DNA from: Colwellia sp. MB02u-6
GTDB taxonomy: Bacteria; Pseudomonadota; Gammaproteobacteria; Enterobacterales; Alteromonadaceae
Reading direction: 5' to 3'
Length of the DNA stretch: 64,000 nt
Assembly (NCBI RefSeq): GCF_014077095.1
Contig: NZ_JACGVG010000036.1
Span: 62,001-126,000 of the forward strand
Part shown: one piece after another, positions 1-64,000 of the stretch
Numbering within the stretch: the first letter of the stretch is position 1
Layout of the letters: the number at the start of each line of letters is the position of its first letter
Position numbers and translations under genes: made by a program
Notes under the pieces: generated by a model
What the model saw: the letters and a program-made list of their open reading frames with translations, nothing else
What the model was told of the DNA's origin: nothing
Databases searched by the model: none

Positions 1-379
1 AGTAATCTTCAAACTCCGGCATGTATTTATTAATAAAGCGTCTATCTTGCCCAATGCTATTACCACACATAGGCGATTTACCTTGTGTAACGTGTGGCTT
101 AAAAAATGCCAAGGTTTCCGCACTTGCTTGCGCTAAACTCGTGCTACTTTCTCGACATCTTTGGGTTAAACCTGATTGGCCATGATGCTCGATACACCAG
201 GGATTCATATTATTTAATATTTCATCACTTTGATGAATAGCAAACACTGGCCCTTGAGCTAAAATATTAAGTTGGCTATCGGTAATGATTGTCGCAATTT
301 CTAAAATAACGTCAGTACTCGGTTCAAGGCCGGTCATCTCTAAATCTAACCAAATTAAATTGCTATCGTTAGCGTTCAT
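1..379 (-). CDS. orn: oligoribonuclease, 5' part (cut by window start)
   Basis: Orn is a 3'-5' exoribonuclease that degrades 2-5 nt RNAs, including pGpG from c-di-GMP turnover. The first 126 codons are visible, translated from the minus strand. They hold the DEDD Exo I motif [11 protein letters not shown] (acidic metal ligands) close to the N-terminus and later [21 protein letters not shown], typical of the family. I place the start at the ATG at 379 because AGGA lies 6 nt upstream of it; the in-frame ATG at 385 touches the AGGA. The C-terminal third, including the last catalytic His-Asp motif, lies outside the window. It is divergent from rsgA, a common gammaproteobacterial arrangement. Confidence 0.95.
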
Positions 380-589
380 TGTCATTCCTACGTTATTTAC
401 TGTTGATCAAATTATATATATTAGCAGATAAACTACAGAGAGTGTGCCTGCAAAGGCACGATTACACATGCATTTAAGCGCTACTTGAGTATATAATACG
501 GCAGAACGTAACACGATTAAATTTATTTATCGGTTACTAACAGAGATTAAAAATACAAATTCTGAGTTAACATAAAAAGAGAATAACTT

Positions 590-1627
590 GTGGCTAAAGC
601 CAAAAAATTAACCAAAGGTCAAACGCGACAGATCAAAGCGAACCAAAGTAAGAAATTACGTAAATCTACTGAAAAAGTACAATGGCAAGATGATGAACTC
701 GCTGCAATTGAAACCGGTACTATTATTAGTCGTTTTGGCCAACATGCAGATGTGGAGGGCAGCGATGGCGAAATTTTTCGTTGTAATATGCGCCGCAGTA
801 TTGCTTCCTTGGTTTGTGGTGACAAAGTGCTTTGGCGCAAAGGCAAAGAAACGCAACACAGTATTTCAGGCGTAATTGAAGCAGTTCATGAGCGTAAGTC
901 TGTACTGAGTCGCCCTGACGTTTACGATGGTGTTAAGCCTATTGCGGCCAATATTAGCCAAATACTGATTGTTTCATCAGTGTTACCAGCCTTTAACGCT
1001 GACATTATTGATCGTTACTTAGTCGCGGCTGAACAAACCGGCATTACCCCAGTTATTTTATTGAATAAAATTGATTTATTCGATGATAGCAATCGTGATG
1101 AAATTGAAAATCAACTGAATATTTACCGAGAAATTGGTTATCAAGTGACTTACATGAGTAATGAAACCGGTGAAGGTATTACTGAGTTAAAGTGTCAACT
1201 TAGCCAGCATACCAGTGTATTTGTCGGTCAGTCTGGTGTCGGTAAGTCAACACTGACTAATACCTTGATGCCTGAATTAGGTGTCGTCACTAAAATTGTC
1301 TCAGAAAATTCAGGGTTGGGTCAGCACACCACAACGGTTGCTCGATTATATCATTTTGAACAAGGTGGCGATCTGATTGACTCACCCGGCATACGAGAAT
1401 TTGGCTTGTGGCATTTATCACCCATACAGGTCAGTAATGGCTTTATCGAATTTAACCCCTACATTGGGACCTGTAAATTTCGTGACTGTAAACACCAAAA
1501 CGATCCCGGCTGTGCGTTAATTGCGGCGAAAGATGAAGGCAAAATCTTCCCAGAGCGCTTAGCCAGTTTCCAAAAAATATTAGCTAGTTTAGGTGATAAT
1601 ACCCTAACCTCACGCTTTAATGATTAA
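590..1627 (+). CDS. rsgA: ribosome small subunit biogenesis GTPase RsgA
   Basis: RsgA is a circularly permuted GTPase that checks late 30S maturation and releases assembly factors such as RbfA. The 345-residue product shows an N-terminal basic tail and OB-fold, then G motifs in permuted order: NKID (G4), GQSGVGKST (P-loop), the switch region with GLGQHTTT, and DSPGIREF (G3). A C-terminal zinc knuckle follows (C-x4-C-x-H-x5-C, around residue 293). The start is GTG with a purine-rich AAGAGA upstream; the N-terminus MAKAKKLTKGQ matches other RsgA proteins. psd follows after 30 bp on the same strand, as in many relatives. Confidence 0.96.
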   Translation: MAKAKKLTKGQTRQIKANQSKKLRKSTEKVQWQDDELAAIETGTIISRFGQHADVEGSDGEIFRCNMRRSIASLVCGDKVLWRKGKETQHSISGVIEAVHERKSVLSRPDVYDGVKPIAANISQILIVSSVLPAFNADIIDRYLVAAEQTGITPVILLNKIDLFDDSNRDEIENQLNIYREIGYQVTYMSNETGEGITELKCQLSQHTSVFVGQSGVGKSTLTNTLMPELGVVTKIVSENSGLGQHTTTVARLYHFEQGGDLIDSPGIREFGLWHLSPIQVSNGFIEFNPYIGTCKFRDCKHQNDPGCALIAAKDEGKIFPERLASFQKILASLGDNTLTSRFND

Positions 1628-1657
1628 GACAGTTAAACTCACAATAAGGAAAAAATA

Positions 1658-2539
1658 GTGCTAGTTAATAAATTGAAAATCGCCCTACAACACCTAATGC
1701 CAAAACATGGAATTTCGCGACTAGTAGGTAAATTTGCCGCTGCAGAGGCTGGCTGGCTTACCACCAAGGCCATTAGTTATTTTATCAAAGCTTATGACAT
1801 TAATATGGCAGAAGCTAAGTTAAAAAACGCCACTGATTTTACCACCTTTAATGACTTTTTCACCCGTGAATTAGCAGAAGGCGCACGCACTATCATCGCA
1901 GACCCAAACACTATTTGTTATCCTGTGGATGGTGCCATTAGTCAACAAGGGCCAATTGTACAAGGTCAACTTATTCAAGCGAAAGGTTTTAACTACAGTT
2001 TGGAGACGTTACTGGGTGGCGATCAAGCAACTGCAGCACCTTTTCAAGATGGTGAGTTTTCATGTATTTATCTGGCACCGAAAGATTACCACCGTATCCA
2101 CATGCCTATTACCGGCACCTTACGAGAAATGATTTATGTGCCCGGGGATTTGTTTTCAGTAAACCCGTTAACCGCGAATAATGTACCCAACTTATTTGCC
2201 CGTAATGAACGTGTAGTCACAGTGTTTGATACTGCACATGGCCCGATGGCGATGGTGCTTGTTGGCGCAACCATAGTCGCTAGTATTGAAACAATTTGGG
2301 CTGGCACGATAACACCTCCTGCAGGTAAAGATGTGTTTCGCTGGCAATATCCTACAGAGGGCGCAGGTGCAATAACACTAGAGAAAGGCGCTGAAATGGG
2401 TCGATTTAAACTCGGCTCCACTGTTGTCACCACCTTTGCGCCAAATATGGTGAAATTTAATCCGCAAGCGGGGCCAGAAACAGTGACTCGCCTTGGTGAA
2501 CATTATGCAGATTTAGTGAAATTGGCTGCCGATGCATAA
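1658..2539 (+). CDS. psd: phosphatidylserine decarboxylase proenzyme
   Basis: This inner-membrane, pyruvoyl-dependent enzyme makes phosphatidylethanolamine from phosphatidylserine. The 293-residue length is usual for bacterial type I enzymes. The C-terminal LGST self-cleavage motif (KLGSTVV, near residue 252) is intact; its serine becomes the pyruvoyl group. Upstream are the conserved YPVDGAIS and [10 protein letters not shown] segments, the latter with the catalytic histidine. The GTG start has AAGGA about 7 nt upstream. It probably shares a transcript with rsgA, and a hairpin with a T-run follows about 70 bp after the stop. Confidence 0.96.
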
Positions 2540-2608
2540 ATTTTGTCCCATCGCTTCAAAGCTCAGTGATAGGTATTGCAAAAAATGTAAATAATTGCTC
2601 ATCAAGGG

Positions 2609-2648
2609 CTAGTGGTGAGTTTATTAAGAGCTCACTGCTAGCTTTTTA
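2609..2648 (+). terminator. intrinsic terminator after psd
   Basis: Arms GCTAGTGGTGAG (2609-2620) and CTCACTGCTAGC (2632-2643) pair over 12 positions, two of them G-U wobbles, around an 11-nt loop. Five T residues follow directly. This is a good rho-independent terminator for the rsgA-psd transcript. Confidence 0.75.
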
Positions 2649-2947
2649 GTAAACGCCTATGTTGCTATATTGATAAACTTTATACAGCGATCACATCATA
2701 CTGTAAGAGCAATAATTAATACTATCTGCTAATAAACATTTTCAGTACTTATGATTTGAATCTAATGACAATTAAATAGAGCAATTCAACTATTACTATT
2801 GCTCATTTATTCGTCGCAAGCTAGGATAGCAATAATAAGATACGAGTGTATTCGTATAACAACACCAAACTGACTACTTCTCGTTCAGTAAGCAGAATAT
2901 TAGTTTGCTTGGTATAATATTAGATAAATTTGCCTTAAGGAATCTCA
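2649..2947. promoter_or_regulatory. upstream region of the BlaI-type gene, with -10 box and repeated octamer
   Basis: AT-rich DNA without a plausible gene. Near its right end the octamer AATATTAG occurs twice, at 2896-2903 and 2916-2923, exactly 20 bp apart, and a perfect -10 hexamer TATAAT sits at 2913-2918, overlapping the second copy. BlaI/MecI repressors usually autoregulate from dyads at their own promoter, so the repeats are candidate operator halves. That is inference; I see no classical TACA-N-TGTA dyad. Confidence 0.35.
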
Positions 2948-3334
2948 ATGTTACGAGATAAATCAAATATTAAGCCTACAGAGGCGGAACTAACGCTGCT
3001 TAATATTCTATGGAAAATCGGACCAGCTACAGTTCGACAGGTCCATGACACGGTTAGCCAAAGCCAAAAAACTGGTTATACTACTGTGCTGAAGATATTA
3101 CAAATCATGCACGAAAAGACCTTAGTTATTCGCGACGAAAGCAACCGAGCCCATGTTTATGCGCCCTCGAATAGCGAGATGGTTACACAATCGTCTTTAT
3201 TAAAAGATTTAGTGTTAAAAGCCTTTGGTGGTTCAACATCAAAGTTAGTCATGCGAGCGTTAGATAATTCAACAAGCAAAGAAGAAATTGAAGATATTAG
3301 ACAGTTACTCAATGAATTAGAACAACAATCTTAA
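2948..3334 (+). CDS. BlaI/MecI/CopY-family transcriptional repressor
   Basis: The 128-residue protein has the winged-helix start of this family (PTEAELTLLNILWKIGPATV, about residues 11-30), a recognition helix in KTGYTTVLKILQIMHEK, and a C-terminal dimerisation helix with STSKEEIEDIRQLLNELE. Family members repress their own operon and are inactivated when a membrane M56 protease senses a signal. The next gene, 33 bp downstream, is such a protease, so the two very likely form a BlaI-BlaR1-type pair. No beta-lactamase is nearby, so the regulated trait is unknown. The ATG is preceded by TTAAGGA. Confidence 0.9.
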   Translation: MLRDKSNIKPTEAELTLLNILWKIGPATVRQVHDTVSQSQKTGYTTVLKILQIMHEKTLVIRDESNRAHVYAPSNSEMVTQSSLLKDLVLKAFGGSTSKLVMRALDNSTSKEEIEDIRQLLNELEQQS

Positions 3335-3367
3335 TTAACTAAGACTCAAAAGGTAACTTAAACAGGC

Positions 3368-5320
3368 ATGATTGAGGCAAGCTTAATACATAGTCCATCA
3401 TTGGCAGCTTTAGCCATAACTCTTATCCATTTTTTATGGCAAGGAGTTTTAATTGCAGTGGTATTAAAAGCCCTACTGTCGCTAATATCCTATCAAAAAT
3501 CTCAATTACGCTACGCGTTAAGCTCTATGGCGATGCTAGCCAACCTTATTTTACCTATTATCACTTTTTTTCTTGTTTACGATACTCACTTTCGTCAAGT
3601 AACAAACTTTGTTCATGCCCAGCCTCTACTGGAGCAAGATTTTTATCTAGAAAAAACAGCCACAAACCCTTGGTATATGGAATGGTTGGAATATTTCCCT
3701 CTAGTCGCTATGGTTTGGTTTACTGTTGTTACAACACTTGCGCTTAAGTTAATCATAGAGCTGTACAATGTTAATAAACTGCCATTGCAGGGCTGTACTG
3801 CCGTTGATATTGCACTGCAAAAGCGTTTTGATGTGCTGCTTGTTAAAGTCGGCTTGTCGAGAAAAGTGGCCTTATTACTTTCTAACAAAACCGATGTTCC
3901 TATGGCAATAGGTTGGTTAAAGCCTGTGGTACTGATCCCATTCAGTATGTTGTCAGGCTTAACACCTCAACAGTTAGATATGCTATTACTACACGAATTA
4001 GCACATATTCGACGTCATGATTACCTGGTCAATTTTTTACAAACGCTTGTTGAAATATTACTGTTTTTTCATCCTGCAGTAAATTGGGTGTCAAAACAAA
4101 TGCGTAACGAAAGGGAGTATTGCAGCGATGATGTTGCCGTACAACACGGTGGCAGTTCATTGGCCTATGCGCATACTTTGGCAGATACCGCCTCTTTGTG
4201 TGAGCAACATCGCCATCTCACCATTCCAAATATGGCCATGGCGGCTTCTGGTGGTGATTTAAAACAACGGGTTGTTCGACTCTTAGACCAGCAGCAGCAC
4301 TGCACAAAAACTGCCGATACCGGCAAATGGCTTGCTTCATTTACCATTTTATTGAGCATTATTTTTCTCTTGTCTAAGTACTCGCTAACCTTGCCAATTA
4401 TTGATCTACAGTCAGGTAGTATTTCATTGTATGACTCTGTAGCAGTGCAAAATAAAAACTCAATAGCACCGACACCTGAAGCCTTTCAGCAAACAAATGC
4501 CAACACCACATTTGCTAGCCATTTATTAGCTAGAAATCACACAAGTACCGGTGCATTACTGGCACCAAAAAAAGTAGGAAATTCAGCTAAAACTATTAAT
4601 GAAAAGCAAAAAACCAAAGAAATAATAGCCAACAAAAAGCTTAACATTTTAAGTGATTATTCAGCTAACTCCTATTATAACGAGTTACCTTTTGTGGCTG
4701 TAAATGCAAATAATAATAAAAATGTAGCCCAACATCATGCAGAATTACAACACGAAACACAAGTTAACCAACAGCCAGATATAGCAAGCAAAAAATCGAT
4801 TTCAACATTAGCATTTGAACGCACTGACTCTAAACATGTTGGAGCAGAGGCAAACCCGTATAAGCAACAAATTAATTCACTGTTAAACGAGCCGATAATA
4901 TCCAGAGATACCCCAATAACGGCATTAAGCCGAAGCCAATTTGGTACTAACTACCAACAACAGACAGATAATAAATTTAGTAGTACACGCTTAGGTCAAA
5001 GCCAATTAAAAAAAAGTGTTATCAAACATGAGGCTTTTAAAACTAGCCGGGTAACAGCACGACTAATAAACTCAGCTGAACTTAAATATCCTGCTTCAGC
5101 AAAAAGAAAAGGCATAGAATTAGAGATCATGGTGGAGTTTAATATAGACCAAAATGGCTTAGTTAAAGACATTCAGTTTGAGTCTAAAAGCAAAGTTAAC
5201 TACTTTCGCAATACCATTCGTAACGCTATGGAAAAATGGCGTTTTCTCCCTGCAAAAGAAAATGGCCGCGCAGTAGAGAGCACAATGTCAAAAATATTCT
5301 CCTTTAGTCTTTTAGGGTAA
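3368..5320 (+). CDS. M56 (BlaR1-like) membrane metallopeptidase with C-terminal TonB domain
   Basis: A 650-residue multi-spanning protein. The N-terminal 340 residues contain several hydrophobic helices and the zinc motif HELAH (residues 209-213) followed by IRRHDYLVN, as in BlaR1/MecR1. A long, low-complexity Asn/Gln/Lys/Ser-rich linker follows (about 350-560). The last 80 residues form a TonB C-terminal-like domain (LKYPASAKRKGIELEIMVEF ... MEKWRFLPA). There is no penicillin-binding sensor domain, so it should not sense beta-lactams as BlaR1 does. The TonB-like end could contact an envelope partner. It pairs with the repressor upstream. Confidence 0.85.
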   Translation: MIEASLIHSPSLAALAITLIHFLWQGVLIAVVLKALLSLISYQKSQLRYALSSMAMLANLILPIITFFLVYDTHFRQVTNFVHAQPLLEQDFYLEKTATNPWYMEWLEYFPLVAMVWFTVVTTLALKLIIELYNVNKLPLQGCTAVDIALQKRFDVLLVKVGLSRKVALLLSNKTDVPMAIGWLKPVVLIPFSMLSGLTPQQLDMLLLHELAHIRRHDYLVNFLQTLVEILLFFHPAVNWVSKQMRNEREYCSDDVAVQHGGSSLAYAHTLADTASLCEQHRHLTIPNMAMAASGGDLKQRVVRLLDQQQHCTKTADTGKWLASFTILLSIIFLLSKYSLTLPIIDLQSGSISLYDSVAVQNKNSIAPTPEAFQQTNANTTFASHLLARNHTSTGALLAPKKVGNSAKTINEKQKTKEIIANKKLNILSDYSANSYYNELPFVAVNANNNKNVAQHHAELQHETQVNQQPDIASKKSISTLAFERTDSKHVGAEANPYKQQINSLLNEPIISRDTPITALSRSQFGTNYQQQTDNKFSSTRLGQSQLKKSVIKHEAFKTSRVTARLINSAELKYPASAKRKGIELEIMVEFNIDQNGLVKDIQFESKSKVNYFRNTIRNAMEKWRFLPAKENGRAVESTMSKIFSFSLLG

Positions 5321-5329
5321 AGTTTAACG

Positions 5330-5778
5330 GTGTTCCCCCTGGTTAAAAAATTTTTCTGCTGCTCTGATGTTAACACTTGCATAACACCATGGTGAAATTT
5401 TGCCCTTTCCATTGCTGCTTGTTGAAAATTTAGCTGATGTTGGGCATAGATAGCTATAAACTTATTTTCATCAAATTCGCGCGCTTTTGCCCCTGTTTAT
5501 CTTCTTTCATACTGACAAAAATCAGCTTGATTTCGCTACGTTGGGATTGACTTAGATCTAACTTTTTCGCTAAGCGATGTAAGCGTTTTCCGGCTGTGCA
5601 TGCTGATGATCACGACCTTAATGCTGTTGATGACTCATGTAATAGCCATTGTGATGGCATAATATTTTTTTGTGGCCCATGGCATTGGTGCTAAAGGTAC
5701 TAAGGCTGATAATACCAAGCACAAGTATGCTGATCGCCACATGGGGTTTTATTGTTGAATACAGCTTTGTGTTTTCAT
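5330..5778 (-). pseudogene. decayed CpxP/Spy-like periplasmic protein gene
   Basis: Read on the minus strand, fragments in different frames make one plausible Spy/CpxP protein. An ATG at 5778 has GAGGA 8 nt upstream. A signal-peptide-like stretch KPHVAISILVLGIISLS follows, then a His-rich segment, then RLHRLAKKLDLSQSQR in another frame, and finally YAQHQLNFQQAAMERAKFH with VMQVLTSEQQKNF in a third. LTxxQ-type helices are the hallmark of this family of stress chaperones. At least three frameshifts separate the pieces, so it is not functional. The 3' limit is approximate and lies against the end of the M56 gene. Confidence 0.6.
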
Positions 5779-5954
5779 CAGTTTGTTCCTCAATAAATTC
5801 ACCCTCAGTATAATTTGTGCAACGAAAATAAACGCAATACAACGTAAATTTTGTGTAAAGATAGCCCTAGCGCTAACTTATACATTATTACATAGCGAGA
5901 ATAGTCTTACGATTATCATTGAACTACCCTTTGATATCAGTAAAAATAGTGCGA

Positions 5955-7025
5955 ATGAATCATAAAAAATTTTATCCGATAGTTTTCTTTTGGCTATTTT
6001 TAGGAATTTCAGCCATGACTAAAGCAAAAAGCTTAGAGAGTAAGCAAGCACTTACATTAGAAAAAATTGCCGCCATTGAAAGCTTTTGGCAATCAGTAAC
6101 TCAAACGTCATTCAAAACAGATGACAATATTCGCATCGCTTATGCAACTAACTTTAAACGCCCTCAAAAGCCTTATATTGTTATTGTACCTGGGCGTTCC
6201 GAAGGTTACCTAAAATATCAAGAGTTGGCTTATGACCTAGATAATCAAGGCTATGATAGCGTTATCATTGATCATCGAGGACAAGGGCTTTCGATGCGTT
6301 TAACAACAAACCACTTACAGGGTTATGTGGAAAACTTTGATCACTATGCGCAAGACCTACAACGATTGCTCCACCACGTCTTACCTGAAAAATACCCACA
6401 ACATCAGCAAAGCTCTTTTATGCTAGCACATTCAATGGGTGGCGCTATTGCACTAAGATATCTGCAACTTTACCCACATAAGATCAAGGCATTAAGTTTA
6501 AGCTCTCCCATGATAGCGATATCAAGTGGCGGTACGCCAGATTGGTTAGCAAAAGCATTAATAAAAACAGGCTCAACAATAAACCATTGGTTGTCTGATA
6601 CACCATGGTATTTTTTTGGACAAAATGATAGTAATCAGAGTTCATTTGAACAAAATCGCTTAATGCATTCAGCAGAGCGTTTTCAGCGTTTTAAGTCATT
6701 ATATCAAGCCCAGCCAGAACTAAAACTGGGGGGAGTCACTTTTAATTGGCTAGAGCAAGCCATGATAAATTCGGATAACTTATTTATTGATATCGAAAAA
6801 TTGTCGCTACCAATACAAATGTTACAAGCAGAAGATGAAGAGATTGTTGATAATAATGCTCAAGATAACTTTTGTACAACACTCAATAGTTTTAATCACA
6901 ATGCTTGCCCTGGCGGTAAGCCCATAATCATCTCTGGCGCCTATCATGAGCTTTTTTTTGAAGTGGACGAATACCGAGATATCGCGATAGATAAAACCAT
7001 CACATGGTTTTCACAACATCAATAA
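5955..7025 (+). CDS. alpha/beta hydrolase, lysophospholipase (PldB-like)
   Basis: A serine hydrolase with an N-terminal hydrophobic leader (KFYPIVFFWLFLGISAM), so probably membrane-anchored or exported. The nucleophile elbow is AHSMGGA, with VIIDHRGQGLSMR before it as in monoacylglycerol lipases and lysophospholipase L2. The acid is likely Asp in QAEDEEIVDN and the base His in SGAYHELFFE. The frame is open from a TTG at 5919, but the ATG at 5955 gives a cleaner signal peptide and a product of 356 residues. Neither start has a strong ribosome-binding site. It appears monocistronic. Confidence 0.8.
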   Translation: MNHKKFYPIVFFWLFLGISAMTKAKSLESKQALTLEKIAAIESFWQSVTQTSFKTDDNIRIAYATNFKRPQKPYIVIVPGRSEGYLKYQELAYDLDNQGYDSVIIDHRGQGLSMRLTTNHLQGYVENFDHYAQDLQRLLHHVLPEKYPQHQQSSFMLAHSMGGAIALRYLQLYPHKIKALSLSSPMIAISSGGTPDWLAKALIKTGSTINHWLSDTPWYFFGQNDSNQSSFEQNRLMHSAERFQRFKSLYQAQPELKLGGVTFNWLEQAMINSDNLFIDIEKLSLPIQMLQAEDEEIVDNNAQDNFCTTLNSFNHNACPGGKPIIISGAYHELFFEVDEYRDIAIDKTITWFSQHQ

Positions 7026-7094
7026 CCCATAGCCAAAAGCCAATGAGTAAAACATAAGAAGTTATGCCTTAATCATCGGCTTTTCGTCTTTAGC

Positions 7095-7994
7095 CTATTC
7101 GTGGTTGGACGCTGGCAAAGGGTCGTGATGAATAAATACTTCACAGGGTGCTAAGGCTAGAATAATTTCTGTTTCAATGGCCTCGCCAATACTATGAGCT
7201 TCTAACAAAGATAACTTACCGTCTAATTCTAAGTGAAATTGAATAAAACGATCGGGCCCTGCTTGTCGTGTTCTTAACTCGTGTAAACCATGAGTGCCTT
7301 CATGCGCCAAAATAATTTTCTTAATGGTATTAAGCTCTTCTTCAGTAAGTTCATGATCCATTAAGTGATGCACACTGTTCCAGATAATTTTACCTGCGCC
7401 AATGAGCAGGAATATAGCCACAGCAACAGTAAAAACCCCATCCGCTTGCAACCAATAACCTTGGCTTAAAAACAGGGCCGCAAGCACGCCTAAATTCAGA
7501 ATTAAGTCAGATTGATAATGCAAAGCATCGGCACTGATGGCGACAGATTTTGTCCGGTTAATGACATATTTTTGCAATATCACCAACAACAAGGTCATGA
7601 CAATAGCGATAATTGAGACCACAATACCCACTTCGGTACGCACCACTTCCTGTGGATTAATAATGCGGTCAACACCATTGAACACCAGTAATAATGCTGA
7701 ACCCAACACAAAGGCAGCCTGTACCAGTCCAGCTAAACTTTCCGCTTTGCCGTGACCAAATTTATGTTCTTTGTCGGCCGGAGCCAGAGCGAAACGTAAA
7801 ATCACCACATTCATGATGGAAGCGAATAAATCTAAAATCGAGTCAGTCGCAGAAGCTAACATGGCACTAGCGTCAGTAACAAAAAAAGCATAAAGCTTCA
7901 ACACTACTAAAATCAACGCCGTTGTTGTTGCCGCAAATGCTGCTAGCTTTACTAAGTAAGCATATTGGTTTGAATCTATCTGGTTAGCTTGCAC
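7095..7994 (-). CDS. fieF: cation diffusion facilitator, ferrous-iron/zinc efflux (FieF-like)
   Basis: A 299-residue CDF transporter that exports divalent metals by proton antiport. It shows six membrane helices; the metal-binding pattern of FieF is visible as ATDSILDLFAS in helix 2 and ISADALHYQSDLILNLG in helix 5 (DxxxD and HxxxD), followed by a cytoplasmic domain with HDPLPASNHE at the end. The GTG start at 7994 has a strong AGGAGG. A monocistronic unit divergent from trmL. Confidence 0.9.
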   Translation of the reverse strand: MQANQIDSNQYAYLVKLAAFAATTTALILVVLKLYAFFVTDASAMLASATDSILDLFASIMNVVILRFALAPADKEHKFGHGKAESLAGLVQAAFVLGSALLLVFNGVDRIINPQEVVRTEVGIVVSIIAIVMTLLLVILQKYVINRTKSVAISADALHYQSDLILNLGVLAALFLSQGYWLQADGVFTVAVAIFLLIGAGKIIWNSVHHLMDHELTEEELNTIKKIILAHEGTHGLHELRTRQAGPDRFIQFHLELDGKLSLLEAHSIGEAIETEIILALAPCEVFIHHDPLPASNHE

Positions 7995-8096
7995 TAAGTC
8001 CTCCTAATGAATAAATATTGCTTAACATTGATAAAGCAAAGCCGAATCAAGCACGGTATAATACCACTTAATTATACAATTTATTAAGCACTTGAT

Positions 8097-8561
8097 ATGT
8101 TAGATGTCGTTTTATTTCAACCTCAAATTCCACCCAACACAGGTAATATAATTCGCCTATGTGCTAATACCGGCTTTAGGTTACATCTAATTGAGCCACT
8201 CGGCTTTGACCTAGAAGATAAAAAATTGCGCAGAGCCGGTTTAGATTACCATGAGTTTGCGGCGCTTAAGCGCCATAAGAATTATCAAAGTTTCATTGAA
8301 AGTGAGCAACCTAAGCGCATATTAGCGGTGACAACAAAATCTACCGGTTATTATGGTGACATCAGTTTTCAGTCCGGTGATTATCTTTTATTTGGCTCAG
8401 AAACCGGTGGTTTACCTGAAGATGTTAGGCAACAAATACCTGACCAAGACAAAATTAGAATACCTATGTTAAAAGATAGTCGTAGTATGAACTTATCAAA
8501 CGCCACCGCTGTGATTGTTTATGAGGCATGGCGCCAGCTAGGTTTTGCAGACTCAGTATAA
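8097..8561 (+). CDS. trmL: tRNA (cytidine(34)-2'-O)-methyltransferase TrmL
   Basis: A SPOUT-class methyltransferase that methylates the wobble base of tRNA-Leu isoacceptors using S-adenosylmethionine. The 154-residue length is standard. Visible motifs are the N-terminal [20 protein letters not shown] and the trefoil-knot cofactor pocket [11 protein letters not shown], followed by [19 protein letters not shown]. All are intact. Start ATG at 8097. Confidence 0.95.
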
Positions 8562-8603
8562 AAATAAATCCGTTATAACCTGATGACCCTTATGCTAAAG
8601 CGG

Positions 8604-8854
8604 GTTAAATTTCATTTAACTTGTGGACTAAAGTCCAGCCTTCATAGAGCCTAAAGGTGATTTCAACGTTCATAGCTTTATTGCCGGTCGGATTTTAGTC
8701 CGTGAAACCTTGATCGGGGGATTAATGTGATAGGTAAACAAACATCTGTAGCGAGTACTATTTTTTATAATCTGTAAATATAGATTAAAAAATTAATGTT
8801 GTTTATGGCGAAAATCGTTAAATTTCATTTAAATTGATGGACTAAAGTCCAGCC
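8604..8854. repeat. pair of REP-like repeats around a GGACTAAAGTCC palindrome
   Basis: In the gene-free stretch 8562-8944 a unit of about 37 bp occurs twice, at 8604-8640 and 8817-8854, with the same order of bases apart from a few changes. Each ends in TGGACTAAAGTCCAGCC, whose core GGACTAAAGTCC (8625-8636 and 8839-8850) is almost a perfect palindrome. A third, inverted and degenerate core (GGATTTTAGTCC) lies at 8690-8701. The arrangement resembles REP/REPIN elements mobilised by RAYT transposases. No RAYT gene is in the window. I see nothing else in this intergenic region. Confidence 0.6.
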
Positions 8855-8944
8855 AACGTAAAAGTTACGTGTGAACTTCAACCTTGGCTAATGATTTAAA
8901 CTGCCCGCTATTTATTCAATTACCAAAATGTGGTTTATTTGACC

Positions 8945-9952
8945 TTATTCAAATTTACGGTCACGAGATAATAAATCTGCTGCGGCTAATTTGGCGTCTT
9001 TAGCGCAATAAAGTACCTGATAAACCTGCTCAACAATCGGCATTTCAACACCCATGCGCTGTGCCAACATATAAACTTCTTTGGTGTTGCGATAACCTTC
9101 AACCACTTGACCAATATCAGCAATCGCTTGCTCAACACCTGCGCCAGCACCTAACGCTAAGCCAAAACGACGGTTACGTGACTGGTTGTCAGTACAAGTT
9201 AATACTAAATCACCTAGCCCTGCCATGCCCATAAATGTCGACGGTTCAGCGTTTAATGCACAACCTAAGCGGGTCATTTCGGCTAGGCCACGGGTAATTA
9301 AAGCCGTTCGTGCATTTGCACCGAAGCCAATACCGTCAGCCATACCGGCACCAATGGCAATAACATTTTTAACGGCTCCGCCTAACTGTACACCGATAAA
9401 ATCGCTGTTGCTGTAAACTCGAAAGGTTCGCCCACAGTGTAATAAGTTAGATATATCTTCAACAAAGGCGTCATCGGTTGAAGATAAAGATATCGCCGTT
9501 GGTAATCCTGCGGCCATTTCTTTTGCAAAAGTAGGGCCAGAAAGCACAGCTAACGATATGTCATTACCTAAGATCTCTCGTGCTACGTCTTGCAATAAGC
9601 GCCCTGAATCGTGCTCTAAACCTTTAGTAGCCCAAACTAAACGCGCATCTTTTCTTAGATAAGGTTTGATTTTCTCCAGCATTTCACCAAATACATGGCT
9701 CGGCACCACCAATAAAATATTTTTACTGGCCGCGACTACGTTGGCCAAATCATCACTCACCACTAATGCTTTTGGAAACTGGCTACCGGGTAAATATTTT
9801 TCATTAGCGCGCGTGCTCACCATTTCAGCAACGTGATTAGCATCACGTCCCCAAAGCAATGTTTTATGACCATTACGGGCTAAACATATGGCTAGCGCTG
9901 TGCCATAAGAGCCAGCGCCAATAACAGAAATTGCTGCAGAATCAGGGCTCAT
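8945..9952 (-). CDS. gpsA: glycerol-3-phosphate dehydrogenase [NAD(P)+]
   Basis: GpsA reduces dihydroxyacetone phosphate to sn-glycerol-3-phosphate for phospholipid synthesis. The 335-residue protein has an N-terminal Rossmann motif [10 protein letters not shown], the catalytic-lysine region [13 protein letters not shown], and [20 protein letters not shown], all typical. It is the last gene of the rhodanese-grxC-secB-gpsA series and starts 3 bp after secB, so it is probably translationally linked. In this window its product might also feed the CDP-glycerol pathway at 49.9-51.5 kb, which is inference. Confidence 0.96.
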
Positions 9953-9955
9953 AAA

Positions 9956-10465
9956 CTAGTGAGTTTCTGTACTTGCTGGTGCTTGTTCGGCATTCGCTTG
10001 TGCTGCACGTTGTTGTACATAGTTGGCGAATAAAGCTTCAAAGTTTACCGGGGCTAAGTTAATTTGTGGGAAAGAGCCACGACTAACTAAGTTCGCTACT
10101 GATTCACGCGCATAAGGGAATAAAGTGGTAGGACAAAATGCACCAATAGTATGGGCTAACTGTGCTTCAGGCAGGTTACCTATGGTAAAAATACCGGCTT
10201 GTTGAACTTCAGCTAGAAAAGCAGTTTGGTCTTCAACTTTAGCCGTCACGGTTAACGACAAGGTTACTTCATAAGTATCATCAGCAAGTTTAGTTGATTT
10301 AGTATCAATATCTAACTGGATTTCTGGCTTCCAATCTTTTTGAAAAATTGCCGGTGAATTGGGAGTTTCAAATGAGATATCTTTGGTATAAACGCGTTGA
10401 ATCGCAAATTGTGGTGCTTGTTGTTCAGTTGTTGCTTCTGCGCCGTTTTGAATTTCGTCAGCCAT
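9956..10465 (-). CDS. secB: protein-export chaperone SecB
   Basis: SecB is a tetrameric cytosolic chaperone that keeps preproteins unfolded and delivers them to SecA. The 169-residue product has the family core [19 protein letters not shown], then a beta-rich body with [20 protein letters not shown] and [17 protein letters not shown], and an acidic Ala-rich tail. The Cys/Ala tail that contacts SecA in E. coli is replaced by an Ala/Glu/Thr-rich end. It sits between grxC and gpsA, the conserved gammaproteobacterial order. Confidence 0.97.
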
Positions 10466-10532
10466 GTTATGTTACTTCCTATATAGTTACGCCTTTTTTA
10501 AGGCATTTTTATTCTATGTTTTTTCACTGATA

Positions 10533-10787
10533 TTATTGTGATAAGAGTGAAGCTAATTTTCCTTGCGCATGCAATGCAAGTAATTCATCACAACCGCCGA
10601 TATGCTCGTTGTTAATAAATATTTGTGGCACTGTTGCGCTGCCCTGACTGCGTGTGATCATTTTTTCACGCAATGGTGCATCACCATCAATTTTTATTTC
10701 GTTGTAAGTAACCTTCATATCATCAAGCAAAGCTTTCGCTCTCATGCAATAAAAACAAGTTACTTTGGTATATATGTCAACTGCCAT
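10533..10787 (-). CDS. grxC: glutaredoxin 3
   Basis: A small thiol-disulfide oxidoreductase. The active site is CFYC, at the usual position after VDIYTKVT; many glutaredoxins have CPYC, so the Pro is replaced by Phe. TVPQIFINNEHIGGCDEL carries the cis-proline and the glutathione-binding GG. I start at the ATG at 10787 (MAVDIYTK), which aligns with other GrxC proteins, rather than the in-frame ATG at 10793. It lies 27 bp after the rhodanese gene and upstream of secB. Confidence 0.94.
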   Translation of the reverse strand: MAVDIYTKVTCFYCMRAKALLDDMKVTYNEIKIDGDAPLREKMITRSQGSATVPQIFINNEHIGGCDELLALHAQGKLASLLSQ

Positions 10788-10814
10788 TATCATAATCCGT
10801 TGTTTGGTTGCATA

Positions 10815-11240
10815 CTACTTGGTTACAGGTAAGCCTGCACTTAACCAAGCATTCATGCCGCCTTTAAGTAAACTTACTCGAGTAAAACCCGCTTTTGCTA
10901 GCTGGCTAGCCACTTTGCCTGCGCTCATGCCAGCACTACATACTATAATGATGGGATTATCTTTATGTTTTTCAAGACTAGAAAATTCATTTTTACTGAC
11001 TTTATCATTGCCAAGGTGCAAGGCATCGACAATATGTCCGGCTTTAAAGTCTTTCTCGCTTCGGCTATCAACAACAACACCTGACTCTCTATTAATTAAA
11101 AAAGTCATTTGTTGTGTGCTTAATTGTTTAATAGGTGACATTTGAATTCTGACCGTCATGACAATAATCATCAAAACAATAAACAGCCAAATAGTGCTGA
11201 GCAATGATTGACTCATTGCGAAGGTAATAAGTTGGTCCAT
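10815..11240 (-). CDS. membrane-anchored rhodanese-like protein (YibN type)
   Basis: The 141-residue protein has one N-terminal membrane helix (STIWLFIVLMIIVMTVRIQ) followed by a single rhodanese domain. The catalytic loop is IIVCSAGMSAGKVA, with the cysteine present; VVDSRSEKDFKAGHI is the conserved substrate-side motif. Its position at the head of the grxC-secB-gpsA series matches E. coli yibN. YibN-like proteins are thought to act at the inner membrane, but the exact sulfur acceptor is unknown. Confidence 0.88.
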   Translation of the reverse strand: MDQLITFAMSQSLLSTIWLFIVLMIIVMTVRIQMSPIKQLSTQQMTFLINRESGVVVDSRSEKDFKAGHIVDALHLGNDKVSKNEFSSLEKHKDNPIIIVCSAGMSAGKVASQLAKAGFTRVSLLKGGMNAWLSAGLPVTK

Positions 11241-11535
11241 AAGTTTTATATTCTAATTAACTAAAATTTGCCAATAGTATACAGGCTAATAAACTAAACC
11301 CAAACTGAACTTTTCATAGAAAAACAGATTTACTTAATATCTTAATACGCATCGACAAATTTTGTTCTTATCGCTGTAACTTTTCACGACATAATTGACT
11401 GATAAAAGCTGATGAGATCAGAAATATTTTCTCTACTATTTTCTCTACATAGACAGAAGATATTCACTGCGTGTCTTGATATACTGCTGCTGAAAATTAT
11501 TTTTATCTCTCATTACTCGTATAAAGGAAGCCGTG

Positions 11536-13077
11536 ATGCCACACAAAAAATCAACAGTTCTTATTATTTTAGATGGTTGGGGATATAGAGAAAACCCAGA
11601 GTCTAATGCTATTTATCATGCCAAAACCCCGGTAATAGATAACTTAATGGCGAATAAGCCAAATATGCTGATTGAGACCTCAGGCATGGCGGTTGGTTTA
11701 CCTGACGGGCAAATGGGTAACTCTGAAGTAGGTCATGTTAACTTAGGCGCTGGCCGTATTGTTTATCAAGACTTCACTCGCATTACCAAAGCGATTAAAG
11801 ATAAAGAATTTCAAAGCAACCCTGTTTTAGTCAATGCAGTAGAAAGCGCCGTTAGCAACAATAAAGCGATACACGTTTTTGGTCTATTATCTCCAGGTGG
11901 CGTCCATAGCCATGAAGATCATATTTTTGCGATGTTAGAAATGGCGGCTGAAAAAGGCGCAAAAAAGATTTATTTACATGCCTTTTTAGATGGCCGTGAT
12001 ACGCCACCACGCAGTGCAGAAGCTTCGTTAATAAAAGCACAAGCAAAGTTTGCTGAATTAGGTTGCGGGCAAGTTGCCTCGGTAATTGGCCGCTATTATG
12101 CTATGGACAGAGATCAACGCTGGGAACGCGTTGAATTAGCTTATAATTTAATGGTTTCAGGCCAAGCCGATTTTCACTATAGTCAGGCGACTGATGCTTT
12201 GCATGCTGCTTACGCGCGCGACGAAAATGATGAATTTGTTAAAGCCTCAGCAATTACCGACGAACAGGGTGAAGTGATTAAGGTGCAAGATGGCGATGCC
12301 ATGATCTTTATGAATTTTAGAGCCGATCGTGCGCGCCAATTTACCCGCTGTTTTACCGACACAAAATTTTCAGGCTTTACACGCCAAAAACAACCCAAAC
12401 TCGGCAGTTTTGTTATGCTAACCGAATATGCCGCCGATATCGATGCACCGGCTGCATTCCCGGCGGTAAAACTTAATAACGTGTTAGGAGAATGGTTAGA
12501 AAAGCATGATAAAACGCAACTGCGCATTTCAGAAACAGAAAAGTATGCGCACGTAACGTTTTTCTTTAGCGGTGGTAAAGAAGATACTTTTGTCGGTGAA
12601 CAACGAATATTAGTGCCATCACCACAAGTAGCGACCTATGACCTACAACCAGAAATGAACTCAACCCTGTTAACCGATAAATTAGTGGCCGCAATAGAAA
12701 GCGGCGAGCATGACTTTATTGTTTGCAACTATCCAAATGGTGATATGGTAGGTCATACCGGTGATTTTAATGCCGCAGTAAAAGCCTGTGAGGCCGTCGA
12801 CACTTGTATTGGTAGAATAGTGACCGCATTAGAGAAAACTGGCAGCGAGTGTTTAATTACTGCTGACCACGGCAACGCAGAACAAATGATGGATAAGGTG
12901 TCAGGACAAGCGCACACCGCACATACTTGTGAACCTGTACCGTTAATTTATATTGGTCGAAACGCAAAAATGGCCAAAACAGGCGCGCTAAGTGATATCG
13001 CTCCCACTATTTTATCATTAATGAATATGCCTCAACCCAAAGAAATGACCGGGTGTAAATTATTAACCTTAACTTAA
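11536..13077 (+). CDS. gpmI: 2,3-bisphosphoglycerate-independent phosphoglycerate mutase
   Basis: GpmI interconverts 3- and 2-phosphoglycerate in glycolysis using two metal ions and a phosphoserine intermediate. The product of about 513 residues shows LDGWGYRE (metal-binding Asp), [13 protein letters not shown] (catalytic Ser), HGLLSPGG-like [24 protein letters not shown], and the C-terminal metal site [13 protein letters not shown] and [11 protein letters not shown] choose ATG 11536, which is 7 nt after AGGA, over the GTG at 11533. It is divergent from the rhodanese gene and leads the gpmI-envC-yibQ group. Confidence 0.96.
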
Positions 13078-13089
13078 CTTAATTTAAAC

Positions 13090-14295
13090 ATGCTTTTTAA
13101 GATGAATATCAGCAAGCCGATATTAAAACGTAGCCAGTTTAGCACTGGCTACGCTTTTTTTATTGGCCTAGTGCTGATGTTTTGCTCGTTTAATATTTTG
13201 GCCCAAACAAGTGCTAATGTTAAAAATAGTACCCAAAGCAGTGCAAAAGCCAATCAGCAACTGTCTGATATTCAACAAGCTATTAATCAACAAAAAAAAA
13301 CCTTATCAAGTACTAATGTAGAGATTAGTGATCTAGAGCAACAATTAAAAACAGACGATATCGCCATAGGTGAAGTGGCCCGAAACTTAGCAAATACCAG
13401 TACTAGCCTAACCACAACACGCCAAAAACTAAGCCAGCTTAGCGCAGAAAAAAAACAATTAACACTGGCCAAAAAACAGCAAGAGCAGATATTAGCCAAG
13501 CAACTTAGAGCCGCTTATTCCACCGGCCATCACGACTATATAAAGTTAATCCTTAACCAACAAAAACCCAGTAACGTACAGCGTACTATTACTCATTATC
13601 AATACCTCAATGCTGCCCGTATTAAAGAAATTGAAGCCTTTAAAAGCACGATTACACAACTGAATAACGTAACAGCACAGTACCAGCAGCAAGCTGAACA
13701 ATTAACACAATTAACACAAACCCAAAGTCAACAAAAACAACTGCTCGAATTATCAAAAAACAAACAAAAACAAACCTTAAAAGCGCTCAATAAAAAGGCG
13801 CTTACCGAACAACAGAAGCTGGCTAAATTAGAACGAGAAGAGTCAGCATTGGTTGCCTTGTTGAAAAAAATAGCTGCTGCCACACAAAAAGTAGATAATC
13901 TAGTCGGTTTGAGTAAATTAAAACGTAAGCTGAGTTGGCCAGTTAAAGGGCAAATTCGTCACCGTTTTGGCTCAAGTAAGCAAGGCTACTTGAAATGGAA
14001 AGGGGTATTTCTTTCAGCACCGATTGGCCAACAAGTTAAAGCCATTCACAATGGCACTATTTTATTTTCAGATTGGCTTAAAGGTTATGGACTGGTCTCT
14101 GTTGTTGATCATGGCGATGGTTACATGAGTTTATATGGTCATAATCAAGCGTTACTTAAAGCTGTTGGCGACCGTGTAGAAGCAGGTGAACCCATAGCTT
14201 TGGTGGGTCAAAGTGGTGGTCAAGCCAACTCAGGCCTGTACTTTGAAATTCGACATACCGGCATGGCCGTCAACCCTAAACTTTGGTGCAAATAA
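13090..14295 (+). CDS. envC: murein hydrolase activator EnvC
   Basis: EnvC is a periplasmic divisome factor recruited by FtsEX that activates the amidases AmiA and AmiB. The 401-residue protein has a signal peptide (YAFFIGLVLMFCSFNILA), a long Gln/Lys-rich coiled coil (about residues 45-275) and a C-terminal LytM (M23) domain. That domain has DHGDGYMSLYGHNQ and GLYFEIRHTG but lacks the complete zinc ligand set of active peptidases, as expected for an activator. It begins 12 bp after gpmI. An in-frame ATG at 13105 is an alternative start. Confidence 0.92.
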   Translation: MLFKMNISKPILKRSQFSTGYAFFIGLVLMFCSFNILAQTSANVKNSTQSSAKANQQLSDIQQAINQQKKTLSSTNVEISDLEQQLKTDDIAIGEVARNLANTSTSLTTTRQKLSQLSAEKKQLTLAKKQQEQILAKQLRAAYSTGHHDYIKLILNQQKPSNVQRTITHYQYLNAARIKEIEAFKSTITQLNNVTAQYQQQAEQLTQLTQTQSQQKQLLELSKNKQKQTLKALNKKALTEQQKLAKLEREESALVALLKKIAAATQKVDNLVGLSKLKRKLSWPVKGQIRHRFGSSKQGYLKWKGVFLSAPIGQQVKAIHNGTILFSDWLKGYGLVSVVDHGDGYMSLYGHNQALLKAVGDRVEAGEPIALVGQSGGQANSGLYFEIRHTGMAVNPKLWCK

Positions 14296-14389
14296 GCTTA
14301 TGCAGTGTTAGGCATTTAACTAGTCGATTTTGACCATCTGAACTGTTACCCTAAATAATGATTTATTATCTCATCAAAAAAAACTAACC

Positions 14390-15142
14390 GTGCTGCGACT
14401 CCTACTAACCTTTAGCTTACTTTGGCCTGCTTTGCTTTATGCTCAACCGGCACAAGTAGCGATCATTATTGACGACATTGGCTATCGAAAAAGCGACGTT
14501 CAAGCACTCTATTTGCCCGGAAATATCAGTTACGCGATTCTTCCCCATACGCCCTATGGAAAAATATTGGCGTTGCAGGCAAAAGCAAACAAAAATGATG
14601 TTATTCTGCATATTCCCATGGAAGCGAAAAATGGCAAAAAACTCGGCCCCGGCGCGTTAACTAGTGCCATGAATGAAACGGGTATTCGAGCAAGCTTAAC
14701 TCATGCTTTTGCTGAAATTCCTTTCGCTTTGGGTATCAACAACCACATGGGCAGTAAACTTACCGAGCTATATCAACCTATGGCGTGGACCATGCAATTT
14801 CTGCGTGAACGAAATTTAATGTTTATTGATAGCTTAACCACTGGCGCTAGCCAAGCAGAAGAAGTTGCCATAAGCTTTGGTGTACCGAGTTTACATCGAC
14901 ATATCTTTCTCGATAATAAATTAGAACACGCCTATATTCTCAGTCAATTTGAACAACTCATACTCGATGCTAAACGTTATCGTAGCGTTGTTGCTATCGC
15001 GCATCCACACCCTGAAACAATCAGATCATTACATCAACTTTTACCCTTGCTCGATAAAAACAACATAGAGTTAGTGCCGATATCAAGGCTACTAAACAAT
15101 AAAACGGCCATATCAAATCAGCAAACAAATGCTGAAGATTAA
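14390..15142 (+). CDS. yibQ: divergent polysaccharide deacetylase family protein (YibQ)
   Basis: A 250-residue exported protein with signal peptide LLRLLLTFSLLWPALLYAQP. The core shows QVAIIIDDIGY at the N-terminus (the two Asp correspond to NodB motif 1), ILHIPMEAKNG, GINNHMGSKLTE and FIDSLTTGAS, followed by AIAHPHPETI. This is DUF610/Polysacc_deac_2, a NodB-like fold of unproven substrate. It follows envC, as in E. coli. The GTG start at 14390 has a weak ribosome-binding site. Confidence 0.88.
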   Translation: MLRLLLTFSLLWPALLYAQPAQVAIIIDDIGYRKSDVQALYLPGNISYAILPHTPYGKILALQAKANKNDVILHIPMEAKNGKKLGPGALTSAMNETGIRASLTHAFAEIPFALGINNHMGSKLTELYQPMAWTMQFLRERNLMFIDSLTTGASQAEEVAISFGVPSLHRHIFLDNKLEHAYILSQFEQLILDAKRYRSVVAIAHPHPETIRSLHQLLPLLDKNNIELVPISRLLNNKTAISNQQTNAED

Positions 15143-15193
15143 CCCGCTTTTTTACTTTACCAGCGGCTGGAGTTATCAGGTAAGATATAGCCA

Positions 15194-15958
15194 CTAGCCC
15201 TTTATATTATGCTTTTTTAATAGTTGATGTAGATACTTCACGGGTATCGCATAGGTAATGCCGCTCGGCTTACTGATCACTGTTTCTTTACTCTGCTGAA
15301 CAAAAACTTTATTAATAATGCCAATAACCTCACCTGTTTTAACATCATACATAGCACTACCACTGTTGCCCGGATAAGCGGTTGCATCTAATTGATACAC
15401 TAAATAAGGATCTCTTAAGCGCTTAAGCATAGCTATGCTTATTTGTCTTGTATCATCAACGGGTATAATAGTGGGTGTTACGGCGGCAATAATACCTCGG
15501 TGTGTTACAGGATAAAGCCCCAAAACGGCGCCAATCGGGAATCCAGTAAATGCGATAGCACTGCCTTCACGTCGAAAGTCATTGTTTGCTAAAGATAATG
15601 CGGGTAACGCCTGCCCTTCAATTTTAAGAATAGCAAGGTCATGATCCTCATCATGGGCAATCAATTTAGCTAATTTTACTTTCGCCGCTCGGCCCTTACC
15701 GGTAAAAACAGCTAATTTCTGTAATAACCTATCATCTAACTCTTGCTCAATAACATGGTGATTAGTCACGATATAAGTGCCATCACCAATAACAAATCCC
15801 GTGCCATAAAGTTTATTTTTTGGCTGTCCTGTCGGCGTATAAACACCAATACCGACCACAGAAGGTTTAAGTAAGCTCACCGTACCCGCTAAATCAGCAC
15901 AGGCTATTGAACTGAATATCAGCCCAATAAAGCTTAATAATGGTAATAATTTATTCAT
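15194..15958 (-). CDS. secreted trypsin-like serine protease
   Basis: A 254-residue S1-fold protease with a signal peptide (LLPLLSFIGLIFSSIACA). The catalytic triad is visible: His in IVTNHHVIEQ, Asp in DEDHDLAILKIEG, and Ser in YPGNSGSAMYD. There is no PDZ domain, unlike DegP/DegS, so it is a short HtrA-like or trypsin_2-type periplasmic protease. It is convergent with yibQ and divergent from the patatin gene. Substrate unknown. Confidence 0.85.
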   Translation of the reverse strand: MNKLLPLLSFIGLIFSSIACADLAGTVSLLKPSVVGIGVYTPTGQPKNKLYGTGFVIGDGTYIVTNHHVIEQELDDRLLQKLAVFTGKGRAAKVKLAKLIAHDEDHDLAILKIEGQALPALSLANNDFRREGSAIAFTGFPIGAVLGLYPVTHRGIIAAVTPTIIPVDDTRQISIAMLKRLRDPYLVYQLDATAYPGNSGSAMYDVKTGEVIGIINKVFVQQSKETVISKPSGITYAIPVKYLHQLLKKHNIKG

Positions 15959-16072
15959 ATTTTCACTCCTTTTAAAAATTTAAGACTTTACCTGAACTTA
16001 GCACATTTTTTTGTTAGCGATTTTGCCATTTTTACCCATAATTAAATAATAGGATACAGCGAGGAGATATAT

Positions 16073-16894
16073 GTGGCGAATATAGTGCCTATTTTAGCTG
16101 GCGGGGGAACACGCTCACCCGCTCATATCGGCGTTTTGCAAGCATTAAAAGATTTGCATATCGATTTTTCTCATCTTGTTGGCGTATCGGGGGGGAGTAT
16201 AATTGCAAGCTTGTATGCTGCTGGATTATCGATAGCAAAAATTAAACATATTGCGATAACTACCGACTACAATCAATTTAAAGGTTTCTCATTAGTGTGC
16301 TTAATTCGTAATGGCGGTTTAAGTTCTGGTGACATTTTTGAACAATGGGTTGACCAACAGTTAGCAGGTAAAAGGTTTATCGACCTAAATCGAAACTTAC
16401 ATATCGTAGCCACCGATGTAAAAACTGGCCGACCCGTTATTTTTAACCGCGCAAGAACACCTAATATGAAAGTTTCTTTGGCCGTGCGTTTTTCTATGTC
16501 AATTCCACTGGTTTTCAGCTTTAAACCCTTTGGTAAACATTTAATGGTTGATGGCAGTATTTTATCTGAAGATGCCTTACACCGAGATTGGGCTATGGAC
16601 GGCACACCCGTATTGTGTTTTCGTCTGCGCGGTGAGCATGAATATGACGAGCTTAAAACCGATGGGCTATTTCCTATCGTAAATTACATGACGTTATTGA
16701 TCAGAACCTTTATGACAACCATATCACGTGAGTATATTAATGACGCCTTTTGGCACAATACCATCATTATCAATACTGGCTTACGCTCAGCCATTGATTT
16801 TGGCATGAGTGAAGAAGAAAAGTTTTCACTCTTTGATATTGGCTATGAAACTGCAATGAAAATTGTGCCCATTAAAACTCATCATGGCCGTTAA
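16073..16894 (+). CDS. patatin-like phospholipase
   Basis: A 273-residue acyl hydrolase with a Ser-Asp dyad. The oxyanion-hole motif is AGGGTRSPAHIGVLQAL, the nucleophile is in GVSGGSIIAS (GxSxG), and the catalytic Asp is in MVDGSIL. There is no signal peptide, so it should be cytoplasmic or translocated another way. The GTG start has a strong GAGGAG 6 nt upstream; the ATG two bases earlier is out of frame. It precedes the exosortase-associated acyltransferase by 142 bp, but no shared role is evident. Confidence 0.88.
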   Translation: MANIVPILAGGGTRSPAHIGVLQALKDLHIDFSHLVGVSGGSIIASLYAAGLSIAKIKHIAITTDYNQFKGFSLVCLIRNGGLSSGDIFEQWVDQQLAGKRFIDLNRNLHIVATDVKTGRPVIFNRARTPNMKVSLAVRFSMSIPLVFSFKPFGKHLMVDGSILSEDALHRDWAMDGTPVLCFRLRGEHEYDELKTDGLFPIVNYMTLLIRTFMTTISREYINDAFWHNTIIINTGLRSAIDFGMSEEEKFSLFDIGYETAMKIVPIKTHHGR

Positions 16895-17036
16895 GTGCTT
16901 AAATTATTTATTAACAAATAAATAACAATTATATTTCATAATAATCACATAAAGTGGTAAGTTAATTATGTAGCTATACTAAAAATAAAATAATTATCAT
17001 CATGCATAACCGACTAAAAGTCAGGAACTAAAAATA

Positions 17037-17855
17037 ATGAATTGGAGCAAGAAGTTGCTAAACGTGCCTGTGCTTGGAGCCATCACCAAACGCATTGCAT
17101 CAATGAAAGTTAATCATGATGCGATGAATATTGCTGAGCATTTCACCCAATTCTTGCAGCCAGAATTTGCCAATACTGATGAGTTACGCGACGAGGTTTT
17201 CCGCATTCGCCATAATGTGTATTGTGAAGAGTTGGCCTATGAAAAAATAAAAGATGGTGGCAAAGAGCAAGATGAATTTGATGCCCAATCTATTTTTGCA
17301 ATGATAAAACACAAACCTTCAGATACTTATACCAGCTGTGTACGAGTAGTGAAATCAGCAAACGAAACTGAACTATTACCGATAGAGAAATACTGCCTAG
17401 ATTCCATACAGAATAAGGAACTGCATCCAAGCAACTTTCCACGCCATGAAATAGCTGAAATATCACGCCTTGCCGTAAAAGCAGAATTTAGACGTCGTAA
17501 AACAGATAAATTCAAGGGCTCAGCAGTCGGTACGATTAACGAACCCACTTACTCAGAAACAGAACTACGTTGCTTTCCATTTATAGCCATTGGGCTATAT
17601 ATGGCAGCAGCAGCAATGGGTATGGAAACAGGTGTTAAACATGTTTATGTCATGATGGAACCTAGGTTAGCACGTAGCATGAAGTTCGTTGGTATCAATT
17701 ATATTCAGCTTGGAGAAGCCATTGATTATCATGGTTTACGAGCACCGTACTATATTAATGCAACCATATTTATGGAGGATTTATCTCCTGGATTTAAATG
17801 TTTATATAAAGCCATAGCTAAAGATATTTGCAAAAATTTATCGTTAGTCAAATAA
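17037..17855 (+). CDS. PEP-CTERM/exosortase system-associated acyltransferase (AHL-synthase-like GNAT)
   Basis: The 272-residue protein matches the exosortase-associated acyltransferase family, a GNAT group related to acyl-homoserine-lactone synthases. Conserved blocks include FRIRHNVYCEEL near residue 56, KEQDEFDAQS, a Cys-Val-Arg-Val-Val strand, RHEIAEISRLAVKAEFRRRK, and a C-terminal half with GVKHVYVMMEPRLARSM. These recall the W-ExDxFD, xRLLP and ExSRF blocks of LuxI proteins. The acyl acceptor is not known for this family. It sits 75 bp before the ThiF-nitroreductase gene on the same strand, and the two may make one modified small molecule. Confidence 0.8.
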   Translation: MNWSKKLLNVPVLGAITKRIASMKVNHDAMNIAEHFTQFLQPEFANTDELRDEVFRIRHNVYCEELAYEKIKDGGKEQDEFDAQSIFAMIKHKPSDTYTSCVRVVKSANETELLPIEKYCLDSIQNKELHPSNFPRHEIAEISRLAVKAEFRRRKTDKFKGSAVGTINEPTYSETELRCFPFIAIGLYMAAAAMGMETGVKHVYVMMEPRLARSMKFVGINYIQLGEAIDYHGLRAPYYINATIFMEDLSPGFKCLYKAIAKDICKNLSLVK

Positions 17856-17930
17856 AAATATTTTTCACCCTATTATTTACACTACATTTAAGTACAACAT
17901 TATCTTAAATAAATACCAATAGGAAAGTAG

Positions 17931-19958
17931 ATGTTTGATTATAATAAAGCATTTTCCAGAAATGTTGGCTGGGTCACAGAAGAAGAACAACAGCAATTAA
18001 GACATAAAAAAATTGCAATTGCCGGTATGGGTGGTGTTGGAGGAGCTCATCTAATAACTCTTGCCCGCTTAGGTGTCAATAATTTTAACATCTCAGATTT
18101 TGACAGTTTTGAAGTACACAATTTTAATCGTCAATCGGGTGCATTCATGTCGACCCTAGGACAACAAAAATCTGATGTAATGGAGGGAATTGCCAAAGAT
18201 ATAAACCCAAATATCGATATACAAGTTTTTCCAGAAGGTGTATTTTCTCATAATGTAGATGAATTTCTAAGTGGTGTAGATATTTACGTTGATGCTCTCG
18301 ATTTTTTTGCCTTAGAAGCTCGAAAAACAGTTTTTCAGAAATGTTATGAGAATAGCATTCCAGTTATAACCGCAGCGCCGCTTGGAATGGGCTGTGCATT
18401 TTTATGTTTCATGCCGGGTAAAATGTCTTACGAACAATACTTTCGCTTCGACGACAAAGACACTGAGAATGACCAACTAATTCAATTCCTCATCGGTTTA
18501 TCTCCTGCTATGCTGCAACGCTCTTACCTTGTTGATGAAAGTCGCGTCAGTTTTATTGAAAAACGCGGGCCTTCAACGCCTATGGCCATAAATTTATGTG
18601 CCGGAATTGCCGAAACTTATGTTTTAAAAATATTACTTAATAGAGGGCCAGTTTTGGCTGCCCCGTGGGGCTTGCATTTCGATGCCTATAGAAATAAGTT
18701 TGCCAAAACATGGAGACCATTTGGTAATGCCGGTATATTACCCCGATTAATGTTTAAAATAGCTAAAAAAATTGTCATGCGGCCAACAATAAATATAAAG
18801 ATTGAGACTGAATTAAAACCGATAGAACAAATTTTTGAATACGCCAAATGGTCACCCAGTGGCGACAATATGCAACCGCTAAGAATTGAAGTACTAGACG
18901 AACATAGCTGCATCATTCATGGTCATGATACCCGAAAAGATGTTGTTTATGATTTAAAGGGTAACGCCAGTAAACTTGCGCTGGGTTGCTTTCTAGAAAA
19001 TGCAAAAATTGCTGCGCAATCTCTTAATTTTGAAATATGCTGCAGCCAAATAAGTAATAAAAACGGCTTTGAGCCTGACCAAGAAAACTATGACTTATTT
19101 CCTACTTTTAAATTAGCAATACAAGCGTCTAAAACATCACTTTCAACTCACGCTCTTTTTCCCTATATAAAAACCCGTTGTGTACAGAGAAAAAGGATGG
19201 GAACAAGGCCGTTATCGACAACCGAAAAACAAAAATTAGCAGCAATACTACCTGAAGGCTATTCAGTGATTTGGAAAGAGTCCTTTGCTGAACGTTGGCG
19301 AGTGGCTAAGTTGATGTACGGTAATGCCACCACACGATTAAGTATGGAAGAAGGCTTTAACGTACATTCAAAAATAGTGGAATTCACTCCTATTGAGCAA
19401 GATACCAGCCTGGAAAAAAACTGTAACTCAACGTTTAGTAAAGATAAGCTACCAGCAAAGTCTTTAGGTATAGATCCCTTAACTATTGCCTTGTCTCGTT
19501 GGTCATTAAAAAGCTGGTCGCGCTTTCACTTTCTTGATAAGTATCTGGCCGGTACTGTGGCTCCTAAGCTCTTATTGGACTTTTCAACTGCAATAAAAAG
19601 CTCTGCGCACTTTGTTATTATTGCAGACAAAGAGCCCTCTGGGCTAGCAAGCTATTTAGAGGCAGGAGCGGCAGTACAAAAATTTTGGCTGCAAGCCACA
19701 GCGTTGCAACTTGGCTTTCAACCCGAGCAAACCCCTGTTATTTTTTCTGAGTATTTACGTACGGATGTAAAATTTACTGAAAATAAAAAGGCCAGAGAAA
19801 ATGCTATCAAAATGGACCATTGTTTTAAAAGCTTAATAGGCGAAAGTAATGCTAGTCGTGCTATATTTGCCGGTCGTGTCGGGCGCTCATCACTCCCTAC
19901 CAGTAGATCAGTAAGGTTAAGCTTAGAAGAGCTTAGGTATGTAAAAGACTCACAGTAA
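17931..19958 (+). CDS. ThiF/E1-like adenylyltransferase fused to a nitroreductase domain
   Basis: A 675-residue two-domain protein. Residues 1-270 are an E1/ThiF/MoeB-like nucleotide-binding domain with IAIAGMGGVGGAHLITLARL and the following acidic loop ISDFDSFEVHNFNRQ. I see no CxxC zinc pairs. Residues from about 290 resemble the nitroreductase family: AKWSPSGDNMQPLRIEVL (the S-x-x-N/M-Q-P flavin motif) and late LEAGAAVQKFWLQATALQLG. A similar fusion is known in mycobacteria as MoeY (Rv1355c). An ATP-activation plus flavin-redox pair suggests formation of a heterocycle or other modified small molecule, which is inference. GGAAAG precedes the ATG. Confidence 0.75.
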   Translation: MFDYNKAFSRNVGWVTEEEQQQLRHKKIAIAGMGGVGGAHLITLARLGVNNFNISDFDSFEVHNFNRQSGAFMSTLGQQKSDVMEGIAKDINPNIDIQVFPEGVFSHNVDEFLSGVDIYVDALDFFALEARKTVFQKCYENSIPVITAAPLGMGCAFLCFMPGKMSYEQYFRFDDKDTENDQLIQFLIGLSPAMLQRSYLVDESRVSFIEKRGPSTPMAINLCAGIAETYVLKILLNRGPVLAAPWGLHFDAYRNKFAKTWRPFGNAGILPRLMFKIAKKIVMRPTINIKIETELKPIEQIFEYAKWSPSGDNMQPLRIEVLDEHSCIIHGHDTRKDVVYDLKGNASKLALGCFLENAKIAAQSLNFEICCSQISNKNGFEPDQENYDLFPTFKLAIQASKTSLSTHALFPYIKTRCVQRKRMGTRPLSTTEKQKLAAILPEGYSVIWKESFAERWRVAKLMYGNATTRLSMEEGFNVHSKIVEFTPIEQDTSLEKNCNSTFSKDKLPAKSLGIDPLTIALSRWSLKSWSRFHFLDKYLAGTVAPKLLLDFSTAIKSSAHFVIIADKEPSGLASYLEAGAAVQKFWLQATALQLGFQPEQTPVIFSEYLRTDVKFTENKKARENAIKMDHCFKSLIGESNASRAIFAGRVGRSSLPTSRSVRLSLEELRYVKDSQ

Positions 19959-19971
19959 CTCGATGATAAGC

Positions 19972-20015
19972 CCCACAACACGTGTTAACAATTATTTGTT
20001 AACACGTGTTGTGGG
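19972..20015. repeat. 19-bp perfect inverted repeat between convergent genes
   Basis: Arms at 19972-19990 and 19997-20015 are perfectly complementary over 19 bp around the loop ATTATT. Each arm contains the 10-bp palindrome AACACGTGTT and the block TGTTAACA spans the inner end. No T-run follows on either strand, so it is not a textbook intrinsic terminator. It lies 13 bp after the ThiF gene and overlaps the last codons of the minus-strand pseudogene. Confidence 0.8.
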
Positions 20016-20556
20016 CTGGCGCTTCAATATCAGAGCGATGCAGATAAAAATGAATCACGGCATAAAACAATAAAACAAAAATTATGGCAATAAATAACCA
20101 TTTTAATAACGTGATCAAACCTGACACTAGGGCAAGGATTTTGATTGCAGTGGGAAATTCAAATAGCATTAAAATAATACAAATGTTCTCAATAATATCA
20201 ACTAACATAATAAAAAAAGGCAGTACTCTTACGTACTGTATTTTATGATGCTTTACATAACTTCGCGCAATAAAAAAAGTCAGTCGTAAGCTGAAGAAAA
20301 GTGAATAAAACAGTGGCTACACCATATCAATAGTGATGAGTCCCTTAATATATGCCAGGCGATTTTCAACGCCATAAGATGCGATAAGTGTATTGGCCTG
20401 CATTGGTGTTTAATAAAGCTATAAGTCTAACGGCTGACCTACCGGCAGAATTTGAGGTAATAAGTATAGTGGAAAAATAAAATAGATTAGGAAGAACAAG
20501 CATAATATTTTTTTAGTCGCGTATTTTTCTTGTCTGCGGAGAAATGCTTCTAACAC
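19999..20556 (-). pseudogene. four-helix membrane protein gene interrupted by three in-frame stops
   Basis: On the minus strand a GTG at 20556 with AGGAG 7 nt upstream opens a single frame of 185 codons that never shifts but contains three stops: TAG at 20419-20421, TAA at 20410-20412 and TAG at 20317-20319. Reading through gives a coherent protein with hydrophobic helices (KKILCLFFLIYFIFPLYLL; PLFYSLFFSLRLTFFIA; LPFFIMLVDIIENICIILML; LLKWLFIAIIFVLLFYAVIH). The D-x-x-ENxxI and LLKWL parts resemble a widespread uncharacterised small membrane-protein family. The downstream 69 codons alone form an open frame but start inside the third helix. Confidence 0.75.
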
Positions 20557-20585
20557 TGTGACACTCCTGTGCTATTAAATCGTAT

Positions 20586-20615
20586 AAAAAAACCTCGCTT
20601 GTACGAGGTTTTTTT
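20586..20615. terminator. bidirectional terminator after the first PEP-CTERM gene
   Basis: AAAAAAACCTCG (20586-20597) pairs with CGAGGTTTTTTT (20604-20615) around a 6-nt loop. It terminates the minus-strand PEP-CTERM gene and separates it from the pseudogene start. Confidence 0.85.
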
Positions 20616-20647
20616 ATACTTCATATTATTGCTAGCACAATAGATGA

Positions 20648-21364
20648 TTAAACTTTTTTTCTCGCACTAAAGGCTAATCCGATTAAGCCTAAGCCAAAAA
20701 TAGCCAATGATGCAGGCTCAGGTACATTTTTTACACCAAATTCGCTAAATACTACGTCTACAGCTTCTAAATCTGATGTTAACAAAAGTGAAACATAATC
20801 TATTGCTGCAAAATTAGCACCTCCGCCTATCCCAGCAACAAAGCTACTAAAAAGTACATTAGTACGGGTAGGACCATCTACTACAGCTAATACACCTGAA
20901 TTAGCACCGAAGGTACTTGTCTGTGTGCCAGTGCCAGAGCCAACAGTCACTAATATTGAAAAACCTAAGTCAGAGCTTACCAGATCATAATAAAAACCAT
21001 CGAAAGAACTAAAATCGGCAGGAGTAAATCCCGGAGCAAATATTTCTGAATATGTTATCAATAAACTAGATTTCATTGTAGCATCATTACTAAGCGCCAT
21101 GTTGCCAGGAGTAAAGGTGACAGCAGATGTCTCTGTGTTAGCGACACCGTCAATATAATTTAATTCATATACAACATCACCGCTAAAGGCGTTAATATTA
21201 TTTCGTTGGGTCGTATCAGAAATATTATTCACATCAACTACAAGATCTATATCTGGGTCAGGCGTGTAGTCAAAATCATCCAAAACTAAGTCCGCATAAC
21301 TGTAACTCGCCATCCCTAAGGTTAGCACCAGTGTCATTAATATTTTTTTACTTAAATTTAACAT
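20648..21364 (-). CDS. PEP-CTERM sorting domain-containing protein A
   Basis: A secreted protein of about 238 residues. It begins with a Sec signal peptide (KKILMTLVLTLGMASYSYA), has an Asp/Ser/Thr-rich beta-type body starting VLDDFDYTPD, and ends with the sorting signal VPEPASLAIFGLGLIGLAF followed by ARKKV. Such ends are recognised by exosortase A, encoded at 30.0 kb. Body function is unknown. The ATG at 21364 is preferred because AGGGAG is 7 nt before it and only 1 nt before the ATG at 21370. It is a paralogue of the next gene and has its own sigma-54-like promoter and terminator. Confidence 0.92.
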   Translation of the reverse strand: MLNLSKKILMTLVLTLGMASYSYADLVLDDFDYTPDPDIDLVVDVNNISDTTQRNNINAFSGDVVYELNYIDGVANTETSAVTFTPGNMALSNDATMKSSLLITYSEIFAPGFTPADFSSFDGFYYDLVSSDLGFSILVTVGSGTGTQTSTFGANSGVLAVVDGPTRTNVLFSSFVAGIGGGANFAAIDYVSLLLTSDLEAVDVVFSEFGVKNVPEPASLAIFGLGLIGLAFSARKKV

Positions 21365-21419
21365 TTTCATTCTCCCTAATTAAAAATTATGCAAGTTACA
21401 ACCGTTGCGAGTAAACAGA

Positions 21420-21435
21420 TGCATTAAATAGGCCA
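21420..21435 (-). promoter_or_regulatory. sigma-54-like promoter of PEP-CTERM gene A
   Basis: The minus strand reads TGGCCTATTTAATGCA, giving GG-N10-GC with intact TGGC (-24) and TGCA (-12) elements. The predicted start of transcription is about 40 nt before the start codon. PEP-CTERM genes in other bacteria are controlled by RpoN with PrsK/PrsR, which fits. No activator gene is in the window. Confidence 0.5.
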
Positions 21436-21620
21436 AATATAAAAAATCAATTGAACACAACCACCTAGTAAATAGTCTGCTTTTCGCACCACTCAAGTTG
21501 TAAAAAAAGCTGACAACAATTAGCCAATGTAAATAGGCCTCTGTCTTGATGAATTATTATCGCTATGAGGTAAAGGAGAGAAAGGTTAATAATTTTTAAA
21601 TGATGAAGATATTTTTAACA

Positions 21621-21648
21621 AAAAAACCTCGTTGAACGAGGCTTTTTT
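21621..21648 (-). terminator. terminator after the second PEP-CTERM gene
   Basis: AAAAAACCTCG and CGAGGCTTTTTT pair around the loop TTGAA. It lies just past the stop of PEP-CTERM gene B on the minus strand and closely resembles the terminator of gene A, which suggests that the tandem copies duplicated with their terminators. Confidence 0.8.
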
Positions 21649-21676
21649 CTATAATTTGATAATACAGGAAAGAAAA

Positions 21677-22411
21677 TCAATAATTATAATTTTTTCTTGC
21701 AGCAAAGACTAGACCGATTAGCCCTAAACCAAATATAGCGAGGCTAGTAGGCTCTGGAACCGTACCAAACTCAGTAATTATCATGTCCGCACCGGCAGTG
21801 GTTGTCGAAAGCAACACATAAACATAGTCTACAGAAGCAAAGTTTGCTCCTAAGCCTGCAACTGCATTAAAATCACTAAAACTAAGCGTAGTACGAGTTA
21901 AGCCTCCAACTGATGCTGATACTGATGAATATGCACTTTCATTAACACTACGGCGGGCTCCAAAGTCAAAGCCGCCCGAGCCTACAACAACACTGATATC
22001 AAAACCGATATCAGAAAATACAATATCATAATAAAATGCATTTTGGTTTCCACTAGCCGTTAAATCAAGAGGCCCACTAGGTGTGCCATTAGTGCCAGTG
22101 TAAAATAATGATAAAGTGGATAGCATTGTAGCATCATTATTCCAAGCTAAAGCGTCATCACCACCAAAGTCTATACTTGTCGAACTTGAATCAAGTTGCC
22201 CGTCATTATAAATTAACGTGTAAATTACGTCACCACCAAGAGCATTGATATCTTCTCTTGTTGTAGTGGCTGATGTTGTACTTAAGTTAACCTCTATATC
22301 TACAACAGGGCTATAGCTAAAATCATCCAATATTATATCGGCGTGACTAGAACCAACTAAACTTAAAGTTAGCAATGCGGCTAAACCTAATTTTTTTCTT
22401 AAATTAAACAT
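21677..22411 (-). CDS. PEP-CTERM sorting domain-containing protein B
   Basis: A 244-residue secreted paralogue of protein A. Signal peptide KKLGLAALLTLSLVGSSHA is followed by IILDDFSYSPVVDIEV, which aligns with the start of protein A, a similar GGDVIYTLIYNDG segment, and the C-terminal signal VPEPTSLAIFGLGLIGLVF-AARKNYNY (VPEP at 218-221). It should be processed by exosortase A and delivered to the outer surface or exopolysaccharide. ATG 22411 has AGGAAG 5 nt upstream. It has a separate sigma-54-like promoter, so A and B are probably independent transcripts. Confidence 0.92.
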   Translation of the reverse strand: MFNLRKKLGLAALLTLSLVGSSHADIILDDFSYSPVVDIEVNLSTTSATTTREDINALGGDVIYTLIYNDGQLDSSSTSIDFGGDDALAWNNDATMLSTLSLFYTGTNGTPSGPLDLTASGNQNAFYYDIVFSDIGFDISVVVGSGGFDFGARRSVNESAYSSVSASVGGLTRTTLSFSDFNAVAGLGANFASVDYVYVLLSTTTAGADMIITEFGTVPEPTSLAIFGLGLIGLVFAARKNYNY

Positions 22412-22498
22412 CTTTACTTCCTATTAAATTAATTTATTACAACTGTATTTTTTGGTTATCAATAACTTCTTATCAAAAAACACTACCGACAGAATAAT

Positions 22499-22514
22499 TG
22501 CAAAAATCAAGCCG
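22499..22514 (-). promoter_or_regulatory. sigma-54-like promoter of PEP-CTERM gene B
   Basis: The minus strand reads CGGCTTGATTTTTGCA: GG-N10-GC with a good TTTGCA -12 element and CGGCTTG at -24. It lies about 90 bp before the start codon, leaving a leader of roughly 75 nt. Confidence 0.5.
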
Positions 22515-22860
22515 AGATTAAATTAAACTTATTTAACAATAGCTTAATATAAACCGAGGTGATGAGAAAAGTGAAGATGTAAAAATAGTAGACATATGTA
22601 ATGCGTAGTGTAACTAAAAATTTCAAAAATAAAGATAAGGGTCTATTTCGAAACAAATTACCAATGAAAAATATGAATATAGTCAGATGTTTTGGCTAAT
22701 TATCATTCGTAATATATTCTTTGCCCTAAAGAACATATAGACGCTAAAAATCAATCGTTAACAAAGCAAGTCAAATTGAACACTCGATTATATTGACAAC
22801 GGTAAACATAAATACCAAATTAGACCTAATAACAGCCTTATTAGGTCCTATAACAAGATC
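22515..22860. other. gene-free spacer with a hairpin and a split direct repeat
   Basis: AT-rich DNA with no supported gene. GACCTAATA and TATTAGGTC form a 9-bp perfect hairpin at about 22823-22847. The 12-mer TAAATACCAAAT at 22809-22820 recurs at 23880-23891, on the other side of the IS remnant. The spacing from the IS ends is too large for a target duplication, so it is probably older sequence or chance. Confidence 0.4.
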
Positions 22861-23860
22861 TGTGTAACTGCCTGTGGTTTTACCAAGATTAGGGTTTAAG
22901 GCAGACGATGAATAAGAAAACACTTGTGGCGTTTACGAAGCAAGCCGCCAAATCAATTAAGAGTGAAGTAGACTTAACTGATTTTCGTAAAATGTTCACC
23001 AAAGTGACCGTTCAAGCAGCACTCAATACTGAATTAGACGAGCACCTTGGTTATTCACGTCATGAGCAGTATTATTCATCTAAAACTATACGTACAGAGG
23101 ATGGTGCAGTCGATTTAGACGCGCCGCGTAATAGAGACGCAAGCTTTGAGCCTCTGCTTATCAAGAAAGATCAAGCCCGCTTTACCTCGATGGAGAACAC
23201 GACTTTCTACCTGCCTTCTAAGGGTATGACGACGCGTGACATTGTCTCGACGTTTAAAAAAAAGTACGGTATTGATGTATCAGCAACGCTTATTTCTGGG
23301 TTAACTAACGCTGTTATTGAGCAAGTTATAGAATGGTAAGCAAGGCTTTTAGACGCGGTTTATCACATCGTTTATTTTGCCTGTTTTGTGGTTAAAATAA
23401 AACAAGATAAACAGCTGACCAACAAAGCCGCTGACCTCGCTTCAAACGTCAAAATTGATGGCCATAAATAATCACTCAGTATTTAGATCACCGAAGAGGA
23501 AGGCTTAATGACGTTCGAGAAATTTGAACAGCGCAGGGACAGTAAATACCCAAGTATATCGCGCTCATAACCTAATAATTGACAAAATGTCAGCACGCGA
23601 TAACTGCCTTAGTGATATACGCAAAGCCATTTATACCACTAATGTAATTAAATCATTGAACAGTGTTATTCGTAAGGCCATTAAAAAACGCAAATTATTT
23701 CTGCATGATGAATTGGCTAAAAAATTAATTTATTTAGCGATTGAACAAGCCTCAAAAAAATAGACAATGGCAATAAAAAATTGGAAAACGGCCTTGAATC
23801 GATTTATGATTCAATTCGAAGACCGTTTGAAAGAGCTTGTTTAAACCTAGCAGTTACACA
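22861..23860 (+). mobile_element. IS256-family element, internally deleted remnant
   Basis: Terminal TGTGTAACTG (22861-22870) and CAGTTACACA (23851-23860) form inverted ends. Between them lie the two ends of an IS256-type transposase without its centre. The element is about 1.0 kb, shorter than the usual 1.3 kb or so. No matching 8-bp target duplication is visible at the borders, consistent with age. Confidence 0.8.
22908..23766 (+). pseudogene. IS256-family transposase, broken
   Basis: The N-terminal 143 codons (22908-23339) carry the family start through DLDAPRNRDASFEPLLIKK and GMTTRDIVSTF and stop at VIEW. The same frame region continues after the stop as QARLLDAVYHIVYF. The C-terminal end is in a different frame at about 23524-23840, with IRKAIYTTNVIKSLNSVIRK, LIYLAIEQASKK, a stop, then AIKNWKTALNRF. 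The middle, which holds part of the DDE catalytic core, is missing. It cannot be active. Confidence 0.85.
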
Positions 23861-23917
23861 AAATTGGTTACTGTGTACCTAAATACCAAATCACCACTGA
23901 CAGCAGCCAACGATGAA

Positions 23918-26707
23918 TTAATTAATTTCACTTAGTAGTTTATTAATTTGTTCACGCTCATCAGGCTGTTGAGTTTTAATCGATGTTAGGAAGGATTTGG
24001 CCAATTCACTTTGACTGTCTGCAATTAACGCCTCTGCCTTATGAATAATTATTTGAACTTTAGGGTCGCTATTTGACGATAGCGCTAAATCGTATTGTTC
24101 AATTGCCTGCTTTATTTGTCCATTGGCGACTAGGGCTTGTGCATAGGTGTCAATAAAATCAGAGCTTGTGGGGTTAACTAATAACGCCTTTTTAGCATAA
24201 TGTAATGCCTCCGTGGTATTATTTTGTTGTAACTCCAAGTTTGCTAAGTTGTTTAACGCGACACTATTATTCTTTTCAATTTGGAGAACCGCTTTATATG
24301 TAGCCATCGCTTTCTCTGGTTTTTGTGCAATAATATAGCCGGCTGCCAACATCATTTTCGCCTTAATCGCCAGCGGTTCAGATGATACATGCGCTTCCAA
24401 TATTTCCACTGCTTGTGCTTTATCACCTTTCAAGCTTGCTGATTTTGCCCAATACATTGCGTTATTTTCATTTGGTTGTTTCTTATAAGCGGCATTATAA
24501 TAATTGCTGGAAGCTTTAAAATCTTTTTTCCGATAAGCCAAATGACCGAATGTTTTATCTGTAAACCAATGAGCCACGATATTTTCATTCGCTTTAATTT
24601 CATCTAAATCTTGAGGATTTGGTTCTTCACCTAGTAGAGATTGATAATAAACTTTCAGCAAGACTAACCCTGGTTTGTCTTTATGAGAAGTAATCGACTC
24701 CTTTACTAGCGCAAGGGCTTTATCAAGTTCTCCCATTTGCTCATACAGTGAAAATAATTTATGTATTACCTGTAAATCTTCAGCTTCATTTTTGTTATAT
24801 GTTTGATAAGCTCGTTCTGCATTGCGCCAGTCTTTTATTTGTCTGTAGCTATCACCTAAAGCAAGTTCAATTCCAAAAATAGGATCTCTGCTTTGTTCAA
24901 TCTCTTTGAATAATTCGATGGCTTCTTCAGGAGTATTGTTTTGATTATGTATCAACGCCAAACCAAATTTTAGGTAATTATTTGATGGATTATCTTCCAG
25001 TGCAGTGTGATAAAATTGAATCGCTTTACTTGATAAGTCCATCTTAGTTGTCATTGAAGATGCAATTAAGCGAGTGAAGTTGATCATTGCCCTATGATGC
25101 TGAGGTTGCAGTTTTATCGTTTTGGTATAATAGTTGAACGCCTCACTATTCATGTCATTTTTATGTAAGTGTACGGCCAACCTAAACAATGCAGCCGTAT
25201 TGTTTTCATCAATTTCTATTACTTTATATAAAAGTTTTTCGGCCGCTACTGAATCTCCTTGTTGCTCCAATACTAAACTTTCGAGTAAATAGCCCTGCAC
25301 CTTTTTAGATTCAATACTCTGCCACTTTTTAGCAAATACCAGCGCTTCTGTAAACTGACTATTCTTTAAATACCCCATGACAAGACTTTGTTCGGCAAAT
25401 TCTAAATTGGGGTCTAATTTCAAAGCTTTTTCTAAGTTTTCTATGCCTTTTTCTGTTTTATTAAGGAAAAGTTGTGTGAGGCCTTGTTTAGCGACCTCTT
25501 TAGGATTTTGGCTATTTAAATCAATAGAATATTGCAATAGTTCTTCAGCGACTTCTTTTTTACCTGACGTCAATAATTCATTACTCGCCATAGTAAGCAA
25601 AGCTGGATCGGCTGTATTTAACTCCACCATGGCTCTTAAGTCTGCTACTGCATCAATTTCATAGCCCAGCTTAAGCTGTATCTCAATAATTAGTTGTCTT
25701 ACAATATGCTGAGCAGGTAACATTGCTTTCACGCTATTTAAGTAATTATAGGCTTGTTCTAAGTCCCCTAACTTATAACTGCTAACACCCGCAATAATTT
25801 TAGATATGTGAAAGCCTTCCCCTTGCATAAGTGACTTTAGAGCGTACTCTTGAGCGGCTTGATAGTTTGCTCTGGAAAATTCTATTTCAGCTTTAAATTG
25901 ATTAGCTAAAGGGTGGCTAGCTGACACTTTTAATAGCCTGTCTACTTCTAATTCGGCGGCATCAAAATTTTGTGCGTAAATGTAGTTTTGAGCGATAAAA
26001 AAACGTACTTGAACATCTTTAGGTCTAAGCACTGCATATTGTGAAAATGTTTGAGCTGCAAATTCAAATTTTTCGGTTGCTTGTAATAAATAACCTTTTA
26101 ACATAATCGCATCAGCCATATTAGGAGCCGTAGCTAAAAGTGTTTCGACGGTATTAAGTCCTTCTTGAAAATCATTCTCACTATGAGATATGTAGGCCCG
26201 TCCTATTTGTCCATATATTGAACTATCACTGATCGCTAATGCACTTTCTACATAAAATTTAGCTTGAATATCTTTACCTTCATTAATAGAAGCAATACCT
26301 GCATACGTTAGGATCACAATCATATCATCGTCTTCGTATACACTAGAATGCTCAGCTACTTGATAAATGTAATCATATTTACCCAGTTTATATTTTACTT
26401 GCACTAATTTTGACATTAACTGTTGTTTATTAGGACTAAGCGCTAATGCACGTTCAAGCTCTTTCTCAGCACCCACATAATTACCTTGATTAAGATAAGA
26501 AACCCCTAATAGATATCGAGTTAGAGGATGGTTACTGTCTAGATTAATCGCATTTTTCAACACGATTATTGCACTGGCATAATCCCTTTTTTCGGAATAG
26601 CTTTGCGCTTCTGCCATATACTCTTCAACAGTTTTCGGATCTGAGCAGGACATAATATTTATTATTATTAAATATACGAATATGAGTTTTAAACTTATAC
26701 GAGGCAT
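23918..26707 (-). CDS. PEP-CTERM system TPR-repeat lipoprotein (PrsT-like), copy 1
   Basis: A lipoprotein of 929 residues. The ATG at 26707, with GGAG 8 nt upstream, gives MPRISLKLIFVYLIIINIMSC, a signal peptide with a lipobox-like cysteine; the frame stays open 23 codons further upstream but that makes no signal peptide. The rest is a long array of TPR repeats, for example AIIVLKNAINLDSNHPLTRY and ATYKAVLQIEKNNSVALNNL. PrsT proteins accompany exosortase A loci and probably act as envelope scaffolds. It is the downstream member of a tandem pair with the next gene. Confidence 0.85.
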   Translation of the reverse strand: MPRISLKLIFVYLIIINIMSCSDPKTVEEYMAEAQSYSEKRDYASAIIVLKNAINLDSNHPLTRYLLGVSYLNQGNYVGAEKELERALALSPNKQQLMSKLVQVKYKLGKYDYIYQVAEHSSVYEDDDMIVILTYAGIASINEGKDIQAKFYVESALAISDSSIYGQIGRAYISHSENDFQEGLNTVETLLATAPNMADAIMLKGYLLQATEKFEFAAQTFSQYAVLRPKDVQVRFFIAQNYIYAQNFDAAELEVDRLLKVSASHPLANQFKAEIEFSRANYQAAQEYALKSLMQGEGFHISKIIAGVSSYKLGDLEQAYNYLNSVKAMLPAQHIVRQLIIEIQLKLGYEIDAVADLRAMVELNTADPALLTMASNELLTSGKKEVAEELLQYSIDLNSQNPKEVAKQGLTQLFLNKTEKGIENLEKALKLDPNLEFAEQSLVMGYLKNSQFTEALVFAKKWQSIESKKVQGYLLESLVLEQQGDSVAAEKLLYKVIEIDENNTAALFRLAVHLHKNDMNSEAFNYYTKTIKLQPQHHRAMINFTRLIASSMTTKMDLSSKAIQFYHTALEDNPSNNYLKFGLALIHNQNNTPEEAIELFKEIEQSRDPIFGIELALGDSYRQIKDWRNAERAYQTYNKNEAEDLQVIHKLFSLYEQMGELDKALALVKESITSHKDKPGLVLLKVYYQSLLGEEPNPQDLDEIKANENIVAHWFTDKTFGHLAYRKKDFKASSNYYNAAYKKQPNENNAMYWAKSASLKGDKAQAVEILEAHVSSEPLAIKAKMMLAAGYIIAQKPEKAMATYKAVLQIEKNNSVALNNLANLELQQNNTTEALHYAKKALLVNPTSSDFIDTYAQALVANGQIKQAIEQYDLALSSNSDPKVQIIIHKAEALIADSQSELAKSFLTSIKTQQPDEREQINKLLSEIN

Positions 26708-26841
26708 TAGTGGAACTCCATTTGTTGTAATATCTTCATATGTGGTTATCATATTGGCAAAACACTTGCTGTCCAAAGCCTAATAACATTTATTTAGTTA
26801 AGCATATTATTAGCGGTATAATAGGCATAATTTGAAATTTT

Positions 26842-26883
26842 ATTTACTTGCTACTTTTGGACAACAAAAAATAGCAAGTAAAT
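26842..26883 (-). terminator. 12-bp hairpin between the two PrsT genes
   Basis: ATTTACTTGCTA (26842-26853) and TAGCAAGTAAAT (26872-26883) are perfectly complementary around an 18-nt loop. It lies about 75 bp after the stop of copy 2 and before copy 1 on the minus strand. There is only a weak T-rich tail, so it may attenuate rather than fully end transcription. Confidence 0.45.
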
Positions 26884-26958
26884 GTTTATAGACAAGATAA
26901 GCTGCCAACCTTCAATCGTTAACGAACATTTAATAAAAAGCCAATAAAAAACAAAGTT

Positions 26959-29718
26959 TTACTGCTTTTCTGCAAGTGTCATCAGCGACGCTTTTCTCAG
27001 GCTAAGCTTATTGTTACTAGCTGCTGATTGTTGCAAGAGTGCTATCGCCTCTTTATTAAGGTTATTAGCAATTAATACTTCTGCATAATTAAGTGCGATA
27101 CTCATATCCTGCCCATTGCTTATTTTATATGCTTTTGATAACGCTTTCCATGAGGCTAATCTTTCCCCTATTTTAAGTAGTACCATTCCTCTTGTATCGA
27201 TAACATTTGGATTTTCAGGGGCAAGTTTAATCGACTTTTTAGAATGTAATTGTGCTTTTTCTAATTCGCCTTTTTCCAAGTATAGCCATGAAAGGTTATT
27301 GAGAACAATGACATTACTAGGTTCATTAATAAGCATTTTTTTGTAAGCTAAAATTGCACTGTTAGGCTCTGTAGCTAAATAGCTATCAGCCAACATCATA
27401 CGTACACGGTTGTCTTGCTCATTCTTCGCCAAATATTCCTGCAAAACCTTTTGTGCTTGTACTTCTTGGTTGTTACCTTTAAACGCTAGCGCAAGTAATA
27501 AGACATTTTTTTGTGATGGATAAGCTTGGTAAAAAAGCGTTAACTTTTGAGTGGCCTTAACAAAATCTTTTTCTAGAAAAGCGATACGCCCTTCTATACC
27601 TGATTTAAACTCAAACTTAACACTCTGCACCTGTTGATCTTGATACAGTTTTTTGGCTTCATAAAGCTTATTTATGTCCAACAACAATTGAATTTTTACG
27701 ATTTTTAATACTAAGCTTTCTTCATGATGATCCAACAACGCTTTATCTAGATACTGCAATGCTCTGTCTACTTGTCTTTGCTTAACGTAATAATCAGAAA
27801 CCATGAGAATAGGTTCTATATGATAAGGGTTAGCCTTTAACCACTTCTCGATGGTGGTAATTAATTGCAGCTCATTCTGTTGCTTTGTATAAATAGCTAT
27901 ACGTTGTAACCAGGCCTTTTTGGGTGTTTTAACATTGCTTGCCATGCCATTGGAAATAACGAGCGCTTGTGTTAAATCATCTGAATTAATAAGCGCATCA
28001 ATATATAACAAAGTTAATGCGATATTATCGCTACTTTTTTGATAAGCCTGCTCAATTTTAGCTAAAGCTTGCTCATCGGGTTTTAATGCATAGTAATAGC
28101 GTAAAGCTTTTGCATTGTCTGGATATTCTTCAATCGCACGTAGAGAAAATTTTTCAGCTGCTGTTTTATTACCTTCCGTGTAATTAAGCTTCGCTAACTC
28201 GGTAAGTGCAAATAGATTATTGGCTTCTTTAAGTAAACTTGTTTGTAATGCTTGGGTAGCAAGCTCATTGTTTTTTTGCGCAATATAAACAGCAGCAAGC
28301 ATATTATAGCTACCGGCTATATCAGGCCGTTTTTCTTGCCATGCCTTAGCAAGTTTAAGCGCTTTATCGTAATTACCTGTTTGTAATGCAGCATAAGTAA
28401 TCACAAGTTCTACGCCTTCAAAATTTGGATTTGCTTCAAGTGTTAATTCTAAATCTTCAACCCCTGAAGGATCATTAGTCATTAATTTTAATATACCGCT
28501 GCGAATACTTTGCTCTGCATTCGATTCGGCTGCACTCTCATTAGCTTGCTTTGCTAGAATCTTAGCTTGGTCAACGGCCCCTAGTTCAGCAAGTTGAAAG
28601 CTCAAACTAGATAAAAAACGTACTTCTTCAGAAGTAGTAGCGTTAAAGCCAATGAGTGTTTCATTTATATCATCAATTAACCCCAACTGAAGCTGGCTTA
28701 TCGCCAACATTTTCCTTGAATAATGGTTGGCTGGCATTTGTTTTACAATAGCGTTTAAATGATGATAAGCGCTTTCATAATTATTTACATTGAATGCACT
28801 CGTGCCAGCAATTAATTTTAACACCGGCAAATTATAGTTTTGATTAAGCGCAGTTTCGGCATGTGACTTGGCAAGTGTAAAATCCTTTTTATCGAACATA
28901 GTCACAGCTTTTACATAATTGGCTAGAGGTTGTTCACTGCTAAGTACAAGTATATCATCGGCATATTTTTCAGCTTCATCATATTTATTATCGCGTAATA
29001 ATGCATGAGCAATAAACAATTTAGTGACGCTCACTTGTGGCTGATATTTTTCATATTGCTTGAAATTTTCTGCCGCACTGGCAAATTTATTTAAAGCAAA
29101 AGAAATATGACCTTTTAACAACAAGGCATCAATGTTTTGAGAGTCTGCTAGTAAAGCTGCTGATACTAAAGAAAGTGCCTCTTCATTATTATTTTTGGAA
29201 AAATTAACGTAAGCATTTGCTAACAAGGTATAGGAGTGGGACTCAGACAGTGACATGATTCTCAGGGTTATTTTTTGAGCTACTTCAAGTTTTCCGCTAA
29301 AGACAGCGCCAATACTTTTAAAGGCTAAGTATCTAATTTTACTATCTATAACTAAGTATTCACTGTCTTCAGATAGGCTTGAAATATCTTCATAATTTTC
29401 CGCTAAAAAATAAGCCCTTGCTAATAAAGGCACAACTTTATTAGCGTCGTAGTTTAATGAATGCGCTCGCTCTAACTCTTTAATAGCCACTAAACTATTA
29501 CCTTGAGATAAATACAACTGACCCAATAAAAAGCGTGCTTCCGCGTTTTTCCCATCAACTTTTAAAGCATTTTTTAGTTCTATTTCACTTGTACTTAGTT
29601 CGTTTTTTTCTATTGCAGACTTCGCTTTGACAACATGCTCTTGTGAAGTCATGTTTTCACCGCAAGCAGATATAAAAACCGCGACCCCTAAATACGTTGC
29701 TAATTGATTGAATTTCAA
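26959..29718 (-). CDS. PEP-CTERM system TPR-repeat lipoprotein (PrsT-like), copy 2
   Basis: A TPR-rich lipoprotein of 919 residues. I start at the TTG at 29718 because AAGGAG lies 8 nt upstream, giving MKFNQLATYLGVAVFISAC, a short lipoprotein signal peptide. An upstream in-frame ATG at 29769 would add a charged, non-signal leader. Repeats such as AEIELKNALKVDGKNAEARF and SKKSIKLAPENPNVIDTRGM run along the protein. It is similar in design to copy 1 but not closely identical, so the duplication is old. Its 5' end faces exosortase A across a 319-bp divergent region. Confidence 0.85.
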   Translation of the reverse strand: MKFNQLATYLGVAVFISACGENMTSQEHVVKAKSAIEKNELSTSEIELKNALKVDGKNAEARFLLGQLYLSQGNSLVAIKELERAHSLNYDANKVVPLLARAYFLAENYEDISSLSEDSEYLVIDSKIRYLAFKSIGAVFSGKLEVAQKITLRIMSLSESHSYTLLANAYVNFSKNNNEEALSLVSAALLADSQNIDALLLKGHISFALNKFASAAENFKQYEKYQPQVSVTKLFIAHALLRDNKYDEAEKYADDILVLSSEQPLANYVKAVTMFDKKDFTLAKSHAETALNQNYNLPVLKLIAGTSAFNVNNYESAYHHLNAIVKQMPANHYSRKMLAISQLQLGLIDDINETLIGFNATTSEEVRFLSSLSFQLAELGAVDQAKILAKQANESAAESNAEQSIRSGILKLMTNDPSGVEDLELTLEANPNFEGVELVITYAALQTGNYDKALKLAKAWQEKRPDIAGSYNMLAAVYIAQKNNELATQALQTSLLKEANNLFALTELAKLNYTEGNKTAAEKFSLRAIEEYPDNAKALRYYYALKPDEQALAKIEQAYQKSSDNIALTLLYIDALINSDDLTQALVISNGMASNVKTPKKAWLQRIAIYTKQQNELQLITTIEKWLKANPYHIEPILMVSDYYVKQRQVDRALQYLDKALLDHHEESLVLKIVKIQLLLDINKLYEAKKLYQDQQVQSVKFEFKSGIEGRIAFLEKDFVKATQKLTLFYQAYPSQKNVLLLALAFKGNNQEVQAQKVLQEYLAKNEQDNRVRMMLADSYLATEPNSAILAYKKMLINEPSNVIVLNNLSWLYLEKGELEKAQLHSKKSIKLAPENPNVIDTRGMVLLKIGERLASWKALSKAYKISNGQDMSIALNYAEVLIANNLNKEAIALLQQSAASNNKLSLRKASLMTLAEKQ

Positions 29719-30037
29719 AACATCTACTCCTTGTGTTTTATTCTTAATATTTAAGTATCTTCTTTTCAATAACTTAGCCTAGCATTGCTATTAAATCTTT
29801 CATCAAAGTTAACGTTAATACCTAGAAAAATACTATTCTCATCACTGATTCCTTAATGTCTCTAGTAAATATAACCACTTATAAGCCTTTAAATAAAGAC
29901 AAACCATTAAAATATTGTTAACTTAATTGCAACAAAATAAATTCCATTGAATAAATTTCATTATTGTAATTAACAGTAGCGTTAATTACAGATAAGCTTT
30001 TCATTTATTCTCCCAGTTATATTATAGATAAAGTAAG
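29719..30037. promoter_or_regulatory. divergent control region between prsT copy 2 and exosortase A, with a 10-bp dyad
   Basis: No gene is visible. TGTAATTAAC (29965-29974) and GTTAATTACA (29981-29990) form a perfect 10-bp dyad with a 6-nt spacer, ending 47 bp before the exosortase start codon. Size, symmetry and position suit a repressor or activator dimer site. It is not a terminator, as no T-run or upstream gene on that strand needs one. I found no GG-N10-GC element for either gene here. Confidence 0.5.
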
Positions 30038-31453
30038 ATGATAAAATTGAATAAAAACATTGAAATCGTTAACATTTTCTTTAAAACACCCTTGTTAGGT
30101 ATCTTGCTCATTTTTTTCACCATTGCATTATTAAACATACCTATTTTAGTCACTTTATGGCGACATAGTTTTGATGATGGCACATACTCTCATGCTTACT
30201 TAATACCCATTATTTCACTGTATCTATTTTATATATTACAAAAAGCAGGAAAGTTGACTTTTCGAGAGAAACTATCGATTCCTGCAACAGTAATATTTAC
30301 TTTTTCTTGTTTAACATTATTTATAATGAGTAATGCCCAAATAAGTTTAGGTTATTGGTGCTCTCTGCTAGCCGTTCTAGTCACTAGTATTAATATGCTT
30401 TACAAATTGAACGGGTATATAGTTTTCCCTAGCGTATTTCTAATTTTCATCATGCCCGTTTGGGGCATGATGAACAATATACTTCAAACAATATCAGTCA
30501 GCGTAGTGACCTACTTTATGAGTTTTACCGGTGTGCCAACTTATGTTGACGGTAATTTTGTCACTATTCCTGCAGGTGTTTTTGAAATAGCCGATGGTTG
30601 TAGTGGTTTAAGGTACATGATCGTTTCATTAGCGATCAGTTCACTATTTAGCTTTCTATATATTAATAATATCAAAAAGGCGTTAGGATTTTTTGTCCTT
30701 GCTATTTTTGGCGCATTACTCACTAACTGGATAAGAATTACAGCGTTAATATTAATTGGTGAGTATACCAATATGGAAAGTAGCTTGATGGAAGATCATA
30801 ATACTTTTGGCTGGTATTTGTTTATTCCATTTATGTTCATTTTGTTTTGGTGGGGTAATAAAAATGCTGATATTGATTTAACTGCCACACAATCAGACTG
30901 CATTCCAAAATCAACTAAACAATTTAATACGTCACAAGTTGAAAGCCATACTAATAAGCCTGCTTTAGCGGTTTTATTAGTAATATTGGCTTTGTCATCC
31001 ACCACTTTCAGCACAATGTTGATACCTGCTCCGACCGCTAGTAATTTAACCAGCGATGCTGCATTTGAACTGAAGCCAGAAATTCATTTTTATACTTTTG
31101 TTACTAAGACATCAGTTTCGAAAGATAAGGCTATTGAGCTTACGTATTTTTTTAGTGGTAAAAAATTAGACGGTAAGCCAAGTTATTACGAGAATGATTT
31201 AATCCCTAGTGGCTGGCAATCTATTGAGCAAGATGTTCGCAAAAATCAGAAAATATATATCGTATTTAAGGCCGGTAAAACTGCAGTAATGGCTACCAGC
31301 TATGAAATTAACAAGCAACTGTTTGCATCACTTAGAGCGTTTAAGATCGCCCGATTAACCATGGCGGTCAAGAACATTAATCAGACAAAACTACATTGGA
31401 AATTTATCCCCTGTCAGCAACGCCATTGTAAAGCTGAATTACAAAGCCTCTAA
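30038..31453 (+). CDS. xrtA: exosortase A (XrtA), with C-terminal EpsI-like region
   Basis: The membrane cysteine protease/transpeptidase that recognises PEP-CTERM signals. Residues 1-275 are polytopic with about eight helices. The conserved triad is present: Cys188 in EIADGCSGLRYM, Arg233 in LLTNWIRITAL, His254 in EDHNTFGWYLF. From about residue 300 a further membrane anchor and a periplasmic domain follow, with YYENDLIPSGWQSIEQ; this corresponds to the EpsI-type region fused to exosortase A in proteobacteria. Substrates in the window are the two PEP-CTERM proteins. Its 3' end overlaps the frameshifted gene on the other strand by 15 bp. Confidence 0.93.
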   Translation: MIKLNKNIEIVNIFFKTPLLGILLIFFTIALLNIPILVTLWRHSFDDGTYSHAYLIPIISLYLFYILQKAGKLTFREKLSIPATVIFTFSCLTLFIMSNAQISLGYWCSLLAVLVTSINMLYKLNGYIVFPSVFLIFIMPVWGMMNNILQTISVSVVTYFMSFTGVPTYVDGNFVTIPAGVFEIADGCSGLRYMIVSLAISSLFSFLYINNIKKALGFFVLAIFGALLTNWIRITALILIGEYTNMESSLMEDHNTFGWYLFIPFMFILFWWGNKNADIDLTATQSDCIPKSTKQFNTSQVESHTNKPALAVLLVILALSSTTFSTMLIPAPTASNLTSDAAFELKPEIHFYTFVTKTSVSKDKAIELTYFFSGKKLDGKPSYYENDLIPSGWQSIEQDVRKNQKIYIVFKAGKTAVMATSYEINKQLFASLRAFKIARLTMAVKNINQTKLHWKFIPCQQRHCKAELQSL

Positions 31454-31728
31454 GGTAATATTGTCAACTAAAACACTATCTTCATAGTAATTGATAGGGA
31501 GTTCGCCAAACTTAAAGTATCCAGGATACGCACTGCCACCAGGCCATGCTTAAAAATTTCACCCAAAAAAACCGGCTCACTATTATTAATACAGTCTGGC
31601 ACTAATTCTTCTGGTGTTTGATTGTAATGATAAATACAGTGATTACGATAATCTATTCTATCGGTATATATAGTTTGCCCAACATTTTTAAATCGGCCTT
31701 CAATAGCATATTCATAGTCAATAATCAT
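31439..31728 (-). pseudogene. small protein gene with a frameshift near its middle
   Basis: The open frame from ATG 31728 gives MIIDYEYAIEGRFKNVGQTI ... VFLGEIFKHG and then runs into a meaningless tail ending at 31468. A different frame, from about 31545, reads WPGGSAYPGYFKFGELPINY and EDSVLVDNITLEAL and stops at 31439. One missing base near AAGCATGG would join them into a protein of about 96 residues. A lost base in the neighbouring A-runs does not work, because the shifted frame has TAA just before. Function unknown; the start overlaps the preceding gene by 11 bp. Confidence 0.5.
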
Positions 31729-33277
31729 TGAGCAACAAGCTCTTTAACCAAGGTAAATCACTGGTCGTTGAATACATCCAACCAAAACGTCGCGGCGGCC
31801 TTAGCACCCAGTAATTTTTCTCACGCTTACTTTTCTGTGCTTTTTTAAATCTAGTATAACTTTCTGCACATTGCTCTAATAAAGCATTAAATAACATTTT
31901 GACAAGAAAGTTATCTTGATTGTTTTTTTTCTTAATATAGGCTGACTTACCCAATAAAGCCCCTACATCACAAGCATGTTGGGGATCAGTCCATTGATTC
32001 AACTCTTCTTGCTCAGGATTCTTAATTGATACAATATATTTTGGAATCACAATATTCTTTACTCTGGCATTGCCGTAATAAATGCCATAATTTAAAATAA
32101 AATCACCAAAGGCATCAATTAATGACGCAGCACGCACATCACCCGTTAGTTGATAAAAACGCCATAACGCATCACCGAGTAAAGCCATCATCCAAGGCGA
32201 ACAAGCTGGCGTGTCATCACCCCACCCTTCATGTGATTTAAAACTATGCTGAGGACAACCTATTAATGGCCAATCATTGCTAGGATTAAACGTCATTGCC
32301 ACAGTGGCATCAATAATGTCATTGATACGCCCTAGCGCCAGTTCATCATTAGTAAGCTCCCAATAAGAAACAGCCACATTTAACGCTGCCGCTTGATTAC
32401 GCTCAGTCCAAAAACCACGCCGTAAACTATAGCTTTCATCCCAATCTAGTGAACGTTCAAACATTCGCTTAAGTGTTTTTTTTGCTTCAACGTCACCAGT
32501 AAGTAAGTAACGATACAACAAACCTTTAGGCATTAAATATTTAGGGTCAAAGTTTTTTTTTAGGACAAATAGGCCACTTTCATCAATATTTTTACTATAA
32601 AATTCTGCAAGTTTATTGGCTTTTGTTAACCATTGATTTTCACCTGACATTAAAAATAATTGATAAATGGCTTGCGGACGGTCAAACAACCATTGGCTTG
32701 CTTGGCGTGCTGGATAACCTTTTTTGCTCAACAAGGCCTGATTGGTTAAATAATGGGCGTATTTTTTTTGCGGCTCGGTGTACCAACTGGTGTCTATTGC
32801 TTTATCCGGGTGTAGTAATATGCTTTGCACCAGCCATGGTGTTGAAGGATAAACAAGCTGGCTTAAATTAGATTGATTAGCATTAATTTGCTGAACAGCA
32901 AGTGCTTTATCTGAATCCAACCAAGTAAGCGTCAGTTCTTTAGGCGTCGTTTTTTTAGACCCAAGTGCTTCAGTAAAGTCTTGCAAACGACTAAGGTCAA
33001 TCGACAGCAGGCGAATAAATGGCTCACTCTTCATCGTTGGCCAAGTATTAAGCACCTGGTAGTTAGCTGTGATCGGACGGTTATTTGTAGTTAGAAAAAA
33101 ACTACTGTTCAAAGCAACACGTTGATTTGGCATGGGTAGCAATAAAAATATCGACTCTTCATTGCTTGTTTTATTAATGGTGGCAAGATCAAGTGTAATC
33201 GTATTTTCAACACTTAAGCTATGAGTTGAAAAAAAAATCAAAAAAATATAAACCGCAATAAGCGCTAATTTTAACAT
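31718..33277 (-). CDS. exported protein with alpha/alpha-toroid (six-hairpin glycosidase-like) features, function unknown
   Basis: A 519-residue protein from ATG 33277, which has AAGGA 6 nt upstream and gives signal peptide MLKLALIAVYIFLIFFSTHS. The central part is built of paired helices with aromatic-rich turns: WTERNQAAALNVAVSYWELT and GWGDDTPACSPWMMALLGDA. This pattern is seen in six-hairpin glycosidases and polysaccharide lyases. I cannot identify catalytic residues or a named family. Its position in a polysaccharide locus suggests a polymer-trimming enzyme, which is inference. The neighbouring small frameshifted gene was probably co-transcribed. Confidence 0.55.
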   Translation of the reverse strand: MLKLALIAVYIFLIFFSTHSLSVENTITLDLATINKTSNEESIFLLLPMPNQRVALNSSFFLTTNNRPITANYQVLNTWPTMKSEPFIRLLSIDLSRLQDFTEALGSKKTTPKELTLTWLDSDKALAVQQINANQSNLSQLVYPSTPWLVQSILLHPDKAIDTSWYTEPQKKYAHYLTNQALLSKKGYPARQASQWLFDRPQAIYQLFLMSGENQWLTKANKLAEFYSKNIDESGLFVLKKNFDPKYLMPKGLLYRYLLTGDVEAKKTLKRMFERSLDWDESYSLRRGFWTERNQAAALNVAVSYWELTNDELALGRINDIIDATVAMTFNPSNDWPLIGCPQHSFKSHEGWGDDTPACSPWMMALLGDALWRFYQLTGDVRAASLIDAFGDFILNYGIYYGNARVKNIVIPKYIVSIKNPEQEELNQWTDPQHACDVGALLGKSAYIKKKNNQDNFLVKMLFNALLEQCAESYTRFKKAQKSKREKNYWVLRPPRRFGWMYSTTSDLPWLKSLLLNDY

Positions 33278-33562
33278 CACAAATCCTTTTATTAATTTCA
33301 CCTATGATACTAACTAAGTAAGCCATTTAAATGGTCTAACTATCTAATAGTATGGTTGCTTGCAAACACACACGCCAGCTATTACTCAACAAGATGTTCT
33401 TGCATTATTCTAGAGGCTTTCATCAACATACAAGGCTTTACTAATGTCCTAGAGCTATGTTCTAAAGAGATATAAGCACCCATCAAGCACCTTGTTGTAA
33501 AAAATTTGCTCTCATTACTTATGTAAAGTCAGGGTTAAGGTAAAGCTGAATCCTTAATTAAT

Positions 33563-34540
33563 TTAATAGGTATTACCTACACTAAAAGTAGCAAACACGG
33601 GCTGATGATCACCATTTATAACCTCAACAACATCAACAGCCTTTAACTTAAAATCATCAGAATATAAAATATGATCGATTCTTACGCCATGCCATACCGT
33701 ATGCTTAGTCGCGTTAAAACCAATACCTTTGATGCCAATCGCATTATTTAAATGTGTAAAATTACGCTGATAAGTATTTTCATCTTCCGGCATATTAAAG
33801 TCACCCACAATTAAGGTGTAGGGTTTGTTTTTTGACCACAAGCTGACTAATTCAGCTTCAAATTGCCGGTTACTCTCTATGGTGTTTGCCAATGTAAAAT
33901 CAAAAAAACGATAAATTAAGCCCATCAGTACTGAACGCGGCGTTTCAAAGTGTACATTCGCTAAAGAAACTTGACCAAACTGGGTTTCAATTTGATAGAA
34001 AATGGCAAAAGTCCCCCACCCCTCAAATAACTTTCTACTCAGTACTTTAACTCGTTTGAAAGGGTATTTACTAAAAATACATAAACCAGAAATACACTCC
34101 TTAAAATCATAATCAATAAATAGCGTTGAAAGTGCTATGTTTCTAGCTTCCTGCAATAAAATTATGTCTGGCTTCCTAGTGAAGCCAATATAATCAAGCT
34201 CTCGCTTAGAGCCGCCACCACCAATATTAGCACTAAGCACTGATATTTTATCTGAAGTTGAAGTTGAAAAGTATGAACCTGGGCTAGGCAATTGAAAGTC
34301 TAAAAAATTTAGTGATAATAAAATCAATAATGAAGAAAACCATAATTGTGCTTTTGACAAATAACGCCAGAAAAAAAACAAACCAATAACAGCAATCAAC
34401 AACCACCAACGTGGACCAAATAATAACGCATACTTAGGAATAGTCAGTATTTCGTAGGTCGGCCACCAAGGTAATAATGTGACCAAAAAGCACATACCAC
34501 AACAGAAAATAAAATACCCTTGGCTTAAGTGTTTAAACAT
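33563..34540 (-). CDS. membrane-anchored endonuclease/exonuclease/phosphatase family protein
   Basis: A 325-residue protein with three N-terminal membrane helices in the first 85 residues, followed by an EEP-fold domain. Motifs in order: ISVLSANIGGGG (Asn), PDIILLQEAR (metal Glu), LIVGDFNMPED (Asp/Asn), VRIDHILYSDD and NGDHQPVFATF (catalytic His). The fold covers DNases, phosphoinositide phosphatases and sphingomyelinases. Membrane anchoring and the polysaccharide context favour an envelope phosphodiester substrate, but this is inference. It is the last gene of the minus-strand run 37892-33563, 9 bp after a glycosyltransferase. Confidence 0.8.
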   Translation of the reverse strand: MFKHLSQGYFIFCCGMCFLVTLLPWWPTYEILTIPKYALLFGPRWWLLIAVIGLFFFWRYLSKAQLWFSSLLILLSLNFLDFQLPSPGSYFSTSTSDKISVLSANIGGGGSKRELDYIGFTRKPDIILLQEARNIALSTLFIDYDFKECISGLCIFSKYPFKRVKVLSRKLFEGWGTFAIFYQIETQFGQVSLANVHFETPRSVLMGLIYRFFDFTLANTIESNRQFEAELVSLWSKNKPYTLIVGDFNMPEDENTYQRNFTHLNNAIGIKGIGFNATKHTVWHGVRIDHILYSDDFKLKAVDVVEVINGDHQPVFATFSVGNTY

Positions 34541-34549
34541 GTAGCTTCT

Positions 34550-35620
34550 CTATTTTTCATAAAGCTCAGCATATTTTTTAGCTGATGACTCAATAGAAAA
34601 ATTGTCTGTTATATAAGCAAGAGCATTAGTACCTATTTCATCAACAAGCGATCTATTATTCATAATATTCAGTATTTGTTCTGCTAATTTTTGATCATCA
34701 TCAAATTCAAACAACCAGCCAGTTTCATCATGTTTGACTAGTCTTGGATTACCACCCACATTAGTCGCGACAACCGGAATACTATTGGCCATAGCTTCAA
34801 TAATTACCATCGACAACCCTTCCGTTTCGGAAGTAACAACGAGTAAATCTAAAGAGGAATAAATCTGTTCACGGTCGTTCACCATGCCATGAAAGGTAAC
34901 AGCTAGAGTAGGCGTTTTTTCTTTATAGAAAGTTTTTAAATCTTCTAAACTTCTGCCATCACCAAAAAAGTGTACTTCAACATTAGTTTGTAGGTCTGCA
35001 GGTAAACGTTGGATAGCTTTAAGTAATCCTATCTGGTTTTTTAAAGGAATAACCCTACCGACTGAACCAATTCTTAAAATTTCATTTTTAGCAGGTACTT
35101 TATTTACTGGTTCTATCAAAACACCGTTATCAACCACAACGCTAGTCACATTTCCCCATTCATGAGCTTGATGAAAGTTGTCTTTACCTTCTTGAGAAAC
35201 AAAAGTAACGGCAGCTATATATTGCTTAATTTTTTGGTGAAACCTTAACCAGGGTGCTGAAGAGTATGGTGCGGCACCATGTCTTGTATAAACAACCGTC
35301 TTTCTTAGCAAAGGTAAAAATAAGCTTAAATATTTTAACGCATGAGGAGAATGTACATGAATTACATCAAACTTTAATAAAACCATCAACACTCTACATA
35401 ACTTTATATATGAGTGACTGGAATAAGAGGCAACCGGAATGTTATTGATGTGGCAAGTACCAACCAAATCATCGGTTGGGCTGCCTAATGAAATAATTGT
35501 AGGTTGTATATTGATTTTTTTTTGCGCTATCGACAAATCGATAATAAAGCGTTCAGCTCCGCCAATTTTTAAGCTACCAATAATGTGAGCTACTTTTTTA
35601 CTTGTTTTTTTTTGTTTCAT
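34550..35620 (-). CDS. glycosyltransferase, GT4 family
   Basis: A 356-residue GT-B enzyme. The N-terminal acceptor domain begins KVAHIIGSLKIGGAERFIID, and the donor domain has GSVGRVIPLKNQIGLLKAI and the nucleotide-sugar motif ETEGLSMVIIEAMANSIPVV. The E-x7-E pattern is intact. Specificity cannot be told from sequence. It lies between another glycosyltransferase and the EEP protein in one probable operon. Confidence 0.88.
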   Translation of the reverse strand: MKQKKTSKKVAHIIGSLKIGGAERFIIDLSIAQKKINIQPTIISLGSPTDDLVGTCHINNIPVASYSSHSYIKLCRVLMVLLKFDVIHVHSPHALKYLSLFLPLLRKTVVYTRHGAAPYSSAPWLRFHQKIKQYIAAVTFVSQEGKDNFHQAHEWGNVTSVVVDNGVLIEPVNKVPAKNEILRIGSVGRVIPLKNQIGLLKAIQRLPADLQTNVEVHFFGDGRSLEDLKTFYKEKTPTLAVTFHGMVNDREQIYSSLDLLVVTSETEGLSMVIIEAMANSIPVVATNVGGNPRLVKHDETGWLFEFDDDQKLAEQILNIMNNRSLVDEIGTNALAYITDNFSIESSAKKYAELYEK

Positions 35621-35724
35621 AACAAACTTAGAATGAACATATAATAAATATGAATGTGTAAAAATACCTCTTGTGAAGTGTTAGCCTCAAAAGAGGTGGA
35701 AATAACAATATAATTAAGTGGACA

Positions 35725-36717
35725 CTAACGATTCGGCTCTGGATTACCTATTTCTTGAGATAATTGTCTTGAATCACCGATTGGATCTTTCAAAGGATCC
35801 CAGTCTTTACAAAAAATTCTTTTAGCCAGCCCGGTAATTTTATTTGCTAAGGGAATAGGAATAAAAAAGAATCGGCAAATCAAAAAAGCTTTACGGCGAA
35901 ATACCCAATTATAAATAGACTGCTCTGAATAAAAATTATAACCCCATCTTTTTTCAAACTCTCGATGCGATTTTTCATTAAGCTTATGCGACCAAACAAA
36001 AAAGAAATATTGCATATCTTTAATGGTTAATCGAGTACATAAATTATCAAATATCACTTTTGAAAAGGGGTTGGCAACCATAGTTTTACCCTGTGCTCTT
36101 AACTGCATAGGAATATCTATTTGTTGTCTCATGACCATATCTGGAAAATCAATTTCTTGTAGATCTTCAGTTTTAAAAGCTACGGTATGCCACTCAAAAG
36201 TTTCTGTCGGCCTAATTTCTAACGGTATATTCTCTGGTAGCTCTCTTCTATATTCTTTAGCTTCAATTAAGTAATCAACACCCTCATATTCAACAACTAA
36301 TATTTTACAAGTATATAAATGGTTTCGAATCTTGGCGCCTTGATCAACGCCCTCTTTTTCAAGCGTTAATGGGGAAACAAAAGCAGCGCCATCATTAATA
36401 CTTTCAATCAGTGGCGGCATCCAACCAGGCAACACAGTAGTATCCGTTTCAACCCAAACCAACATGTCGGTTTTAATAATAGGCACTAAATGCTCAAACA
36501 CTTTCATAGGTGTGACCATGCCACCATAATCAATTATTTTAGCATTCGGTATACTTTTAATACGCTGTTCAACTTGCTTAATAAGAGCCTTTGGGTAGCC
36601 AATATCCGTTATTATTAAATCAAATGGCTCATCAGTATTTTCACAAACAGCGTCAATGCACTCAATAACACCGTAATATCGCTCTCTTGGAGTTATCACT
36701 ATGGTAATAGTAGTCAT
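35725..36717 (-). CDS. glycosyltransferase, GT2-like (GT-A fold)
   Basis: A 330-residue protein starting TTITIVITPRERYYGVIECI. The DxD-type metal site appears to be ETDTTVLPGW. Other features are FEWHTVAFKTEDLQEIDFPD, in the position of the usual ED region. It is divergent from ordinary GT2 proteins, so the donor and acceptor are unclear. The ATG has AAGGA 7 nt upstream. Downstream of the GT4 gene at 36747-37892 in the same minus-strand unit. Confidence 0.7.
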   Translation of the reverse strand: MTTITIVITPRERYYGVIECIDAVCENTDEPFDLIITDIGYPKALIKQVEQRIKSIPNAKIIDYGGMVTPMKVFEHLVPIIKTDMLVWVETDTTVLPGWMPPLIESINDGAAFVSPLTLEKEGVDQGAKIRNHLYTCKILVVEYEGVDYLIEAKEYRRELPENIPLEIRPTETFEWHTVAFKTEDLQEIDFPDMVMRQQIDIPMQLRAQGKTMVANPFSKVIFDNLCTRLTIKDMQYFFFVWSHKLNEKSHREFEKRWGYNFYSEQSIYNWVFRRKAFLICRFFFIPIPLANKITGLAKRIFCKDWDPLKDPIGDSRQLSQEIGNPEPNR

Positions 36718-36746
36718 TATATTTCCTTTATGACTTATGGTTAATT

Positions 36747-37892
36747 TTATTTTAAAACTTCTCTATAAAAGTCGACATGGCGATTAAAATAATGCTCTCG
36801 AGTAAAGTTGAGGTAACATCGTTTAAAGCCCTCCAGTCCCATAGCGCCTCTAAGCTCATTATTAACAATTATTTTATGGGCTGCATCAGCCAATTGCTTG
36901 GGCGTGTCGCTATCAACCAATAAACCGGTTTCATTTTCTACTATAGCTTCAGGCACACCACCAATTAAAGACCCAACTATAGGTAAACCTGTCGCCATTG
37001 CTTCAAATAATACCGTAGCGCCATTTTCTTCCCTTGGAGAATGTAAGAAAATATCAAATGCCGAAAAGTAAGATTCAGGATCAGGATGAAAACCGGCAAA
37101 AATAACGCCTTCAACCTTAAAGTCACTGATCAGCTTTTCTAACCGACTAGTGTCTTGCTCATTGCCCTTGCCTAAAATCATCAGGTGTACTGACTTACCT
37201 TCTTCACCTAGGCGCTGTTGCAAGTCAGCAAAACCTTTAATAACTACATCAATGCCTTTTTCTAGGCCAAAATGCCCCATGGCACCACAAACAATGTCGG
37301 TTGGTTTAATGGCAAAGCCATCCCTAATACGATTTCTAGCATCAAGATCAAATGAAAATCTGTTTATATCTGCAGAAAGATTAATTAACTGTAATCGTTT
37401 AGGTTTAATTAAATTGCTGGCAATAAAATCTCGACCGCGAGCATTTGACACAGTAATGACACCTTCGCTCACTATGAGCGAAAACATATTACGTAATTTG
37501 TTTTTAAAGCTTGCTGTTTCAAAGTTTAATGAACGATGAAAAGTCATGATTTGAGGTGGTGTTTTATTGAAAGAAAATTTAGCGAGCGATGAAAAAAACA
37601 AACTGCCAGCATCATGTGTATGTATTAAATCTATGTTATGCGAAGCACAAAATAGCGCTAACTTTTTTGCCGCTGCAAAGTCGAACAGTTTTTGCCGATC
37701 AAATACAATGGTGTCTTCAAATACGGTTAAATCTATCTCATCTGCACCTAAATGAGAAACACAACCTAAAAAAACCTTGTGTCCAGCTCCTTGCATACCT
37801 GCGGCGAGGTTTCTAATAGCTTCTTTGCGTCCGCCATTCTCAAATGACAATGTTAACTGCAAAATATTCAGCGACTTTTCATTTTTTTGCAT
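36747..37892 (-). CDS. glycosyltransferase, GT4 family
   Basis: A 381-residue GT-B enzyme, with SLNILQLTLSFENGGRKEAI at the start, GAMGHFGLEKGIDVVIKGF at the domain junction, and the donor motif PREENGATVLFEAMATGLPI. It is first in the minus-strand run. Its ATG is preceded by AAGGG at 6 nt. A perfect 19-bp tandem duplication covers exactly this ribosome-binding site and start codon, so a second, out-of-frame start lies just upstream. Confidence 0.88.
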   Translation of the reverse strand: MQKNEKSLNILQLTLSFENGGRKEAIRNLAAGMQGAGHKVFLGCVSHLGADEIDLTVFEDTIVFDRQKLFDFAAAKKLALFCASHNIDLIHTHDAGSLFFSSLAKFSFNKTPPQIMTFHRSLNFETASFKNKLRNMFSLIVSEGVITVSNARGRDFIASNLIKPKRLQLINLSADINRFSFDLDARNRIRDGFAIKPTDIVCGAMGHFGLEKGIDVVIKGFADLQQRLGEEGKSVHLMILGKGNEQDTSRLEKLISDFKVEGVIFAGFHPDPESYFSAFDIFLHSPREENGATVLFEAMATGLPIVGSLIGGVPEAIVENETGLLVDSDTPKQLADAAHKIIVNNELRGAMGLEGFKRCYLNFTREHYFNRHVDFYREVLK

Positions 37893-37924
37893 TATATTCC
37901 CTTATTTGCATTATATTCCCTTAT
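37887..37924. repeat. 19-bp perfect tandem duplication over a ribosome-binding site and start codon
   Basis: The unit TTGCATTATATTCCCTTAT occurs at 37887-37905 and again at 37906-37924 without mismatch. On the minus strand each copy holds AAGGGAATATAATGCAA, that is, an SD and an ATG. The upstream ATG (37911) opens a 10-codon peptide, MQIREYNAKK, that ends inside the glycosyltransferase gene in another frame. Confidence 0.9.
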
Positions 37925-38096
37925 AAAAGCTACTTACCAAAACAAATTGTCTGTAATAATAAACATCACCTTTTATTGTTTATAAATTACTACATCTTCC
38001 TTATCATTAAAAGAAATAGGTCTAAAAGCTTGTATGGAAATTAGAATAAAAGTACATTTAGTAGCTAATTAACTGAAACAAACAATGGAATGTTTA

Positions 38097-38918
38097 ATGC
38101 TCCCCTCTATTAGTGTCGTAATTCCTTTTTATCATGCTGAAGCGTTTTTTGACGAAACATACCAATCAATAAAGCAACAAACAATTCAACCTCAAGAAAT
38201 TATAGTAGTAAATGACGGTTGTGGCGCTAAAGCACTAGAATTTTTATCTCAATATACTGATATAAAAATCATCGATTTCACCGAAAACAAAGGTGTATCA
38301 ACGGCTAGAAATGAGGGGGCAAAAGCGGCCACCAGTGATTTAATTGCATTTTTAGACGCTGATGATATTTGGCTACCAAATAAACTTGAAACACAACTAA
38401 CTTTTTTAGAAGAGTACCCACATTTTTCAGCTTGCCATACAGGCGTCACTACATTTAATGATAAAGGTGATATTTCAACATTTGTTAATAAACCCTTTGA
38501 CTTAACAATTATTGATTTATTAGAATCGATGCAAGTTACTCCACCCTCATTACTTATTACTAAAGCATCACTAGAGGCAGTTGATTTTTTCGATCAAGAC
38601 ATACGCTGCTCTGAAGATCATGATTTCAGCATACGCCTAGTTCAACAAGGCTTTAGAATAGGTTTCATTGACCAAGCGCTAACAAAAGTCCGGCGAATGG
38701 ACCATGGCAACATTTCATCTAATGGCCGCTCGATACTAATTGGCCATTGCCAACTATTAAAAAAGCACTGGCACACGTTTAGGCAACACAAGGGAATGAC
38801 TTCTAAATATTTATATAAAACATTCATGACTGCAGGTGGTAAATCCACTGGCATTGAGCGAAAGCTTTATTATCTTACAGGTCATATTATTAAGCTTATC
38901 TTTAGTGTTAAAGAATAA
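38097..38918 (+). CDS. glycosyltransferase, GT2 family
   Basis: A GT-A enzyme of about 273 residues starting LPSISVVIPFYHAEAFFDET. It has the donor Asp in VVNDGCGAKA, the metal motif FLDADDIWLP and the acceptor-side SEDHDFSIRLVQQG. All are typical of GT2. ATG 38097 is preceded by GGA at 7 nt; an earlier in-frame ATG at 38085 lacks a good site. It stands alone on the plus strand between two minus-strand groups. Confidence 0.88.
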   Translation: MLPSISVVIPFYHAEAFFDETYQSIKQQTIQPQEIIVVNDGCGAKALEFLSQYTDIKIIDFTENKGVSTARNEGAKAATSDLIAFLDADDIWLPNKLETQLTFLEEYPHFSACHTGVTTFNDKGDISTFVNKPFDLTIIDLLESMQVTPPSLLITKASLEAVDFFDQDIRCSEDHDFSIRLVQQGFRIGFIDQALTKVRRMDHGNISSNGRSILIGHCQLLKKHWHTFRQHKGMTSKYLYKTFMTAGGKSTGIERKLYYLTGHIIKLIFSVKE

Positions 38919-39128
38919 TACGATAACAAACTATCGGTAATCTAAACCTACCTGTTATAATTTGTAGCATAATTATTTGCAAATAAAAACAGACACTTAA
39001 GAGATAAAAAAGTCTTAGGCTTGTCCCATACCCCACGTAGCAGATAGCCTATTTTAATTTCTATTTAGTGCTCACCACAATATAAGATGAGCGCTAAATA
39101 GCAGCTAATAAGAAGTAAACTCAAAACA

Positions 39129-40064
39129 CTAAGAAGCGTTTGTCGAACTACTATTTACCATGTTTCTATCTCGGCTAAACTGTACTAGCTTTCCATATGT
39201 ATTAGATACTTTCATTAACGATAAACAAATTTCACTCTTCTTAAAGGAAAACGCCTTAACCAAGACCTTCAATATGTCAGTCAATAATACTTTAAATAAG
39301 TATCTGGGCATTCCAAAAAAATTAGGCATTTGACCAACCGGATTATTATACACATAACCACCGCCAGCGTTATAAGCTCTTTTAATTAGCCAGCCCAATG
39401 TTAACTGCTCATCTCTGATCTGGTGACGTACCTCAGAATCTTTCAAGTACATTGTGGTATTTCCTGCATTTTTAAGACGAATCAATAACTCAGTTTCACT
39501 TCCTGTAATATGGTTATTTACTACAGTTATCTCTTTTGAAGCAAAACGGACACCTTGATCGAATATACCTTTACGAATAAGCATATTTCCTCCCCACAAG
39601 GCATCGGCATCAATCACTCTATTCTCGTCACCTAAATCCAATATACCTAAAGCTGTTTTAATACTTGGTGATGACACCTCAATCCATTTTGGAAGTACTC
39701 TGTCTGGTAAAATTTTACCGCCAAAAATATTTATATCGAGCTTACTTCTTGCATGATTTACATATTGATCGACTAAATTTTTATTTGGTAAAATATCGTT
39801 ATCGGTAAACCAAATTAGGTCGCTTTTTGCATGAGGTATCGCTTTATTAAGAGCGTTATTCTTGCCTGATTCAGACTTTTCAATAAAGTGAATTGGAAGT
39901 TTATCTTTAAATAAGTCAATTACTTTTCTCGTTTCTTCACGATAAGCATTATCAACAATGATTAATTCCCATTGATAGTTAGACTCAATTAAACAATAAC
40001 ACTCCAGAGATTTCTGCAAGATTTCTTCACTATGGTAGGTTGCAAAAATAATAGAAAGATCCAT
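39129..40064 (-). CDS. glycosyltransferase, GT2 family
   Basis: A 311-residue enzyme starting MDLSIIFATYHSEEILQKSL. GT2 motifs are IIVDNAYREET, IPHAKSDLIWFTDNDILPN (metal site DND) and ITGSETELLIRLKNAG (acceptor-side ETELL). The C-terminal part is hydrophobic and basic, suggesting membrane association. AGGA sits 7 nt before the ATG. It is downstream of the DUF5672-like gene by 45 bp on the same strand. Confidence 0.86.
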   Translation of the reverse strand: MDLSIIFATYHSEEILQKSLECYCLIESNYQWELIIVDNAYREETRKVIDLFKDKLPIHFIEKSESGKNNALNKAIPHAKSDLIWFTDNDILPNKNLVDQYVNHARSKLDINIFGGKILPDRVLPKWIEVSSPSIKTALGILDLGDENRVIDADALWGGNMLIRKGIFDQGVRFASKEITVVNNHITGSETELLIRLKNAGNTTMYLKDSEVRHQIRDEQLTLGWLIKRAYNAGGGYVYNNPVGQMPNFFGMPRYLFKVLLTDILKVLVKAFSFKKSEICLSLMKVSNTYGKLVQFSRDRNMVNSSSTNAS

Positions 40065-40109
40065 TGTTTATCCTGTTCCTAAAATTAACACATTAATAAA
40101 TAGTACTGT

Positions 40110-41036
40110 TTAAAGTATTTTTTCGGCATCAGGGCAATAACGTAAAAACTGTTCTAAAGCTTCAGGATTTAAATTATTGACTTGATGTGCACTATAACTC
40201 TCACTAAGAAACTCATTTTGAGTACAAAATTTTATACAATCGGATTTTTTACCTACTTTCCCTCCAAGTAATTCTATATGAAACGCAAAAAAATCATCTT
40301 CACCACCTTGCCAATTATGATTTGAAAATCTACGCACACTTTCAATTGAGAGATCGTAATCTCTAATACTAAAACCGCCAACACCGCCATCTAATATTAA
40401 ACCATTGGGTAGTAAACGGTCGTGCCACCAAGCACCAATATAATCAAACTGCAAAAATTCTTGTAGACTGTATTTCGAATTGTGGCAAATTACACTATCC
40501 GTTTGGAATACTAATATTTTTTTTCTGCCTACGATCAACTCCCAGAACTTTTCGGTTAAAAATAGAGAATTATAATAATTCGCATTTAACGCCTCTATTT
40601 CTAACATAACTAAAATTACTTTATTTTGAGTAACTAATCTGCCTATATTAGAATTTAGAATAAAATCAATATTCTCTATCCCATGAAATAACTGCACCTT
40701 ATTTCCTGTTTGTTTAATAAAGTCACAAACAACGAATTCTAAAGCAGGATGAGACCTTGTTTCAACAATGACTCCTAGACAATCATCATCAACGGTTGCC
40801 AAATTTTTCGAATTTTTAAAAATATTCGAGATAACTTTTTTCCCTTCATAAGTAGCAGAGCTCCGCCACGGTTTCATTTTTTTATAAATAAAACTTAGGT
40901 CCTTTGCTGTTACTTTAGCTATGCTCACACCTGTTCGCTTAATAATTCCGGCTACATTTTTGGCGCTTGTCTGTTGATAATTTGCTTTAAAATATAACCA
41001 ACGCCAATAAATATTTTTTAATTTTATACTTAGCAA
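40110..41036 (-). CDS. DUF5672-like glycan-synthesis protein
   Basis: A 308-residue protein. The C-terminal two-thirds match what I recall of DUF5672: CLGVIVETRSHPALEFVV, KKILVFQTDSVICHNSKYSL, FDYIGAWWHDRLLPNGLI, VGGFSIRDYDLSIESVRRF and GGEDDFFAFHIELLGG. The QTDS and GGEDDFF motifs look like the metal and catalytic sites of a GT-A fold, so it is probably a glycosyltransferase-like enzyme. The start is TTG at 41036, supported by AGGA 7 nt upstream. Activity is unproven. Confidence 0.65.
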   Translation of the reverse strand: MLSIKLKNIYWRWLYFKANYQQTSAKNVAGIIKRTGVSIAKVTAKDLSFIYKKMKPWRSSATYEGKKVISNIFKNSKNLATVDDDCLGVIVETRSHPALEFVVCDFIKQTGNKVQLFHGIENIDFILNSNIGRLVTQNKVILVMLEIEALNANYYNSLFLTEKFWELIVGRKKILVFQTDSVICHNSKYSLQEFLQFDYIGAWWHDRLLPNGLILDGGVGGFSIRDYDLSIESVRRFSNHNWQGGEDDFFAFHIELLGGKVGKKSDCIKFCTQNEFLSESYSAHQVNNLNPEALEQFLRYCPDAEKIL

Positions 41037-41225
41037 TTTAGATTCCTAACAAATAAACTCAAGGGCATTCCGATTTTTAGTAAAAAAATATCCTAACCCT
41101 TTTTTATAAAAACTTAACAAAATAAAGAAAGTTTTATTTTACTATTTTAAACTATTTCATTGTGATGATAACTTGTATAGAATTACTTATACACTAATTA
41201 TTAACATACTTATAACAGGCCATTA

Positions 41226-42029
41226 ATGTCAAATAAAACTTTAATAATTCTTGGGATGCACCGTTCAGGTACATCACTGACAGCTAGATGGTTACAAGAA
41301 TGCGGCCTTCACATCGGGGAAAGATTAGCCGGCTCTGGAACTGGCAATAAAGACGGTCATTTCGAAGATCTTGACTTTCATGATATTCATGAAGAATCTT
41401 TTGTACAACGAAAAATCCCTTACGGGGGAATTGAAAAAATAAAACCATTAGAATTAACAGAATATGAAATTTTGAAATTGAATTTCCTTATAAAATTCAA
41501 AAATGAAATGAATCATATCTGGGGATTTAAAGAACCTCGAACGTGTTTATTTTTAGAGTATTACAACCAATTAATACCTCAAGCAAAATACTACGTAATC
41601 TATAGACATTATACAAAGGTAGTTGATTCATTAATTCGACGGGATATAAAAATATTAATTAAAAAGCATACATCTAGTGGTCAATATCAACGCTATAAAT
41701 TTTATCTCAATAAAGATAAATTAATTCACAAAATAAATAATAAAGCCAATATATATTTAAAAGCTTGGAATATTTATAATAAAAAGATCCTTAACCATCT
41801 AGATAAAGTCCCTTCCAATAACTTCATCATAAATGATATTGAAAATGTAAATAGTAGCAGCGTACTTAGTTCTTTGAATCAGTGGCAGTTTAACCTTAAT
41901 AACATCCCTTTTTCTAAAATATATAATCCTGATTTATTGAATGAAAAAAATATTAATATAGAATTTAACAACAAGCTCTTAGTAGAAAGTAACGAAATCA
42001 TTTTAAATTTACAAAACTTACATACCTAA
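41226..42029 (+). CDS. sulfotransferase-like protein
   Basis: A 267-residue protein with the 5'-phosphosulfate-binding loop LGMHRSGTSLTARWLQECG at the N-terminus and YYVIYRHYTKVVDSLIRRD for the 3'-phosphate site (Arg and Ser). These are PAPS-dependent sulfotransferase motifs, so it may sulfate the polysaccharide, a common marine modification. The DNA is visibly more AT-rich and the protein more Lys/Asn/Ile-rich than neighbours, which suggests recent acquisition. The C-terminal half is poorly conserved. No PAPS synthesis genes are in the window. Confidence 0.72.
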   Translation: MSNKTLIILGMHRSGTSLTARWLQECGLHIGERLAGSGTGNKDGHFEDLDFHDIHEESFVQRKIPYGGIEKIKPLELTEYEILKLNFLIKFKNEMNHIWGFKEPRTCLFLEYYNQLIPQAKYYVIYRHYTKVVDSLIRRDIKILIKKHTSSGQYQRYKFYLNKDKLIHKINNKANIYLKAWNIYNKKILNHLDKVPSNNFIINDIENVNSSSVLSSLNQWQFNLNNIPFSKIYNPDLLNEKNINIEFNNKLLVESNEIILNLQNLHT

Positions 42030-42197
42030 ATGAAGCTTACGAAAACTCAAAACCTTAGATAACCACACTTATTATGTCATATTTATCTTGGCATCACATT
42101 GAGAGTAACACATTGAAATTTAATGAAAAATATTATTTTAGAACTAAATCTACTAGCATTTTCACACGAAAAACTGCCTTGAATCAAAATAAAGCCA

Positions 42198-42347
42198 ATG
42201 AAAAAAACGATAGTAAAGGCTTTTAGCTATTGGTTTTATTTATTAACTGATAAGCTAAATATCAAAAACAACTATCTAGCTAGGTATAATTTTTCCTATA
42301 GAAGCTCAATAATAAAGAAACATATTGTATATGAAATTGATTACTAA
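42198..42347 (+). CDS. possible 49-residue small protein
   Basis: In the gap 42030-42330 the only readable frame starts ATG at 42198 (MKKTIVKAFSYWFYLLTDKL...) and stops 17 bp inside the next gene. It is basic and aromatic-rich, and no family is recognised. There is no clear ribosome-binding site. It could be a remnant or a chance frame; the rest of the gap shows nothing else. Confidence 0.2.
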   Translation: MKKTIVKAFSYWFYLLTDKLNIKNNYLARYNFSYRSSIIKKHIVYEIDY

Positions 42348-43404
42348 ACAGAGTGATATACGTTTATCGCTGATCACCTCGTATGATCAGTTGAAAATTT
42401 TATTCTGTGAATTTGAAAAAGCGAATAAAAAACAATCTTTACTAGATTCCACTGTCTGGCTAATCACTTGGTATAATTATTATTGGCAAAAGCAGTGGCG
42501 GTTACATTCTTTGGCTTATTACCATGACGATAAATTAGTTAGTTTAGTGCCATTTTTCATAAAAAAAAGTAGTCTTTTTCCGTTGGTCAAAACACTACAT
42601 TTAATCGGTCAAGGTGAAGCAGAGTATGCCGAAGTCGCACTTGAGTATTTAGATATATATATAAAACCAGCATATGAAAAAACAGTTTATCCATTGCTTA
42701 TCAACGAAATAAATAAACTCAATTTTGATCAATTTATTGTTAAAGCTATTTTCGAAAATTCACATATCGCTAATATACTACCGCATATTAAAGGTGTATT
42801 AACCCGACAGCATTACGCGCAATATAGGGTTAACAATACGCATTGGCAACTCGCACAGTTAAGTAAAAATAACCGATCACGTATTAACCGATGTAAAAAC
42901 CAATTAACTAAACTTAATGCCACTGTGCGTTGGCTTAACCTTGATGAATACAACAGTGCATGGGCGTTATTAAAAAGCTATCATCAAAGTCGATGGCAAA
43001 ACAAAGGTAAAGCTGGCGCGTTTGTTGCGGCTGAGTTTAATCAATTTCATAAAACGCTGCGTGAAAAAAACAGCAATACAGTAGCAATGAGCGCGGTTTT
43101 TATTGGTGAACAGCCTATCGCTATTCATTATTATTTAGTTACCGAAGATACATATTTTTTTTATCAAAGTGGTTGGGACGAGAAAAATTTTGCCAAACTG
43201 TCACCGGGGTTATTCCTGCATTATTGGTCGATAACCCATTGCCCTAAAAAATATTACGACTTTATGATGGGGGGTGTAAACAATAGCTATAAAGCAAAAT
43301 TTAATGCTGATACTCGAGCCATGACATCGATAACGCTTGTTAAAAACCCCATAAAGCTATTTGTTAGTAAGATTGTTAATAAGCTCACCCACCCATTTAA
43401 TTAA
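42331..43404 (+). CDS. GNAT/FemAB-like acetyltransferase (BcsL/CelD type)
   Basis: A 357-residue protein with a degenerate N-terminal GNAT lobe (STVWLITWYNYYWQKQWRLH, LVPFFIKKS) and a C-terminal lobe with AVFIGEQPIAIHYYLVTEDT and YQSGWDEKNFAKLSPGLFLH. This is the pattern of CelD/BcsL proteins found in exopolysaccharide loci, including exosortase A loci, where they probably acetylate or aminoacylate sugars. ATG 42331 is chosen over the in-frame TTG at 42325. Upstream of the flippase gene. Confidence 0.75.
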   Translation: MKLITKQSDIRLSLITSYDQLKILFCEFEKANKKQSLLDSTVWLITWYNYYWQKQWRLHSLAYYHDDKLVSLVPFFIKKSSLFPLVKTLHLIGQGEAEYAEVALEYLDIYIKPAYEKTVYPLLINEINKLNFDQFIVKAIFENSHIANILPHIKGVLTRQHYAQYRVNNTHWQLAQLSKNNRSRINRCKNQLTKLNATVRWLNLDEYNSAWALLKSYHQSRWQNKGKAGAFVAAEFNQFHKTLREKNSNTVAMSAVFIGEQPIAIHYYLVTEDTYFFYQSGWDEKNFAKLSPGLFLHYWSITHCPKKYYDFMMGGVNNSYKAKFNADTRAMTSITLVKNPIKLFVSKIVNKLTHPFN

Positions 43405-43523
43405 CGACCTATTAACAAATTAATGTTATAAATACTTTATCACTATAAAAATAATTAAAGTCAGCTAATGCATAACTTTATTTTTCCTTATAACTACCTG
43501 ACAAAAGCTAAATATACCATTCA

Positions 43524-45047
43524 ATGAAAAAACAATTACTCACCAGCTCTCTTTTTCGGTTTCTTGAACGTGGCATCGTCGTATTAACGTCTTTTTTGCT
43601 TACGCCGTTTTTTCTTAATGAATTAGGCAGTACACATTATGGTTTATGGCTATTAATTTTATCTATATTAGGTTGGTTTAATGTTGTTGATTTAGGTTTT
43701 CCGCAAGCGATACAACGCCAAATAGTACAAGCCTTAGAGCTAAACGACAAAAAGCGCGTTAATGTTATTTTTTCAACCGGCCTAGTGCTTTTTACCGTTT
43801 TAGGTGGTTTTTCTGTTTTAACTTTAGTTGGCTTAACTACAGTACCCGCTATTTTTGGTGTTGAGGGTTTAGACCAAATTACTTTAGTTGATATTTTATT
43901 AATATTATCGGTGAAGATACTGTGGGGGTTTATGATGAACCCTTTTCATGGTTTTTTTTCTGGTATGCTGCGTTTTGATATTGATGCAAATCTGTCTTCA
44001 CTAAACGCTATTGTAAAAGCCATTATGGTGTTTTTACTCTTATCCGACTTGAATATTTGGGGCGCTGTTGTCGCGACACTGGCTAGTGATGTATTAACCA
44101 ATATCCTGAAAATTCATTATGCTAAACGATTATTTCCTGAGCTTAGGTTTAGCTTTAAGCTCGCCAGCAAAAAAGAACTTATTGATTTATTTGCTTACTC
44201 AAAACACTTAGTCATTAACGGTATTGCCAATACTATTGGCACAAAATCACGTCCTTTAATTATTACTCAGTTATTCGACCTACCTTCTTTGGCCTTGGCG
44301 AGTATCGCCAGTAATTTAATTATGCATACCTCAGCATTCGTTAGTTCGATTACCGGGGTATTTTCACCTTTATTTAACAAAAAAGCGGCTCGCAATGAAA
44401 ATATGGAGCAGCTATTTAATCAAACCACCCGTATTAACTTATTCGCTTCCACGGTGTTATTTTTATCGCTATTTATTTTTGGTAAGGTGTTTATCCTTTT
44501 ATGGGTAGGCTATGAATTTGAATACGCGGTTAATTTATTGTATTTAGGCGTGATTTCATCTTTGTTTGCTGCTTTTAGCAATTCGGCCAATACGGTTTTA
44601 TTTGCCCAGGCAAACCATAAATATATCTCGGTGATCACTATTACATCTGTGGTATTTAATATTACTTTAAGCATTATTTTAGGTTTGAAATTTGGCCTTA
44701 TCGGTTTGGCCGCAGGCGGTGTAGTCAACAGTGCTATTTTTAATGTCTTTGCCAAAGTATTTCTTTTTAAGCAATACAATAATTATAATATGCGCGAGCT
44801 TTATTGGTGTTTATCAAAGTCTTTATTGATAACCATTATTTTAGGCATGACCGGCAGTTACTTATTGGATTATTTAGCGATTAACACTTGGTTAGAATTT
44901 TTATTATCTGCTACGTTAGCCTTCCCTTTTATTATACTTATTTGTTGGGTATTGTTACTTAATAAGGACATTAAAAAGACTCTGTTGCATTATGTTATTG
45001 CACGTATTGTCCCGGGTGTTAAGAAAAAATTTATAAAGGAATTATAA
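43524..45047 (+). CDS. lipopolysaccharide/EPS repeat-unit flippase (Wzx-like)
   Basis: A 507-residue integral membrane protein with about 12-14 helices, starting FRFLERGIVVLTSFLLTPFF, with the conserved GLWLLILSILGWFNVVDLGF stretch of MOP-superfamily oligosaccharide flippases. It should move the undecaprenyl-linked repeat unit to the periplasmic face. It precedes the polymerase gene by 4 bp, so the two are probably co-translated. Confidence 0.87.
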   Translation: MKKQLLTSSLFRFLERGIVVLTSFLLTPFFLNELGSTHYGLWLLILSILGWFNVVDLGFPQAIQRQIVQALELNDKKRVNVIFSTGLVLFTVLGGFSVLTLVGLTTVPAIFGVEGLDQITLVDILLILSVKILWGFMMNPFHGFFSGMLRFDIDANLSSLNAIVKAIMVFLLLSDLNIWGAVVATLASDVLTNILKIHYAKRLFPELRFSFKLASKKELIDLFAYSKHLVINGIANTIGTKSRPLIITQLFDLPSLALASIASNLIMHTSAFVSSITGVFSPLFNKKAARNENMEQLFNQTTRINLFASTVLFLSLFIFGKVFILLWVGYEFEYAVNLLYLGVISSLFAAFSNSANTVLFAQANHKYISVITITSVVFNITLSIILGLKFGLIGLAAGGVVNSAIFNVFAKVFLFKQYNNYNMRELYWCLSKSLLITIILGMTGSYLLDYLAINTWLEFLLSATLAFPFIILICWVLLLNKDIKKTLLHYVIARIVPGVKKKFIKEL

Positions 45048-45051
45048 AAGT

Positions 45052-46383
45052 ATGGCTCGTTATTTCCCGAAAAATAAAACCGAAGACTCGCCGTTAGGTT
45101 TCTTCTTTTTATTTTTATATACCGCCTCAGTGCTTATTCGTCCTCATGAAATGTTTCAAATAAGTCTTCAGTGGATAACCATTCAAATTTTTATCATTAT
45201 TGCCTTTGGCGCCACTGTTGCCATGCATAGGCCAATAAAAATGTATCCACAGCATTGGATGATATTAGGCTTAGTGCCGTTAATTATAGTCTCAGGGTTC
45301 TTGAACGGTTCAGGCATGATAGGTGTCGACCAATCTAAGCGCATAATGATCAGTGCGCTGTTTCCTCTCTTCTTATATTCAAACTGTATAACCAGTATTA
45401 AGCGCCAACACATACTTATGGTTGTTTGTCTTTTTGCTGCATTACTTATGGTGCATAACGGCCATATACAACAAACAGCATATCAAGGCGCAGGTTGGGC
45501 ATTAGGCACATACTCTGTTGGTTACATTAATCTTGGTGAGCGGCGCATTACTTATTTAGGGTTTTTTAATGATCCAAATGATCTAGGTATGTTTTTAGTG
45601 ATGAACATTCCTTTTGCTATTTATTTTTATAAAAAAAGCCAAGCGGTCAGTAAAGTAATCATGCTTAGCGTATTGGTGGCGCTATTTTACGGTATTTATT
45701 TAACTGGTTCTCGTGGCACTATGCTCGGCGCGGGCGCTTTAATTGCGGTATATTTTATCGTAATGAATGCAGGACCAAAACTATTTATTACCATTGTAGT
45801 TCTCGCCCCTATTGCGGCTACAGTAATAACATCTCTACAAAGTAATATGGACGAGTCTGCCGATGGCCGCTTAGAGGCTTGGTATGCTGGGGTTCTCATG
45901 CTATTAAATAATCCTATTTTTGGTATCGGCATGGGGCAGTTTCTTGAAGAACATGGCTTAGTGGCACACAATTCATATATTCATGTTGCTGCTGAATTAG
46001 GGGTGCCTGGATATTCTTTATGGGGCGGGGCATTGATTTTTACCGCGTTAACGGGATATCTATTTGTTCAGGATAGAATTAGCAAGAAAAAGCTAGACGA
46101 CGCTGAAACAACTCTTCCGCCTGAAGAAGAAGCAGAGTTATTTCTAAACAAAACCCTGTTCTTTTCTTTGGTCGGCTTTATGATAACGGGCTTTTTTATC
46201 AGTAGAATGTTCACGCTATTGCTATTCATCTTTTTAGGTATGGCAATAGCGTCTCACATTAGACTCGTAAAGCTCAATCCAGAATATGCAATACACTTTT
46301 CTACACGCCTTGCTGTTCGATCTATGCTTTATTGCTGGTCAATTATAGTTGCTGTTTATATTTCCTTAAAGCTAGGATTGTAA
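45052..46383 (+). CDS. O-antigen ligase / Wzy-type polymerase
   Basis: A 443-residue polytopic protein with the Wzy_C region at about 210-330: GIYLTGSRGTMLGAGALIAV, then a long periplasmic loop with NNPIFGIGMGQF and the catalytic-type histidine in VAHNSYIHVAAELGVPGYSL. This is the O-antigen ligase/polymerase family; exosortase A loci carry an O-glycosylation-ligase relative of it. Whether it polymerises repeat units or glycosylates PEP-CTERM proteins cannot be decided. AAGGA is upstream of the ATG. Confidence 0.82.
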   Translation: MARYFPKNKTEDSPLGFFFLFLYTASVLIRPHEMFQISLQWITIQIFIIIAFGATVAMHRPIKMYPQHWMILGLVPLIIVSGFLNGSGMIGVDQSKRIMISALFPLFLYSNCITSIKRQHILMVVCLFAALLMVHNGHIQQTAYQGAGWALGTYSVGYINLGERRITYLGFFNDPNDLGMFLVMNIPFAIYFYKKSQAVSKVIMLSVLVALFYGIYLTGSRGTMLGAGALIAVYFIVMNAGPKLFITIVVLAPIAATVITSLQSNMDESADGRLEAWYAGVLMLLNNPIFGIGMGQFLEEHGLVAHNSYIHVAAELGVPGYSLWGGALIFTALTGYLFVQDRISKKKLDDAETTLPPEEEAELFLNKTLFFSLVGFMITGFFISRMFTLLLFIFLGMAIASHIRLVKLNPEYAIHFSTRLAVRSMLYCWSIIVAVYISLKLGL

Positions 46384-46384
46384 T

Positions 46385-47479
46385 GTGAGCTACCAAAATA
46401 AAATAGCATTGAGCAACGTTATTGATAGTAAAAATAATAATTTCAATTTAATTAGAATGTTAGCTGCACTCGCAGTTATTATAAGTCACAGCTATGCGCT
46501 TGCTTTAGGGAATAGACAGTTAGAGCCGATTCAAAACTTGTTAGGTATTAGCCTAGGGTCTATAGCTGTAGATATTTTTTTTATTACAAGCGGTTTACTA
46601 GTTACAAGAAGCTTGTTAGTTCGTACCGACTTGAAATTTTTCATCATATCAAGAGTATTGAGAATATTTCCTGCGCTGTTAGTTTCTGTACTATTTTGCG
46701 TAATTTTAGGCGCTTATTTGTCTAGTTTTTCATTGCAGAATTACATGCAAGATTCTGAACTGTTAAATTTTATTATATACAACGCCACAATTATTTTAAC
46801 CGACTATCAAGAATTACCTGGGGTATTTTATACTGCACCGTTCGATAGAAGTGTTAATGGCTCGTTATGGACTTTGCCATGGGAACTACGAATGTACGTG
46901 GTACTTATAGGCTTAGGTGTTTTAAGCTATGTATTAAAGAAGGCAAAAATCACTTTCCCTCATGTTCAGATAATTGTTCAGGCAATTATAGTATTTATCG
47001 CCTTAAGCAGTACTGCACTGTATTTTTATTTTCACTTTAGCGAAAATTTTCATTGGTTTTATTATAAGTTTTTTAGATTTTCATCTGCATTTTTTATTGG
47101 CGGGGGGTTATATGTTCTTAGAAAGTATATACATTTAAACGCTATGTGGGTAATAACAGTTTTATCGTTGCTTCTCTTTGCGCTTTATATGAGTAAAACA
47201 ACTTTCTTTATAGCTTACATTTTCAGTATGCCCTATTTAGTACTTTGTGCGGCTTACCTTCCAAAGGGTAAAATATTAAAATACAACAATGTAGGTGACT
47301 TTTCTTACGGTACTTATATCTACGCTTGGCCAATACAACAAACGTTAGCCATTACAATAATTGGTATTAGCCCTACTGAAATGTCTATTCTATCAGGAGC
47401 TATAGTTATAGTTTTATCGGTAATATCATGGAACTTTATAGAGAAGCCTTCTATGAAGTTAAAGTGGTATTTTATATAA
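46385..47479 (+). CDS. acyltransferase 3 family membrane protein
   Basis: A 364-residue protein with about ten helices. Family landmarks are NFNLIRMLAALAVIISHSYA (R-x10-H), VDIFFITSGLLVTRSLL, and NGSLWTLPWELRMYVVL. These enzymes O-acetylate or otherwise acylate surface sugars. GTG start, 7 nt after AGGA, 1 bp after the polymerase stop. It ends the plus-strand run 41226-47479. Confidence 0.9.
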   Translation: MSYQNKIALSNVIDSKNNNFNLIRMLAALAVIISHSYALALGNRQLEPIQNLLGISLGSIAVDIFFITSGLLVTRSLLVRTDLKFFIISRVLRIFPALLVSVLFCVILGAYLSSFSLQNYMQDSELLNFIIYNATIILTDYQELPGVFYTAPFDRSVNGSLWTLPWELRMYVVLIGLGVLSYVLKKAKITFPHVQIIVQAIIVFIALSSTALYFYFHFSENFHWFYYKFFRFSSAFFIGGGLYVLRKYIHLNAMWVITVLSLLLFALYMSKTTFFIAYIFSMPYLVLCAAYLPKGKILKYNNVGDFSYGTYIYAWPIQQTLAITIIGISPTEMSILSGAIVIVLSVISWNFIEKPSMKLKWYFI

Positions 47480-47664
47480 ATATGCTGTTTGTACAGTCTG
47501 CCATCTCCGCTAGCGATGGTTATGCCTTAAAAATTGCACAACTGATTTTAGCTCTTATGGATAGATTCTTTTAAATGTGTAAAGCCGAGTCGTCACTTTC
47601 ATATTATTAGTTTGTTTTATATGAGTTATGAATAAAACCATTCCCACATCAAAAGACACTTAAT

Positions 47665-49623
47665 TTAATGTGTTGGGTATATTGTTCTAACTTCTGTATT
47701 TTCCAACTGTGTGTTAATACTATTTTTACGGTAAAGCGACAACTGTGCGGGGTTAATATATCCTGCTATTTTTTCCAAATCATTTAATTTTATTCCTTGC
47801 TCAGACAGAAAAGTAAGATAGGTATGTCGCAAGCTTTCTAGGCTAATGCCTTCTGGTTTTGCTAACGCTGCGTCATGAGCGCTATTAGTGATTAAGTGAG
47901 ATAGTTCTTCAAGTGAATAATCTTCATCAAAAATATTGTCTTGCGTGTTTTTATACTGCATAACGTCTGCAGTTAGCAGACTGACTTCAGGTGATAACAC
48001 TATATTTCTGGCGAACGCTCCGTTAACTTCAAGGGTGTTTTTTTCTAAATCAACATCCTGTAACTTAATTGCTAATAACTCTTTAATATTCACGCCACTT
48101 AATACTAGTAAAATAACAAATTTTCCTTGTTTACTAGCAAAACTCACCAGTTTATGACATTCACCAGCACTTAAAAGTCGAAAAATTTCCATAGCAGATT
48201 TTTGTTCAAGCAGTGCTTGATTTTCGGAAATTTGAGCTTCTTGTTGATGAAGCAGTTGTCGCTTATCGCTCATGTCATTGGGCACTACGGTATAGTTTGA
48301 AAAAACTGTTGATGCCTGTTTTTGTCGTACAATATAACTAAACAAGAATAATGCTAATAGTGAAATAACAACCGCTACTAGCAGGCTAATCAAAGAGTCT
48401 CTTTGGTTATTCGGTGCAATCGGGTAATTAGGCACAAACGGATATTCTAGCACCTTAAATTGAGACTTAGCTACTTGCTGCATTTCCTGTAAAAGCAGGC
48501 TATCTTTTAGGCTTTGCGCTTGCGTTACCAACTGATTTAATGAATCGTTCAAACGAGTATATTCTTTTAAACTACGATTAAAAACTTGCGCTTTTACACT
48601 GAGAGTATCAAGTTGCTCGGTTAATAGGCTTACCTTGTTTTTTGCTACCAGCAAGTTGTTATTCGCTTCTTTTACGTACATAGTCTGGCTTAATAGACTC
48701 TGTTCTTCTAATTGGTTTTGCAGATTTAATAATGTTTTTTGCATCGAAATTATTCTAGGATCTTTCTCCATATATTTTCGCGTATATTTCTCAGAAAAGT
48801 CACTCAATTGATTTTCAATTTTAGCTATATTTTGTCTTATCATTGCAAGAGTAGCTTCATCTTCAGGATGAATAATTAACCTATTTTCTTTTTCAGCATA
48901 GTTAATGCGGTTTACTATTTCTTGCTGGTTAAGGTAGTCTTGTTCGGCAGTATGTAGCAATTTCCCCAGCGAATTTACTTTATTTAAAATTCTATTTTCA
49001 TCACGCTCAAGAGAGACAATGTTATTATTTTGGCTATAGGCAATTAACACTGCTTTTTGCTGCGATATTTTTTCCTCTAAAGCATTAAGCATGTTACTTA
49101 TGCTTAATATACTGTCAACATTATTACTATTGTTTTCTGCACTAAAAGTATGAAGGTATTCTTCTACCCAAGTAGACAAGATGGGCTGCAATTGTTCACG
49201 GTTACTACCTGTTGCCTTAAGGTTAATAATTTGACCATTTTGAAGCTCTGCACTTAGCATTTCACTCAGTAACTGCACATTGCTTTGTATACCGTAATTA
49301 ACGAGTATACTGTGATTAACTGCTGTTAATATGCTGTGGCTTGTTAGGCGCTGCTGACTTTGCAAGCTATCTGTCATCAAAGTAGCAGAAGACTGCTCAA
49401 CGGGTATTTGCGTTTTAGAAAGCTGGATAGTCGCTTGGCTTTCAAAAATATTTTCTCTCGTCCATACCAAAATCAACGATACTATAAGAACAAATAAAAA
49501 TGTTCCTATCAGTACTTGCCATTTTTTCGTTTGTAAAATTTCGTTTTGAATATTGGCATCTAATTCTGTATTTTGGGCTTGATATACGGGAGATATCACA
49601 TCTACGCTCCGATCGAAAGACAC
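47665..49623 (-). CDS. Wzz/GumC-type chain-length protein fused to a degenerate tyrosine-recombinase domain
   Basis: A 652-residue protein. Residues 1-435 are a polysaccharide co-polymerase: first membrane helix about 36-54, a periplasmic coiled-coil region, the Pro-rich motif FVPNYPIAPNNQRDS and a second helix about 410-432. The cytoplasmic part (about 478-640) reads like a phage-integrase catalytic domain: LSGVNIKELLAIKLQDVDLE, NIVLSPEV, SLRHTYLTFLSEQG and IAGYINPAQLSLYR. The first catalytic Arg is Asn512, the box II His is absent, and the GH motif is GY (621-622); Arg599 and Tyr631 remain. It is probably not a recombinase. No kinase Walker motifs are seen. Confidence 0.8.
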   Translation of the reverse strand: MSFDRSVDVISPVYQAQNTELDANIQNEILQTKKWQVLIGTFLFVLIVSLILVWTRENIFESQATIQLSKTQIPVEQSSATLMTDSLQSQQRLTSHSILTAVNHSILVNYGIQSNVQLLSEMLSAELQNGQIINLKATGSNREQLQPILSTWVEEYLHTFSAENNSNNVDSILSISNMLNALEEKISQQKAVLIAYSQNNNIVSLERDENRILNKVNSLGKLLHTAEQDYLNQQEIVNRINYAEKENRLIIHPEDEATLAMIRQNIAKIENQLSDFSEKYTRKYMEKDPRIISMQKTLLNLQNQLEEQSLLSQTMYVKEANNNLLVAKNKVSLLTEQLDTLSVKAQVFNRSLKEYTRLNDSLNQLVTQAQSLKDSLLLQEMQQVAKSQFKVLEYPFVPNYPIAPNNQRDSLISLLVAVVISLLALFLFSYIVRQKQASTVFSNYTVVPNDMSDKRQLLHQQEAQISENQALLEQKSAMEIFRLLSAGECHKLVSFASKQGKFVILLVLSGVNIKELLAIKLQDVDLEKNTLEVNGAFARNIVLSPEVSLLTADVMQYKNTQDNIFDEDYSLEELSHLITNSAHDAALAKPEGISLESLRHTYLTFLSEQGIKLNDLEKIAGYINPAQLSLYRKNSINTQLENTEVRTIYPTH

Positions 49624-49858
49624 TAGTTATTACTCATTTGTGTTGTGTATAAGAGACTAAGATTAAGAGTCAATAGGTTTAATAAATGGCTAACTCATTT
49701 AATCTATAGAGATTAAATAGTATTTCAAATGTGTGACATTAAAATGACAAAGATGAACCACCAGATCGCTACTTAATAACAGAGTTTAAGCTGTATTTTA
49801 AAAGTTAGTAGTTGTGCTTAATAAAACCAAATAGAAGTTTTCATTTGATCTGCTGGTT

Positions 49859-50254
49859 TTAATTTATTTCTCTTACTATTTCAATAATTTCAGTGGTTGA
49901 TATTGAAGGTGTTCTCGGTAAATAAATAACTTCGCATATAGCGTTAAACTCATCAAAACGCCCTTGCCAATCATCGCCCATCACTAATATATCAGCCTTA
50001 GTGTCGATGATATATTGACGCTTTAACTCCAGTGAGTTTTCGAAGAAAACTTCATTAACACATTTTAATTCTTTAATTATTTCCATGCGATGTTGTTCAT
50101 TGCATATTGGATTTCGCTGCTTTTTAGAGAAATTTAACGCATCGGTTGATACACCAACAATTAAATAAGCACCTAGGGCTTTTGCCCGTTTTAATATCTG
50201 TAAATGACCAATATGAAATAAATCAAATGTGCCAAAGGTAAGTACCTTTTTCAT
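49859..50254 (-). CDS. glycerol-3-phosphate cytidylyltransferase (TagD-like)
   Basis: A 131-residue nucleotidyltransferase that would make CDP-glycerol from CTP and glycerol-3-phosphate. Motifs: TFGTFDLFHIGHLQILKRAK (HxGH), NPICNEQHRMEIIKELK, and LPRTPSISTTEI (the RTxGISTT-type motif). Length and order match TagD/TarD. It lies 26 bp downstream of a CDP-glycerol glycerophosphotransferase-like gene, which supports the assignment; ethanolamine-phosphate or heptose relatives have different motif surroundings. Confidence 0.87.
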   Translation of the reverse strand: MKKVLTFGTFDLFHIGHLQILKRAKALGAYLIVGVSTDALNFSKKQRNPICNEQHRMEIIKELKCVNEVFFENSLELKRQYIIDTKADILVMGDDWQGRFDEFNAICEVIYLPRTPSISTTEIIEIVREIN

Positions 50255-50280
50255 AAACTTATATCCTTATTTGTTATTTG

Positions 50281-51465
50281 TTATTTGGTCAGTTCATTAT
50301 AAAGTTGATTTGAGAATGGCGAAGAATCATGTTGAGTTTTATCATGAAACTTAGCTTTTAAGTGATCGTACTGCTTTTTATACTCTATTGATTTACTATC
50401 ATTTTTTAGCATAATCAATCGATCTAGTATGTCATTCCAACTATAGCAATAGGGCTTTAATGTCACCTCCTCAAATTCAAAATAAAGTGCTCGTTCACGT
50501 TTTTTATAAAGGTCTAAGTCGAACGGTGCAAACACAATAGGCTTATTTGACAATAGAAAGTCAAAATAAATACTTGAATAATCTGTGATTAAGCAATCAT
50601 ATTGGTTGATTGTTTGGTATATGTCGTTTCCTGCATCTAACTGAATATTTTTTGAATTTTTTATTTGTTTTACTATTTGATAAGGCGGTTTATTTACTGG
50701 GTGCATGCGTAACGTTAACTGAATATTATGCTTTGTAAGTTCAGTTTCCATTTGCTCAATGTCAAATCCGTACTTTTCAAACAGATCACATTCAGACGCC
50801 ATTCCACCTCGAAATGTTGGCATGTAAATACATTTAAATTGTTCGTTTTCAATATTTTCAATATTTTCAAAAAAAACATCATTACGAGGAAAGCCACAAG
50901 TTAATACCTTGTTTAGAGGAACTCTAAATGCTTTTGCTAATACATTTTGCGTAAGTTCACTGGTGGCGACAACAATATCATTTCGGTGTTTATTATAAGG
51001 TGACAACCAATCAATAAACCGCCCCATTGAGTTTTTTGGATTTTCACGTTCACCAAAGACGTCAAACATTATTTTTTTTAAGGGAATACCATGCCAGAGT
51101 TGAACAACCTCTGTTCTCTGCCCTATAGAAGGAGAAAATAGATCATCGTGCAGCGACTGACAAATAAAAGCCTTACTCGCTCGTAATTGATGCCAAATTC
51201 CTTTATAACTTCTCTCATGATAAGCGCAGTAACCTTTTTGCTGAAGCTCTATCAATATATTAGGCTTTTTAGTGATCCATACGGCTTTAGTCTTATCACC
51301 ATGATACTTATTTACGAATTCAAAGAAAGCTTTAGGGTTGTCACTATATTTTTGACCAAACCATGCGCTAAACACCCATAAACTTTTACGCTTTGGGATA
51401 ATTTTACCAAGCATATAAAAAAACAAATTAATAACTAATGCACTAGCAAGTTGTATTTTATTCAT
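50281..51465 (-). CDS. CDP-glycerol glycerophosphotransferase family protein (TagB/TagF-like)
   Basis: A protein of 394 residues from ATG 51465 (AAGGA 8 nt upstream); the frame is open from 51504. Family blocks are VVQLWHGIPLKKIMFDVFG, PTFRGGMASECD, LRMHPVNKPPYQIV and CLITDYSSIYFDFLLSNKPI. Such enzymes add glycerol-phosphate units from CDP-glycerol. With TagD next to it, the polysaccharide probably carries glycerol-phosphate as a backbone or side group. Known in Gram-positive teichoic acids and some Gram-negative capsules. Confidence 0.87.
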   Translation of the reverse strand: MNKIQLASALVINLFFYMLGKIIPKRKSLWVFSAWFGQKYSDNPKAFFEFVNKYHGDKTKAVWITKKPNILIELQQKGYCAYHERSYKGIWHQLRASKAFICQSLHDDLFSPSIGQRTEVVQLWHGIPLKKIMFDVFGERENPKNSMGRFIDWLSPYNKHRNDIVVATSELTQNVLAKAFRVPLNKVLTCGFPRNDVFFENIENIENEQFKCIYMPTFRGGMASECDLFEKYGFDIEQMETELTKHNIQLTLRMHPVNKPPYQIVKQIKNSKNIQLDAGNDIYQTINQYDCLITDYSSIYFDFLLSNKPIVFAPFDLDLYKKRERALYFEFEEVTLKPYCYSWNDILDRLIMLKNDSKSIEYKKQYDHLKAKFHDKTQHDSSPFSNQLYNELTK

Positions 51466-51564
51466 CAAAAAAATCCTTTTATTCTTTTTTATTACTTCAT
51501 CCAACTTGCTTCGAAAAACTGTTTATAGTGAAAAAAACCAACAGTAAACCTGAATACAGTGTGA

Positions 51565-52500
51565 TTATTTAGCGGCTATTTTACGTTTGGTTTTTTGCAG
51601 TATATGCCAAACAAAGTTTGGCACTAATTTTATGAGCCAGCCTTTTAAAAAGCACGGAATATTTTTTTTAGTTCGGTGCGCACGAATAAAAGTATTACCG
51701 GCTAAATTATACAAGCCCGAATAAATATAAGATTTAGTATACCTAAGGTGTAGCTGTTGTTTGATTAACGACCAGTCTGCAGTTTTTTGATAAATAGCCG
51801 CTATTGTTTCAATTTTTTTTAAACATACCATTTCAGCTTCATGCATTTTTTCATCGTTTAATGAGTAATTGTCGCCATGAAATACGTGAACAGCAAGGTG
51901 TTCTGCAACAAAATCAAACTCACAAACCATGGCTAATTTAAGCCAAAGGTGCCAGTCGTCTACCCCCATTAAAGCTCTGTCATCGTCAAAACCATTGACT
52001 TGCTGTAAGTCGCTTTTCCGAACTACAGCGGTACAGCAAGTGAGCATATTCAATTGAACTAATTGCTCGAACACCTTGCCTTTGTGCTTATTTTTAAAAC
52101 CCGATTTTGACTGTCTTTTATATAAAATATAATCAGTAATGGCGCCACAGTAAACTAGACCAACTTTGTTATTACTAAACAATGGCATTTGTTGACTGAG
52201 CTTGCTTGGTAGCCATAAATCATCTTGATCACAAAAGGCGATAAAATCACCTTTTGCTTGCGCGATACCAAAGTTTCTAGCGTGAGCAACACCGCCATTA
52301 CTATTAAAAAAAGGCTTGATACGAGAGTCTTGCGCTACAAGTTGACGAATAATAGCGCTTGAATTATCTACAGAACCATCATCAACTAAAATAAGTTCAA
52401 TATTTTCATAGTCTTGAGCTGATATCGACTCAACAGTTTTTTCTAGATATTCTGCACCGTTATATACAGGTACAACAACAGAAACTAATACTTGCGACAC
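51565..52500 (-). CDS. glycosyltransferase, GT2 family
   Basis: A 311-residue enzyme starting SQVLVSVVVPVYNGAEYLEK. GT2 motifs are LILVDDGSVDNSSA, GDFIAFCDQDDLWLPSKL (metal site) and GVDDWHLWLKLAMVCEFD (catalytic-base region). It is the first gene of the minus-strand unit that continues with the TagF- and TagD-like genes, and is divergent from the CapK-like gene across 260 bp. Confidence 0.9.
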   Translation of the reverse strand: MSQVLVSVVVPVYNGAEYLEKTVESISAQDYENIELILVDDGSVDNSSAIIRQLVAQDSRIKPFFNSNGGVAHARNFGIAQAKGDFIAFCDQDDLWLPSKLSQQMPLFSNNKVGLVYCGAITDYILYKRQSKSGFKNKHKGKVFEQLVQLNMLTCCTAVVRKSDLQQVNGFDDDRALMGVDDWHLWLKLAMVCEFDFVAEHLAVHVFHGDNYSLNDEKMHEAEMVCLKKIETIAAIYQKTADWSLIKQQLHLRYTKSYIYSGLYNLAGNTFIRAHRTKKNIPCFLKGWLIKLVPNFVWHILQKTKRKIAAK

Positions 52501-52760
52501 AAAAACGTCCTTTTATTTACTTCTCTGTGTAATTCACACAGGTAACCATGTAGTCAAACTTTAGCTTGCCAGGTTAACAGCATAAATGCCGCCCTAAATG
52601 TAAGTACATAAATATTTAGTTAAAATAGTTAACGCTACAAATGCCTTTATTTAAGTCATAACAACTGCTGTATTTTTATCAACAAAGCCGTCAATTTTTT
52701 ATTATCTAGGAATATTACTATAAAAACGTTACTTTTATGTAATTAATTTGTTAAATTCAA

Positions 52761-54140
52761 ATGATTGAACGACTAAAAATAAAAGGACGATTTTTACTGA
52801 TGTATACCGCAACTTTTCGTCATGTATTAATGCCGATGTATGAACTTGTTAAAGGTAAAAATCTTGTTGAACATATCACCCATTATGAACAACATTTAAC
52901 CTGGACGCCTGAAGAGTTAAAACAACATCAGTGGCAGCAGCTGCGAAAACTGCTTGAGCATGCATTTAACCATACCAGCTTTTATCCCAAATTTTGGGCT
53001 AAAGTTGGCATTCACTCTATTGATGACATTAATACTATGTCAGATTTTGCCAAACTCCCCTTAGTGACTAAAGATGATATTACCGAGCATTACCGTGACA
53101 TTGTCGCCAATAACGCAAAAAACAATATCAAAAAAGCGACCGGTGGCTCTACAGGGCAACCGTTTCGTTTCGAACTTGATATAGGAAGCAATACGCGCCG
53201 AGAAGCTATTATGTGGCGCGGTTATGGTTGGTTAGGCGCAGGCTTAGGCCAAAAAACGTTATACATTTGGGGGGCTGATATTGGTCAACCCACATTATTT
53301 AAAAGTATAAAAAATAATTTGTACCATAGGTTTTACAATAGAAAAATGCTTAATTCGTTCGCCATGAACACCAACAATATGCATACCTATGTAGAGGAGA
53401 TAAATAGTTATCGACCCACAGCAATGGTTTCTTATGTGAACCCTTTATATGAATTAGCTCGATTTATTATCGAACACAAAATATCGGTATTCTCCCCGAA
53501 AACCATTCTGACTGGTGCCGAGCCATTGCACGAATTTCAAAGAGAAATCATCGAAAAAGCTTTTAACTGTGAGGTTTATAATACCTTTGGTTGCCGTGAA
53601 TTTATGTTAATGTCAGCAGAATGCCAAGAACACAAAAATCTTCATATCAATAGTGATCACCTAGTGGTGGAAACCGTTAACGATTTAGGGCGGTCAATAA
53701 CTGGCGAGTCAGGCGATTTGGTTGTTACCGACTTATATAATTACGGTATGCCGTTAATTCGATATCTGAATGGTGATCGAGCCACTTTAATAGACCAAGC
53801 TTGCGGGTGCGAAAACCCGTTACCCATTATGAGCAGTATTGATGGCCGTAAACTCGATATGATTAAAACTGCTTCTGGCAAATCAATTCCCGGCGAGCTT
53901 TTCCCACACTTGTTTAAAGAATTTATTGGCATAGATAAATTTCAAGTTAAACAAAGTGAAATATCTAGTTTGCAGATACTGTTGATTATCAATAAGCACT
54001 TTACTGAACAAAACAAAAATGACATTGCCAAAGAGATAAATAAATACGCTGAAAACGAGTTACAGCTGATGTTTGATCTAGTAGATGATATACCGCTAAC
54101 CGTTAGCGGCAAACACAGAGTAACTATCTGTGAACTCTGA
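52761..54140 (+). CDS. PaaK/CapK-like phenylacetate-CoA ligase family protein
   Basis: A 459-residue adenylate-forming protein. The phosphate-binding loop is KKATGGSTGQPFRFELD, with ILTGAEPLHEFQ and YNTFGCREFMLMSAEC, then GDLVVTDLYNYGMPLIRYL and a C-terminal domain with LTVSGKHR. CapK-type members recur in capsule and exopolysaccharide loci, where they may activate an acid for transfer to sugar. Substrate unknown. First of an eight-gene plus-strand run to 61048; the next gene overlaps by 11 bp. Confidence 0.85.
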   Translation: MIERLKIKGRFLLMYTATFRHVLMPMYELVKGKNLVEHITHYEQHLTWTPEELKQHQWQQLRKLLEHAFNHTSFYPKFWAKVGIHSIDDINTMSDFAKLPLVTKDDITEHYRDIVANNAKNNIKKATGGSTGQPFRFELDIGSNTRREAIMWRGYGWLGAGLGQKTLYIWGADIGQPTLFKSIKNNLYHRFYNRKMLNSFAMNTNNMHTYVEEINSYRPTAMVSYVNPLYELARFIIEHKISVFSPKTILTGAEPLHEFQREIIEKAFNCEVYNTFGCREFMLMSAECQEHKNLHINSDHLVVETVNDLGRSITGESGDLVVTDLYNYGMPLIRYLNGDRATLIDQACGCENPLPIMSSIDGRKLDMIKTASGKSIPGELFPHLFKEFIGIDKFQVKQSEISSLQILLIINKHFTEQNKNDIAKEINKYAENELQLMFDLVDDIPLTVSGKHRVTICEL

Positions 54141-55272
54141 TAAAAGCAAACAATCACTTGTTATCATATCTAATTTATACCCTTTACCTTGGGAGCCTAA
54201 CAGAGCAACATTCAACCGTCAGCAGTTTGCTCAACTCGATGATGACTTTACTAAAAGTGTTTTAGTGCCCATTGCCTTTGCTGATTGGATTTCACATAGA
54301 AAAGCGCTTAAACAAACAGAGAACTTGCGATACGTGCCTTACTTTTACCTGCCAAAGTTTGGTCGACGATTTTATAGCGCTATGATGTTTGCCTCTATAA
54401 TGCTGCATTCTGGTTACTGGTTAATGCACAAAAAGCCGAAAAAAATATTCGCCAGCTGGGCCTTTCCCGATGCAGTAGCGGCTAGTTGGATCAGCAAGCT
54501 ATTTAATTGTGACTTCTATTTTAAAGTGCATGGCAGTGATATTAATTTGCATGGCAAAGTACCGGCTCGCGCCAAACAAATAGTTAATGCCAGTAAAAAA
54601 GCTTTAGGTATTTTGTCAGTCTCTCAGGCTCTCGCTAATGAAATGATAGCTATGGGTGTTAATAAAGAAAAGATTCATGTTATTTACAACGGTGTTGATC
54701 ACCAAAAGTTTCAAGTTCAACATGCCATATCAAAAGAAAAAACTGATGATTATATTTTATATGTCGGCAATTTAAAAAAAGAGAAAGGTGTCATTGAACT
54801 ACTCAAAGGCTTTGCTGCAATAAGTGAAAAACACCCTACCCTTAAATTGTTATATGCTGGGCCTGGTAATTTACGCAGTGAAATTTCTAGCCAAGCAAAA
54901 CATTTAACCATCAGTGACAAGGTTATTTTATTGGGCAGTGTTGATCATGACCAATTGCCTGAGCTTATCAGCCAAGCTCGTGTATTAGCTTTACCGAGTT
55001 ATAACGAAGGTGTGCCGAATGTAGTACTTGAAGCAATGGCTTGTGGCACAACGGTATTGGTCAGTAATGTTGGTGGTATTCCTGAAGTGGTTGACGAAAA
55101 AATTTGTGGCAAAATAATTGCAGCCAAAAGTGACTTGGCCGTGGCCAATGGCTTGGCTTATGTTTTATCAAAAAAATGGGATAAAGAAAAAATACAGCGG
55201 CATAGCTTACAGTTTTCTTGGCAAAAAAATCGCCAGCAATTACTGCAAATGTTAATGAAAATTAACATTTAA
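54130..55272 (+). CDS. glycosyltransferase, GT4 family
   Basis: A 380-residue GT-B enzyme. N-terminal KQSLVIISNLYPLPWEPNRA and KVHGSDINLHGKVP are typical of exosortase-linked and colanic-acid type GT4 proteins. The donor domain has LYVGNLKKEKGVIELLKGF and PSYNEGVPNVVLEAMACGTT. GTG start overlapping the CapK-like gene. A GT4 with the same opening pattern is common in exosortase A loci. Confidence 0.88.
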   Translation: MNSDKSKQSLVIISNLYPLPWEPNRATFNRQQFAQLDDDFTKSVLVPIAFADWISHRKALKQTENLRYVPYFYLPKFGRRFYSAMMFASIMLHSGYWLMHKKPKKIFASWAFPDAVAASWISKLFNCDFYFKVHGSDINLHGKVPARAKQIVNASKKALGILSVSQALANEMIAMGVNKEKIHVIYNGVDHQKFQVQHAISKEKTDDYILYVGNLKKEKGVIELLKGFAAISEKHPTLKLLYAGPGNLRSEISSQAKHLTISDKVILLGSVDHDQLPELISQARVLALPSYNEGVPNVVLEAMACGTTVLVSNVGGIPEVVDEKICGKIIAAKSDLAVANGLAYVLSKKWDKEKIQRHSLQFSWQKNRQQLLQMLMKINI

Positions 55273-55356
55273 TAGCTTAATTATTAACATTAAGGGTATG
55301 ATTATTAATCGTTACTGTTACACTGTGATTAAATCAAATAATGGAACTATGATTTA

Positions 55357-55998
55357 ATGCTCAGTAAATTAAAATATCTCCTCAGGTCAATCATAATGCC
55401 CGACCGTTTATTTTTATTGAGCAAAACTCAACAAGAAAAAACACTCTACTTAACCTTTGACGATGGCCCTGTTCCTGGCATAATCGAGCGTTTGTTGGAT
55501 TTACTTGATAAATATCAAATTAAGGTCACCTTTTTTATTATTGGTAGTCGAGCAGAAAAAAACCCTGATTTACTGCACGAAATCCACAAGCGCGCTCACA
55601 CCATCGCCAATCACTCTTATAGTCATCCAGCGTTTGATAAAATTTCACATACTAAAAAAATAATAGAAATTGATAAAACTAATCTCATTATTAAACAGGT
55701 TACGGGTAAACCTTGTACCTTATTTAGAGCGCCTCAGGGGCGTTGGGATAAACGCTTAATATTGACACTGCTGCTGAAAAAAATTACCGCAGTACATTGG
55801 AGTCGCGACTCTCAAGACTTTTTAAAAGAGCCTGCTAATAAAATTGCCGAACGCTTGCTAAAACAGCCAGTTAAGTCTGGCGATATTATTCTGTTTCATG
55901 ACGACAACATACTTTGTATCGATGCACTTGACATACTAATTCCGCAATGGCTTGAGCAAGGTTACTGTTTTAGCGCACTGGAGCACAAATACGAGTGA
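55357..55998 (+). CDS. polysaccharide deacetylase (NodB family)
   Basis: A 213-residue carbohydrate esterase (CE4). Motif 1 is LYLTFDDGPVPG (catalytic base and metal Asp), motif 2 HTIANHSYSHPAF (HxxxH), motif 3 LFRAPQGRWD (RxPxG), followed by DSQDF and GDIILFHDDN. All ligands are present, so it should be active. No signal peptide; it might act on cytosolic lipid-linked sugars. The next gene overlaps by 4 bp. Confidence 0.9.
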   Translation: MLSKLKYLLRSIIMPDRLFLLSKTQQEKTLYLTFDDGPVPGIIERLLDLLDKYQIKVTFFIIGSRAEKNPDLLHEIHKRAHTIANHSYSHPAFDKISHTKKIIEIDKTNLIIKQVTGKPCTLFRAPQGRWDKRLILTLLLKKITAVHWSRDSQDFLKEPANKIAERLLKQPVKSGDIILFHDDNILCIDALDILIPQWLEQGYCFSALEHKYE

Positions 55999-57209
55999 AT
56001 ATTTTATTTCATCATAGAACCCGTGGCAGAGGTGCTGAAGGTGTGCATATTCGAGGTGTTGTTAAAGGCTTGAGGCAATTAAATCATCATGTTTATATTT
56101 TGTCTTTGCCCGGTGCAGAGCCTGAAATGGAGGAGGCAAAGGCTACGGTTGAAAAAGTGGCGCAAGCAGCGACTAAAAAAAGTAGTTTTTCCATATTGTC
56201 TGATCTGACTAAACATGTGCCAGAATTTGTCTTTGAACTTTTTGAACTGGCTTTTAATTTAATTGCCTTAATACGTTTACGTAAAGCGGTTAAAGAAAAA
56301 GATATTACCCTTATTTATGAACGTTATTCTTTATTTATGTTTTCCAGTGTTTGGTGGGCAAAACGTCATAACTTACCTATAGTGCTAGAAATTAACGACT
56401 CTTGCCAAGTTCAAAGGGTGCGTGCATTAAGCTTTAAAAAGCTTGCTGCAAAAATAGAGGCTTGGACTTTTAAAAATGCCACCGGCTTAGTGTTTATTTC
56501 AACGCGATTTAAGCAAGTCGCTGAGCAAGCCTACGGTGAGATTGCAAACTCTGTTGTTTCACCCAATGCGGCCGACTTAGATAAGTTTGTTATTGACGAA
56601 AGTTCAGGTTGCGCTTTAAGAAGTAAACTCGGTATTGAAGACAAAATAGTGCTGGGTTATGTCGGTGCATTCGTGCATTGGCATGGTATTGACTGGTTTG
56701 TAGATTTAGTGTGCCATCGATTAAAACAAACACCTGAACTAGTATTATTGCTAGTAGGCGATGGTGTCGCTTTTGAGGGTATTAAAAACAAGGTGATTGA
56801 AGCCGGTGTTGAATCGCAAGTTATTTTACCGGGTAAAGTGCCACATCACCAAGTTTCATCCTATCTATCTGCCATGGATTTAGGGATATTACCTGATTCA
56901 AATGATTATGGTTCACCGATGAAATTATTTGAATTTATGGCGATGGGCAAAGGCATGATCGCTCCTGATTTTAGTCCTATTGCTGAGGTTGTTCGAGATA
57001 ACGTTACAAGTTGGTTGTTCCCCGCAGGCGATGAACAAGCCTGTATTGACAAAGTTTTTGCCATTGTTAATGATAGAAAAGCGCATAAAGCTGTCGGTAT
57101 CAATGCCCGTGCTTATATTGAAAGCGAGCGCCAATGGCAGCATAACGCGGCGCAGTTATTATCGCTCGTTAATCTAGATATAAGTCGAGATGTTAATTTA
57201 AATGGATAA
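55995..57209 (+). CDS. glycosyltransferase, GT4 family
   Basis: A 404-residue GT-B enzyme with N-terminal NILFHHRTRGRGAEGVHIRG, a hydrophobic segment at about 75-95, the donor-domain GYVGAFVHWHGIDWFVDLV and the motif NDYGSPMKLFEFMAMGKGMI. Donor unknown. The GTG start overlaps the deacetylase stop in GTGA, a sign of translational coupling. The 3' end overlaps the next gene by 8 bp. Confidence 0.86.
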   Translation: MNILFHHRTRGRGAEGVHIRGVVKGLRQLNHHVYILSLPGAEPEMEEAKATVEKVAQAATKKSSFSILSDLTKHVPEFVFELFELAFNLIALIRLRKAVKEKDITLIYERYSLFMFSSVWWAKRHNLPIVLEINDSCQVQRVRALSFKKLAAKIEAWTFKNATGLVFISTRFKQVAEQAYGEIANSVVSPNAADLDKFVIDESSGCALRSKLGIEDKIVLGYVGAFVHWHGIDWFVDLVCHRLKQTPELVLLLVGDGVAFEGIKNKVIEAGVESQVILPGKVPHHQVSSYLSAMDLGILPDSNDYGSPMKLFEFMAMGKGMIAPDFSPIAEVVRDNVTSWLFPAGDEQACIDKVFAIVNDRKAHKAVGINARAYIESERQWQHNAAQLLSLVNLDISRDVNLNG

Positions 57210-57726
57210 TTTAAAAGCTGACTTAAGAAGAAAAAAACAAATTTTTGCCCAAGATGGTGCTGATGTCAGTATGCTCAGAATTTTCATGGCTGACGGCACA
57301 AGCGCTAATGTGCTGTATCGATGTATGCGCTGGTGTGCTAACCACCAACTTGGCTTATTGGCTTACTTTTTTCAATGGACTAATAAATTTTTAAATGCTT
57401 GTGTTATCGGTAGTGGTGCTGACTTTGCCCCAGGTTTTGTCATTATGCACCCTATGGGTATCGTTATTAATTCTAAGGTGGTTGGCGGCTATAATATTAC
57501 GCTAGAAAGTGGCGTGGTTATTGGCGATGAAAAAGGTCAGTCACCTATTTTAGCTAACAATATATTTGTTGGTGCTGGTGCAAAAATTATTGGTGGGCTA
57601 ACCGTCGCTGATGATGTGAAAATTGGTGCTAATGCCGTACTGACTAAAAATGCTGATAAAGGCACAACTATGCTTGGTATACCGGCCGAAGCGTATGTGA
57701 AAAAAAATGACGGGGCAGCGAGCTAA
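57202..57726 (+). CDS. serine O-acetyltransferase-like hexapeptide protein
   Basis: A 174-residue left-handed beta-helix acyltransferase. Visible repeats are IGSGADFAPGFVIMHPMGIV, VVGGYNITLESGVVIGDEKG and IFVGAGAKIIGGLTVADDVK, ending GTTMLGIPAEAYVKK. The catalytic His is likely in IMHPMGIV. CysE-like proteins in EPS loci usually acetylate sugars rather than serine. It overlaps the previous gene by 8 bp and the next by 1 bp. Confidence 0.85.
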   Translation: MDNLKADLRRKKQIFAQDGADVSMLRIFMADGTSANVLYRCMRWCANHQLGLLAYFFQWTNKFLNACVIGSGADFAPGFVIMHPMGIVINSKVVGGYNITLESGVVIGDEKGQSPILANNIFVGAGAKIIGGLTVADDVKIGANAVLTKNADKGTTMLGIPAEAYVKKNDGAAS

Positions 57727-58898
57727 TGGAAAGCTTATTTTGGGTTAGCCTCACAATAATTATCTACAGTTATTTTATTTACCCGTTAGTTTTATTTACT
57801 TTTAGTGGTATTAAACAAGCTTTCAGTGACACTAAGTATTTATGGCGCAGACATCAACGCCGGACCTTAAATATTAAGGATTACCCTGCTGTTACTGTCA
57901 TTATTGCTGCATATAACGAAGAGTCTTGTATCAAAGCCAGAATAGAAAATCTATTGAGCTTAGATTACCCAAAAGAAAAACTTACGTTATTAATTGGCTC
58001 AGATGGCAGTAACGATCAAACTGCAGATATACTCTCAGCCTTTAATATCGAAAATTTACACGTGCATATTTTTAACACTAACAGAGGAAAAATGAGTGTT
58101 TTAAATGACTTAGTTGAAAAAACCATTGACGATATCATCATATTTTCTGATGCTAATACCCATTTTCAATCTGATACCATAACGCAATTAGCTCGGCATT
58201 TTAACAATGATAAAGTTGGCGCGGTTTGCGGTGAGCTGCATCTAGTAGATGGCGATACGGGTGACAATAAAGACAACGTATATTGGCGTTACGAACAAGT
58301 ACTAAAATTTCATGAATCTAGGCTGAATGCGCTGCAAGGGGCAAATGGGGCTATTTATGCTATAAGAAAGTCACTTTTTATGCCATTGCCTGCAAACACC
58401 ATTGTTGATGACTTTCACATTGCGATGAATGTGGCAAAGCAAGGTTTTCGTTTAGTTTACGACCCTGAAGCCATAGCCGTTGAAGAGATAGCCCCAAACC
58501 TTGCCGAAGAAAAAGGCAGAAGAGTGCGCATTGGCTTAGGCAATTACCAAGCTTTTTTTAAGATGTCTTGGGCTTTAAACCCGTTATTAGGTTGGCGTTT
58601 TGTCGCTTATATTAGCCATAAAGTCTGCCGATGGTTTGTACCCCACTTGATGTTGATCGTTTTGATTAGCAATGTGCTGTTACTTGATAGTGGTTTTTAT
58701 CAAGCGATACTGGCGGCGCAATTAATATTTTATTTCACTGCCTTCTATGGCATTAAACAACAGGCTGATAACAAGAAAACAACAACGTTAATCGCACTTT
58801 TAGCCTTTTTTGTCGCGATGAATCTGGCATTGATGCGTGGATTTATTAAATATTTTAGTTCCAATGTGCAGGGAACTTGGCAAAGGACAACTCGCTAG
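57726..58898 (+). CDS. membrane glycosyltransferase, GT2 family
   Basis: A 390-residue enzyme with one N-terminal helix and three or four C-terminal ones. The GT2 core has VTVIIAAYNEESCIKARIEN, LIGSDGSNDQTADIL, IIFSDANTHFQSD, and TIVDDFHIAMNVAKQG, then EEKGRRVRIGLGNYQAFF near the membrane, a QxxRW-like region of processive transferases. It may build a polymer or extend lipid-linked sugars. It shares one base with the preceding stop (TAATG). Confidence 0.87.
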   Translation: MESLFWVSLTIIIYSYFIYPLVLFTFSGIKQAFSDTKYLWRRHQRRTLNIKDYPAVTVIIAAYNEESCIKARIENLLSLDYPKEKLTLLIGSDGSNDQTADILSAFNIENLHVHIFNTNRGKMSVLNDLVEKTIDDIIIFSDANTHFQSDTITQLARHFNNDKVGAVCGELHLVDGDTGDNKDNVYWRYEQVLKFHESRLNALQGANGAIYAIRKSLFMPLPANTIVDDFHIAMNVAKQGFRLVYDPEAIAVEEIAPNLAEEKGRRVRIGLGNYQAFFKMSWALNPLLGWRFVAYISHKVCRWFVPHLMLIVLISNVLLLDSGFYQAILAAQLIFYFTAFYGIKQQADNKKTTTLIALLAFFVAMNLALMRGFIKYFSSNVQGTWQRTTR

Positions 58899-60058
58899 TG
58901 ATCATTTTATTTTTATTTATAATAGCTTTATATCTATTTTTTCTTATTTTAAAGAAGAAAAATATGCAGGAGTGGCTGCCACAATACATTAAACAACGCA
59001 TGAAAAAACCAGCCCACAACGCGGCAAATACCCAACATATTATTTTCTCTTTTGTTGATCACTATGAACCTCAGTGGGGTAAGCCAAATAGCATTGATAT
59101 TGAACGCAGCCGTGTTGACCGTTGGTGTGAAGAATATCCCGCCATGGCAAGTAAACACCTTGATGCCAACGGCGTACACCCTCAACACACTTTTTTCTAC
59201 CCCGAGGAAGAGTATCGCGTTGAACATTTAGATAAAATTGCCAAATTATGTCGCGCTGGTTTTGGTGAGATAGAAGTACACTTGCATCATGACAACGACA
59301 CCTCTGATAACCTAAGAGCGTCAATTAGCCAATTTTGTCATATTTTACATAATGACCATGGTGCTTTGTCTCATCACCCAGAAACAGGGCAATTAATGTA
59401 TGGCTTTATTCATGGTAATTGGACACTCGATAATTCAGGTCATGACGGTAAGCTTTGTGGTGTAAACGACGAATTAATTGTTTTAAAAGAAACCGGTTGT
59501 TACGCAGACTTTACCTATCCGTCGGCCCCTCATAGTACACAACCTAAAACCATTAATAGTATCTATTACGCCAAAGATGATGCGCTTAAACCAAAATCGC
59601 ATAACACGGGTGTTGACGTGAGTGTTGGAGGAAGCCCATGGGGTGACCTTATGATAGTGAACGGCCCATTGATGTTGAACTGGAAAAAATTAAAAAAAGG
59701 CATTTTTCCTCAAATCGAAAACGCTGACATTAGAAAAGGCATGGAGCCGACTGATAAGCGTGTTGATTTATGGGTAGAAGCTAATGTGCATGTTAAGGGT
59801 AAGCCTGATTGGGTATTCATTAAAGTGCACACCCATGGTACACAAGAAAGAGATATGGACATTATATTAGGAAAACCTGTTGATGATATGTTTTCTTATT
59901 TAGAAGCTAAATACAACGATGGTGAGCGTCATCAATTGCATTACGTTAATAGCAGGGAAATGTACAATATGATTAAAGCAGCCGAAGCAAATGAGGCAGG
60001 AAGTCCTCATCAATACCGTGATTATATCTTACCCAAACCTAATTTTTTTGCGAAATAG
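58898..60058 (+). CDS. membrane-anchored polysaccharide-deacetylase-like protein
   Basis: A 386-residue protein with one N-terminal helix (VIILFLFIIALYLFFLIL). The body shows IIFSFVDHYEPQWG, GEIEVHLHHDNDTSDN and YGFIHGNWTLDNS, placed like the D-H-H sites of NodB-fold enzymes, and later VFIKVHTHGTQERDMD. The usual TFDDG motif is replaced, so I am only moderately sure of the fold. GTG 58898 overlaps the previous stop by 1 bp (TAGTG); a TTG at 58877 is the longer option. It sits between a GT2 and a true deacetylase. Confidence 0.6.
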   Translation: MIILFLFIIALYLFFLILKKKNMQEWLPQYIKQRMKKPAHNAANTQHIIFSFVDHYEPQWGKPNSIDIERSRVDRWCEEYPAMASKHLDANGVHPQHTFFYPEEEYRVEHLDKIAKLCRAGFGEIEVHLHHDNDTSDNLRASISQFCHILHNDHGALSHHPETGQLMYGFIHGNWTLDNSGHDGKLCGVNDELIVLKETGCYADFTYPSAPHSTQPKTINSIYYAKDDALKPKSHNTGVDVSVGGSPWGDLMIVNGPLMLNWKKLKKGIFPQIENADIRKGMEPTDKRVDLWVEANVHVKGKPDWVFIKVHTHGTQERDMDIILGKPVDDMFSYLEAKYNDGERHQLHYVNSREMYNMIKAAEANEAGSPHQYRDYILPKPNFFAK

Positions 60059-60061
60059 CGC

Positions 60062-61048
60062 ATGCTGATTAATAAAATTAGAACGCGAATTTTCCGTCAT
60101 TTAGGTATAACAAAACTATTATGGCGTTATCGAAAAAATGGCATTTATTGCTTTAACTTTCACCGTATAGGTGACGCTAATAAAGGCAAGTATGACCCTA
60201 ATATATTTTCTTGTAGCGTAGAAGACTTAAAAAAACACCTGTCTTTTATTAAAAATAATTTTGAAGTCATCAATCAAGCTTGCTTTATAGCCATAGTCAA
60301 TAGTGGCCAGGTAGTGGATAAAAAGCTCGCTTACATTACCTTTGATGATGGTTATTTAGATAACTACGAATTAGCTTTTCCTGTTTTAAGGGCCATGAAT
60401 GTTCCCGCAACCTTCTTTGTTGCTACCGGGCTAATTGAATCAAAAGTTGTTCCCTGGTGGGATGAAATTGCCTGGCATGTTAGGCAGTGTAATTTAGATG
60501 AACTGAGTCTGCCTTCGTGGCATAAACCGATTGTATTATCGAACACAACATTAAATAATAATATTAGAGCCGTATTAAGCCAATTCAAATCGGTATCGGT
60601 GCCGATAGAGAAGCAATTAGTAGAATTACGCCAGATTACTGGCTTGGTATTAGAGCATTATGACAGTGAATTTATGACTTGGGCGCATATAGCTGAAATG
60701 GAGTCTGCTGGCATGGCAATCGGTGCTCATTCACATTCGCATCGTATTTTTTCAGGCTTAAGTGCCAAAGAACTATCACATGAATTATCGCATGCAAAAA
60801 TGTTATTAGAAGCGAAATTAACTCAAAAAATATTGTCTATTTCTTACCCCGTGGGCAATGCCTCAACCTATAACAAAGACATGTTTGATGAAATAGATCG
60901 ACAAGGATATCAACTTGCTTTCACTTTTCGATACTTTATCAATCAACAATTAAAGCCTAACAAATTTCAATTAGGACGATTCTCAATTTCTGAGCCCTTT
61001 ACTGAAAGAAGATTTATGGAGTTGTGTCTTAACGCACCTACCCTTTAA
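60062..61048 (+). CDS. polysaccharide deacetylase (NodB family)
   Basis: A 328-residue CE4-type protein. Motif 1 is LAYITFDDGYLDNYELA; later TFFVATGLIES and GMAIGAHSHSHRIFSGLSAK (HxxxH), then ISYPVGNASTYN (in place of RxPxG). The N-terminal basic part has YCFNFHRIGDANKGKYDP. It resembles the deacetylases of exosortase A loci and ends the plus-strand run. It begins 3 bp after the previous stop. Confidence 0.87.
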   Translation: MLINKIRTRIFRHLGITKLLWRYRKNGIYCFNFHRIGDANKGKYDPNIFSCSVEDLKKHLSFIKNNFEVINQACFIAIVNSGQVVDKKLAYITFDDGYLDNYELAFPVLRAMNVPATFFVATGLIESKVVPWWDEIAWHVRQCNLDELSLPSWHKPIVLSNTTLNNNIRAVLSQFKSVSVPIEKQLVELRQITGLVLEHYDSEFMTWAHIAEMESAGMAIGAHSHSHRIFSGLSAKELSHELSHAKMLLEAKLTQKILSISYPVGNASTYNKDMFDEIDRQGYQLAFTFRYFINQQLKPNKFQLGRFSISEPFTERRFMELCLNAPTL

Positions 61049-61151
61049 ATGATAACAACAGCTTGAAGTTTTAAGCTGTTGGCTGTCAGCTTTCAGTTAA
61101 TAAATAGCGGTTTTAAGTGATTAATATTACGGTGTAAACCTGCATAAATGT

Positions 61152-61163
61152 GGGGGGGGGGGG
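61152..61163. repeat. 12-G homopolymer in the convergent spacer
   Basis: Twelve consecutive G residues lie between the convergent deacetylase and sugar-transferase genes, in a region without genes (61049-61232). It is not near any start codon. In an AT-rich genome this run is striking and is also a place where assembly or sequencing errors are likely. Confidence 0.9.
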
Positions 61164-61232
61164 TATTCCTGAAGCTACCTCTCAAATTCAAGTACATAGG
61201 CACTTGAATTTAAAGATATTAGGGTGGAAAGT

Positions 61233-62642
61233 TTAGCGGCCTTTGCCAAATAAAATGATTTCAACTGTTCTGATTAAAATCAGTAAATCCAACATAAAGC
61301 TGCGATGTTTGATGTAATACAAATCGTATTTTAGTTTTTCTAAAGAGTCATTTTCTGTAGCGCCGTATGGGTACTTAAGTTGCGCCCAGCCTGTTAAGCC
61401 CGGTTTAACATTATGGCGTTCATTATAGTATGGAATATTCTTAATCAACTGCTGAACAAACTCTGGCCGCTCGGGACGAGGGCCAACAAAACCCATTTCA
61501 CCCAACATTACGTTATATATTTGTGGTAGTTCATCAATGCGATATTTTCGAATAAACTTGCCAATTTTTGTGGTTCTATTGTCATTTTCTGAGGCCATTT
61601 GAGCACCATTTTTTTCTGCATCAAGTCGCATACTTCTAAATTTAATAATATTAAAAGCTTCGCCATCTACGCCAACACGCTCTTGGGAATAAAAAACAGG
61701 CGCTTTTAACCCTTCATCTAACTTAATTAATAGGGTAGTAATGAGCATAATAGGCCAAGTGACCATCAGTAAAATCAAGCCCATACCCGCATTAAAAATC
61801 CAGTCTAAAGTGTTTCGTAAATGATTAGATGATGCAAAGCCATTAGAATATATAACCCAACTTGGATAAATTAAATTAACAGCAATTTGACCCGTTTCAC
61901 GCTCTATAAAGTCAAGGATTTCTGTTATTTCAACGCCCCTAATTTTACAGGCAAAAAGTTCATCCACAGGTAGATTTTCTCGGCGCTCGTCGTTGGCCAC
62001 AACAATTTCATCAATTTGATGCTCTAACGCGTAATTAACTAATGAGGTATCTAACTTAATGATATTTTCATTGATGATGCCATGGTCAGCATCGCCATTA
62101 AGGACCACAAAGCCATGCATAAAAAAGTTTTGTCGGTCAACATCTCGACGCATTCGCCTTTCTATAATCGAGGCACGTTCACCTACTCCTAATACTAGGA
62201 TATTGCGTTTATTGAAACCAAAAAAGTCTATTCGTAGTGTTAAATACCTCACGGCACTCACTATGAAGAAACTTATCAATGACGCCGTAGCTAATAACTC
62301 AATAGCTAATGCACCATCACCGTAAATAAGATTAAGCAAAGAAACAATAAAGAAACCGATAGCGACCGACACTAGTGATCTTCTCATTACGCCTCGTAAG
62401 TTCTCCCTTAATTTTGAGTTATAAAGTCCCATTGCCAAACATGAAAGCTGAACCATCAAGGCAAAAACAACTGCGTGGATAAACAACACGTTTAACGCGA
62501 CACTTTGTGGATCGTAAGCAACAAAATGAAATAAACTATTTAGGTATAAGCTCAGTAAAAGTGCGCCCGCAAAACAGAAAAATTCGATTAGGACTAAAGA
62601 CTTGCTACCCACAGGTAAATTGCGAAATTTAAGATTCGACAT
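61233..62642 (-). CDS. polyprenyl-phosphate glycosylphosphotransferase (initiating sugar transferase)
   Basis: A 469-residue WbaP/EpsB-type enzyme that loads the first sugar phosphate on undecaprenyl phosphate. Four N-terminal helices (about 15-140) are followed by a CoA-binding-like domain with RNILVLGVGERASIIERRMR, one more helix near 285-305, and the catalytic domain with KFRSMRLDAEKNGAQMASEN, RKYRIDELPQIYNVMLGEMG, VGPRPERPEFV and NVKPGLTGWAQL. This is the PEP-CTERM/exosortase-associated type of sugar transferase. It is divergent from the export operon. Confidence 0.93.
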   Translation of the reverse strand: MSNLKFRNLPVGSKSLVLIEFFCFAGALLLSLYLNSLFHFVAYDPQSVALNVLFIHAVVFALMVQLSCLAMGLYNSKLRENLRGVMRRSLVSVAIGFFIVSLLNLIYGDGALAIELLATASLISFFIVSAVRYLTLRIDFFGFNKRNILVLGVGERASIIERRMRRDVDRQNFFMHGFVVLNGDADHGIINENIIKLDTSLVNYALEHQIDEIVVANDERRENLPVDELFACKIRGVEITEILDFIERETGQIAVNLIYPSWVIYSNGFASSNHLRNTLDWIFNAGMGLILLMVTWPIMLITTLLIKLDEGLKAPVFYSQERVGVDGEAFNIIKFRSMRLDAEKNGAQMASENDNRTTKIGKFIRKYRIDELPQIYNVMLGEMGFVGPRPERPEFVQQLIKNIPYYNERHNVKPGLTGWAQLKYPYGATENDSLEKLKYDLYYIKHRSFMLDLLILIRTVEIILFGKGR

Positions 62643-62876
62643 AAGCTTGGAAAGTTCCTTTTAGTGAATAAAAATAAACCAGCATGTAATGCTTTTATTT
62701 TATTAGAGTTGATTCATTACTAAATGTAAATATTGATGTAGGTAAACATTAGTATATTTAAAGTACTTTATTTACAATATCTTTACAATATATTAAATAA
62801 TGTGCATCATATGTGAAAATCAAATACAATCTAATCGCTTATATAAAAAACAGTTGTAAATAAGAAGGTTAATACC
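62643..62876. promoter_or_regulatory. divergent control region of the EPS export genes
   Basis: A 234-bp AT-rich spacer between the divergent sugar transferase and export lipoprotein. The sequence TTTACAATAT occurs twice in tandem, at about 62770-62790, as a possible binding site. No sigma-54 element (GG-N10-GC) was found on either strand. Confidence 0.35.
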
Positions 62877-63512
62877 ATGGAAAAATGCATGACTAATACA
62901 TTAAAAGCACTTATATTTCTTGCACTAGGCTATATTGTAACCGGATGTAGTTCACCTACATTACCTCCTGCCCAGCTTCACCCGTCAAACACTGTAGATG
63001 TAGATTCGTACAAATATTTAATTGGTGCCGGCGATGTGGTCAATATTTTTGTTTGGCGAAATCCTGAAGTTTCGGGCACGTTTATCGTCCGTCCTGATGG
63101 TATGATCACCACTTCGCTAGTTGAAGATATTCCCGTATCAGGCAAAACACCCACAGAACTTGCCCGTTCAATTGAAGAAATACTTGCTACCTATTTGCGA
63201 GAACCTGTTGTGACCGTAACGGTCAATAATTTTGTTGGCCCCTTCAGTGAACAAATTCGCATTATTGGTGAAGCAGCCCAGCCCCAGTCGGTTAGTTATA
63301 TTCAGCAGATGACCTTATTAGACGTTATGATCCGCGTTGGTGGGTTAACTGAGTTTGCCAATGGTAACGGGGCAATATTAGTGCGTATAGAAAATGGTCT
63401 ACAAAAACAATATGACATATTTATTGAAGACCTAATTAAAAATGGGGAAATATCAGCAAATGTTGATGTATTACCTGGCGATATTATCGTAATACCTGAA
63501 ACATGGTTTTAA
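62877..63512 (+). CDS. Wza-type polysaccharide export lipoprotein (exosortase A-associated)
   Basis: A 211-residue outer-membrane lipoprotein. Signal peptide with lipobox VTGC, then a polysaccharide export (Poly_export) domain: LIGAGDVVNIFVWRNPEVSG, then TFIVRPDGMITTSLVEDI and a SLBB-like part (IIGEAAQPQSVSYIQQMTLL, MIRVGGLTEFANG). The protein is short, as in exosortase A loci, where the export protein is smaller than E. coli Wza. AAGAAGG is 8 nt before the ATG; a second in-frame ATG is four codons later. Confidence 0.92.
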   Translation: MEKCMTNTLKALIFLALGYIVTGCSSPTLPPAQLHPSNTVDVDSYKYLIGAGDVVNIFVWRNPEVSGTFIVRPDGMITTSLVEDIPVSGKTPTELARSIEEILATYLREPVVTVTVNNFVGPFSEQIRIIGEAAQPQSVSYIQQMTLLDVMIRVGGLTEFANGNGAILVRIENGLQKQYDIFIEDLIKNGEISANVDVLPGDIIVIPETWF

Positions 63513-63549
63513 ACGTAATAGCTTTATTTACCTGTTTTAGAGGTCAGGA

Positions 63550-64000
63550 ATGCAAGAAATTATAGAACAAATTATAGATTACCTTAAAGGGATTTGGCTT
63601 AAGCGTCGCTTTATTATTATATCAACTTGGTTAATATGCCCGTTAGCGTGGGTTTATATTGCTCAACTTGATAATGTGTATGAGTCTGATGCCCGTATAT
63701 ACGCAGATACTCAATCTATCCTGGGTCCGTTGTTAAAAGGTTTAACGGTTGAAACAAATCCCCAAACACAAATCCGTTTAATGATTAAAACGCTGTTAAG
63801 TCGCCCAAATCTAGAGCGCATAACGCGTATGACAGATTTAGATGTGCAAGCCACCACGCCTGCAGCTTATGAGTCATTAATTGATCGCTTAAAATCTAAT
63901 ATTACGATTAGAAAAACGGGTGGTCGTGCAGACAATATTTTTACCATTTCTTATCTAGATAAAGATCCTGAAATGGCAAAAAATGTTGTTAATTCTGCAT
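63550..64000 (+). CDS. Wzz-type chain-length protein, N-terminal part (cut by window end)
   Basis: The first 150 codons read from ATG 63550 (AGG just upstream) start MQEIIEQIIDYLKGIWLKRR, followed by a membrane helix FIIISTWLICPLAWVYIAQL and a periplasmic part with YESDARIYADTQSILGPLLK. This is the GumC/Wzz-like protein of exosortase A EPS operons. The C-terminus, and whether it carries a kinase domain, is outside the window. It is separate in sequence and position from the fusion protein at 47665-49623. Confidence 0.9.
   Translation, partial: MQEIIEQIIDYLKGIWLKRRFIIISTWLICPLAWVYIAQLDNVYESDARIYADTQSILGPLLKGLTVETNPQTQIRLMIKTLLSRPNLERITRMTDLDVQATTPAAYESLIDRLKSNITIRKTGGRADNIFTISYLDKDPEMAKNVVNSA

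What the first reader, a model, noticed from the sequence alone, without database searches (positions are those of the whole stretch)
47665..49623. Chain-length protein carrying a degenerate tyrosine-recombinase domain
After the second membrane helix, residues of about 478-640 follow the box order of a phage-integrase catalytic domain: LSGVNIKELLAIKLQDVDLE, NIVLSPEV, SLRHTYLTFLSEQG, IAGYINPAQLSLYR. In active recombinases the first box has Arg where Asn512 lies here, and the box II His and GH motif are missing. Arg599 and Tyr631 remain. Wzc proteins carry a tyrosine kinase at this place. The domain might bind DNA, a partner or the membrane-side machinery, or be a regulatory module linking surface-polymer state to gene expression. 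I know of no described protein with this architecture.
Basis: partly seen in the sequence, partly recalled or inferred. Interest (0 to 1): 0.8.

Follow-up and report, generated by a model that had tools for sequence, protein, structure and literature searches.

The report
Polymer-length protein with dead recombinase tail
A membrane protein of the kind that sets the length of bacterial surface polysaccharides carries, where a kinase usually sits, a worn-out DNA-recombinase domain that has lost its cutting residues and turned acidic, and this combination is old and shared by many bacteria.

Summary
ORF 47665-49623(-), 652 aa, is a Wzz/Wzc-type polysaccharide co-polymerase (PCP) half followed by a tyrosine-recombinase CAT-like domain (PF00589 E 1.5e-8; AF2 pLDDT 82.8; Foldseek best hit XerA E 1.3e-7). 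It is no assembly accident: a full-length match occurs in 34 of 395 genomes of the family, in Aromatoleum, Burkholderiales and Chromatiales loci and in 5 further genomes of 369 class-wide. The halves diverge together (r=0.96, 47 sequences) and the C-domain is under purifying selection. It is a pseudo-recombinase: no sequence keeps more than 3 of 5 scored catalytic positions. All 47 domains are net negative, against 27 of 29 net-positive recombinases from six carrier genomes, so DNA binding is unlikely. In this genus the gene lies in an exosortase/polysaccharide locus; elsewhere it mostly stands alone, yet 32 of 34 family carriers encode an exosortase against 229 of 361 non-carriers. Best reading: an accessory PCP whose dead recombinase fold replaces the tyrosine kinase as a cytoplasmic interaction or assembly module. 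The mechanism is inferred. Six paper searches found no description.

The parts
47665..49623 (-). whole gene, 652 aa, GTG start (PCP / pseudo-tyrosine-recombinase fusion)
49462..49521 (-). first membrane helix, about residues 35-54
   Evidence: AF2 helix 19-54; hydrophobic stretch read directly
48409..49461 (-). periplasmic PCP part, residues 55-405: alpha/beta base and long helical arm
   Evidence: AF2, Foldseek to Wzc, WzzE, KpsE, hhalign to the TIGR03007 protein
48991..49020 (-). family signature IVSLERDENR, residues 202-211 (strongly conserved; used by the scan as its pattern)
48328..48393 (-). second membrane helix, about residues 411-432
   Evidence: AF2 helix 406-432
48184..48327 (-). 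low-confidence (probably disordered) cytoplasmic linker, residues 433-480
   Evidence: pLDDT <50 at 433-478
47668..48183 (-). pseudo-tyrosine-recombinase CAT-like domain, residues 481-652
30038..31453 (+). exosortase of the same locus
   Evidence: TIGR02602 173.8 bits over cut-off 105.55; XrtA model 171.7 bits, below its cut-off 208
43524..45047 (+). Wzx-like flippase candidate
   Evidence: NF007773 42 bits, below cut-off 273
45052..46383 (+). O-antigen-ligase / Wzy-like polymerase candidate
   Evidence: TIGR03097 51.8 bits, below cut-off 188.1
61233..62642 (-). initiating sugar-phosphate transferase EpsB_2
   Evidence: TIGR03013 611 bits over cut-off
62877..63512 (+). XrtA-system polysaccharide export protein (Wza-like)
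   Evidence: TIGR03027 224.5 bits over cut-off
63550..64000 (+). start of the canonical XrtA chain-length determinant, which runs past the window; a separate tyrosine autokinase follows it
   Evidence: TIGR03007 571 bits and TIGR03018 262 bits, both over cut-off, in L059

Best explanation
It is an accessory polysaccharide co-polymerase (PCP-2-like) in which a catalytically dead, acidic tyrosine-recombinase CAT fold takes the cytoplasmic place of the bacterial tyrosine kinase. Shown by computation: the two-part protein, both kinds of homology, loss of the catalytic set, acidity, spread, conservation, and co-occurrence with exosortase-type polysaccharide systems. Inferred: the periplasmic part forms a ring and works with a Wzy polymerase or export channel like other PCPs, and the pseudo-recombinase acts by protein contact (ring assembly, or docking of a cytoplasmic partner) without phosphorylation or DNA. 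In this genome it is an additional PCP beside the canonical TIGR03007 protein and its separate kinase, so it probably tunes the length or export of a product of the same system rather than replacing the main PCP.
For: Folds. 47 of 47 C-domains net negative, -1 to -13, pI 4.6-5.8 in the 19 for which pI was computed, against 27 of 29 recombinases of six carrier genomes net positive. No member has more than 3 of 5 scored catalytic positions. N and C halves diverge together, r=0.96; C-domain dN/dS 0.15-0.33 in 14 of 15 pairs of the genus. In the own genus, 6 of 6 loci examined have it among the same polysaccharide genes. Exosortase in 32 of 34 family carriers against 229 of 361 non-carriers and in 5 of 5 class carriers outside the family against 109 of 361. 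Canonical TIGR03007 over cut-off in 37 of 39 carriers. Polysaccharide-type genes near it in 2 of 5 class loci: a family 2 glycosyltransferase 14 bases downstream in L115, another and a deacetylase a few kb off in L118. Precedent: EcpK, a kinase-dead scaffold for a PCP (PMC12004946, abstract and introduction read).
Against: Outside this genus the gene is mostly not beside polysaccharide genes: DTW, alkyltransferase-like and HD-GYP genes, or lineage-specific others. The co-occurrence is not corrected for kinship; in the own genus 16 of 17 genomes have the exosortase but only 6 carry this gene, and the one lacking it (G010) is a carrier; G348 is the other carrier without one. No partner protein is identified. 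One of the 34 copies (G177) has an internal stop. AF2 was run as a monomer with 19 sequences; full-length pTM is 0.34, so oligomer state and domain placement are unknown. Net charge does not exclude a local basic patch.
Confidence: 0.55

Rival explanations
1. Membrane-tethered DNA-binding regulator: the dead recombinase fold binds DNA, as in the MrpR/YopR phage repressors, and couples polymer state to transcription.
For: MrpR, YopR and SroF, dead tyrosine-recombinase-fold repressors, are among the Foldseek hits at E 1e-3 and weaker. PMC10516654 (passages) reports DNA binding after loss of recombinase function. Arg599 is kept in 43 of 47.
Against: 47 of 47 domains net negative. Catalytic Arg, Lys and His positions lost. 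No core-binding domain, which MrpR has, precedes the domain: only a low-confidence linker.
Confidence: 0.12
2. Passive cap: the recombinase fold is a relic that only stabilises or oligomerises the protein, with no specific partner; function lies in the PCP half.
For: Catalytic positions drift freely. In several close pairs the C-domain has a higher dN than the N-half (e.g. window against L003, 0.183 and 0.074).
Against: G510, G610 and G621 invariant in 47 of 47, Y602 and R539 in 46 of 47; dN/dS well below 1; the full-length matches listed all reach into the C-domain, from several orders.
Confidence: 0.2
3. Not a Wzy-pathway protein: a PCP-derived envelope scaffold with another job, for example with ABC-2 transporters as KpsE has, the exosortase link being a by-product of lineage.
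For: Mostly unlinked to polysaccharide genes outside the genus. An ABC ATPase and ABC-2 permease pair lies a few kb upstream in L029 and L114. KpsE is among the fold hits.
Against: In-locus in 6 of 6 of the own genus; exosortase in 5 of 5 class carriers outside the family; the ABC pair was seen in 2 loci only.
Confidence: 0.13

Closest known systems
Wzc-type PCP-2a (PCP with fused bacterial tyrosine kinase)
   Same: Two membrane helices, long helical periplasmic part (Foldseek best hit Wzc, E 1.8e-10) and a C-terminal cytoplasmic domain
   Different: The cytoplasmic domain is a pseudo-tyrosine-recombinase, not a P-loop kinase, behind a probably disordered linker
XrtA-system chain-length determinant TIGR03007 (PCP-2b with a separate kinase)
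   Same: Homologous over 348 columns (hhalign E 2.1e-11); present in the same locus
   Different: Members of this family score 50.6-71.7 bits in the rows listed against a cut-off of 278.85; the locus's TIGR03007 protein (530 aa) gave no recombinase model
XerA / Xer-type and integron tyrosine recombinases (PF00589)
   Same: CAT-domain fold and box order
   Different: No core-binding domain, catalytic set lost, acidic, membrane-anchored
MrpR/YopR and SroF (dead tyrosine-recombinase-fold repressors)
   Same: Recombinase fold reused after loss of catalysis
   Different: MrpR is a soluble DNA-binding protein with a core-binding domain; here acidic, membrane-bound, fused to a PCP
EcpK-EpsV (pseudokinase and its PCP, Myxococcus)
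   Same: A catalytically dead cytoplasmic domain serving a PCP (PMC12004946, abstract and introduction)
   Different: EcpK has a kinase fold and is a separate protein

Membership tests
Polysaccharide co-polymerase (PCP) | two membrane helices bracketing a large helical periplasmic domain | tested here: met
   AF2 layout, Foldseek to Wzc, WzzE, KpsE
Polysaccharide co-polymerase (PCP) | Wzz / chain-length sequence homology | tested here: met
   Pfam Wzz in 14 of 19 and TIGR03007 in 17 of 19 members at E<=1; hhalign E 2.1e-11; no Wzz-model hit for the window protein alone
Polysaccharide co-polymerase (PCP) | oligomeric ring that controls polymer length | not testable with these tools
   needs structure or genetics
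PCP-2a (Wzc) | fused P-loop tyrosine kinase with Tyr-rich tail | tested here: not met
   C-domain is a recombinase fold
TIGR03007 XrtA chain-length determinant | score over the curated cut-off of 278.85 bits | tested here: not met
   no hit for the window protein; family members 50.6-71.7 bits in the listed rows
Tyrosine recombinase (PF00589) | CAT fold | tested here: met
Tyrosine recombinase (PF00589) | catalytic Arg, Lys, His, Arg, His/Trp, Tyr | tested here: not met
   at most 3 of the 5 scored positions in any of 47; hairpin Lys in 0 of 19, read from the alignment
Tyrosine recombinase (PF00589) | core-binding domain ahead of CAT | tested here: not met
   a low-confidence linker directly before the domain
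Dead-recombinase DNA-binding repressor (MrpR-like) | DNA binding | tested here: inconclusive

The most novel reading that the evidence does not exclude
A new class of polysaccharide co-polymerase in which a tyrosine-recombinase fold was converted, by loss of catalysis and charge reversal, into a phosphorylation-independent cytoplasmic assembly ring: the head-to-tail helix exchange that joins Xer/Cre subunits (recalled, not tested) now cycles the PCP ring, in bacteria with exosortase polysaccharide systems.
Probability: 0.25. Interest if true: 0.85.

Novelty: new variant of a known kind. Interest (0 to 1): 0.68.

Why it matters
PCP-2 proteins are understood through kinase-driven ring assembly and disassembly. 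A conserved branch in which a dead recombinase stands where the kinase does gives a natural test of what the cytoplasmic domain is for, and shows a DNA-enzyme fold recruited to envelope biogenesis. It also offers the exosortase/PEP-CTERM field a candidate component that usually lies elsewhere in the genome. Because PF00589 scores over its cut-off, such genes may be filed as integrases (inference; no annotation record was examined).

Tried and rejected
Chance as the source of the integrase match: rejected. Assembly chimera or young fusion: rejected, 47 distinct sequences with the same layout. Active recombinase: rejected on residues. Cargo of a sequenced plasmid or phage: no match in 72,556 plasmid or 50,697 phage records at E<=1e-5.

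A conserved genomic partner: none found. In one search, 37 loci were clustered, 36 of which hold the gene; three genomes are in it twice (L014/L069, L018/L071, L024/L068). Members of the DTW cluster lie in 18 of these loci, of the alkyltransferase-like cluster in 13 and of the HD-GYP cluster in 11; one representative of each was named by Pfam. In the 5 class loci outside the family none of these three has a match; the only matches to earlier neighbours are to broad families (ABC ATPase, efflux pump parts, response regulators, a polysaccharide deacetylase like the window's).

Literature: searches gave no paper on a chain-length/recombinase fusion (one search listed 10 of 39 papers; judged from the listing). 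The single hit was judged from its listing, that from passages; both unrelated. PMC1569441 (PEP-CTERM/EpsH, 2006; passage search) mentions chain-length proteins and has no occurrence of 'integrase' or 'recombinase'. The library holds open-licence PMC papers only.

Rows left out: the charge comparison used 29 of the 30 loci that one search returned (the 30th, L113, is a member of this family); these are mostly the better-scoring of its rows, and their activity is not proven. L088 has a short locus and was placed by an assumed offset and by the first stop-free placement; it is positive in both. The residue alignment used 12 recombinases chosen by me from those 23. One search asked for 56 loci; L053 (G177, internal stop) gave no ORF of 540 codons, leaving 55, of which 47 were distinct. 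The tree carries its own long-branch warnings. The L-handle genomes partly repeat G-handle genomes and were not added to the family counts. An earlier Fisher test used 33 of 34, a miscount: G348 has no exosortase match; one search replaces it (p 1.0e-4 in place of 1.3e-5). I left the odds as they were because the direction and strength of the link hardly change.

Full report
What is there. The ORF at 47665-49623 (minus) is intact, 652 aa, GTG start. AF2 on an alignment of 19 sequences gives helix 19-54 (first membrane helix), an alpha/beta base and long helices to about residue 400, a second membrane helix (406-432), a stretch of low confidence (433-478) and a folded C-domain (mean pLDDT 79.2, pTM 0.34, so domain placement is not reliable). 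The C-domain alone folds well (pLDDT 82.8, pTM 0.78).

What the halves are. C-domain: PF00589 35 bits, E 1.5e-8, above the cut-off of 27.1; profile hit to XerA 5hxy E 4.8e-16 among PDB sequences; Foldseek XerA E 1.3e-7, with other Xer, integron, phage and conjugative integrases below, and the dead-recombinase repressors MrpR, YopR and SroF at E 1e-3 and weaker. N-half: the full-length model hits Wzc (E 1.8e-10, TM(query) 0.30), WzzE and KpsE; 17 of 19 members match TIGR03007 and 14 of 19 Pfam Wzz at E<=1, the window protein being among those that match neither; the family profile aligns to the locus's own canonical chain-length protein over 348 columns, E 2.1e-11.

Pseudo-enzyme. Aligned with 12 recombinases from carrier genomes, box I Arg is Asn512, box II His is Glu596, box III His is Tyr622, and the beta-hairpin Lys is missing in the 19 family sequences shown. 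Over 47 distinct sequences: box I Arg in 1, box II His in 1, box III His or Trp in 0, box II Arg in 43, Tyr in 42; none has more than 3 of these 5. What is kept is fold: G510, G610 and G621 in 47 of 47, Y602 and R539 in 46, D584 in 45, E515 in 44 (Asp in the other 3).

Charge. 47 of 47 C-domains are net negative (-1 to -13); for 19 of them pI was computed, 4.6-5.8. Of 29 other recombinases from six carrier genomes (the own one among them), 27 are net positive and 2 are at -1. DNA binding by the whole face is therefore unlikely, although a local patch is not excluded.

Age and spread. 34 of 395 genomes of the family have a full-length match, 6 in the own genus and 28 in five other genera; one of the 34 (G177) has an internal stop. 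The named scan gave 19 loci, 18 with the whole architecture: Colwellia, Alteromonas, a Paraglaciecola MAG, other Alteromonadaceae, a Burkholderiales MAG, two Aromatoleum and two Chromatiales MAGs among them; the 19th, L030, is an ordinary Xer-like integrase. In a class-wide sample 6 of 369 genomes match at E<=1e-20, the own one included. N- and C-half identities correlate at r=0.96 over 1081 pairs, which are not independent. The midpoint-rooted tree parts own-family sequences from the others with full support, with long-branch warnings. C-domain dN/dS in the own genus is 0.15-0.33 in 14 of 15 pairs and 0.64 in the closest pair, where dS is only 0.03.

Context. The window is an exosortase/PEP-CTERM type polysaccharide locus: exosortase, EpsB_2, export protein, canonical TIGR03007 PCP, TIGR03018 kinase, TIGR03016 and TIGR03015, all over their cut-offs, with flippase- and polymerase-like genes (below cut-offs) beside the finding. 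In 6 of 6 loci of the own genus the gene has this neighbourhood. Outside the genus it mostly does not: many Alteromonadaceae have DTW, alkyltransferase-like and HD-GYP genes near it, others lineage-specific genes. Of the 5 class loci outside the family, L115 has a family 2 glycosyltransferase 14 bases downstream and L118 a glycosyltransferase and a polysaccharide deacetylase 2.8-4.4 kb away; L114, and the Chromatiales locus L029, have an ABC ATPase and ABC-2 permease upstream.

Co-occurrence. 32 of 34 family carriers have an exosortase match against 229 of 361 non-carriers (Fisher p 1.0e-4), and 5 of 5 class carriers outside the family against 109 of 361 (p 0.003); thresholds were E 1e-3 and 1e-10, and kinship is not corrected. 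The genomes of loci L025-L029 also all have one. The two carriers without are G348 (92% complete, fragmented) and G010, a single-contig relative that keeps the canonical chain-length gene 12 kb from this gene. Within the own genus there is no association: 16 of 17 have the exosortase, 6 of 17 this gene. TIGR03007 over cut-off is found in 37 of 39 carriers; the two without, G348 and G364, are assemblies of 92% and 84% completeness. The 31 non-carriers of that call (23 over cut-off) were picked by hand, 8 of them for lacking an exosortase, so no rate is drawn from them.

Mechanism. In PCP-2 proteins the cytoplasmic kinase sets the oligomeric state, and a kinase-dead partner, EcpK, is proposed to do so by contact alone (PMC12004946, abstract and introduction). 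MrpR shows that the recombinase fold can outlive catalysis, there as a DNA binder (PMC10516654, passages). Here the fold outlives catalysis with reversed net charge on a PCP, which fits a contact or assembly role best. The partner, the ring and the effect on polymer are not shown.

Novelty. Six paper searches found no description of such a fusion (open-licence PMC papers only). Within known kinds this is a new variant of PCP with a new kind of cytoplasmic module.

Noticed in passing
attC sites were not sought.
   Followed up: partly
window 20648-22411 and 23918-29769: Two proteins with PEP-CTERM-like tails and two large repeat proteins beside the exosortase, the usual exosortase neighbourhood; read from the sequence, not scanned.
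   Followed up: no
window 49859-51504: Cytidylyltransferase-like and CDP-glycerol glycerophosphotransferase genes (PF01467, PF04464) next to the finding suggest glycerol-phosphate on the polymer.
   Followed up: partly
G010 (same genus): A single-contig relative keeps the polysaccharide locus and this gene but gives no exosortase match.
   Followed up: partly
L114 2686-4388 and L029 2731-4471: An ABC ATPase and ABC-2 permease pair lies upstream of this gene in two distant genomes.
   Followed up: partly
window 22908-23339: Short ORF that looks like a transposase fragment of the IS256 type (read from the sequence; label recalled).
   Followed up: no
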